33,869 nt of DNA, from NCBI GenBank assembly GCA_017303975.1, contig JAFLBG010000040.1, positions 1 through 33,869 of the forward strand, read 5' to 3'. Shown here piece by piece: positions 1-33,869 of this stretch (within the stretch, counting starts at the first letter, position 1; every line of letters starts with the position of its first letter). This DNA comes from Bacteroidota bacterium (GTDB lineage Bacteria > Bacteroidota > Bacteroidia > JAFLBG01). Below the pieces are notes generated by a model, which searched no databases, was not told the DNA's origin, and saw only the letters and a list, made by a program, of their open reading frames with translations. Made by a program: the position numbers and the translations under genes.

Positions 1-1352
1 ATAATTCAGCAAGTACGATAAACAGCAATAACAATTATTCCTATTCAGAAATAGGGGAATTGAAAAAGGATGTGTGGGATAGTATATCAAATATTGTAAG
101 AAGAGCAGATGGAAAAATACTTTCTATCACGAGAACAGCAGGTTGCACTCGCCCTAACCTATCTTACGATTACGATCCAATGGGTAAACGAATTGCTAAA
201 CATACCTTTGACAATGGCAATGCGTGGATACAAAGTGAGTACTACATAAAAGATGCAACAGGCAATACGATGAGTACGTATGTCTATAAAGATGGTTCGT
301 TTGCAAAAACGGAAGATCATTTATATGGCAGTAGTTCTTTAGGAATAATACAAGACAGTTTAGAAATGATTGGAGCGTATGTAGATACTGTTTATTTTAG
401 CCATGTGTTAGGCAAAAAGCAGTACAGTGGAAGTAATCATTTGGGTAACGTACTCAGCACATTCAGCGACATCAAAATCCCATTAGACCAAAACAGTAAC
501 GATACTATCGATGGATATATGGCAGACATTACTTCTGCAAAAGATTATGATGCTTTTGGGGAGTATTTAACAAACAGAAATTTCAGTAGAAATAAATATC
601 CTAACTCTTTTAACGGAAAAAGAGATGATGGTGAGATGTTTGGATGGCAAGACTATGGCTTCAGAAACTATATGAAAGCTGCTAGAAGGTTCGATAGGGT
701 TGATCCTTTATATCAAGAGTACTCTTACCTATCGACCTATCAATTTGGATCAAATATGCCAACAGTTGCAAAAGATATTGATGGATTAGAAGCCGATATT
801 AAATTTGAATATGCTAAATCAAATCAGTTTGTTGGTAATGGAATGGATGAAGAGGATAAGAAAATTTATCAAGAATCTTTTGATAATATTGTAACTCCTT
901 TTGCTACTTCTATATTAGTGGGACCTATTATAGGAAAAGCATTTCAGGGAGTAGGGTATTTATATAAGGCATATAAAACAGAAAATGCGATTGTAAAAGT
1001 ATCGAAAGCAAAACAAGTATTACAGAATGCAGAGAAAGGTGCTAATTTCGAAAAAGAAGGTATAAAAAAACTTTCCGAGACCCAAGATAATGTTGTTGAA
1101 CAAATAACAGTAAAATCAAATAAGTCAGGCGTAAAAACAAGACTTGATGCGGTTGGTACTGATAAAGCTACTGGCAAAGTAAAGCTTACTGATTTTAAGT
1201 CTTCCTCTACAGCCCCACTTACAAAAAATCAAAAAATAGGATATCCTGAGATTGAAGAAGCTGGGGGAATTATTATGGGGAAAGGAAAGCCTCCATATGT
1301 AGGTGGAACCGAAATTCCACCCACTTTAGTAGATATTATAAAACCTAAGTAA
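1..1352 (+). CDS. RHS core 3' part fused to PD-(D/E)XK-like nuclease tip (tip A), 5' end outside window
   Basis: The frame is open from base 3, so the gene begins upstream of the window; the TTG at 60 is internal. Codons up to about 554 encode YD-repeat/RHS core (YDPMGKRIAKH, SGSNHLGNVLSTF) and reach DYDAFG. After that comes the conserved linker (NSFNGKRDD, GWQDYGFRNY, ARRFDRVDP, DIDGLE) and then a variable tip from about base 790. The tip has a small hydrophobic stretch (about 895-960), then RLDAVGTDK...LTDFKSS. Asp at 1146 and Asp-x-Lys at 1191-1199 fit a PD-(D/E)XK core, and a following TKNQKIGYP resembles motifs of restriction-endonuclease-fold toxins. RHS proteins form shells that release C-terminal toxins into competitors. 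Nuclease activity is inferred from the motif. The immunity gene follows after 1 bp. The DNA before 553 is nearly the same as 23211-23763 of the second core, apart from patches such as 135-170. Confidence 0.88.
   Translation, partial: NSASTINSNNNYSYSEIGELKKDVWDSISNIVRRADGKILSITRTAGCTRPNLSYDYDPMGKRIAKHTFDNGNAWIQSEYYIKDATGNTMSTYVYKDGSFAKTEDHLYGSSSLGIIQDSLEMIGAYVDTVYFSHVLGKKQYSGSNHLGNVLSTFSDIKIPLDQNSNDTIDGYMADITSAKDYDAFGEYLTNRNFSRNKYPNSFNGKRDDGEMFGWQDYGFRNYMKAARRFDRVDPLYQEYSYLSTYQFGSNMPTVAKDIDGLEADIKFEYAKSNQFVGNGMDEEDKKIYQESFDNIVTPFATSILVGPIIGKAFQGVGYLYKAYKTENAIVKVSKAKQVLQNAEKGANFEKEGIKKLSETQDNVVEQITVKSNKSGVKTRLDAVGTDKATGKVKLTDFKSSSTAPLTKNQKIGYPEIEEAGGIIMGKGKPPYVGGTEIPPTLVDIIKPK
553..561 (+). other. 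Left attachment junction of the RHS-tip element (attL-like, CTTTTGGGG)
   Basis: CTTTTGGG here is followed by tip A. The same bases recur at 7886 (between the two units) and 15219 (before tip B). Upstream of 553 the sequence is resident RHS core; upstream of 7886 and 15219 it is element end. It lies in codons for Ala-Phe-Gly of DYDAFG. The 18 bases ending in CTTTTGGG at the element end and in the core differ at only three positions (AGATTA..AT.CTTTTGGG), as expected for paired att sites. The recombination role is inferred. Confidence 0.6.
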
Positions 1353-1353
1353 G

Positions 1354-1680
1354 ATGTCAATTATAGATAAAATTAAAATAGATGCCGTTGGCACAGATAA
1401 ATTAACTGGTGAAATAATTCTAACAATTTTTGACCATTTGGATTGGGAAAATGTCCAATTTCATTTAGAATCATTGCAGGATAAATTAAACTCATATATT
1501 GAATTTATTGAAGGGAAACAAGTTTTTGAAGACTATCCAGATAGTAAAGATGGAAGGTTAGTAATTGAGATTGTAAGTAAATATGAATATTCTACTGAAG
1601 GACTTGATTATCTAAAAAAAGTAAAACCAATTATTCAATCTATTGGAGCAGATGTAAGGCAAAGGCTTCATAAAGATTGA
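1354..1680 (+). CDS. Immunity protein for tip A, DUF6572-like
   Basis: A 108-residue soluble protein that starts one base after the tip A stop codon, the usual toxin-immunity arrangement. It contains DHLDWEN, HLESLQDKLNSYIEF and YPDS, which I recognise as typical of DUF6572 proteins. Its N-terminus (KIDAVGTDKLTGEIILTIF) closely matches the nuclease motif of the toxin (RLDAVGTDKATGKVKLTDF), but the catalytic-type Asp-x-Lys becomes Ile-Phe-Asp. It has no signal peptide or membrane segment, as expected for protection against a cytosolic nuclease. Binding to tip A is inferred from adjacency. Confidence 0.75.
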   Translation: MSIIDKIKIDAVGTDKLTGEIILTIFDHLDWENVQFHLESLQDKLNSYIEFIEGKQVFEDYPDSKDGRLVIEIVSKYEYSTEGLDYLKKVKPIIQSIGADVRQRLHKD

Positions 1681-1717
1681 GGTAACGCACCAAAACTATC
1701 TGAGCAATTTTAAAGAC

Positions 1718-1750
1718 AAAGGCTACCGAAAATCGGTAGCCTTTTGTTTT
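1718..1750 (+). terminator. Rho-independent terminator after immunity gene A
   Basis: A perfect 12-bp stem (AAAGGCTACCGA / TCGGTAGCCTTT, arms 1718-1729 and 1733-1744) with a 3-base loop is followed by TGTTTTT. It ends the tip A-immunity transcript and, being symmetric, could also stop the XRE operon arriving from the other strand. Confidence 0.85.
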
Positions 1751-1767
1751 TGTATTTATTTAAAGGG

Positions 1768-1798
1768 TTGTGTGTTGGCGCAAAGGTGTAGGAAAACC
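1768..1798 (+). other. Conserved cargo/recombinase-module boundary motif, copy in element 1
   Basis: The sequence beginning TTGTGTGTTGGCGCAAAGG and continuing TGTAGGAAAACC recurs with few changes at 16461-16490, in both cases just after the hairpin that follows an immunity gene and before the recombinase module. Everything on its left (tip, immunity) is unrelated between the two modules. It may be a joint at which tip-immunity cargo is exchanged. Its function is unknown. Confidence 0.5.
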
Positions 1799-1812
1799 AA
1801 CAATGGCAGTGG

Positions 1813-2190
1813 TTACGCGATTTTAACTTTTTTAATTTTTAGTTTTTTATCCGTTTCGTTGTACACGTATTTCGCTTTGTCCTGTCGAATTAACACATCC
1901 AGAGTTGTAATAAGCAGTTCTTTGTTATCAGCATTCATAGCTTGAATATCATCGAACTTATCAAGCCAGTTAGTGTCAATATTTTGAGAAATCCTTCCCG
2001 CAATAAAATCAAGCGACACATCCAATACATCAGTAATTTTAATTATTTCAGTCAGAGAAGGAATATATACATCCAGTTCAATAGAGTGCATCACATCCTC
2101 TGTAATTCCGGTTTTAAGAGCGATATCCGCAAGTGTTAACTTGCGCTGCTTACGAACAATAGTAATTCTATCACCGATAGTTAATACCAT
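1813..2190 (-). CDS. XRE-family HTH regulator, second gene of the divergent operon
   Basis: 125 residues. The N-terminal XRE helix-turn-helix spans roughly residues 6-62 (RITIVRKQRKLTLADIALKTG...SLTEIIKITDVLDVSLDFI). A basic, Lys-rich tail ends in KKLKIKKVKIA. It lies 2 bp downstream of another XRE gene, so the two are co-transcribed and divergent from the primase gene. Such pairs usually control phage- or element-type replication genes; here a role in holding the element quiet is inferred. The domain call is firm, the target is not known. Confidence 0.8.
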   Translation of the reverse strand: MVLTIGDRITIVRKQRKLTLADIALKTGITEDVMHSIELDVYIPSLTEIIKITDVLDVSLDFIAGRISQNIDTNWLDKFDDIQAMNADNKELLITTLDVLIRQDKAKYVYNETDKKLKIKKVKIA

Positions 2191-2192
2191 TT

Positions 2193-2561
2193 TTATGCAA
2201 CCAATTGTTGATGTATAGAGCTTTTAAAAATAAACCCATCGAGGAATTCAATCAGTAAGCCTTTTTTCTCTTCCGGCAGCTCTTCAATTTTCTTAAACTG
2301 TATAAGCAGGCGTTCATCCTTTAACATATCAGTCGCTTTATTATCAAGAGTACCATTCATTAAAAAATCCGGGCTAACCTCCAACGCTTTAGCTATCCTA
2401 TTAAGCACATCAGCCGAAGGCGCAGCGTCCCCACGCTCATAGCGACCAATGTTGGTATAATGCACCTTAGCTAGTTTAGCTAAATCCTGTTGCGAAACTC
2501 CTTTAGTTGTGCGAGCATCCTTTAAACGGGTAGCTAATGTTGCCTTTATCTGCTTTTTCAT
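2193..2561 (-). CDS. XRE-family HTH regulator, first gene of the divergent operon
   Basis: 122 residues. A clear XRE/Cro-CI helix-turn-helix spans about residues 10-68 (LKDARTTKGVSQQDLAKLAKVHYTNIGRYERGD...VLNRIAKALEVSPDFLM). The C-terminal part, with LIQFKKIEELPEEKKGLLIEFLDGFI, resembles the tail of phage-type repressors and may dimerise. It is transcribed away from the primase gene, sharing a 175-bp control region that contains a dyad. It most likely represses the primase-recombinase operon, its own operon or both; this is inferred from layout. Confidence 0.85.
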   Translation of the reverse strand: MKKQIKATLATRLKDARTTKGVSQQDLAKLAKVHYTNIGRYERGDAAPSADVLNRIAKALEVSPDFLMNGTLDNKATDMLKDERLLIQFKKIEELPEEKKGLLIEFLDGFIFKSSIHQQLVA

Positions 2562-2736
2562 ACTATCAATACTTTAATGTGAAAATACTTATTAACAGCA
2601 CAAAGATAGATTATGCGCACATAAAAGCATTGTTTTATGAAGCGCATGTGAATAACTTTCGTAAAGGTGCTATTTATTGATAATGCTAATAAGTTAAGTT
2701 TGTAGCGTAAACGCACAATTTAAAAATTATCAACAA
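2562..2736. promoter_or_regulatory. Divergent control region between XRE operon and primase operon
   Basis: An imperfect dyad, TATGCGCACATAAAA / TTTTATGAAGCGCAT, spans about 2612-2646 and could be an XRE operator. CTTATTAAC at 2588 and an inverted-like TTATTGATAATGCTAATAAG around 2674-2693 are further candidates. TAAGTTTG at 2695-2702 matches the Bacteroidota -7 form TAnnTTTG, 34 bases before the primase ATG. The spacing of the upstream TTG (2677-2679) is shorter than usual, so the -33 box is uncertain. Confidence 0.45.
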
Positions 2737-5430
2737 ATGGATATAAAAGACATCAAACAACAGCTTCCCATTGTAAAAGTGTTACAACAGTATCATCTTA
2801 AAATAGATAACAACAGGGCCTTGTGTCCCTTCCACAATGACAAAAGCCCGAGTTTACAAATCTATCCGGAAACTAATACTTATTGCTGCTTCAGTAGTAA
2901 CTGCACAGCCGGCACAGGCGACCAGATACAGTTTATAGAACTGTATGAAAAATGCACCAAGCATGAAGCCTTAGTAAAGGCAACAGAAATGATAACAGGA
3001 AATAGTCCGGCAATACCACTTAGTAAGGTAGCAGTATTACAAAAAATATTTGCCTACTTTAAAAATGCAATACCCAACAGCCCTATTGCCAAAGAGTATA
3101 TTAAAAGCAGGGCACTCGATTACGATAAACTGGAAATAGGCTACAACACGGCACAATTCCATCATGGCACAAGAAAGGATGAATACCTAATAAAAAGCTG
3201 TTTAGAAATAGGACTACTCCAAGACGAAGGCTTGGTAAGCAGAACAGGAGAAAAAGCCTATAAGCCTTTTGGAAAGTTTTGTATTGTGTTCCCATTAAAG
3301 AATAAACAAGGGCAAATTGTATCACTGTATTTTAGAAGCACAATTAATGATACTAACCAAAAGCATTACTACTTAAAAAACAGAGAGGGTTTATATCCTC
3401 ACTATCCAAAAACAGAAACAACAACATTAATACTAACAGAAAGTATCATAGACTGTGCTACGCTATTACAAAACCAATTGCCTTCCCATTGCTCGCTACT
3501 GGCTTGTTACGGAACAAATGGTTTAACCACAGAACACATGAAGGCAATCAGAGAATTAAAGAACCTGAAAGAAATAATCTTTGCCTTTGATATGGATGAA
3601 TCCGGGAAAGCAGCCACGTTAAAATATGCACATGAATTAAAAATTATGAATGAGCAATTAGAAATCAGCCGTATGGAGCTTCCCTGCAAGGATATAAACG
3701 AAACAGCTCAGGGGCATGACAGCAGCGTGTTTGAAGAACTGGTAAACAACAGAACTTTTCTTTTTCAATTGAAAAAAGAAACACAATTTTCAGAACCTGC
3801 AAACATACTTCCGGTAACTAATAAGCTAGACACTAGAAATAGTGAGCAGCTCCATTACAACACAGAAGCCCTGCAAGTAACACTATTAGGCGGTATCAGC
3901 TTACAAAATTTAGACAGGCTGCGCGTAACTATTTACCTGCGCAGGAATCCACATATCAATGCAACCCAAACCATTCGGCAAAACATAGATTTATACCAGG
4001 ACGATCTAGTAGAAAAATTTATCCGCAAGGCAGCTGAAAAATTAGACCACAGTACAACCCTTATCAGTAGCACCATTGCGGAACTCACAGAAGAACTGGA
4101 AGCATGGCGTATTGCACAAATAGAAACTAAAAAATTAACCAAGCCAGTTAGAAAAGAGCTAACCCACGAGGAAAGAGAAGCAGCACTACAGATGCTCCAA
4201 CAAAAAAACTTAATGGCTTGGACATTGGAGCAGTTGCAGCAAACAGGGATAATAGGAGAAACAGAAAACGCAGGAATTTTATTTACAGCAATGGTAAGCA
4301 GATTAAGTGCAGACCCTGTAAGCGTAATATCCTTAAGCCAAAGCGGAACAGGCAAAAGTTATTTACTGGAAAAAGTAGCCAAGTGTTTTCCAAAAGAAGA
4401 TATTATAGAAAACACACAGTTCACCGATAACAGCTTTTACTATTGGAAAGAAGGCATACGGGGAAAAATCATTTTAATAGAAGACATGGAAGGCGCACAG
4501 AATGTAGAATACCCGATGCGTGAATTAATCACAAAAAAATACATTACTAAAACGGTGGTACACAAAGACAGTAAAGGCAACCTGCAAACAGTACAACACA
4601 GAGTAGAAGGCCCGGCAACATTTTTGGGCTGTACTACGAAAGAAAAAATCTATGAGGACAATGCCAACAGGTGCGTATTAATATACCTGGACAACAGCAA
4701 AGAACAAGATCACAACGTAATGAACTATCAAAAGCAACTACGAGCCGGAATAATAAACGAAGTACGGGAAGAACAAATTAGAGAGAACCTCCAAAACATG
4801 CAGCGGTTATTACAATCAAGAAAAGTAATTAATCCGTATGCCCCACTAATTGATTTACCCGAAAGCATATTAAAACCAAGACGAAGCATTGGTATTTTAT
4901 TGTCCTTTATAGAAGCCATTACCCTGTACCATCAATACCAATGCACTACAAAAGATAATTGCTTAGAAGCGCACCCAAGCCATATAGAATGGGCGTTTAA
5001 ACTATTAAAAGAAAGTCTGTTCAGAAAGAGTGATGAGCTAAGTGCCGCAACACGAAACTTTTTAGAAAGCGTAAAAGCCATCTTACAAAAGGAAAAGAAA
5101 AGTTCATTTTATATGCAGCAGATACGATTAGCATTACACCTACATCCCAGAACTACACAGCGTTATTTATATGAACTGCAACAATACGGCTATCTGAAAA
5201 TAGCAGGAGGCAATAAATATAAAAAGGGCTACGAATATGAATTAACAGAACTCTCCCGGGATAATAACCTGCAAACTACCATAGAGAAGCACCTTGAACA
5301 AGTGATGCAAAAGATATGGAAAGCCTATGAAGAAAAGCATAAGAACGACAGTGCGACAGTAGTGCGACAAAACAACTTTGTCGCACTCAAACATAACAAT
5401 GGTAAGACTTTGGAAGCAGTGCGACAGTAA
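2737..5430 (+). CDS. CHC2 zinc-finger/Toprim primase fused to P-loop ATPase and winged helix
   Basis: 897 residues. A CHC2-type zinc finger (C30, H33, C50/C51, C56; CPFHNDKSPS...CCFSSNC) lies at residues 30-56. A Toprim domain follows, with LTES around residue 230 and FAFDMDESG around residue 285. The P-loop is SQSGTGKS (534-541), and a Walker B-like KIILIEDMEG lies about 45 residues further on. The C-terminal region has a likely winged helix (RLALHLHPRTTQRYLYELQQYGYLK). This is the make-up of a mobile-element replication protein that primes and unwinds DNA, so the excised unit may replicate itself. It is the first gene of an operon with two recombinases. The last 80 bases contain four AGTGCGACA repeats in different frames, so DNA function rather than protein explains them. 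Confidence 0.82.
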   Translation: MDIKDIKQQLPIVKVLQQYHLKIDNNRALCPFHNDKSPSLQIYPETNTYCCFSSNCTAGTGDQIQFIELYEKCTKHEALVKATEMITGNSPAIPLSKVAVLQKIFAYFKNAIPNSPIAKEYIKSRALDYDKLEIGYNTAQFHHGTRKDEYLIKSCLEIGLLQDEGLVSRTGEKAYKPFGKFCIVFPLKNKQGQIVSLYFRSTINDTNQKHYYLKNREGLYPHYPKTETTTLILTESIIDCATLLQNQLPSHCSLLACYGTNGLTTEHMKAIRELKNLKEIIFAFDMDESGKAATLKYAHELKIMNEQLEISRMELPCKDINETAQGHDSSVFEELVNNRTFLFQLKKETQFSEPANILPVTNKLDTRNSEQLHYNTEALQVTLLGGISLQNLDRLRVTIYLRRNPHINATQTIRQNIDLYQDDLVEKFIRKAAEKLDHSTTLISSTIAELTEELEAWRIAQIETKKLTKPVRKELTHEEREAALQMLQQKNLMAWTLEQLQQTGIIGETENAGILFTAMVSRLSADPVSVISLSQSGTGKSYLLEKVAKCFPKEDIIENTQFTDNSFYYWKEGIRGKIILIEDMEGAQNVEYPMRELITKKYITKTVVHKDSKGNLQTVQHRVEGPATFLGCTTKEKIYEDNANRCVLIYLDNSKEQDHNVMNYQKQLRAGIINEVREEQIRENLQNMQRLLQSRKVINPYAPLIDLPESILKPRRSIGILLSFIEAITLYHQYQCTTKDNCLEAHPSHIEWAFKLLKESLFRKSDELSAATRNFLESVKAILQKEKKSSFYMQQIRLALHLHPRTTQRYLYELQQYGYLKIAGGNKYKKGYEYELTELSRDNNLQTTIEKHLEQVMQKIWKAYEEKHKNDSATVVRQNNFVALKHNNGKTLEAVRQ
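5350..5426. repeat. Iteron-like cluster of AGTGCGACA (3 direct, 1 inverted)
   Basis: Nine-base copies lie at 5350-5358, 5361-5369 and 5418-5426, with the reverse complement at 5379-5387, all inside the 3' end of the primase gene. The second copy and the inverted copy face each other across 9 bases. The copies are read in different codon phases (Ser-Ala-Thr versus Val-Arg-Gln), so they are not a peptide repeat. They could be an origin, a recombinase accessory site or an operator for the recombinase genes that start 21 bp downstream of the primase stop. Confidence 0.6.
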
Positions 5431-5450
5431 ATAGTAAAAAAGGGACAGAC

Positions 5451-6341
5451 ATGGAACTAAAACAAATCCACTACAAACATTTTGTACTAAGCTTTAAAGA
5501 ATGGCTGCACATACTAGGCTACGGAGAAACCTGCGTTAACTCGTTTCCAAGAATGCTACAGGAATTTTTTTGTTGGCTGGAAGACAAAAACATACAAACC
5601 CTGTCGGAGGTTCAAACAGAGCATTCAGAAAGCTTTATAGAGTATCATAAAACACGAGCCAACAGAAGGAGAGCCGGAGGCATAAGTCCGGGACATATCA
5701 ACAGATATATAGAAGTGCTCAAAAAGTTTAACGAATATCTGAAGCAGGCAAAAAATTTTGAAATACCTCTAAAAATAGCACGACTGGAAGATGATCCCAT
5801 TAAAGAAATTGTTATCCTAACCATGGAAGAAATACAAGCTATCTATGGAGTAACCGATAACAGCCACTTTGGAATAAGAGACAGAGCCATGTTGTCAATT
5901 TACTACGGATGTGGATTACGGAAAGGAGAAGGTGTACAGCTAGATGTAGAAGATATATTAATAGAAAGGAAATTGGTGCATATTAAAAAAAGCAAAAACA
6001 ACTATGAACGCCAAATCCCTATAACAACAAGCAATTTAAACCACCTATTGCTTTACCTGCATAACATAAGACCATTACTACTTGCAGATAAAAGCAACGA
6101 GAATGCTCTGTTTGTAAGTGAAAGAGGACATCGAATCAGTAAAGATAGATTTTATCAAAGGCTGAAAATACTTTGCTTAAAAGCAGGAATAACAAAGGAT
6201 ATAGGTATACATACTTTACGGCACAGCATTGCAACCCACTTATTACAAAAGGGAATGGAACTGGAAAATATTGCCATGTTTTTAGGACATAAGTGTTTAG
6301 ACAGTACACAAATCTATACGCACATTCTTAATGAAGAATAG
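5451..6341 (+). CDS. Tyrosine recombinase 1 (catalytically complete)
   Basis: 296 residues. The N-terminal SAM-like core-binding domain covers about 1-105, with the RRRAGGISPGHINRYIEVLKKF patch, and the catalytic domain follows. Catalytic residues are visible: R157 in GLRKGE, Lys in the KKSKNNYER hairpin, H254 and R257 in HTLRHS, H280 in FLGHK, and nucleophile Y289 in IYTH. It would cut and rejoin DNA in a XerC/D-like way and is the best candidate to act at the CTTTTGGG junctions. It lies 20 bp after the primase and 3 bp before a second, degenerate recombinase, so all three are probably one transcript. Confidence 0.92.
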   Translation: MELKQIHYKHFVLSFKEWLHILGYGETCVNSFPRMLQEFFCWLEDKNIQTLSEVQTEHSESFIEYHKTRANRRRAGGISPGHINRYIEVLKKFNEYLKQAKNFEIPLKIARLEDDPIKEIVILTMEEIQAIYGVTDNSHFGIRDRAMLSIYYGCGLRKGEGVQLDVEDILIERKLVHIKKSKNNYERQIPITTSNLNHLLLYLHNIRPLLLADKSNENALFVSERGHRISKDRFYQRLKILCLKAGITKDIGIHTLRHSIATHLLQKGMELENIAMFLGHKCLDSTQIYTHILNEE

Positions 6342-6344
6342 CCC

Positions 6345-7244
6345 ATGAATACAGAATTAACAGTAGAAGAAATACTACAACATTTTGAAAACTGGCTACA
6401 CACAAGATACCGCTTAAACAGTGTACGAAATATTATAACCGCTGCGGTATCGCTCATGGAATGGTGTAAAGAAAAAAATATAAATCCTATACAGCTTAGC
6501 TATGCAGAGCTACTAGGCTATATACAGTTTTGCAGCTCAAATGGTAATGGTAAAACAACTATCAATCAGAAAATAACTGGACTCAAACATTTTTACAATT
6601 ACTTACAGCTACTTATGATACGGGATGAAAATCCGGTAGAAGAAATTAGAATACGAAATGCAACACGTAAAGTACTTGGTGATATTATTCCTTATGAAAC
6701 ACTGGAGAACCTATATGCTGCATATCCTTTAAACGGTGTCAATAGACAAAGGAACAAAGCCATTATAGGATTAATGGTCTATCAGGCTTTAACTACTGGT
6801 GAATTAGAAGCATTAGAGGTAAAAGATTTAAAACTGGAAGAAGGTAAAATTTTTATACCCAGTGTCAGCAGAAGCAATAGCCGTACATTAAAATTAGAAG
6901 CACAGCAATTAATACACTTACAAAATTATCTATTAAAGATACGTCCACTATTTATGGCTGTAAGCAGGAAACAAATAACTAAATTATTTATGAGCAGGGG
7001 GAAAAGCTCTAAGCTTGGCAATAGTCAATTTAGATTAATAAATGAAATACGCAAAGTAAATCCAGGTATAAAAGATTTAAGACAAATCCGGGCAAGTGTA
7101 ATAGCACACTGGTATAAGCTGCATCATGCAAGGCAAGTACAATACATGGCAGGACATCGTTATGTAAGCAGTACAGAGCACTATAGAACAAACAGAATAG
7201 AAACCCTTCAGGAGCAGTTAGAAAAAATACATCCTATACAATAA
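6345..7244 (+). CDS. Tyrosine recombinase 2 (partner, lacks catalytic Arg I and His)
   Basis: 299 residues with the same two-domain layout as its upstream neighbour. The first catalytic Arg is replaced (LTTGEL, Thr at residue 150, where the partner has LRKGE). The HxxR box reads RQIRAS, so Arg II remains but the His is Arg. AGHR and a Tyr in SSTEHYR remain. This pattern suggests a weakened or non-cleaving subunit that pairs with recombinase 1, as in other systems that use two tyrosine recombinases. The equivalent gene of the downstream module (19753-20628) has lost the Tyr as well. The assignment to the family is firm; the partner role is inferred. Confidence 0.85.
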   Translation: MNTELTVEEILQHFENWLHTRYRLNSVRNIITAAVSLMEWCKEKNINPIQLSYAELLGYIQFCSSNGNGKTTINQKITGLKHFYNYLQLLMIRDENPVEEIRIRNATRKVLGDIIPYETLENLYAAYPLNGVNRQRNKAIIGLMVYQALTTGELEALEVKDLKLEEGKIFIPSVSRSNSRTLKLEAQQLIHLQNYLLKIRPLFMAVSRKQITKLFMSRGKSSKLGNSQFRLINEIRKVNPGIKDLRQIRASVIAHWYKLHHARQVQYMAGHRYVSSTEHYRTNRIETLQEQLEKIHPIQ

Positions 7245-7266
7245 TCAAGAGTAACACTCGAGCTCG

Positions 7267-7321
7267 ATTCCGATTGTAAAACTTTGGTGGTGTGCTGCTG
7301 GTGTGGTATTACAATCGGAAT
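7267..7321. repeat. Inverted repeat I
   Basis: Perfect 13-bp arms ATTCCGATTGTAA (7267-7279) and TTACAATCGGAAT (7309-7321) around a 29-base GT-rich loop, 22 bases after the recombinase 2 stop codon. The tract that would follow a terminator stem is absent. Confidence 0.75.
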
Positions 7322-7420
7322 GAGCATCCAAGCGGACTACAAAAAAACTTTCTTGCAATCATATTATCCCGTGCGGAAGTAGCACTACCTACATCTTTTA
7401 TTGTGCGTGGTCTGCGGGGC

Positions 7421-7496
7421 TATTTAACATAATGTGCTTATAGGACAGGTTCCCGGCTGCAAGCCCTGCTCCTATAAGATCACATTATGTTAAAAT
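7421..7496. repeat. Inverted repeat II
   Basis: Long arms: TATTTAACATAATGTG plus CTTATAGGA (7421-7445) pair with TCCTATAAG plus CACATTATGTTAAAATA (7470-7497), with one 2-base bulge. Inside, CAGG/CCTG and GGC/GCC extend the stem, leaving a TGCAA loop. It is among the strongest hairpins in the window. Confidence 0.8.
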
Positions 7497-7506
7497 AGTA
7501 TTTGGG

Positions 7507-7643
7507 TAGTTTTTATGGCGCATCTTTTTGTTGTGTGGTAGTGCAGCTTATTGTTTTTTTGTTTGTCAGCTAGTAGGCGACAATTAAACAAACAAAACAA
7601 TGTGCTGCTTTGTGTTGGTACAAAAAGTGTGCGATAAAAACTA
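7507..7643. repeat. Inverted repeat III (137-base nested imperfect dyad)
   Basis: The outer arms TAGTTTTTATGGCGCATC / GTGTGCGATAAAAACTA and the inner arms GCAGCTTATTGTTTT / AACAAACAAAACAAT..GCTGC form a long nested dyad centred near 7575. Pairing is interrupted but spans almost the whole interval. Confidence 0.6.
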
Positions 7644-7665
7644 CAGAAGCGTAAAGGCGCGGGGA

Positions 7666-7721
7666 ACAAGCCAAAAGACCGTGCAAGCCCTGAGGTACGA
7701 AGGGCGGGGCTTTTGGCTTGT
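7666..7721. repeat. Inverted repeat IV
   Basis: Perfect 12-bp arms ACAAGCCAAAAG (7666-7677) and CTTTTGGCTTGT (7710-7721). The 32-base loop has its own stem, AGCCCT/AGGGC. The right arm contains CTTTTGG, the first seven bases of the attachment core, which may matter if the same protein binds both. Confidence 0.7.
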
Positions 7722-7777
7722 GGGGCTTATCGGTAAAGGGCTGTAGGTTTTTATACGTATGACATTTTGTTGATAAC

Positions 7778-7821
7778 ATTTTCTTTTTTCAATTGAAAAG
7801 ACTTCAACTGAAAAAGAAAAT
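7778..7821. repeat. Inverted repeat V, next to the attachment junction
   Basis: The arms ATTTTCTTTTTTCAATTGAA (7778-7797) and TTCAACTGAAAAAGAAAAT (7803-7821) surround 5 bases, 65 bases before the CTTTTGGG junction. The position suits a recombinase or accessory-protein binding dyad; a hairpin with an A/T-rich stem is the alternative. Confidence 0.6.
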
Positions 7822-7866
7822 TAAATACATTTATTAAATCATAAAAAACAAAAACAATACAGTTCT

Positions 7867-8685
7867 TTGATATTAGATTACTATCCTTTTGGGGAGTATT
7901 TAACAAACAGAAATTTCAGTAGAAATAAATATCCTAACTCTTTTAACGGAAAAAGAGATGATGGTGAGATGTTTGGATGGCAAGACTATGGCTTCAGAAA
8001 CTATATGAAAGCTGCTAGAAGGTTCGATAGGGTTGATCCTTTATATCAAGAGTACTCTTACCTATCGACCTATCAATTTGGATCAAATATGCCAACAGTT
8101 GCAAAAGATATTGATGGATTAGAAGCCGATATTAAATTTGAATATGCTAAATCAAATCAGTTTGTTGGTAATGGAATGGATGAAGAGGATAAGAAAATTT
8201 ATCAAGAATCTTTTGATAATATTGTAACTCCTTTTGCTACTTCTATATTAGTGGGACCTATTATAGGAAAAGCATTTCAGGGAGTAGGGTATTTATATAA
8301 GGCATATAAAACAGAAAATGCGATTGTAAAAGTATCGAAAGCAAAACAAGTATTACAGAATGCAGAGAAAGGTGCTAATTTCGAAAAAGAAGGTATAAAA
8401 AAACTTTCCGAGACCCAAGATAATGTTGTTGAACAAATAACAGTAAAATCAAATAAGTCAGGCGTAAAAACAAGACTTGATGCGGTTGGTACTGATAAAG
8501 CTACTGGCAAAGTAAAGCTTACTGATTTTAAGTCTTCCTCTACAGCCCCACTTACAAAAAATCAAAAAATAGGATATCCTGAGATTGAAGAAGCTGGGGG
8601 AATTATTATGGGGAAAGGAAAGCCTCCATATGTAGGTGGAACCGAAATTCCACCCACTTTAGTAGATATTATAAAACCTAAGTAA
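7867..8685 (+). CDS. Displaced tip A, second copy (no own start or core)
   Basis: From 7886 the sequence repeats tip A of 553-1352 without a visible change: RHS linker, DIDGLE, hydrophobic stretch and the RLDAVG...DFKSS nuclease motif. Instead of an RHS core it is preceded by the element end, which supplies ILDYYPFG in the same frame. The first possible start is TTG at 7867, with no convincing promoter or ribosome site. I expect it to be silent where it stands and to become active only when joined to a core. See the first copy for the domain reading. Confidence 0.7.
   Translation: MILDYYPFGEYLTNRNFSRNKYPNSFNGKRDDGEMFGWQDYGFRNYMKAARRFDRVDPLYQEYSYLSTYQFGSNMPTVAKDIDGLEADIKFEYAKSNQFVGNGMDEEDKKIYQESFDNIVTPFATSILVGPIIGKAFQGVGYLYKAYKTENAIVKVSKAKQVLQNAEKGANFEKEGIKKLSETQDNVVEQITVKSNKSGVKTRLDAVGTDKATGKVKLTDFKSSSTAPLTKNQKIGYPEIEEAGGIIMGKGKPPYVGGTEIPPTLVDIIKPK
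7886..7894 (+). other. Junction between tandem units (attP-like, CTTTTGGGG)
   Basis: The right end of copy 1 meets the left end of copy 2 here. In a head-to-tail tandem this junction has the same sequence as the joint of an excised circle, so it shows the presumed attP: TATTAGATTACTATC then CTTTTGGGG then AGTATTTAAC. Confidence 0.6.
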
Positions 8686-8686
8686 G

Positions 8687-9013
8687 ATGTCAATTATAGA
8701 TAAAATTAAAATAGATGCCGTTGGCACAGATAAATTAACTGGTGAAATAATTCTAACAATTTTTGACCATTTGGATTGGGAAAATGTCCAATTTCATTTA
8801 GAATCATTGCAGGATAAATTAAACTCATATATTGAATTTATTGAAGGGAAACAAGTTTTTGAAGACTATCCAGATAGTAAAGATGGAAGGTTAGTAATTG
8901 AGATTGTAAGTAAATATGAATATTCTACTGAAGGACTTGATTATCTAAAAAAAGTAAAACCAATTATTCAATCTATTGGAGCAGATGTAAGGCAAAGGCT
9001 TCATAAAGATTGA
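8687..9013 (+). CDS. DUF6572-like immunity protein, second copy
   Basis: Same 108-residue protein as at 1354-1680, again 1 bp after the tip A stop. Unlike the tip, this copy has its own ATG and could still be translated if transcribed, giving an extra dose of immunity. Confidence 0.72.
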   Translation: MSIIDKIKIDAVGTDKLTGEIILTIFDHLDWENVQFHLESLQDKLNSYIEFIEGKQVFEDYPDSKDGRLVIEIVSKYEYSTEGLDYLKKVKPIIQSIGADVRQRLHKD

Positions 9014-9050
9014 GGTAACGCACCAAAACTATCTGAGCAATTTTAAAGAC

Positions 9051-9083
9051 AAAGGCTACCGAAAATCGGTAGCCTTTTGTTTT
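9051..9083 (+). terminator. Rho-independent terminator, second copy
   Basis: Same 12-bp perfect stem, 3-base loop and T-rich tail as at 1718-1750. Confidence 0.85.
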
Positions 9084-9100
9084 TGTATTTATTTAAAGGG

Positions 9101-9131
9101 TTGTGTGTTGGCGCAAAGGTGTAGGAAAACC
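9101..9131 (+). other. Cargo/module boundary motif, second copy
   Basis: Same sequence as at 1768-1798; related to 16461-16490 of the diverged module. Confidence 0.5.
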
Positions 9132-9145
9132 AACAATGGCAGTGG

Positions 9146-9523
9146 TTACGCGATTTTAACTTTTTTAATTTTTAGTTTTTTATCCGTTTCGTTGTACACG
9201 TATTTCGCTTTGTCCTGTCGAATTAACACATCCAGAGTTGTAATAAGCAGTTCTTTGTTATCAGCATTCATAGCTTGAATATCATCGAACTTATCAAGCC
9301 AGTTAGTGTCAATATTTTGAGAAATCCTTCCCGCAATAAAATCAAGCGACACATCCAATACATCAGTAATTTTAATTATTTCAGTCAGAGAAGGAATATA
9401 TACATCCAGTTCAATAGAGTGCATCACATCCTCTGTAATTCCGGTTTTAAGAGCGATATCCGCAAGTGTTAACTTGCGCTGCTTACGAACAATAGTAATT
9501 CTATCACCGATAGTTAATACCAT
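9146..9523 (-). CDS. XRE-family HTH regulator (125 aa), second copy
   Basis: Same protein as at 1813-2190: N-terminal XRE fold and Lys-rich tail, second in a two-gene minus-strand operon. Two copies would double the regulator dose in this cell. Confidence 0.8.
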   Translation of the reverse strand: MVLTIGDRITIVRKQRKLTLADIALKTGITEDVMHSIELDVYIPSLTEIIKITDVLDVSLDFIAGRISQNIDTNWLDKFDDIQAMNADNKELLITTLDVLIRQDKAKYVYNETDKKLKIKKVKIA

Positions 9524-9525
9524 TT

Positions 9526-9894
9526 TTATGCAACCAATTGTTGATGTATAGAGCTTTTAAAAATAAACCCATCGAGGAATTCAATCAGTAAGCCTTTTTT
9601 CTCTTCCGGCAGCTCTTCAATTTTCTTAAACTGTATAAGCAGGCGTTCATCCTTTAACATATCAGTCGCTTTATTATCAAGAGTACCATTCATTAAAAAA
9701 TCCGGGCTAACCTCCAACGCTTTAGCTATCCTATTAAGCACATCAGCCGAAGGCGCAGCGTCCCCACGCTCATAGCGACCAATGTTGGTATAATGCACCT
9801 TAGCTAGTTTAGCTAAATCCTGTTGCGAAACTCCTTTAGTTGTGCGAGCATCCTTTAAACGGGTAGCTAATGTTGCCTTTATCTGCTTTTTCAT
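9526..9894 (-). CDS. XRE-family HTH regulator (122 aa), second copy
   Basis: Same protein as at 2193-2561, with the SQQDLAKLAKVHYTNIGRYERGD helix-turn-helix. It is divergent from the second primase gene across an identical 175-bp control region (9895-10069). Confidence 0.85.
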   Translation of the reverse strand: MKKQIKATLATRLKDARTTKGVSQQDLAKLAKVHYTNIGRYERGDAAPSADVLNRIAKALEVSPDFLMNGTLDNKATDMLKDERLLIQFKKIEELPEEKKGLLIEFLDGFIFKSSIHQQLVA

Positions 9895-10069
9895 ACTATC
9901 AATACTTTAATGTGAAAATACTTATTAACAGCACAAAGATAGATTATGCGCACATAAAAGCATTGTTTTATGAAGCGCATGTGAATAACTTTCGTAAAGG
10001 TGCTATTTATTGATAATGCTAATAAGTTAAGTTTGTAGCGTAAACGCACAATTTAAAAATTATCAACAA
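9895..10069. promoter_or_regulatory. Divergent control region, second copy
   Basis: Repeats 2562-2736: the GCGCA dyad lies at about 9945-9979 and the TAAGTTTG -7-like box at 10028-10035. Confidence 0.45.
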
Positions 10070-12763
10070 ATGGATATAAAAGACATCAAACAACAGCTTC
10101 CCATTGTAAAAGTGTTACAACAGTATCATCTTAAAATAGATAACAACAGGGCCTTGTGTCCCTTCCACAATGACAAAAGCCCGAGTTTACAAATCTATCC
10201 GGAAACTAATACTTATTGCTGCTTCAGTAGTAACTGCACAGCCGGCACAGGCGACCAGATACAGTTTATAGAACTGTATGAAAAATGCACCAAGCATGAA
10301 GCCTTAGTAAAGGCAACAGAAATGATAACAGGAAATAGTCCGGCAATACCACTTAGTAAGGTAGCAGTATTACAAAAAATATTTGCCTACTTTAAAAATG
10401 CAATACCCAACAGCCCTATTGCCAAAGAGTATATTAAAAGCAGGGCACTCGATTACGATAAACTGGAAATAGGCTACAACACGGCACAATTCCATCATGG
10501 CACAAGAAAGGATGAATACCTAATAAAAAGCTGTTTAGAAATAGGACTACTCCAAGACGAAGGCTTGGTAAGCAGAACAGGAGAAAAAGCCTATAAGCCT
10601 TTTGGAAAGTTTTGTATTGTGTTCCCATTAAAGAATAAACAAGGGCAAATTGTATCACTGTATTTTAGAAGCACAATTAATGATACTAACCAAAAGCATT
10701 ACTACTTAAAAAACAGAGAGGGTTTATATCCTCACTATCCAAAAACAGAAACAACAACATTAATACTAACAGAAAGTATCATAGACTGTGCTACGCTATT
10801 ACAAAACCAATTGCCTTCCCATTGCTCGCTACTGGCTTGTTACGGAACAAATGGTTTAACCACAGAACACATGAAGGCAATCAGAGAATTAAAGAACCTG
10901 AAAGAAATAATCTTTGCCTTTGATATGGATGAATCCGGGAAAGCAGCCACGTTAAAATATGCACATGAATTAAAAATTATGAATGAGCAATTAGAAATCA
11001 GCCGTATGGAGCTTCCCTGCAAGGATATAAACGAAACAGCTCAGGGGCATGACAGCAGCGTGTTTGAAGAACTGGTAAACAACAGAACTTTTCTTTTTCA
11101 ATTGAAAAAAGAAACACAATTTTCAGAACCTGCAAACATACTTCCGGTAACTAATAAGCTAGACACTAGAAATAGTGAGCAGCTCCATTACAACACAGAA
11201 GCCCTGCAAGTAACACTATTAGGCGGTATCAGCTTACAAAATTTAGACAGGCTGCGCGTAACTATTTACCTGCGCAGGAATCCACATATCAATGCAACCC
11301 AAACCATTCGGCAAAACATAGATTTATACCAGGACGATCTAGTAGAAAAATTTATCCGCAAGGCAGCTGAAAAATTAGACCACAGTACAACCCTTATCAG
11401 TAGCACCATTGCGGAACTCACAGAAGAACTGGAAGCATGGCGTATTGCACAAATAGAAACTAAAAAATTAACCAAGCCAGTTAGAAAAGAGCTAACCCAC
11501 GAGGAAAGAGAAGCAGCACTACAGATGCTCCAACAAAAAAACTTAATGGCTTGGACATTGGAGCAGTTGCAGCAAACAGGGATAATAGGAGAAACAGAAA
11601 ACGCAGGAATTTTATTTACAGCAATGGTAAGCAGATTAAGTGCAGACCCTGTAAGCGTAATATCCTTAAGCCAAAGCGGAACAGGCAAAAGTTATTTACT
11701 GGAAAAAGTAGCCAAGTGTTTTCCAAAAGAAGATATTATAGAAAACACACAGTTCACCGATAACAGCTTTTACTATTGGAAAGAAGGCATACGGGGAAAA
11801 ATCATTTTAATAGAAGACATGGAAGGCGCACAGAATGTAGAATACCCGATGCGTGAATTAATCACAAAAAAATACATTACTAAAACGGTGGTACACAAAG
11901 ACAGTAAAGGCAACCTGCAAACAGTACAACACAGAGTAGAAGGCCCGGCAACATTTTTGGGCTGTACTACGAAAGAAAAAATCTATGAGGACAATGCCAA
12001 CAGGTGCGTATTAATATACCTGGACAACAGCAAAGAACAAGATCACAACGTAATGAACTATCAAAAGCAACTACGAGCCGGAATAATAAACGAAGTACGG
12101 GAAGAACAAATTAGAGAGAACCTCCAAAACATGCAGCGGTTATTACAATCAAGAAAAGTAATTAATCCGTATGCCCCACTAATTGATTTACCCGAAAGCA
12201 TATTAAAACCAAGACGAAGCATTGGTATTTTATTGTCCTTTATAGAAGCCATTACCCTGTACCATCAATACCAATGCACTACAAAAGATAATTGCTTAGA
12301 AGCGCACCCAAGCCATATAGAATGGGCGTTTAAACTATTAAAAGAAAGTCTGTTCAGAAAGAGTGATGAGCTAAGTGCCGCAACACGAAACTTTTTAGAA
12401 AGCGTAAAAGCCATCTTACAAAAGGAAAAGAAAAGTTCATTTTATATGCAGCAGATACGATTAGCATTACACCTACATCCCAGAACTACACAGCGTTATT
12501 TATATGAACTGCAACAATACGGCTATCTGAAAATAGCAGGAGGCAATAAATATAAAAAGGGCTACGAATATGAATTAACAGAACTCTCCCGGGATAATAA
12601 CCTGCAAACTACCATAGAGAAGCACCTTGAACAAGTGATGCAAAAGATATGGAAAGCCTATGAAGAAAAGCATAAGAACGACAGTGCGACAGTAGTGCGA
12701 CAAAACAACTTTGTCGCACTCAAACATAACAATGGTAAGACTTTGGAAGCAGTGCGACAGTAA
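10070..12763 (+). CDS. CHC2/Toprim primase-ATPase, second copy
   Basis: Same 897-residue protein as at 2737-5430, with the zinc finger, Toprim and P-loop all intact. It leads a second, complete primase-recombinase operon. Confidence 0.82.
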   Translation: MDIKDIKQQLPIVKVLQQYHLKIDNNRALCPFHNDKSPSLQIYPETNTYCCFSSNCTAGTGDQIQFIELYEKCTKHEALVKATEMITGNSPAIPLSKVAVLQKIFAYFKNAIPNSPIAKEYIKSRALDYDKLEIGYNTAQFHHGTRKDEYLIKSCLEIGLLQDEGLVSRTGEKAYKPFGKFCIVFPLKNKQGQIVSLYFRSTINDTNQKHYYLKNREGLYPHYPKTETTTLILTESIIDCATLLQNQLPSHCSLLACYGTNGLTTEHMKAIRELKNLKEIIFAFDMDESGKAATLKYAHELKIMNEQLEISRMELPCKDINETAQGHDSSVFEELVNNRTFLFQLKKETQFSEPANILPVTNKLDTRNSEQLHYNTEALQVTLLGGISLQNLDRLRVTIYLRRNPHINATQTIRQNIDLYQDDLVEKFIRKAAEKLDHSTTLISSTIAELTEELEAWRIAQIETKKLTKPVRKELTHEEREAALQMLQQKNLMAWTLEQLQQTGIIGETENAGILFTAMVSRLSADPVSVISLSQSGTGKSYLLEKVAKCFPKEDIIENTQFTDNSFYYWKEGIRGKIILIEDMEGAQNVEYPMRELITKKYITKTVVHKDSKGNLQTVQHRVEGPATFLGCTTKEKIYEDNANRCVLIYLDNSKEQDHNVMNYQKQLRAGIINEVREEQIRENLQNMQRLLQSRKVINPYAPLIDLPESILKPRRSIGILLSFIEAITLYHQYQCTTKDNCLEAHPSHIEWAFKLLKESLFRKSDELSAATRNFLESVKAILQKEKKSSFYMQQIRLALHLHPRTTQRYLYELQQYGYLKIAGGNKYKKGYEYELTELSRDNNLQTTIEKHLEQVMQKIWKAYEEKHKNDSATVVRQNNFVALKHNNGKTLEAVRQ
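12683..12759. repeat. Iteron-like AGTGCGACA cluster, second copy
   Basis: Copies at 12683, 12694 and 12751 are direct and the one at 12712 is inverted, as in copy 1. Confidence 0.6.
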
Positions 12764-12783
12764 ATAGTAAAAAAGGGACAGAC

Positions 12784-13674
12784 ATGGAACTAAAACAAAT
12801 CCACTACAAACATTTTGTACTAAGCTTTAAAGAATGGCTGCACATACTAGGCTACGGAGAAACCTGCGTTAACTCGTTTCCAAGAATGCTACAGGAATTT
12901 TTTTGTTGGCTGGAAGACAAAAACATACAAACCCTGTCGGAGGTTCAAACAGAGCATTCAGAAAGCTTTATAGAGTATCATAAAACACGAGCCAACAGAA
13001 GGAGAGCCGGAGGCATAAGTCCGGGACATATCAACAGATATATAGAAGTGCTCAAAAAGTTTAACGAATATCTGAAGCAGGCAAAAAATTTTGAAATACC
13101 TCTAAAAATAGCACGACTGGAAGATGATCCCATTAAAGAAATTGTTATCCTAACCATGGAAGAAATACAAGCTATCTATGGAGTAACCGATAACAGCCAC
13201 TTTGGAATAAGAGACAGAGCCATGTTGTCAATTTACTACGGATGTGGATTACGGAAAGGAGAAGGTGTACAGCTAGATGTAGAAGATATATTAATAGAAA
13301 GGAAATTGGTGCATATTAAAAAAAGCAAAAACAACTATGAACGCCAAATCCCTATAACAACAAGCAATTTAAACCACCTATTGCTTTACCTGCATAACAT
13401 AAGACCATTACTACTTGCAGATAAAAGCAACGAGAATGCTCTGTTTGTAAGTGAAAGAGGACATCGAATCAGTAAAGATAGATTTTATCAAAGGCTGAAA
13501 ATACTTTGCTTAAAAGCAGGAATAACAAAGGATATAGGTATACATACTTTACGGCACAGCATTGCAACCCACTTATTACAAAAGGGAATGGAACTGGAAA
13601 ATATTGCCATGTTTTTAGGACATAAGTGTTTAGACAGTACACAAATCTATACGCACATTCTTAATGAAGAATAG
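12784..13674 (+). CDS. Tyrosine recombinase 1, second copy
   Basis: Same 296-residue catalytically complete recombinase as at 5451-6341 (R157, H254, R257, H280, Y289). Confidence 0.92.
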   Translation: MELKQIHYKHFVLSFKEWLHILGYGETCVNSFPRMLQEFFCWLEDKNIQTLSEVQTEHSESFIEYHKTRANRRRAGGISPGHINRYIEVLKKFNEYLKQAKNFEIPLKIARLEDDPIKEIVILTMEEIQAIYGVTDNSHFGIRDRAMLSIYYGCGLRKGEGVQLDVEDILIERKLVHIKKSKNNYERQIPITTSNLNHLLLYLHNIRPLLLADKSNENALFVSERGHRISKDRFYQRLKILCLKAGITKDIGIHTLRHSIATHLLQKGMELENIAMFLGHKCLDSTQIYTHILNEE

Positions 13675-13677
13675 CCC

Positions 13678-14577
13678 ATGAATACAGAATTAACAGTAGA
13701 AGAAATACTACAACATTTTGAAAACTGGCTACACACAAGATACCGCTTAAACAGTGTACGAAATATTATAACCGCTGCGGTATCGCTCATGGAATGGTGT
13801 AAAGAAAAAAATATAAATCCTATACAGCTTAGCTATGCAGAGCTACTAGGCTATATACAGTTTTGCAGCTCAAATGGTAATGGTAAAACAACTATCAATC
13901 AGAAAATAACTGGACTCAAACATTTTTACAATTACTTACAGCTACTTATGATACGGGATGAAAATCCGGTAGAAGAAATTAGAATACGAAATGCAACACG
14001 TAAAGTACTTGGTGATATTATTCCTTATGAAACACTGGAGAACCTATATGCTGCATATCCTTTAAACGGTGTCAATAGACAAAGGAACAAAGCCATTATA
14101 GGATTAATGGTCTATCAGGCTTTAACTACTGGTGAATTAGAAGCATTAGAGGTAAAAGATTTAAAACTGGAAGAAGGTAAAATTTTTATACCCAGTGTCA
14201 GCAGAAGCAATAGCCGTACATTAAAATTAGAAGCACAGCAATTAATACACTTACAAAATTATCTATTAAAGATACGTCCACTATTTATGGCTGTAAGCAG
14301 GAAACAAATAACTAAATTATTTATGAGCAGGGGGAAAAGCTCTAAGCTTGGCAATAGTCAATTTAGATTAATAAATGAAATACGCAAAGTAAATCCAGGT
14401 ATAAAAGATTTAAGACAAATCCGGGCAAGTGTAATAGCACACTGGTATAAGCTGCATCATGCAAGGCAAGTACAATACATGGCAGGACATCGTTATGTAA
14501 GCAGTACAGAGCACTATAGAACAAACAGAATAGAAACCCTTCAGGAGCAGTTAGAAAAAATACATCCTATACAATAA
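13678..14577 (+). CDS. Tyrosine recombinase 2, second copy
   Basis: Same 299-residue degenerate partner as at 6345-7244, with Thr in place of the first catalytic Arg and RQIR in place of HxxR. Confidence 0.85.
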   Translation: MNTELTVEEILQHFENWLHTRYRLNSVRNIITAAVSLMEWCKEKNINPIQLSYAELLGYIQFCSSNGNGKTTINQKITGLKHFYNYLQLLMIRDENPVEEIRIRNATRKVLGDIIPYETLENLYAAYPLNGVNRQRNKAIIGLMVYQALTTGELEALEVKDLKLEEGKIFIPSVSRSNSRTLKLEAQQLIHLQNYLLKIRPLFMAVSRKQITKLFMSRGKSSKLGNSQFRLINEIRKVNPGIKDLRQIRASVIAHWYKLHHARQVQYMAGHRYVSSTEHYRTNRIETLQEQLEKIHPIQ

Positions 14578-15199
14578 TCAAGAGTAACACTCGAGCTCGA
14601 TTCCGATTGTAAAACTTTGGTGGTGTGCTGCTGGTGTGGTATTACAATCGGAATGAGCATCCAAGCGGACTACAAAAAAACTTTCTTGCAATCATATTAT
14701 CCCGTGCGGAAGTAGCACTACCTACATCTTTTATTGTGCGTGGTCTGCGGGGCTATTTAACATAATGTGCTTATAGGACAGGTTCCCGGCTGCAAGCCCT
14801 GCTCCTATAAGATCACATTATGTTAAAATAGTATTTGGGTAGTTTTTATGGCGCATCTTTTTGTTGTGTGGTAGTGCAGCTTATTGTTTTTTTGTTTGTC
14901 AGCTAGTAGGCGACAATTAAACAAACAAAACAATGTGCTGCTTTGTGTTGGTACAAAAAGTGTGCGATAAAAACTACAGAAGCGTAAAGGCGCGGGGAAC
15001 AAGCCAAAAGACCGTGCAAGCCCTGAGGTACGAAGGGCGGGGCTTTTGGCTTGTGGGGCTTATCGGTAAAGGGCTGTAGGTTTTTATACGTATGACATTT
15101 TGTTGATAACATTTTCTTTTTTCAATTGAAAAGACTTCAACTGAAAAAGAAAATTAAATACATTTATTAAATCATAAAAAACAAAAACAATACAGTTCT
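14578..15199. other. Strongly folded non-coding right end, second copy
   Basis: The same five inverted repeats as in copy 1, at 14600-14654, 14754-14830, 14840-14976, 14999-15054 and 15111-15154, followed by the AT-rich run into the junction at 15219. No gene is seen here. Confidence 0.6.
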
Positions 15200-16099
15200 T
15201 TGATATTAGATTACTATCCTTTTGGGTCTTACTTAACGAATCGTAATTTTAATCGAAATGAGTATCCAAACAGTTTTAACGGTAAGAGAGAGGATAACGA
15301 ATTGTTTGGTTGGCAGGATTATGGCTTCAGAAATTATATGAAAGCTGCGAGGCGGTTCGACAGGCATGATGAATTATTTATAAATAAAAAGTATCCTGAG
15401 CTAAGTCCGTTCCAATTTGCAGGGAACTCGCCAATTTTAGCTATTGATGTAGATGGACTTGAGCCAGAAGCTATTAATGAAGGAGTAGAAGTATTAGTTA
15501 TTGTTGTCCATGGAAAAGAAGCAAATCCTCCAAAAACAAATCAAACACAAGTAAAAAATAATCCTGCTGCAACAAGTTCTAAAAACGATTTAAATATTTT
15601 ATCTGATTTAGAAAAGAATCAACCTTTTATTCAGGTTGTTCAGTATTCTTCCTCAGAAGGTACGGTTACAAAAGATGATATAAAACAAACAATAAAAAAT
15701 CTCAATAGTATTAATCCTAATGCTAAATTAATACTCGTTGGTCACAGTTTAGGCGCAGACAACTTAGTTGAATTAGTCAAGGAAAATCCTGAAATTAAAG
15801 TAGATCGATTATATACAATTGATATTTCCTCACCTGGCTGGGACGATTCTGATATTCCTAGCAATGTTAATTTTAATATAAACTATTATCAATCGAATTT
15901 TGGAGAAGCTGGAGGAGAAGAAACTTCTGCACAATTTGGAAACGAAAATAGTGTTATCGAGAATATTAAGGTTAAAAATACAAGCCATAGAACTATAGAT
16001 AGTGATGTTTCAGGTACAATATTTAATCAGATTAAGAATATTGTAGAAAAAAAGAATCCAGCACCTCCTCCAGGAGGATCTGCACCATCACAAGACTAA
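15200..16099 (+). CDS. Displaced RHS tip B, alpha/beta-hydrolase (lipase-like) toxin
   Basis: The element end supplies ILDYYPFG, then tip B starts with the RHS linker (NSFNGKRED, GWQDYGFRNYMKAARRFDRHDELF, AIDVDGLE). The toxin part (from about 15460) has VVHGKE, a probable oxyanion loop, then the nucleophile elbow GHSLGAD with Ser at 15746-15748, IDISSPGW (candidate Asp near 15828) and SHRTID with a candidate catalytic His at 15986-15988. This order is that of lipases and phospholipases of the alpha/beta-hydrolase fold, which fits attack on membrane lipids. The end is Pro-rich (NPAPPPGGSAPSQD). The only start is TTG at 15200, so it is probably silent. It is most likely the tip that this locus carried before element 1 arrived. 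Confidence 0.75.
   Translation: MILDYYPFGSYLTNRNFNRNEYPNSFNGKREDNELFGWQDYGFRNYMKAARRFDRHDELFINKKYPELSPFQFAGNSPILAIDVDGLEPEAINEGVEVLVIVVHGKEANPPKTNQTQVKNNPAATSSKNDLNILSDLEKNQPFIQVVQYSSSEGTVTKDDIKQTIKNLNSINPNAKLILVGHSLGADNLVELVKENPEIKVDRLYTIDISSPGWDDSDIPSNVNFNINYYQSNFGEAGGEETSAQFGNENSVIENIKVKNTSHRTIDSDVSGTIFNQIKNIVEKKNPAPPPGGSAPSQD
15219..15226 (+). other. Right attachment junction (attR-like, CTTTTGGG)
   Basis: CTTTTGGG is followed by TCTTAC (tip B) instead of GAGTAT (tip A), so identity with the other two junctions stops exactly after the eight-base core. Joining the sequence left of 553 to this point would restore an uninterrupted core-tip B gene in frame. Confidence 0.6.
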
Positions 16100-16109
16100 A
16101 ACAAGTTAT

Positions 16110-16406
16110 ATGAAAAAGCAAAAAATAATAGAGCAGATAGTGCCCCTATTTGCATTAGTTGTCCAATATTATATTTCACCGAATGAAACTTATGCACTTA
16201 TTTTTAGCACTATACTAATTACGGTTGAGATTATGCGCACAATTAGATTGTTTCAGGATAAGACCAATAATGAAAAGCCTGTCCTCATAAGAAAAGTTGT
16301 TTTTAATGGATTTATTGTGTTAGTATCATTGTATCTACTTGTACTCCGATTATTATTGACGACTGGTGAGCATGGAATTTTACAAAGTTTATTATGGGGT
16401 CTGTAA
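16110..16406 (+). CDS. Small three-helix membrane protein, likely immunity to tip B
   Basis: 98 residues, starting 10 bp after the tip B stop. Three hydrophobic stretches are seen at about residues 9-23 (IVPLFALVVQYYI), 28-44 (YALIFSTILITVEIM) and 67-88 (VVFNGFIVLVSLYLLVLRLLL), with a basic loop between the second and third. I know no family name for it. Membrane immunity proteins are usual for effectors that act on the envelope, so this fits a lipase-like toxin. The role rests on position and topology only. Confidence 0.6.
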   Translation: MKKQKIIEQIVPLFALVVQYYISPNETYALIFSTILITVEIMRTIRLFQDKTNNEKPVLIRKVVFNGFIVLVSLYLLVLRLLLTTGEHGILQSLLWGL

Positions 16407-16430
16407 AAAATAAGGTCGTGATCTGATTGT

Positions 16431-16458
16431 CACCTGATTTTTATTGTTAAATCAGGTG
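16431..16458 (+). terminator. Hairpin after immunity B, possible terminator
   Basis: Perfect 10-bp arms CACCTGATTT / AAATCAGGTG with an 8-base loop lie 24 bases after the immunity stop. The tail (GCTTGTGTGT) is only weakly T-rich. It holds the same place as the terminator in element 1, just before the boundary motif. Confidence 0.55.
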
Positions 16459-16460
16459 GC

Positions 16461-16490
16461 TTGTGTGTCGGGGCAAAGGTGTAGAGAACC
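16461..16490 (+). other. Cargo/module boundary motif in element 2
   Basis: TTGTGTGTCGGGGCAAAGG followed by TGTAGAGAACC. It matches 1768-1798 at about 26 of 31 positions although the DNA on both sides is unrelated. Confidence 0.5.
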
Positions 16491-16494
16491 GGCT

Positions 16495-16517
16495 CGCGCG
16501 GATTTGCAATCCGTGCG
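16495..16517. repeat. REP-like palindrome
   Basis: CGCGCGGATT TGC AATCCGTGCG forms a 10-bp stem with one mismatch, much GC-richer than its surroundings. It resembles dispersed palindromic elements of Bacteroidota genomes; only one copy lies in this window. Confidence 0.4.
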
Positions 16518-17108
16518 AACATATTTGCATGTGAGTTAAGTTATCCGTGCCAGATTTATAAAATATTTCAATTACAGGGCAAGATGTAAGAATATCTACA
16601 CCGACATTCTTCCGAGATATACACAAAATGTCTTTAAAAGTATATACCCAAAAAATATTTTAAAAAAATTTTTCTCTTATATAAGTCAAAAAACAGCACT
16701 TTTCTACAATTTTTGTTCTTAATCAAAAAAGTGGCTAACTCAACAACCATAAGGCGTAGTCACCAAAAATTGCAATTTTGCAAAATTACATTTTTACAAA
16801 ATTATAATTTTACATTTATTCCCTTGCAGCCCTTTGGCAATAAGGCTTACAATAATAATTACCTACTTCCGTTTTTCTAAAAAACAGCTGTTTACAAACA
16901 CAAAGTGCACCCCCTATTATTGTCGTCCGATGTGTGTAGAAAACACACCATTTAGCGGATTATTTATGCTGTATCCGGTGTGTCCCGGATAGTATAAACT
17001 AAACTTTAACAAAACTCAACACCCTTTTCTTGGTGGCTTAGCGCTGCCATGACTCGGGCTACCTATTGCATTTTTTCAATTACAAACCAACTTTTAAAAC
17101 AAATTACC

Positions 17109-18695
17109 ATGAAACAATCACAAGAAGAACTCAAAAAAATTATTACTAAAGCTAACACACTAAAGGTTGTAGAAAAACAACCGGAGTCGAAACTGCAATT
17201 TGTACATGAACAAAAAACGTTGTTTACAGGTAAGTTAAATAATTACCAAGTGCTTGGAAACCTCTCTAGCGATTTAAGCTGCTTGCCAATAACCTTGCTC
17301 ATCGAAATGCCACAAACCTTGCAGCGAGAGCGCTATAAGATAGACCTATACGAAAAAGTACAAGTAACAAACTTGGCAGCAACTATTTCAGCGCAATTTT
17401 TTCAAGACGAACAGCTGCTGCTAGAGGAGTTACAAGAACTTACTAGCGCTCTAGAAAACTACCGCGAAACAACCTGGGCTACAATCCAAGGCAGCATTAA
17501 AACACACCCAGCGGCAATAGCTCCTAAAGAAAACAAAAAAGAGATACTAGATTTTTTATCTGCCCCTAACCTATTTGAGCGAATAGATAAATTGTTGGAA
17601 CAAGCAGGAGTTGTTGGCGAGGAGCTAAACCGGAAACTATTGTTTTTAATTGCGTTGAGCTACAAAACAAAAGTTCCGATGCATGCTGCTATCGAGGACG
17701 AAGAAGACAACAACCTATTAAATACTATTGCTCGCTGTTTCCCAAGCGATGAGGTTGTTCATATTTCGCGAGCAACAGCCAAGTCGTTCTATTACTACAA
17801 CCACAATCAGTTGGATGGAAAACTACTTGTAGTTACAGGTTTTCTGGAATTTCACAAAGAAGCACAACAGGCATTTGTAAGCCTACAAAAAAATGGAGAA
17901 CTGCATACCTCGCTCACCTACAAAAATAGAAATGGACAATTAGCAAGCACCATAAAACATGTAAGTGGGAGCTTTGCTTCACTGGTAGCTAGCGATAGTC
18001 CGTTTGGCAAAAAAACTCCCGTTGGTTTTCTAGTACATAAAGACAAACCCTCTGTAAATAGAGCAAATGCAGTAAACAACTTTGTTTCAAGGAGCAGAAC
18101 TATTCATTCTCCGGCAGCAGAAGAGGCAAGAATATTTTTGCAACGCTGTACTAATCAATTGCAAAAAGTAGAGATTCATAATCCGTTTATATTAAATGCA
18201 GATATCCCCGCTGAAAATAGTATCAAACAAATTGCTTTGGAAATGCTTGATTCGCTTGTACATGTAGTGGCGTACTTACATCAATATCAGCGCAAAAAAA
18301 ACAGTAATGGTATTGTACAAGTAACTGAACAAGATATAATACTAGCCATTGAATTAGTTACCGATTGGTGCTACCAAGAACAAGACGGGTTGGGCTCACA
18401 CGTGTATTTATTATTTGAAGCACTAAAAAATTATGTTCGAAAAACTGCTCCTGATAACCCTTCCAACTATAGTTTTATGCAGCGTGAGATACGTTCGGCA
18501 CTCAACGTAAGTAAAAGCAAATGTGATAGAATTTTTTCAGTACTCGTAGAACGCGATTTTCTGGTGATAACAGGAGGCAACAAAAACAAAGGCTACTGCT
18601 ATAAAATTAGCACGTGGGAAGTTTGTCTTTACGAAATAAAACAAATTAAGCAGCAACTAATGAGCTGCTATAACCTACCAAATTTTCCACCATAA
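17109..18695 (+). CDS. Primase-ATPase paralogue lacking CHC2/Toprim and Walker motifs
   Basis: I chose ATG 17109 (MKQSQEEL) over the in-frame ATG at 17049 because the 60 bases between look non-coding. The 528-residue protein matches the C-terminal half of the 897-residue protein: GVVGEELNRKLLFLIALS aligns with GIIGETENAGILFTAMVS, KSFYYYNHNQLDGKLLVV with NSFYYWKEGIRGKIILI, and ITGGNKNKGYCYKIS with IAGGNKYKKGYEYEL. Where the other has SQSGTGKS this has EDEEDNNL, and Walker B is VVTGFLEF, so ATP binding is not expected. The zinc finger and Toprim are absent, yet the frame is intact over the full length. It may act as a DNA-binding or assembly factor for the adjacent recombinases. Confidence 0.72.
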   Translation: MKQSQEELKKIITKANTLKVVEKQPESKLQFVHEQKTLFTGKLNNYQVLGNLSSDLSCLPITLLIEMPQTLQRERYKIDLYEKVQVTNLAATISAQFFQDEQLLLEELQELTSALENYRETTWATIQGSIKTHPAAIAPKENKKEILDFLSAPNLFERIDKLLEQAGVVGEELNRKLLFLIALSYKTKVPMHAAIEDEEDNNLLNTIARCFPSDEVVHISRATAKSFYYYNHNQLDGKLLVVTGFLEFHKEAQQAFVSLQKNGELHTSLTYKNRNGQLASTIKHVSGSFASLVASDSPFGKKTPVGFLVHKDKPSVNRANAVNNFVSRSRTIHSPAAEEARIFLQRCTNQLQKVEIHNPFILNADIPAENSIKQIALEMLDSLVHVVAYLHQYQRKKNSNGIVQVTEQDIILAIELVTDWCYQEQDGLGSHVYLLFEALKNYVRKTAPDNPSNYSFMQREIRSALNVSKSKCDRIFSVLVERDFLVITGGNKNKGYCYKISTWEVCLYEIKQIKQQLMSCYNLPNFPP

Positions 18696-18714
18696 CACTT
18701 GTGACTCACGAGTG
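18696..18714. repeat. Short hairpin after the primase-like gene
   Basis: CACTTGTG ACT CACGAGTG forms an 8-bp stem with one mismatch right at the stop codon. A second pair, GTGGG (18717-18721) and CCCAC (18733-18737), follows. They occupy the 113-bp gap before recombinase 1. Confidence 0.45.
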
Positions 18715-18808
18715 CCGTGGGACGCTAGAATGCCCACCGGATAAAGAGAAATGGCTTGCGTTCCACCCATAAATCAATTTACATAAACGATACTAAAAAA
18801 CAACAACT

Positions 18809-19753
18809 ATGCACTTTTTAAAACTAAACAACCGCACATACAAGATGCTGTATCATCAATTTGACAATCTACTTATTGCAAAAGGCTATAGCAGAGCCAA
18901 AGAACATTTTTACAGTAACATGATGAAGGAGTTTTTATTCTTTATCGAAAACAGTGGAATCAATTCCATACAACAAGTAAACGGCAACCATATACTAGCC
19001 TACTACAACTATTTAAGAGAACGTCCCAATCAGCGAAGAGCAGGAGGCTTGAGCGATTCGGCTATTCGCAGTAAAATGTTCTCTTTGCGTTTGTTCTTTA
19101 ATCATTTGGTTGAGTCAGGAATACTCAATGCATCGCCTGTGTATTTGCCAAGTACAATTGCTTTTAAAAGCACAGGACGCAAGGTGCTTAGCAAAGAAGA
19201 AGTAATGCAATTATACTCAGCCTGCAAGAATTCTTTCGAAAAAGCGTTGCTAGCTTTAGCCTACGGCTGTGGACTTCGTAAAACTGAAATTTTTAAATTG
19301 AATGTGTCGGATATCTATTTTACAGAAAACTCGCTGTTGATTCGTTGTGGCAAACTAAACAAAACCAGAACAGTGCCTCTTTCTGCTTCGGTAGCAGCTC
19401 ATTTAAAAGAATACATTGTAAACGAACGCACGACTCATACTGCGGGAAATGCCTATAATCCAGCGTTTTTCATCACCCCGTCAGGAGCACGTGTAAAAGC
19501 AGATCGGTTTTACGAGTGCATCAAGCGTTTGGTAAAGAGAACAAATAATCCTGCTTTGCAAAACAAGCAAGTGGGACTCCACACCCTTCGTCATAGCATA
19601 GCCACACACCTGGCAGATAATGGCGCTGATATTGACTTTATACGTGAATTCTTGGGACATGTACTTTTAGATACTACCCATATCTATTGCAAGCATCGTA
19701 AACAAAAACAACGTATTACAGAAGCTATTAACCATTCTAAAATTGCAGCCTAA
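18809..19753 (+). CDS. Tyrosine recombinase 1 of element 2 (catalytically complete)
   Basis: 314 residues. The core-binding domain has QRRAGGLSDSAIRSKMFSLR, the counterpart of RRRAGGISPGHINRYIEVLK in element 1. All catalytic parts are present: GLRKTE, a Lys-containing beta-hairpin (CGKLNKTRTVPL), HTLRHS, FLGHV and HIYCKH. It is clearly related to, but diverged from, the recombinase 1 genes upstream. The stop overlaps the start of recombinase 2 by one base (TAATG), so the two are translationally coupled. Confidence 0.9.
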   Translation: MHFLKLNNRTYKMLYHQFDNLLIAKGYSRAKEHFYSNMMKEFLFFIENSGINSIQQVNGNHILAYYNYLRERPNQRRAGGLSDSAIRSKMFSLRLFFNHLVESGILNASPVYLPSTIAFKSTGRKVLSKEEVMQLYSACKNSFEKALLALAYGCGLRKTEIFKLNVSDIYFTENSLLIRCGKLNKTRTVPLSASVAAHLKEYIVNERTTHTAGNAYNPAFFITPSGARVKADRFYECIKRLVKRTNNPALQNKQVGLHTLRHSIATHLADNGADIDFIREFLGHVLLDTTHIYCKHRKQKQRITEAINHSKIAA

Positions 19754-20628
19754 TGGAATTTTATAAAAACTATTTGGTAGAGAAGAATTTCTCTGCATCT
19801 ACCATACGAAAGTATGTATTTGAAACGAAGCGTTTCCTGCTAGAGCATCCAAACGCAAAATACTATTGCTATAGTAACCTGGTTGATTATATGCATAGTA
19901 TAAGCAACGCACCCATTGCGCTCACAACAAGAAAAATCAAACTTCAGGTGGTAAAAAAATATTTCGATTTTTTGATAGAGACCGGAGCAATACAGCATCA
20001 CCCTTGTTCTTCCTTGTATATAAAAGGAAATACCAAGCGAGGAATTATATTTTATGACTTATTTACTTCTGCCGAACTGGAGTTGTTGCTTAATCGAACG
20101 GAGCGTTACGAGCATCTAGCAATTAAAAACAAACTGATAATTTCTTTTTTAATTTATCAGGGTTTGTTACCGCAAGAAATTTGCGGATTAAAATTAAAGC
20201 ACATAGATGCTGAATCGCAGAATGTATTTATAAAGGGTGGACGAATTCATTTAGCAAGAAGACTGCCCTTACAGCCATTGCAAATAGTACTATTAGAGGA
20301 GTATTTGAATAACACGCGTAATCGATTACTAAAAACCGCTAAACAAAAAACAGATTTTCTGTTACTTAATTTTAGAGGGAAGCCTATAACCGTTGAAGAT
20401 GTTGGCACGTTAGTAGAATCGTTTAGGTATTTGTTCCCTGAGCGAAAGCTCAATACCAAGACCATACGAGATAGCGTGTTGAGCAATTTGTTTAAAGAAA
20501 AAAACTATTTACTCGAAGAAGTTCAATACATAGCAGGACATCGATGGGTGTCTTCAACCTTGCGCCTGAAGCCAACTAATCAAGCACTGCAACATAAACT
20601 TATTAGTAAGTTTCATCCGTTGGGGTGA
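19753..20628 (+). CDS. Tyrosine recombinase-like partner of element 2 (no catalytic Tyr)
   Basis: 291 residues. It aligns with recombinase 2 of element 1 (YIAGHRWVSST versus YMAGHRYVSST, and the same ending KFHP/KIHP). The first catalytic Arg is gone (GLLPQE), the HxxR box is KTIRDS, and the Tyr position reads Leu (SSTLRLK). It therefore cannot cleave DNA by the usual route. The open frame and the one-base overlap with an active recombinase argue that it is a kept structural partner, not a decaying gene. Confidence 0.82.
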   Translation: MEFYKNYLVEKNFSASTIRKYVFETKRFLLEHPNAKYYCYSNLVDYMHSISNAPIALTTRKIKLQVVKKYFDFLIETGAIQHHPCSSLYIKGNTKRGIIFYDLFTSAELELLLNRTERYEHLAIKNKLIISFLIYQGLLPQEICGLKLKHIDAESQNVFIKGGRIHLARRLPLQPLQIVLLEEYLNNTRNRLLKTAKQKTDFLLLNFRGKPITVEDVGTLVESFRYLFPERKLNTKTIRDSVLSNLFKEKNYLLEEVQYIAGHRWVSSTLRLKPTNQALQHKLISKFHPLG

Positions 20629-20671
20629 TAGATTTATTAAATTGATTTGCTACATTAGATACAACTAGAAT

Positions 20672-21598
20672 ATGGAATTAAGAATTGAAATACCAACTCA
20701 CATCTCAGATAACTTTGGGGATCCACTTTTTTATTTTATTAATACTATTTTGAATGTAAATAATTCAAAAGCAGAAATTTTTCATTTTGACTTTAATAAT
20801 TGCATGTTTATTAATCCTTTTATTATAGGAGGGTTGACGAGTATTGCGCACTATCAAAGGTTGAAGGGTAAAAAAGTTCATTACACTTTCAACAAACAAA
20901 ACGAATCAATTTCTAATTACTTTAAAACTGTCTATTTCCCTGATGGGTTCAATTATCAGGAGTCGCAGTTTCAAAACCTAGATACTTTTTTTGAAAATTA
21001 CCATTCGAAAACATATATTCCTTTAATCGCTTTTCCTGCAGGAAAAAAAGAAATAGAAAACAAGATTCGTGAAAAAGTTATTTCTGCAATAAATAGTATT
21101 CTTAAAGATCAATTGAAGTTAAAGGGTTATGTTTTGATGGCGATTTTCTATATGATAGATGAATTAACGCAAAACATTACCGATCATTCCGGATCTAATA
21201 AGGGAATTTTATTTGCACAATTTTATCCAACTAAAAATTTTATGGATATCTGTATTGCAGATTATGGAAAAGGATTGCTACAATCTTATATTGATGCCGG
21301 TAAACATAATCCAAAATCTGACGAAGAAGCTATAAATTTTGCTATTTTTGGCAAATCCACTAAAAATTTACCAGAAAGTAGAGGTTTTGGCTTATCTACG
21401 TCAAGAAGAATATTAGTTGAGGGATTAAAGGGGAAATTTTGTATTTATTCAGGAAATGCCTTTTTCGTACAAGACATTGAAAGAGAAGAGCTTATAGCCC
21501 TAGAAGAAGGATATTATTATAAAGGTTGTTATGTAGCCTTGCGAATTCCAATTTTAACAAACGAGCAATTTAATTTATATGATTACGTTGGTAACTAA
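20672..21598 (+). CDS. GHKL-type ATPase with N-terminal STAS-like region
   Basis: 308 residues. Residues about 1-90 look like a STAS/anti-anti-sigma fold (FHFDFNNCMFINPFIIGGLTSI). The C-terminal half has the ATP-binding Bergerat fold: N box IDELTQNITDHS, G1 box IADYGKG and G2 box SRGFGLSTSRRIL. Proteins of this type act as anti-sigma-like kinases or ATP-driven switches. The next gene is a small STAS-like protein, probably its partner. The pair lies between element 2 recombinases and an RHS core and may be cargo. The substrate is unknown. Confidence 0.75.
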   Translation: MELRIEIPTHISDNFGDPLFYFINTILNVNNSKAEIFHFDFNNCMFINPFIIGGLTSIAHYQRLKGKKVHYTFNKQNESISNYFKTVYFPDGFNYQESQFQNLDTFFENYHSKTYIPLIAFPAGKKEIENKIREKVISAINSILKDQLKLKGYVLMAIFYMIDELTQNITDHSGSNKGILFAQFYPTKNFMDICIADYGKGLLQSYIDAGKHNPKSDEEAINFAIFGKSTKNLPESRGFGLSTSRRILVEGLKGKFCIYSGNAFFVQDIEREELIALEEGYYYKGCYVALRIPILTNEQFNLYDYVGN

Positions 21599-21606
21599 TA
21601 AACTTA

Positions 21607-21638
21607 TTTTGCGTAAAAGCTAAATGCTATTAAATTTG
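21607..21638 (+). promoter_or_regulatory. Bacteroidota-type promoter before the STAS-like gene
   Basis: TTTTG (21607-21611) and TAAATTTG (21631-21638) match the -33/-7 form TTTG...TAnnTTTG with a 19-base gap, 15 bases before the ATG at 21654. The small gene can thus be made apart from its upstream partner. Confidence 0.55.
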
Positions 21639-21653
21639 TAATTAATCATAGAT

Positions 21654-22013
21654 ATGAAAGCTGTTTTACACATATTAGTTTCTGAAGAATTAAGTGACCT
21701 TCTCAATACTCGTGAAGCAGCCACTGAATTAATTAATTCTATTCGCAAAAATCCTTGCTCTATTGTTGAATTAGATTTTTCTAATGTGGAATTTATGTCA
21801 AGGTCATTTGCCGATCAACTTTATAAGGAGCAACAAGAAGTACAAAAGGAATTGAAAGTAGTTATACATATAGTAAATGCCAATGAGGAAATTATTAATA
21901 TGCTTAGAGCTGTAAAGCTTACACAAAACATTGTTAACCGGGCATATACTCAAATACCAGTTTACAAATATACTGATGCTTCGATGCTGAGAAACTATCT
22001 TCTGTCAGTATAA
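21654..22013 (+). CDS. STAS-like DUF4325-type protein
   Basis: 119 residues. ELDFSNVEFMSRSFADQLYKEQ is the typical signature of the STAS-like DUF4325 domain, with a conserved Ser-Phe-Ala-Asp. The rest (VVIHIVNANEEIINMLRAVKLTQ) fits a small alpha/beta fold. The partner is likely the GHKL ATPase encoded 55 bp upstream, which could phosphorylate or bind it as in anti-sigma/anti-anti-sigma switches. It has its own predicted promoter. What it controls cannot be read from the sequence. Confidence 0.7.
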   Translation: MKAVLHILVSEELSDLLNTREAATELINSIRKNPCSIVELDFSNVEFMSRSFADQLYKEQQEVQKELKVVIHIVNANEEIINMLRAVKLTQNIVNRAYTQIPVYKYTDASMLRNYLLSV

Positions 22014-22162
22014 TTTCTTTTTCAATCTCAAATACAATAAACATATATTTCTCATCTCTTTTCGAAAATTTACCATTCAATCGTTAATAAAATTCAAAAA
22101 TAAATTACATTTGAAAAAAGTGAACACGTTCCTTGACATATTGTTAAAAAACACTCACAACC

Positions 22163-24763
22163 CACTACAGCTACGACCTGCATGGGAACGTAAAAAGCTT
22201 ATTGATAGACAACCAAAAACTATGGTATGATTTGGTAAATAGTGGAATGGATCCGGATGATGCGCAAGCCTTTAGGTATAAGAAAGTAGATTACGAGTAC
22301 GACTTAATCAGCGGCAAAGTAAATACCATAGCGTACCAACAAGGCAAGGCTGACCGCTTCTACCACCATTATGAGTACGATGCAGACAACCGAATAACAG
22401 AAGTATATAGCAGCACGTATCCCAATGCCGTATGGCGCAATTTACAAGCCGACCCTACATGGAATTTAGATGCCAAGTATTTTTACTACAAACACGGACC
22501 ACTTGCTAGAGTAGAATACGGAGAAAACCAAGTACAGGGGCAAGACTTTGTGTACACCCTGCAAGGTTGGATAAAGGGAGTAAACAGCAATACGCTTGAT
22601 AAGACGAGAGACATCGGAAATGATGGCAACCACTCCACTCAATTTACCCTTCAAAACGCTACCTTTGCCCAAGACGCATTTGGGTATAGCTTAAATTATT
22701 TTGATGGCGATTATTCTGCTATTGACACCAGCAGATGGAATACCATCACCAAACGTTTTGAAGCAGATAAAACAGGCAGTAACTGGATGGCAGAACGACA
22801 CGATTTATTTAACGGCAATATAAGCGCAATGGCTACAACCTTGATGCAACCGGTAACACCAACGTACAATGCGGTGTACTCCCCTACCGTATTGCCTTTA
22901 GGGAATGCGTATAAATACGACCAATTGAATCGTATCATTCAAAGCCGTTCGTTCAACGATCTTACTTCTGTTTCCAACAGTTGGGGTTCAGGAGGATTGT
23001 ATGAGGGAACCTACCAGCAGCTTTTTACGTATGATGCCAATGGAAATATGTTAACAGCTACTGTAAATAACGATGCGGGATTTGCCATCGATAACCAAGA
23101 TTATCGTTATCAAACGGTAGGCGGAGTACGATTAAATAATAGGTTGTATGCCATCAACGACAGTGCAACATCAACAGGAGGATTTGATTTAACAGATCAG
23201 ATTGCCTTTGATAATTCAGCAAGTACGATAAACAGCAATAACAATTATTCCTATTCAGAAATAGGGGAATTGAAAAAGGATGTGTGGGATAGTATATCAA
23301 ATATTGTAAGAAGAGCAGATGGAAAAATACTTTCTATTACTCGAACTACTGGTTGTACTAGACCAAACATAAAATACGATTACGACCCAATGGGTAAACG
23401 AATTGCTAAACATACCTTTGACAATAGCAATGCATGGATACAAAGTGAGTACTATATAAAAGATGCCACAGGCAATACCATGAGTACGTATGTCTATAAA
23501 GATGGTTCGTTTGCAAAAACGGAAGATCATTTGTATGGTAGTAGCAGCTTAGGTATTGTGCAAGACAGTTTAGAAATGATTGGAGCGTATGTAGATACTG
23601 TTTATTTTAGCCATGTGTTAGGCAAAAAGCAATATAGTGGAAGTAATCATTTAGGGAATGTACTAAGCACATTCAGCGACATCAAAATCCCACTCGACCA
23701 GAACAACAACGACACAATTGATTCTTATGTAGCTGATATTAGTTCTTCTAAGGATTATGGGGCGTTTGGGGAGTACCTGACCAACAGAAACTTTAACCGT
23801 AATGAGTATCCCAACTCCTTCAATGGCAAACGTGATGACAATGAATTGTTTGGGTGGCAGGATTACGGAAGTCGAAATTATTTGAAATCGCGAAGAACTT
23901 ATGATGTAATAGACGCTAGACATAGAAAAAATTCTAATGAAAGTCCGTATATTTTTGTAAGCAATAATCCAATTTGTCATATTGATGTAAATGGTGAAGA
24001 AAAAATTGTTGTATCTGGTTCGGAACACCCTGGTAGATATGGTTTGAATTTTGTGCTGCCAGCAATGAAACAATTACATAATATACAGAAAAACAATTCC
24101 AAGAATGAACGAGTTGCATGGTTAGTTTTTGAAAAAGGTTATTCCACAAAACAACTAATACAAATGAATAGATGGGCAGAAAGAAATGGGGTTGCAATGA
24201 TTACAGTAAAATCCGCTGATGAAGTTGTTAATTATATTAATAGCGGAATTAAAGAAGGACCTAATTTTTCTAGTATCAGAAAAGAAGACCCAATAACTCA
24301 GGTTAATATGTTTAGTCATGGCGTTCCTGGAAATATTTCTTTTGGTTATGGGAATTCAGATGTGGAGCAAAAGTATTCATTTACAGAAGCTCAAGCTAAA
24401 AAGTTAAATCCAAATGCATTTGAAACAAATGCTTCATGTACAATTTTCGCCTGTAGAATTGGTGCGGGAAAGAGTGTAAATGATTTCACATTTGATACCG
24501 ATCCAGAAAAGAGTTTAGCACAAGCTATTGCAGATCAAACAGGCATGTCAGTAAATGCTTGGCAATCCAGAACAGAATATTCAGGAATATTAAATGCATC
24601 ATATTTGGATGATTTGACTGGAAAGTCAACAAATAGAAGCGTTACAGGTGATTCTTGGTTCCAAAATATTGAGCAAATAGAATTACCAACTACTGGAACA
24701 ACTCCATGGATGTCTCCAGGTCAAACAGAATATAAGAAAAATGAAACTCCAAAAGTTAAATAA
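22163..24763 (+). CDS. RHS core fragment fused to caspase-like tip C
   Basis: The RHS frame starts abruptly at about 22160 (HYSYDLHGNV) after a stop at 22145, with no ATG; TTG at 22202 is the first usable start. The 5' part of the core is therefore missing. YD-repeats run to DYGAFG at 23770, then come the linker (NSFNGKRDD, GWQDYGSRNY, HIDVNGEE) and the tip from about 23995. The tip has MFSHGVPGNISFGYG with His at 24317-24319 and TIFACRIGAG with Cys at 24452-24454, followed by LAQAIADQTGMSVNAW. This His/Cys order and the surrounding residues resemble DUF4347 and clan CD caspase-like folds, so a cysteine protease is likely. The immunity gene overlaps the 3' end by 23 bases. Confidence 0.75.
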   Translation, partial: HYSYDLHGNVKSLLIDNQKLWYDLVNSGMDPDDAQAFRYKKVDYEYDLISGKVNTIAYQQGKADRFYHHYEYDADNRITEVYSSTYPNAVWRNLQADPTWNLDAKYFYYKHGPLARVEYGENQVQGQDFVYTLQGWIKGVNSNTLDKTRDIGNDGNHSTQFTLQNATFAQDAFGYSLNYFDGDYSAIDTSRWNTITKRFEADKTGSNWMAERHDLFNGNISAMATTLMQPVTPTYNAVYSPTVLPLGNAYKYDQLNRIIQSRSFNDLTSVSNSWGSGGLYEGTYQQLFTYDANGNMLTATVNNDAGFAIDNQDYRYQTVGGVRLNNRLYAINDSATSTGGFDLTDQIAFDNSASTINSNNNYSYSEIGELKKDVWDSISNIVRRADGKILSITRTTGCTRPNIKYDYDPMGKRIAKHTFDNSNAWIQSEYYIKDATGNTMSTYVYKDGSFAKTEDHLYGSSSLGIVQDSLEMIGAYVDTVYFSHVLGKKQYSGSNHLGNVLSTFSDIKIPLDQNNNDTIDSYVADISSSKDYGAFGEYLTNRNFNRNEYPNSFNGKRDDNELFGWQDYGSRNYLKSRRTYDVIDARHRKNSNESPYIFVSNNPICHIDVNGEEKIVVSGSEHPGRYGLNFVLPAMKQLHNIQKNNSKNERVAWLVFEKGYSTKQLIQMNRWAERNGVAMITVKSADEVVNYINSGIKEGPNFSSIRKEDPITQVNMFSHGVPGNISFGYGNSDVEQKYSFTEAQAKKLNPNAFETNASCTIFACRIGAGKSVNDFTFDTDPEKSLAQAIADQTGMSVNAWQSRTEYSGILNASYLDDLTGKSTNRSVTGDSWFQNIEQIELPTTGTTPWMSPGQTEYKKNETPKVK

Positions 24764-25244
24764 AATGAATTTAATTTCAATTTTATTAATAATAACAATA
24801 CTGCTTTTTAGTGATTGTACAACAAAATGTACAGTTTTATCTGACGTAAACGAATCCCAGCAAAATGGAGAATTCTTAACTAAAGAAAATCCATCAAGAC
24901 AATGCAATTCAGAATTAATATCTAAAAAAGTAAAACTTAAAATTAATCATGAATCGGTTTGTAATCTTCATGAGTTTCAATTGTTAGTATGGTTAAATTA
25001 TCATCCCATTTATAGAGGTTCTTATAATATGGAAATTCCATTAGACGTATCAATTTGTAAAGACGAATCATATGAGATTGTAATTTTCCTAATTGATTCT
25101 AAAAAACAGGTTCATTATTCATGGCACAAAAAAGATGCTTACACTCTTTCTGAAATTAATTTCAATTCAATTAATATTTCTTTACTTGAAAAAGAAAACT
25201 ATGATTATAATAATGGAATGGAATACAAAATTGAATTCAATTAA
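24741..25244 (+). CDS. Lipoprotein, likely immunity to tip C
   Basis: 167 residues with the start inside the tip C gene; an alternative ATG at 24765 follows the tip C stop by one base. I prefer 24741 because it gives the Lys-rich n-region (MKLQKLNKMN) before the hydrophobic ISILLIITILLF and the lipobox FSDC. The mature part (WLNYHPIYRGSYNMEIPLD) looks like a beta-rich envelope domain. I know no named family. A periplasmic lipoprotein as immunity would mean that tip C acts in, or passes through, the periplasm. Confidence 0.6.
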   Translation: MKLQKLNKMNLISILLIITILLFSDCTTKCTVLSDVNESQQNGEFLTKENPSRQCNSELISKKVKLKINHESVCNLHEFQLLVWLNYHPIYRGSYNMEIPLDVSICKDESYEIVIFLIDSKKQVHYSWHKKDAYTLSEINFNSINISLLEKENYDYNNGMEYKIEFN

Positions 25245-26199
25245 TGATGGTCAAGCCTTAAAGTATGGTCGTGATCCAGGAATTGGTAAAGCGAGTACAT
25301 GGTATAAACCGTTGGATAATACGAACAACGACACAATTGATTCTTATGTAGCTGATATTAGTTCTTCTAAGGATTATGGGGCGTTTGGGGAATACTTAAC
25401 TAACAGGAATTTTAATCGTAACGAATATCCTAATTCATTCAATGGAAAGCGTGATGATAATGAACTTTTTGGGTGGCAGGATTATGGGTTCCGTAACTAC
25501 TTGAAGGGGACTAGGCGTTTTGATAGGCATGATGAGTTGTTTATTAATAAAAAATACCCTGAGTTAAGTCCGTTCCAGTTTGGTTCGAACAACCCAATTC
25601 AGAATATTGATGTCGATGGATTAGAAGGAACTAACTCGTTACTCCTTCCGTTGAACCCAACAGCCCATATTTCTTTGATGCAATTCTCTTATTCATTAAT
25701 TACTGGTAATTACGGAGTACTTATTAGTTCAGACAAGCAACTTGGTTCACAAAATCTGAGTGGGGCTTCGAAAGCTAAGCCGGGAATGAAGTTAATTGAG
25801 ATAAAGTATGAAACATTCGATTTGTTACGAACAGCAAATTCAGCTTTAGATAAAGCTAGTCCATATCAACCAGTCGAACAAAAGAAAGTTTCCGATAACA
25901 GGACATTGACGGAGCAAAAAAATACCGGAAAAAGAGAGACACAAACAACTAAAGCGGGAGAAAGGGCAACTAATAGTTATGAAAATGCTGATTTTGCAGA
26001 TCAGAGTCAAGATTCTAATGAGCCCGTAAATGAAGACGAACAATCATATCTTAAATATGATCGTGGGAAAGATTCGGCTACTCATTATTATAAAATTATA
26101 GGCAAACAGTATACAAATCCGGTTGGGAAGGAACAAGCTAAAGTAATGGAAAGCTGGGGTGTTAAGGTTAAAACAGAATCAAAGGCTAATCAGAAGTAA
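25243..26199 (+). CDS. Orphan RHS tip D (no core, no ATG)
   Basis: The open frame extends upstream through the immunity gene but has RHS character only from about 25300 (DTIDSYVADISSSKDYGAFGEYL). It then has the linker and DIDVDGLEG-type junction, and a tip of unknown type from about 25630. The tip is hydrophilic and low in complexity in the middle (KKVSDNRTLTEQKNTGKRETQTTKAGERATNS), ending with KDSATHYYKIIGKQYTNPVGKEQAKVMESWGVKVK. I do not recognise the toxin. Bases 25324-25391 are identical to 23705-23772 of the core above and then differ by mostly silent changes. It is probably a stored, silent tip. Confidence 0.65.
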   Translation, partial: NDGQALKYGRDPGIGKASTWYKPLDNTNNDTIDSYVADISSSKDYGAFGEYLTNRNFNRNEYPNSFNGKRDDNELFGWQDYGFRNYLKGTRRFDRHDELFINKKYPELSPFQFGSNNPIQNIDVDGLEGTNSLLLPLNPTAHISLMQFSYSLITGNYGVLISSDKQLGSQNLSGASKAKPGMKLIEIKYETFDLLRTANSALDKASPYQPVEQKKVSDNRTLTEQKNTGKRETQTTKAGERATNSYENADFADQSQDSNEPVNEDEQSYLKYDRGKDSATHYYKIIGKQYTNPVGKEQAKVMESWGVKVKTESKANQK

Positions 26200-26221
26200 A
26201 AAATAAAAAAACTAGATTATA

Positions 26222-26839
26222 ATGTTAAAAAAAACATTAATTGTATTAGTATTGATTATACTTTATTCATGCAATAAGAGAAAGGAAATAACTGAATATT
26301 ATTCAAATGGTAAGGTTAAGGAAGAATGTGAATATATTGATGGGCAAAAGAATTGGATAGTAAGAAATTATTATGATAATGGTCAAGTACAAACTGAAGT
26401 CTTTAAAAAAGATTCATTAGCTCATGGCAAAGAATTATCATACCATCCGAATGGAAAATTAAGGTCTGAGGGTGAAAATAAGGATGGGCAAAGAATTGGA
26501 TTGTTCAAGTTTTATTATGATAATGGAATTTTGGAGGCTGAAGAGTTTTATGTGAATGGCTTGTTAGATGGAACTTCAAAAGAGTACTATCAAAATGGAA
26601 AGATAAAAACAATTTATTCTTTTACTGGTGGAAAAAAAGATGGATTGTTTAAATACTTTTATGAAACTGGAAAAATTAAGAAAATAGAGGGATACAAAAA
26701 TGGAGAAGGCTTTTCAGATAAACAATATAATGAAGATGGAAAAGTTTACTACTATGCAACCGTTGACAGTGGTTTACTGGTTTATAAAGGGAATTGGATT
26801 CCGTTAGACACTGCATTAATTAATAAAAACAAAAAGTGA
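26222..26839 (+). CDS. MORN-repeat (YwqK-like) lipoprotein, likely immunity to tip D
   Basis: 205 residues. A signal peptide ending in a lipobox (LIVLVLIILYSC) is followed by about six repeats of the MORN_2/YwqK type (EYYSNGKVKEE, NYYDNGQVQTE, SYHPNGKLRSEG, FYYDNGILEAEEFY, EYYQNGKIKT, YFYETGKIKK). YwqK-like proteins occur as antitoxins and immunity proteins next to polymorphic toxins. Here the gene follows orphan tip D by 22 bases. An envelope location fits a toxin met outside the cytoplasm. Specific binding to tip D is inferred. Confidence 0.7.
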   Translation: MLKKTLIVLVLIILYSCNKRKEITEYYSNGKVKEECEYIDGQKNWIVRNYYDNGQVQTEVFKKDSLAHGKELSYHPNGKLRSEGENKDGQRIGLFKFYYDNGILEAEEFYVNGLLDGTSKEYYQNGKIKTIYSFTGGKKDGLFKYFYETGKIKKIEGYKNGEGFSDKQYNEDGKVYYYATVDSGLLVYKGNWIPLDTALINKNKK

Positions 26840-26939
26840 TTTATTGAAATATCGGAATTGGCATAAAGCATACCAAGAAATTATCAATTCTTCAAAAAGG
26901 ACAAGTCCTGAAATAAATTCAAAGTACAATAAAAAATAA
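26818..26939 (+). pseudogene. Possible 3' remnant of another RHS tip
   Basis: A short frame overlapping the end of the YwqK-like gene reads KSDLLKYRNWHKAYQEIINS and stops at about 26939, 6 bases before a small immunity-like gene. It has no start and no core. The composition resembles the tail of a toxin, which would explain the immunity gene that follows. Evidence is weak. Confidence 0.3.
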
Positions 26940-26945
26940 AAGTAT

Positions 26946-27260
26946 ATGAAGGTAACGATTGAGAAATCTGATGATTTCGTAGAAGCAAAATTTGAAGATG
27001 TGAAGGAATTTGAGGAGTTCTATAAACTAGCAGATACTATTTGTGATAAATTAAAATCTTCTTTTGTAAATAAAGTTGATGATTTTGATTCTCTTTACTG
27101 GGAATTTCTATATAGTGGTGTTCGATTTATTCTTCATTATAACACATACTTAGGAATATCTATCTATCCTCATAAAAGCCAACAAGTAACAGGGAAAGAA
27201 GAAGATATTTTGAGAATGCTTTTAAGTACTATAGCTGTTGAAGAAGGAGGCAATAAATAA
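26946..27260 (+). CDS. Small immunity-like protein, possibly DUF3630-like
   Basis: 104 residues, soluble and acidic. The pattern EEFYKLADTICDKLKSS followed by SLYWEFLYSGVRFILHYNTYLG resembles immunity-type domains such as DUF3630, but I am not sure of the family. It stands after a possible toxin-tail remnant and before the first copy of a 50-bp repeat, so it is likely an orphan immunity gene kept for protection against non-self tips. Confidence 0.5.
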   Translation: MKVTIEKSDDFVEAKFEDVKEFEEFYKLADTICDKLKSSFVNKVDDFDSLYWEFLYSGVRFILHYNTYLGISIYPHKSQQVTGKEEDILRMLLSTIAVEEGGNK

Positions 27261-27275
27261 TACACTAACAAAAAG

Positions 27276-27325
27276 TTGTTTTATTATTTGAGATTATAAG
27301 TACTCTCGGTTCCTATGAGTTTCGG
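27276..27325 (+). repeat. 50-bp direct repeat, left copy
   Basis: It begins TTGTTTTATTATTTGAGATT and continues with AAGTACTCTCGGTTCCTATGAG. The second copy lies at 29767-29816 with about four differences. Both follow an immunity-like gene. Reading LFEIISTLGSYE is possible in both copies, so it may be the end of a coding sequence that was duplicated. Confidence 0.7.
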
Positions 27326-27421
27326 ATGAAGAAACAAGGAAAAGGAAATGGGGTAAGCCTCAAAAATCACTTAGAAGAAAAAATGGGACTTCAAAGTCGG
27401 AAATTAATTATTACAAATTAA
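27283..27421 (+). pseudogene. Possible 3' remnant of an unidentified gene
   Basis: The frame through the repeat continues as EFRMKKQGKGNGVSLKNHLE and ends with KLIITN and a stop at about 27421. The basic, Gly-Asn-rich tail could be the end of a lost toxin tip. There is no start codon context and no homologue that I can name. Confidence 0.3.
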
Positions 27422-27548
27422 AAGATAATTCATAAATAGACCACTTCATGACCGAAAGTTAGACATTATCTGAATTTCAGTATGCTTCTTTTCTGCTTGA
27501 ACCGCGGTTTGTTATCTGAATGGTTCTTAATTTAAAACTGATGATTGT

Positions 27549-28115
27549 ATGTTAAAAAAAACTACATTATTTGCTTTGTTTTTAGTTTCATACATTCCCC
27601 TTTTTCTCATTCTTGCTATACAAAATTTGAATGATAAGATGTTAGATGAACAAGGAATTGCATTAAGTATTATGCCAATTCTTAAAAACAATTTGTTTTC
27701 GTTGGTTCTTGTGACAATTTCAATTTTATCTTTTCTCTACTATTTGATTTTCATTAAGGTTAATGCCAGTGCAGGTTTTCGAAATCCTAAAAAGGTAGTT
27801 AGAATAAAAAACTCAGGTATTGAGTACCTCTCTTATCTAGCAACATATATTATCCCTTTTATTGGTTTAAAATTTGACACTTGGAATAATCTGCTTGCAA
27901 CTACTTTATTATTTCTCATTATAGGGTTCATTTATACAAAAACGAATTTACTTTATGCCAACCCTACACTGGCTCTTTTTGGTTATTATATATTCCAAGC
28001 AACATTTGAAGATGGAGAAGAACGAACTGTAATCAGTAAAGGGAAATTGAAGAAAAATGCTTCATATAGGTATAAAGAACTTGACGAAGACCTTTATTTT
28101 ATTAAAATCACTTGA
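27549..28115 (+). CDS. kwaA: Kiwa anti-phage protein KwaA (membrane)
   Basis: 188 residues with four hydrophobic segments at about residues 6-26, 46-70, 90-107 and 113-131, and a charged cytosolic end (DGEERTVISKGKLKKNASYRYKELD). This topology and length fit KwaA, and the next gene is KwaB-like. In Kiwa the membrane protein KwaA and the DNA-binding KwaB form a complex that senses phage attack at the membrane and blocks phage DNA functions. The two genes are 2 bp apart. The KwaA call leans partly on the neighbour. Confidence 0.75.
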   Translation: MLKKTTLFALFLVSYIPLFLILAIQNLNDKMLDEQGIALSIMPILKNNLFSLVLVTISILSFLYYLIFIKVNASAGFRNPKKVVRIKNSGIEYLSYLATYIIPFIGLKFDTWNNLLATTLLFLIIGFIYTKTNLLYANPTLALFGYYIFQATFEDGEERTVISKGKLKKNASYRYKELDEDLYFIKIT

Positions 28116-28117
28116 TA

Positions 28118-29101
28118 ATGAACAAAGCTCAATTACAGGAAAAACTTCAATATTTCATACAAGACGGGGAAACTGTAAGTGTGGAAATGTATCTTCAATA
28201 CGAAGATGACAATAAAAGCATTCTCACTTACCTACCCGCAACAGAAGAAAATAAACTTAGTCCTGCCTTAGGTAGAATTGTCCGTTCTCAAATAAAGAAT
28301 AAATTTTTTAATGAGTCGGAAGATTATCAATATGAAATCGTAAGTGCAAATACAGCCGAAGCAAATAATGTCAGACAAGTTTTCCATATTAGTAAAGCTG
28401 ACATCCCCAGAGCATCTGTAATCTTTGATGCAGTTGTAAACAATAAGGCAGGAGAGTTTCCTAATAATTTGGAATTAGAGAGAGTGTGGTCTTATATCTT
28501 TAAGGTAGATTGTTTAAATGCAACAATATATCTTTTCAAAAAAAACTATCAGATAAGTGTTTTGAAAAAGGAAAGTAGTTATGCTCTTCTTTTTTCCAAT
28601 AATAAACTAAGTTTACTTGATAAAGATTTACTGCGTTTAAGCAAGCATTTTGATGTTATGCTTATTGAAGAAGAACTTATCATTCTCAACCGTTCAGAAT
28701 TTGAAAAAGCCTTTGATTATGTAGGTGCAATGAAAGCGGCCGCAGAAGTTAATATTGATGTAATTAAGAATTCAAAATTAGTTGATGGGATGGATATAAT
28801 TTCAATGCTATCAAATAAAAAGAACACTTTGAGAAAACTTTTGAATATTAATCCTTTAAGTAAGATACTAACAAAAACACCTAAGCAGATTGTAAACCTT
28901 GCAAAGAAATATAAAGTAGAATTTAAAATGACCGATGATGAGGCTAAACTTTCAATTACAACTAAGAAGTCCGCAGTTGCCTTTGTAGAAATGTTAAATG
29001 ATGACTACTTGAAATCAGAATTTTCTGGAAGTTTATATAAAATAAAAGGGAAATCGGAAATTGGGGCGACAAATAAAACAATAGCAAAGAATGCGATATG
29101 A
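28118..29101 (+). CDS. kwaB: Kiwa anti-phage protein KwaB (DUF4868)
   Basis: I chose ATG 28118 (MNKAQLQEKL) rather than the TTG six bases upstream. The 327-residue protein has the DUF4868 features: an N-terminal alpha/beta part, KKNYQISVLKKESSYALLF, then the central block DLLRLSKHFDVMLIEEELIILNRSEFEKAFDY, and a helical C-terminal region ending in basic residues. KwaB binds DNA and supplies the effector function of Kiwa. With KwaA it forms a complete two-gene defence operon, unusual here only in lying inside an RHS toxin/immunity array. Confidence 0.8.
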   Translation: MNKAQLQEKLQYFIQDGETVSVEMYLQYEDDNKSILTYLPATEENKLSPALGRIVRSQIKNKFFNESEDYQYEIVSANTAEANNVRQVFHISKADIPRASVIFDAVVNNKAGEFPNNLELERVWSYIFKVDCLNATIYLFKKNYQISVLKKESSYALLFSNNKLSLLDKDLLRLSKHFDVMLIEEELIILNRSEFEKAFDYVGAMKAAAEVNIDVIKNSKLVDGMDIISMLSNKKNTLRKLLNINPLSKILTKTPKQIVNLAKKYKVEFKMTDDEAKLSITTKKSAVAFVEMLNDDYLKSEFSGSLYKIKGKSEIGATNKTIAKNAI

Positions 29102-29144
29102 ATAATTTTTTTATTTATTTCGATTAGTTCAGTTTGCAACTAAC

Positions 29145-29438
29145 ATGATAAAGATTAAGGCAAGAATTAGATTGTATAGTTCAGATAAAGGCAGAAAAAC
29201 ACCATTTACTGATGGTTACAGGCCATTATTTAATTTTGTTGAAGAAATGAAAGCTTCTGGTCAAATAACCTTATTAGACAGAAAGGAGTTCTATCCAAAT
29301 GATGAAGCAGAGGTTGAAATTCGTTTTGTTAGTAAGGAATATTTAGGAGACGATATTAAAGTTGGTAAAAAATTTGTATTTGGCGAAGGACGTTCTAATT
29401 TAGGTGAAGGTGTTGTAATAGAGATATTAGAGTTTTGA
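29145..29438 (+). CDS. Small protein related to EF-Tu domain 3, possible immunity
   Basis: 97 residues. ARIRLYSSDKGRKTPFTDGYRPLFNF followed by SGQITLLDRKEFYPNDEAEVEIRF and KVGKKFVFGEGRSNLGEGVVIEIL follows the pattern of the C-terminal beta-barrel of elongation factor Tu (GR.TPF..GYRP.F...TG.I.L....PGD...EG.RT.G.GVV). There is no GTPase domain. Such stand-alone EF-Tu-like proteins are found in polymorphic-toxin loci. It might titrate or imitate EF-Tu for a toxin that uses it, which is inference. Confidence 0.6.
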   Translation: MIKIKARIRLYSSDKGRKTPFTDGYRPLFNFVEEMKASGQITLLDRKEFYPNDEAEVEIRFVSKEYLGDDIKVGKKFVFGEGRSNLGEGVVIEILEF

Positions 29439-29462
29439 GGCGAAAACAAAACAGACTAAATA

Positions 29463-29735
29463 ATGGAAAATATAGATTTAGATGGAGTAGCTATATCAAC
29501 ACGAAATATTGTTTACAAGGCAGCCGCTATCTTGAAGGTATCGCATGACGATGATGGTGTTTGGCAGTTTTTAGATGGTTCATCTGAACCTGATGAAAAT
29601 GATGCAGTTGTTATTAGTTTGGGAACAATACTTAATATTGACCCAACACTGAAAGAAATTTTAAATCTACCTTTGGGTTCAAACGCATTTAGAAGAGATG
29701 AAGGTTCGACATGGATTGTAAGAAATCATAATTGA
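29463..29735 (+). CDS. Immunity protein, DUF2185/Imm33-like
   Basis: 90 residues. GVWQFLDGSSEPDENDAVVI, then LGTILNIDPTLKEILNLPLG and a final FRRDEGSTWIV, match the DUF2185/Imm33 type (D..W.F..G.E....N, then DP.......P.GS.F.R). It lies 24 bp after the EF-Tu-like gene and just before the right copy of the 50-bp repeat. It is a likely orphan immunity gene, since no matching toxin is present in the window. Confidence 0.65.
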   Translation: MENIDLDGVAISTRNIVYKAAAILKVSHDDDGVWQFLDGSSEPDENDAVVISLGTILNIDPTLKEILNLPLGSNAFRRDEGSTWIVRNHN

Positions 29736-29766
29736 GGTTCAATAAAACAACAAAAGCAGTAAAAAA

Positions 29767-29816
29767 TTGTTTCATTATTTGAGATTATAAGTACTCTCGG
29801 TTCCTATGAGCTGCGG
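29767..29816 (+). repeat. 50-bp direct repeat, right copy
   Basis: Pairs with 27276-27325. The interval between the two holds Kiwa, the EF-Tu-like gene and the Imm33-like gene. The reading frame seen in the left copy closes here soon after the repeat (TAG at about 29822). Confidence 0.7.
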
Positions 29817-29931
29817 AGTTACTAGTCTTTTTACTGTAAAGTTTTAAAATTTCTAAGGATGACCTGTAAGCTCCCCTCTTTTTTGATCCTGATAAAAATA
29901 GAAAACGGGCAAACGGCAGCATTGATAACTA

Positions 29932-29962
29932 TTGATTTCCTATCTCAATTGTTGTAAATTTA
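29932..29962 (+). promoter_or_regulatory. Candidate promoter of the zeta-toxin pair
   Basis: TTG at 29932 and TAAATTTA at 29955-29962 are 20 bases apart, close to the Bacteroidota form although the last G of TAnnTTTG is missing. The ATG at 29967 would be near the transcript start, giving a nearly leaderless mRNA. Confidence 0.35.
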
Positions 29963-29966
29963 TGGT

Positions 29967-30185
29967 ATGAGTAATTCAAATTGGAGTGCAGAGAAACTAA
30001 AGGAATTTAAGGAGAAAAGCGTTGGCTTTATTGAGAAGCTTAGAGCAGAAACCCTTTCTAAAGGCGTGTTTTTTTCCTACCAAGTTGAAGGTGTTACTTA
30101 TGTAGATTTACCCAACGGAGAAACCTGGGAGATTTCATACAATAGCCAATCGGATTCAATTAACTATTTAAAAAAGGTAAGATAG
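29967..30185 (+). CDS. Small protein upstream of zeta toxin, probable antitoxin
   Basis: 72 residues, helical and charged at the start (NWSAEKLKEFKEKSVGFIEKLRAETL), then a small beta part (GVFFSYQVEGVTYVDLPNGETWEI). Its TAG stop is directly followed, in the same frame, by the TTG start of the zeta-like gene. Antitoxins of zeta-type kinases are usually small helical proteins encoded immediately upstream, so this one fits by position. The sequence is not obviously of the classical epsilon family. Confidence 0.55.
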   Translation: MSNSNWSAEKLKEFKEKSVGFIEKLRAETLSKGVFFSYQVEGVTYVDLPNGETWEISYNSQSDSINYLKKVR

Positions 30186-30809
30186 TTGGCAGATTTTTAT
30201 TTTATTGCCGGACCTAATGGCGCTGGAAAATCAACTAATATTGAGTATCTGAAAAATCTTGGTGTTGTTCCGGCCAATAATTTTCATATTAATACTGACA
30301 AGATTCTTAGTGAAGAATTTTCCCGTTTTGAAAAAAATAATGATTTGCTTGTTCAAGTGAACGCCTATGTAGGCAATATCGAAAGGCAACTTCAAGCGGA
30401 TAAAGCAAACTATTCTAAAGAAACAAATTTTCATAAACAGGAGCAGATTTCAGAATGTTTTAGATTAAAGAACTTTGGATATAATGTGAATCTCGTTTAC
30501 GTAAACATTGGAGATCCTGACTTATGCAGCGTTCGAGTTAATCAACGTGTTAAGCAAGGGGGGCATTTTGTTGATCCTATCACAGTGAAGGATAGATATG
30601 AAAAGGGCTTGAGCAATATTATTTCGCATTATAAAAAATTCGATAATGTTTATGTATTAAATAATTCTCAGAAGCCAGAAGTATTGTTTAAGGTCGAGCA
30701 AAACCAATTAATTAAAATTGCAGAGAAGCTTCCACAGTGGAGTGAAAAATTATTTAAAGAAATTGAATTAAGAGAAAACATGTATAAACGAAAAGGATTT
30801 TCCTTATAA
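30186..30809 (+). CDS. Zeta-toxin-family P-loop kinase
   Basis: 207 residues. It starts DFYFIAGPNGAGKST, a Walker A motif at residues 8-15, near an N-terminus typical of the short zeta-like toxins. NTDKI matches the conserved substrate-binding Asp region, and KETNFHKQEQISEC stands where classical members have the catalytic E-T-T region. GGHFVDPITVKDRYEKGL is the lid/arginine region. Zeta toxins phosphorylate UDP-N-acetylglucosamine or related substrates. Translation probably begins at TTG directly after the stop of the upstream gene, by coupling. Confidence 0.75.
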   Translation: MADFYFIAGPNGAGKSTNIEYLKNLGVVPANNFHINTDKILSEEFSRFEKNNDLLVQVNAYVGNIERQLQADKANYSKETNFHKQEQISECFRLKNFGYNVNLVYVNIGDPDLCSVRVNQRVKQGGHFVDPITVKDRYEKGLSNIISHYKKFDNVYVLNNSQKPEVLFKVEQNQLIKIAEKLPQWSEKLFKEIELRENMYKRKGFSL

Positions 30810-30819
30810 ACTTAACCCA

Positions 30820-30950
30820 TGAAAAACAAATTATTTTTTTTCCCCATCAGTCTATTTTTACTTTTTGGAAGTATTTCTGCAACCAATGTTGCTGTAAGAA
30901 TGTTGAGCGGAACTGTTGTTGTGGATGGAAAGGTATTATAAGCAGATTAA
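30820..30950 (+). pseudogene. Truncated copy of the secreted protein gene at 32746
   Basis: MKNKLFFFPISLFLLFGSIS followed by VRMLSGTVVVDGKVL and a stop. The intact gene at 32746 has MKNKLFLILFVLLFLFNPAW then VRMLSGTVVVDGKVWSQRAF. Bases encoding MLSGTVVVDGK are nearly identical in both. Homology stops at about 30945, so this copy lost about 95 residues to an insertion or deletion. Confidence 0.75.
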
Positions 30951-31010
30951 ATATCAATAATACACGAAGAATCAGTATTATTGAAAATGAGTATAATTAC
31001 GGGTTGAACT

Positions 31011-31136
31011 AACTTAAGGTATATACAAGAATTATTGGGGCATAAGAATCTAAAAACAACTCAAATATATACACATGTAAGTAGTGAAGGGCTGGGAAAA
31101 GTAACAAGTCCAATTGAAAAATTGAAATTAAAATAA
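31011..31136 (+). pseudogene. 3' remnant of a tyrosine recombinase
   Basis: [20 protein letters not shown] followed by [20 protein letters not shown] and a stop. This is the last catalytic part of a XerC/D-type recombinase (LGHxxxxTTQIYTH with the Tyr). Everything upstream is missing. It is not a direct copy of any recombinase in this window, so it marks a further lost mobile element. Confidence 0.8.
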
Positions 31137-31175
31137 TGATAAATAATAGAGGGGTCAAAAAAGACAAAACCGGGG

Positions 31176-31201
31176 AAAGCCTACCAATTTTGGAAGGCTT
31201 T
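31176..31201 (+). terminator. Hairpin after the recombinase remnant, probable terminator
   Basis: The arms AAAGCCT (31176-31182) and AGGCTTT (31195-31201), with inner CCA/TGG pairing, are followed by GTAGGGTTTTTAG. It precedes the integron-type cassette by 38 bases. Confidence 0.55.
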
Positions 31202-31239
31202 GTAGGGTTTTTAGATAGAAATCCCTTTATATAAAAGAG

Positions 31240-32644
31240 TTATGGCGCATTTAAAAATGACGAGAGACCTTAAAATATTGACATCATTTTGGTTCATTTT
31301 CGGACTGACAGTTCTTCTGTTGAACGACTTTGTTCTAAAAGAACTTTACGGAAATTGGCTGACTGGTAAACTCTCTGACTTTGCTGGACTTTTTATCTTT
31401 TCATTGTTTTGGGCGGAACTAGTACCAAGGCACAAAAACAAAATATTTTGGCTGACAGGATTTATATTTATCATATGGAAATCACCCTTCAGTCAAATTC
31501 TTATAGACAATTTCAATAATTTTGATCTGCTAAAAATCACCCGAACGGTGGACTACACAGACCTCATTGCTTTATTAATACTTCCTGTTGCATACAACTT
31601 TGAAAGTAAAAAGGAAAATATTAAAGCAATAAGAATCAGTCCCATTTTCCCTTTACTTATTTCAGCATTTTCATTTATTGCTACAAGTAAGTCAGACCCA
31701 AACGACAATCAAGACACACCAACTTTTCAGGATTCCCCTTTGGAATACGGAAATGAATTTAATATTGAAGAAAAGAAAATATCTTTTCAGCTATCAAAAA
31801 GAGAATTCATTAGAATACTAGATTTTTATGAAATTAACTATCCGTTCAAAATTACCAATGACAGTATGTTATTTGCGCATGTTTGGGCTTGGGACAATTT
31901 TGACACAATAGCACCAGTAATAAAAGTAGCAGTTGATGAAATAAATAATACTGTTGTTTTAAAATTACAATCAGTAGTTTATGACACTTCGATTACAAAT
32001 ACAAACTCAAGTTTTAAGGGATTTAAAGGACATTATAAACCGGAAAATCGAAAAGTACACGCTGACAGATTTGAAGCATGGTTTATTCCCCAGTTTTTAT
32101 TAATTAAAAAAATTGACTCTCTAAACACTGTTGGATTAAATGGTATTGCAAATCATGAATACGAAAAATCTATAATGACATTTAATCAAGTTATTCAAAT
32201 ATCACCTCAATGGGCAATTACCAAATTAATGTTTTATAGTAGTATTGGCGACTGCTATGTTGGAAAGAGAGATTATAAAACTGCAATTATAAACTATTAC
32301 AGGGCAGACTCTTTGAATCACTTATATTCAGGTTATAACTTTAGACCCGAACCGTATATTGGTTTGACAAAAGCTTACGAACAATTAAATCAGAAAGACA
32401 GTGCAGAAAAATACAGAGATATGGCAGTTAAAGCAAAAGAGTGGACTGATGAGCACAGATAAACGCGCCATAACATTACCTAAGCAAGATGCGGAGTGAG
32501 TGCAAGTTGCAAATGCATTTTTTAAAGGTGCGCTCCGCGCAACATTTTTTGCATTTGCCATTCAGTTCAGTGCTTTTAATTTATATTTGTGCGGCTAGAC
32601 AGTTTAGTGCTTTTAATTTCCGCACCTCGCTTAGCTAAAAACCG
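31240..32644 (+). mobile_element. Single integron-type gene cassette (1,405 bp)
   Basis: The left edge reads G|TTATGGCGC and the right part of the unit has GCGCCATAAC, its exact reverse complement, followed by a long folded region ending in CCG|TTACC. In integron cassettes the start TTRRRY-type bases pair with the R'' site RYYYAAC of the cassette's own attC, as here. The gene start codon lies inside the left site, another usual trait. No integron integrase is in the window. Mobility is inferred from this architecture. Confidence 0.5.
31242..32462 (+). CDS. Membrane protein with C-terminal TPR-like repeats (cassette gene)
   Basis: 406 residues; a second ATG at 31257 could also serve as start. 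Hydrophobic segments lie at about residues 10-29, 45-60, 66-82, 106-118 and 130-147. A soluble domain of unknown type follows (about 150-290), then TPR-like helices from about 300 (YEKSIMTFNQVIQISPQWAI, GDCYVGKRDYKTAIINYYRA, GLTKAYEQLNQKDSAEKYRD). I do not recognise the family. TPR units suggest protein binding at the inner membrane. It is the only gene of an integron-like cassette. Confidence 0.7.
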   Translation: MAHLKMTRDLKILTSFWFIFGLTVLLLNDFVLKELYGNWLTGKLSDFAGLFIFSLFWAELVPRHKNKIFWLTGFIFIIWKSPFSQILIDNFNNFDLLKITRTVDYTDLIALLILPVAYNFESKKENIKAIRISPIFPLLISAFSFIATSKSDPNDNQDTPTFQDSPLEYGNEFNIEEKKISFQLSKREFIRILDFYEINYPFKITNDSMLFAHVWAWDNFDTIAPVIKVAVDEINNTVVLKLQSVVYDTSITNTNSSFKGFKGHYKPENRKVHADRFEAWFIPQFLLIKKIDSLNTVGLNGIANHEYEKSIMTFNQVIQISPQWAITKLMFYSSIGDCYVGKRDYKTAIINYYRADSLNHLYSGYNFRPEPYIGLTKAYEQLNQKDSAEKYRDMAVKAKEWTDEHR

Positions 32645-32650
32645 TTACCT
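32465..32650 (+). other. attC-like recombination site
   Basis: R''-like GCCATAAC (32467-32474) is followed by a short spacer, then L''-like CTAAGCAAGATGCGGA (32480-32495). That pairs with TCCGCACCTCGCTTAG (32619-32634) at 14 of 16 positions. Then come a spacer and GTTACC (32644-32649). Between the arms lie GCAAATGCA/TGCATTTGC and a 20-bp direct repeat at 32563 and 32600. The paired arms with unpaired spacers next to the outer core sites fit the attC plan; the length of about 185 bp is on the long side. Confidence 0.5.
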
Positions 32651-32733
32651 CCCAAAAAATAATTGTATTTGGGTTATTTATTAATCAATAGAAGAAATCT
32701 CTTTGAGTGTGTTTCAAAATGAAATTTGCTTAG

Positions 32734-32741
32734 TAATTTTG
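32734..32741 (+). promoter_or_regulatory. -7-like box before the secreted protein gene
   Basis: TAATTTTG matches TAnnTTTG and lies 5 bases before the ATG. A -33 box is weak (TTTC near 32712). If it is used, the mRNA would be almost leaderless. Confidence 0.3.
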
Positions 32742-32745
32742 TGTT

Positions 32746-33165
32746 ATGAAAAACAAACTATTTCTAATCCTCTTCGTTTTACTATTTCTTTTTAATCCTG
32801 CTTGGAGTCAAAAACAGGGTGTTCGAATGTTGAGCGGAACTGTTGTTGTGGATGGAAAAGTATGGAGTCAGAGAGCTTTCGTTGAGATGGAAACGAATAA
32901 ATTAACCATCGAGCGCAAGAATTCAAGTAACGAAACAGTAAAGCAGATTGTTGTTTTGGAAGGCATAAAGAATTCACAAATTGAAATTAAAAAAAAAGAG
33001 ATTGCAGGAGAGAATAGCTATTTTCTTTTTCTAGTTAATGTGAAGTCTGAGAAGGTTTTTGGTTCACAGAAATTTGAAACCGATAATATCTTAGTTCCTA
33101 TTCCTAAGGAAATGAGTAAGGAGAATTGGAAGGAGGAAATAACGAACCTTTTGCTCACTAAATGA
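32746..33165 (+). CDS. Secreted or periplasmic small protein of unknown function
   Basis: 139 residues. The N-terminal signal peptide (KNKLFLILFVLLFLFNPAWS) probably ends at SQ near residue 21. The mature part starts with VRMLSGTVVVDGKVWSQ and is rich in beta-strand pattern and charged residues (VEMETNKLTIERKNSSNETVK). No family is recognised. A truncated copy lies at 30820-30950, so the locus was duplicated before the cassette region was inserted between them. The gene overlaps the next gene by 4 bases (ATGA), so the two are coupled. Confidence 0.65.
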   Translation: MKNKLFLILFVLLFLFNPAWSQKQGVRMLSGTVVVDGKVWSQRAFVEMETNKLTIERKNSSNETVKQIVVLEGIKNSQIEIKKKEIAGENSYFLFLVNVKSEKVFGSQKFETDNILVPIPKEMSKENWKEEITNLLLTK

Positions 33166-33404
33166 AAGTAGGTTTATACGAATTTAATAAGCTCACGAAG
33201 AATGAAAGAGCTGATTTGCTTTGGCAGCATGGGGAATTTGTTGGGAGTGTAAAATTGCGAGGCTTAAGTTTTTCCCTTTATACACTATCTGATTTCTACG
33301 TAGAAGTGTTGGTTCAAGAGGATGAAATCTATCATATTAAATCATTTAAAAAAGGTTATATGTTAGATAAATATTTAGACCGCATTCAAATTGATACTTT
33401 TTGA
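33162..33404 (+). CDS. Small protein of unknown function, coupled to the secreted protein
   Basis: 80 residues, no signal peptide. FNKLTKNERADLLWQHGEFV and FSLYTLSDFYVEVLVQEDEI recall small hypothetical proteins of Bacteroidota genomes that sit beside immunity or toxin genes; no family is assigned. Start ATG 33162 lies within the stop of the upstream gene, so translation is coupled. The stop is 6 bases from the end of a convergent gene. Confidence 0.6.
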   Translation: MKVGLYEFNKLTKNERADLLWQHGEFVGSVKLRGLSFSLYTLSDFYVEVLVQEDEIYHIKSFKKGYMLDKYLDRIQIDTF

Positions 33405-33410
33405 ATTTGA

Positions 33411-33869
33411 TCATAGTAGTATTTTCAAATCACGAAATATATTTTCTATTTTACTTTCATATTCTGTTGAGCAAATAAAATAATTATCAATTAAGGCATA
33501 GTCTAGATAGCTAATACCATCACTAAAAGTGGATAGTTTTTGATTCTTTGAATTGAGCGTAATTTCCTTCCCAATTTCCTCTTTTACTTGGATCGGAATT
33601 ATTTCTTCAAATAGGGTTGCAAATCCAATTTTTGAATCCAACTTTCTAGATAATCCTTCCAAAACTAATAATTCAATATTTTCCTTACTTAACGCCTCTT
33701 TAAAACTGTTGCTTGTTCGTATACGTTTTAGGGTGTATGCGCTTGTGTAGAAGATTTGATTAAAGAATCTTTCCAAGCCAAAGCTGAATTCGATAGTTTG
33801 CAGATATTTTTCAAAGAGGGCTACAGGTTCCTTATAATTATATATTCTTTTCCATCTCTTGTAAGACTT
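33411..33869 (-). CDS. Hypothetical protein, 5' end outside window
   Basis: The frame is open from the window edge on the minus strand (KSYKRWKRIYNYKEPVALFEKYL...) and goes on through LERFFNQIFYTSAYTLKRIR to the stop at 33411. The TTG at 33776 is internal. At least 152 residues are present, soluble and charged, with no recognised motif. It converges on the small coupled gene with almost no gap. Confidence 0.65.
   Translation of the reverse strand, partial: KSYKRWKRIYNYKEPVALFEKYLQTIEFSFGLERFFNQIFYTSAYTLKRIRTSNSFKEALSKENIELLVLEGLSRKLDSKIGFATLFEEIIPIQVKEEIGKEITLNSKNQKLSTFSDGISYLDYALIDNYFICSTEYESKIENIFRDLKILL

What the first reader, a model, noticed from the sequence alone, without database searches (positions are those of the whole stretch)
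7245..7866. 622 bp of dense, multi-hairpin non-coding DNA at the element end
Five successive inverted repeats, two with perfect 12-13 bp arms, one with arms of about 25 bases and one nested dyad of 137 bases, fill the space between recombinase 2 and the junction. This is far beyond a terminator. Candidates are a structured RNA, a folded single-strand substrate for the recombinases (as attC is for integron integrase), or a replication origin used by the primase.
Basis: partly seen in the sequence, partly recalled or inferred. Interest (0 to 1): 0.75.

Follow-up and report, generated by a model that had tools for sequence, protein, structure and literature searches.

The report
Conserved folded-DNA hairpins in toxin-tip elements
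A 622-base non-coding block at the end of a mobile element that swaps the toxic tip of a bacterial Rhs protein holds three families of DNA hairpins that are conserved by compensating mutations across the Bacteroidota, probably as single-stranded landing or processing sites for the element's own Xer-like recombinases.

Summary
Window 7245-7866 lies between Rec2 and a site-specific junction and folds far better than shuffled sequence (z -8.5 as RNA, -8.7/-10.9 as DNA). An identical copy is at 14578-15199, because the whole 7,333-bp element is a perfect tandem.

The element carries an Rhs C-terminal tip, a putative immunity gene, two HTH genes, a primase-helicase and two tyrosine recombinases. 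It sits at the codons for the Rhs motif (D)YYPFG. I found 73 related loci across Bacteroidota.

Three hairpin families here (H1 7261-7329, II 7419-7499, I 7504-7649) recur at right ends elsewhere, with strong covariation. G.U pairs are rare (2-4% against 14% in SRP RNA), so selection acts on DNA, not RNA. Each arm of hairpin II looks like dif: a TATAA box, 6 bp (51 of 60 arms), then a TTATGTTAA box. The central spacer base is usually unpaired, as in CTXphi attP(+) and integron attC. Rec1 keeps every catalytic residue; Rec2 has nearly always lost Arg I and His II.

Best explanation (0.45): folded single-strand sites for the Xer-like pair. Main rival (0.27): a single-strand replication origin. 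The crossover lies 0.2-0.6 kb from the hairpins, so an attC-style crossover is not shown.

The parts
553..7885 (+). Element copy 1 (7,333 bp): Rhs tip to right end
   Evidence: Bases 553-7893 are identical to the same positions +7333; boundaries at CTTTTGGG
7886..15218 (+). Element copy 2, perfect tandem
   Evidence: identical ORFs
553..560 (+). Left junction core CTTTTGGG (codes ..FG of Rhs YDAFG)
   Evidence: the same motif is uninterrupted in the rhs gene at 22202-24763
60..1352 (+). Rhs end fused in frame to the element-borne C-terminal tip (putative toxin tip)
   Evidence: same tip again at 7867-8685
1354..1680 (+). Putative immunity gene, DUF6572
   Evidence: Pfam PF20212 E 2e-32; role inferred from position
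1813..2561 (-). Two HTH regulators (1813-2190 and 2193-2561)
   Evidence: Pfam HTH_3
2737..5430 (+). Primase-helicase, 897 aa (CHC2 zinc finger, DnaG N, Toprim, then P-loop part)
   Evidence: Pfam PF01807, PF13155
5451..6341 (+). Rec1, complete Xer-like tyrosine recombinase
   Evidence: Pfam PF00589 E 2.8e-39; XerD 1a0p E 1e-27; catalytic set in 107 of 107 relatives apart from one gap
6345..7244 (+). Rec2, Xer-fold recombinase lacking Arg I and His II
7261..7329 (+). Hairpin H1: GCTC-G-AT(variable stem)AT-GAGCATCC, conserved bulged G
   Evidence: (10 of 18 pairs changed on both sides)
7419..7499 (+). Hairpin II: two inverted dif-like arms, 2-nt central bulge
   Evidence: R1 E 5e-5; 5' arm holds ATTTAACATAAT, identical to the XerD half of E. 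coli dif
7504..7649 (+). Hairpin I (nested dyad) with conserved asymmetric bulges
   Evidence: 23 of 32 pairs changed on both sides; R2 E 2e-20, strand-specific: 106.7 vs 30.3 bits
7666..7721 (+). GC-rich hairpin, arms 15 nt; conservation not established
7778..7822 (+). AT-rich palindrome TTTTCTTTTTTCAATTG...CAACTGAAAAAGAAAA; similar palindromes near right ends of L057 and L058
7867..7893 (+). Right end TTGATATTAGATTACTATCC followed by TTTTGGG, recreating (D)YYPFG in frame
14578..15199 (+). Second, identical copy of the hairpin block

Best explanation
The block is the structured right end of a site-specific mobile element that delivers Rhs toxin tips. Its hairpins are selected to fold as single-stranded DNA. 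Most likely hairpin II, whose stem rebuilds one dif-like core site (Xer boxes on each side of a 5-7 nt spacer with an unpaired centre), is bound by the element's Rec1/Rec2 heterodimer when helicase action or replication exposes single strands. Hairpins I and H1 flank and position it. Because Rec2 lacks Arg I and His II, only Rec1 should cut, so one strand pair is exchanged and the product is finished by replication, as for CTXphi attP(+) and integron attC. Shown: conservation, covariation, DNA-level selection, dif-like boxes, degenerate Rec2, site-specific integration at YYPFG. Inferred: who binds the hairpins, that they are cut, and how they relate to the YYPFG crossover.
For: Covariation: II, score 0.288 vs 0.109 shuffled (0/500), 12 of 25 stem pairs changed on both sides; I, 0.472 vs 0.166, 23 of 32 pairs; H1, 0.330 vs 0.124, 10 of 18 pairs. 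Sliding the partner destroys it in every case. The central pair of II is Watson-Crick in 4 of 30 rows while the pairs on both sides covary. G.U share 2.0-4.1% vs 14.4% in SRP RNA. Arms of II: spacer of 6 in 51 of 60 arms, 7 in 7, 5 in 1, one not parsed; mean 17.4 of 28 matches to E. coli dif vs 12.4 for shuffled arms. Hairpin II lies within 4 kb 3' of Rec2 in 37 of 51 loci with enough sequence, otherwise 5-7 kb upstream, where a preceding element would end. Presence follows Rec2 over genomes: 8 of 17 vs 5 of 132, Fisher p 5e-6. Rec1 keeps the catalytic set throughout; Arg I is lost in 102 of 111 Rec2. Tandem arrays with junctions at the YYPFG/YYPGG codons in several loci.
Against: The integration crossover is at YYPFG, about 390 bp from hairpin II in the window and usually 150-230 bp from the last hairpin elsewhere, so no product of recombination in a hairpin was seen. 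Hairpin I occurs in either polarity (minus in most elements, plus in the window and beside IIb), unlike the fixed strand choice of attC. Not every element has II; some have only I or H1. Some II hairpins stand alone without recombinase genes nearby. The two Rec1/Rec2 loci without a helicase hit (L045, L055) also lack II, which would equally suit an origin. No binding or cleavage data exist.
Confidence: 0.45

Rival explanations
1. Single-strand replication origin or initiation signal. The hairpins are where the element's helicase (with its own or the host's primase) starts DNA synthesis on a circular form, as the 100-nt stem-loop downstream of the replication gene does in plasmid pRN1, or ssiA/ssiB in RSF1010.
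For: Same order as pRN1: repressor gene(s), primase-helicase, then stem-loops 3' (PMC4234260). [I-II] units often occur as an inverted pair, one per strand. A helicase is beside the recombinases in 68 of 73 loci, and two loci without a helicase hit lack II. DNA-level folding fits as well as under the recombination model.
Against: 21 of 28 well-covered elements without a primase domain in the helicase ORF keep hairpin II. It does not explain the two dif-like boxes with a fixed 6-bp spacer nor the conserved central mismatch.
Confidence: 0.27
2. Double-stranded binding platform: the inverted arms are ordinary duplex sites for Rec1/Rec2 or host XerCD (accessory sites, or dimer resolution), and the symmetry only reflects two sites facing each other.
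For: Arms read as complete dif-like sites in duplex form. Elements are often in tandem, so resolution would be useful.
Against: Stems of H1 and the outer stem of I vary freely in sequence while staying complementary, which a sequence-reading protein would not require. Conserved single-base bulges make sense only when folded. Two candidate host dif sites have CGCATAA, not the TATAA inner box.
Confidence: 0.15
3. Structured non-coding RNA or regulatory leader/terminator array.
For: Strong RNA folding (z -8.5); lies downstream of an operon.
Against: G.U share 2-4% against 14.4% for a real RNA of the same clade; occurs in both polarities; no Rfam family; no T-run behind H1, II or I.
Confidence: 0.06

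Closest known systems
CTXphi attP(+) (inverted dif-like attP1/attP2 folded in ssDNA)
   Same: Two inverted dif-like sites folding into one stem with an imperfect centre; Xer-type boxes; one active recombinase of two expected to cut (PMC3089051).
   Different: CTXphi encodes no recombinase and its crossover is in the folded site at host dif. Here the element encodes Rec1/Rec2, integrates at rhs YYPFG, and carries extra hairpins I and H1.
Integron attC site
   Same: Hairpin with two recombinase boxes, unpaired central spacer, extrahelical bases and variable terminal loop; promoterless cassettes in arrays (PMC8946536).
   Different: Crossover is not in the hairpin, box sequence is dif-like, polarity is not fixed, and every cassette carries its own recombinases.
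pRN1 stem-loop origin (and, from general knowledge, RSF1010 ssiA/ssiB)
   Same: Repressor plus primase-helicase gene with a ~100-nt stem-loop downstream (PMC4234260).
   Different: Most hairpin-bearing elements here lack the primase domain, and the stems carry dif-like boxes.
rAID (recombinase-associated acquired interbacterial defence) islands of Bacteroidales
   Same: Tyrosine recombinase beside arrays of immunity genes with conserved intergenic motifs in Bacteroidota (PMC12247911).
   Different: rAID is described as one recombinase with arrays of orphan immunity genes; these elements carry a tip, a helicase and a recombinase pair, and insert inside rhs.
dif-integrated microvirus proviruses of Bacteroidetes
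   Same: Use of dif-like sequences, some with an extra copy near one end (PMC3091885).
   Different: No own recombinase; integrate at dif.

Membership tests
Integron attC site | Imperfect hairpin with two boxes and an unpaired central spacer | tested here: met
   Central pair WC in 4 of 30, flanking pairs covary
Integron attC site | Recombination crossover lies in the hairpin (R box) | tested here: not met
   Array junctions lie at YYPFG/YYPGG codons, 150-400 bp beyond the hairpins
Integron attC site | Fixed polarity (bottom strand) | tested here: not met
   Strand-specific hairpin I is minus in most loci, plus in the window, L038, L057, L122
CTXphi-type folded attP(+) | Two inverted dif-like sites with about 6-bp centres | tested here: met
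CTXphi-type folded attP(+) | Integration at host dif by host XerCD | tested here: not met
   Elements sit in rhs genes and encode their own recombinases
CTXphi-type folded attP(+) | Single-stranded form is the recombination substrate | not testable with these tools
   Only sequence evidence for folding
pRN1/ssi-type single-strand origin | Stem-loop required for replication by the cognate primase | tested here: inconclusive
   21 of 28 elements without the primase domain keep hairpin II; no replication assay
Structured RNA (Rfam-type) | Covariation with G.U intermediates, or a known family | tested here: not met
   G.U 2.0-4.1% vs 14.4% in SRP; no Rfam hit
Catalytic tyrosine recombinase (Rec2) | Catalytic R-K-H-R-H-Y | tested here: not met
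   Fold and sequence are Xer-like, but Arg I is kept in 9 of 111 and His II in 11 of 111

The most novel reading that the evidence does not exclude
A folded single-strand DNA recombination system beyond attC and CTXphi attP(+): Bacteroidota mobile elements that carry exchangeable Rhs toxin tips as self-mobile, array-forming cassettes, processed through dif-like ssDNA hairpins by a heterodimer of one active and one catalytically dead Xer-like recombinase with a dedicated helicase.
Probability: 0.35. Interest if true: 0.9.

Novelty: new variant of a known kind. Interest (0 to 1): 0.74.

Why it matters
Folded single-strand substrates of tyrosine recombinases are known in very few systems. This would add one that is widespread in a whole phylum, carries its own recombinase pair and drives replacement of bacterial toxin tips, giving a site-specific mechanism for a process usually put down to homologous recombination. 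The conserved loss of catalytic residues in Rec2 makes the one-strand-exchange idea directly testable. Even if the hairpins turn out to be replication signals, the family is a large conserved structured-DNA region that my searches of the open literature did not find described.

Tried and rejected
Rfam search: nothing near a gathering score. DNA similarity in plasmids: none; Rec2 in phage records: two remote hits at about 22% identity; Rec2 in IMG/VR: no relatives, so no sign of a phage. Host dif in the own genome: no convincing site by pattern search, so own versus host recombinase rests on two candidate dif sites from other genomes. Regex search for hairpin I failed; it was replaced by blastn and then a covariance model. 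Homology breakpoints between related right ends often fall at hairpin II loops, but hypervariable loops explain that as well as recombination, so it is not used as evidence. I noted a likeness between the hairpin box ATTATGTTAC and the right-end ATTAGATTAC, but its orientation to the crossover is opposite and the letters are constrained by coding; not claimed. An assembly error as the source of the tandem was considered: arrays of the same kind occur in L073, L093, L106, L115 and L123, and copies in L093 and L123 differ slightly.

Full report
WHAT IS THERE. The region 7245-7866 starts right after the stop of Rec2 and holds no sizeable ORF. Folded as one strand it reaches -121 kcal/mol (DNA, plus), -110.6 (DNA, minus) and -211 (RNA), with z-scores of -8.7, -10.9 and -8.5 and no shuffle as good. 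Five hairpins are seen: H1 at 7261-7329, II at 7419-7499, I at 7504-7649 (the nested dyad), a GC-rich one at 7666-7721 and an AT-rich palindrome at 7778-7822.

WHERE IT SITS. Bases 553-7893 are identical to the stretch 7,333 bp further on. The window therefore holds a perfect tandem of one element, and the hairpin block is present twice. The three junctions share the 8 bp CTTTTGGG, part of the codons of the Rhs motif (D)YYPFG. The upstream half of the motif is supplied by the target at the left end and by the element's own right end (TTGATATTAGATTACTATCC) elsewhere. An uninterrupted homologue of the site is in the rhs gene at 22202-24763. The element begins with an Rhs C-terminal tip in frame with the upstream rhs gene, then a DUF6572 gene, two HTH genes, an 897-aa primase-helicase, Rec1 and Rec2.

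RELATIVES. Rec2 as a profile found 434 relatives in genome contigs, from which 73 loci were taken, nearly all labelled as Bacteroidota. None was confirmed in viral contigs. Most share helicase-Rec1-Rec2 and variable cargo such as ORF6N-like, DUF1016-like or Fic-like genes (my reading of the sequences). Tandem arrays with exact or near-exact periods of 6.3-8.0 kb occur in L073, L093, L106, L115, L123 and L092. Several junctions fall at the same place: GATTACTATCC followed by GGCGGG, or GATTACTTTTC followed by CTTTGG, the codons for (D)YYPFG, (D)YFSGG and the like. Site-specific integration at the Rhs motif is therefore a property of the family, not of this window.

THE HAIRPINS ARE CONSERVED. 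Homologous hairpins lie in the right ends of relatives whose Rec2 is only 35-45% identical. Thirty hairpins II were aligned (A2). The stem pairs in 86.6% of cells (77.0% in shuffles, 0/500), the covariation score is 0.288 against 0.109, and sliding the partner by 1-3 columns drops it to 0.01-0.06. Twenty-two hairpins I give 93.9% and 0.472 against 0.166, with 23 of 32 pairs changed on both sides. Nine hairpins H1 give 96.9% and 0.330 against 0.124; their stems differ widely in sequence while the flanks AGCTCGAT...ATGAGCATCC and a bulged G stay. Covariance models find II in 37 of 51 loci with at least 1.5 kb beyond Rec2, always 3' of Rec2 or 5-7 kb upstream. Hairpin I is found in over 30 loci and H1 in about 17. 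Across 149 genomes, II occurs in 8 of 17 with a Rec2 relative and 5 of 132 without.

DNA, NOT RNA. In pairs that have switched Watson-Crick type, G.U makes up 2.0% in II and 4.1% in I, against 14.4% in the small SRP RNA of the same clade, aligned with the same tool. Selection therefore keeps Watson-Crick pairs, as expected for DNA. Because stems vary in sequence while staying complementary and single-base bulges are kept, folding of a strand (or extrusion of a cruciform) is a better account than a duplex site.

DIF-LIKE ARMS. Read from loop to base, each arm of II is a TATAA-type box, a spacer and a TTATGTTAA-type box. The spacer is 6 in 51 of 60 arms, 7 in seven and 5 in one; the window has 5 and 7. 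The window's 5' arm contains ATTTAACATAAT, identical to the XerD half of the E. coli dif read from the MG1655 record. In the folded stem the two arms form one such site whose central base pair is Watson-Crick in only 4 of 30 hairpins while the neighbours covary. The published attP(+) of CTXphi is built in the same way (PMC3089051).

THE RECOMBINASES. Rec1 and Rec2 are closest to XerD and XerC/XerA-like structures, and the Rec2 model has the Xer fold (moderate confidence, pTM 0.57). At the six catalytic positions of E. coli XerD (sequence and positions recalled, not fetched) Rec1 is intact in all 107 sequences apart from one gapped row. Rec2 keeps Arg I in 9 of 111 and His II in 11 of 111, but keeps Arg II, His III and the Tyr. 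A pair with one active member is what a single-strand substrate would want, since a second exchange on a folded strand is abortive (PMC8946536). That step is inference.

WHAT DOES NOT FIT. The crossover is not in the hairpins: II is about 390 bp from the junction in the window, and the last hairpin is typically 150-230 bp from it elsewhere. Hairpin I occurs in both polarities. Some II hairpins stand alone. The position downstream of repressor and primase-helicase genes recalls the pRN1 origin. Against that, 21 of 28 well-covered elements without a primase domain keep II. I therefore hold the recombination-site reading at 0.45, the origin reading at 0.27, a duplex platform at 0.15 and RNA at 0.06.

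LITERATURE. Searches of the open library did not return a description of Rhs-tip elements with this gene set, nor of these hairpins. rAID islands are the nearest biology. The library lacks most subscription journals, so prior description elsewhere cannot be excluded.

Noticed in passing
window 553-15226: Perfect tandem of a 7,333-bp element inserted at the Rhs YYPFG codons; the same kind of array recurs in L073, L093, L106, L115, L123 and L092, which suggests stacked, exchangeable Rhs tips.
   Followed up: partly
window 6345-7244 and relatives: Rec2 is a family-wide degenerate tyrosine recombinase (Arg I and His II lost, Tyr kept), beside an intact Rec1.
   Followed up: yes
window 15227-20628: A third, different tip with its own downstream gene, a helicase without primase domain and a second Rec1/Rec2 pair (18809-20628), with no hairpin II detected; looks like an older element displaced by the newer ones.
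   Followed up: partly
window 20672-22013: Two genes, an ATPase-like/STAS-like pair by eye, directly after the second Rec pair; a related cargo gene follows Rec2 in L056.
   Followed up: no
L156:5280-5377, L161:8353-8437, L192:6268-6340, L193:6479-6566, L194:4281-4380, L195:3361-3456: Stand-alone hairpins II without Rec1/Rec2 within several kb; L193 and L194 keep part of hairpin I and both lie near a thermonuclease-like gene and a 267-aa gene (MARQKGLVKYSG.. / MAKQTGLLRYSG..). Remnants or elements mobilised in trans?
   Followed up: partly
L123 about 6253-6285, and right ends of L115, L093, L073: Short conserved motif AAAATGAAACAACCGCAGGGCGTTAG between hairpins IIa and IIb; function unknown, could start a very short peptide.
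   Followed up: no
window 16420-16560: Other palindromes (GCGCGGATTTGCAATCCGTGC) resembling repeats common in Bacteroidota genomes (resemblance from memory).
   Followed up: no
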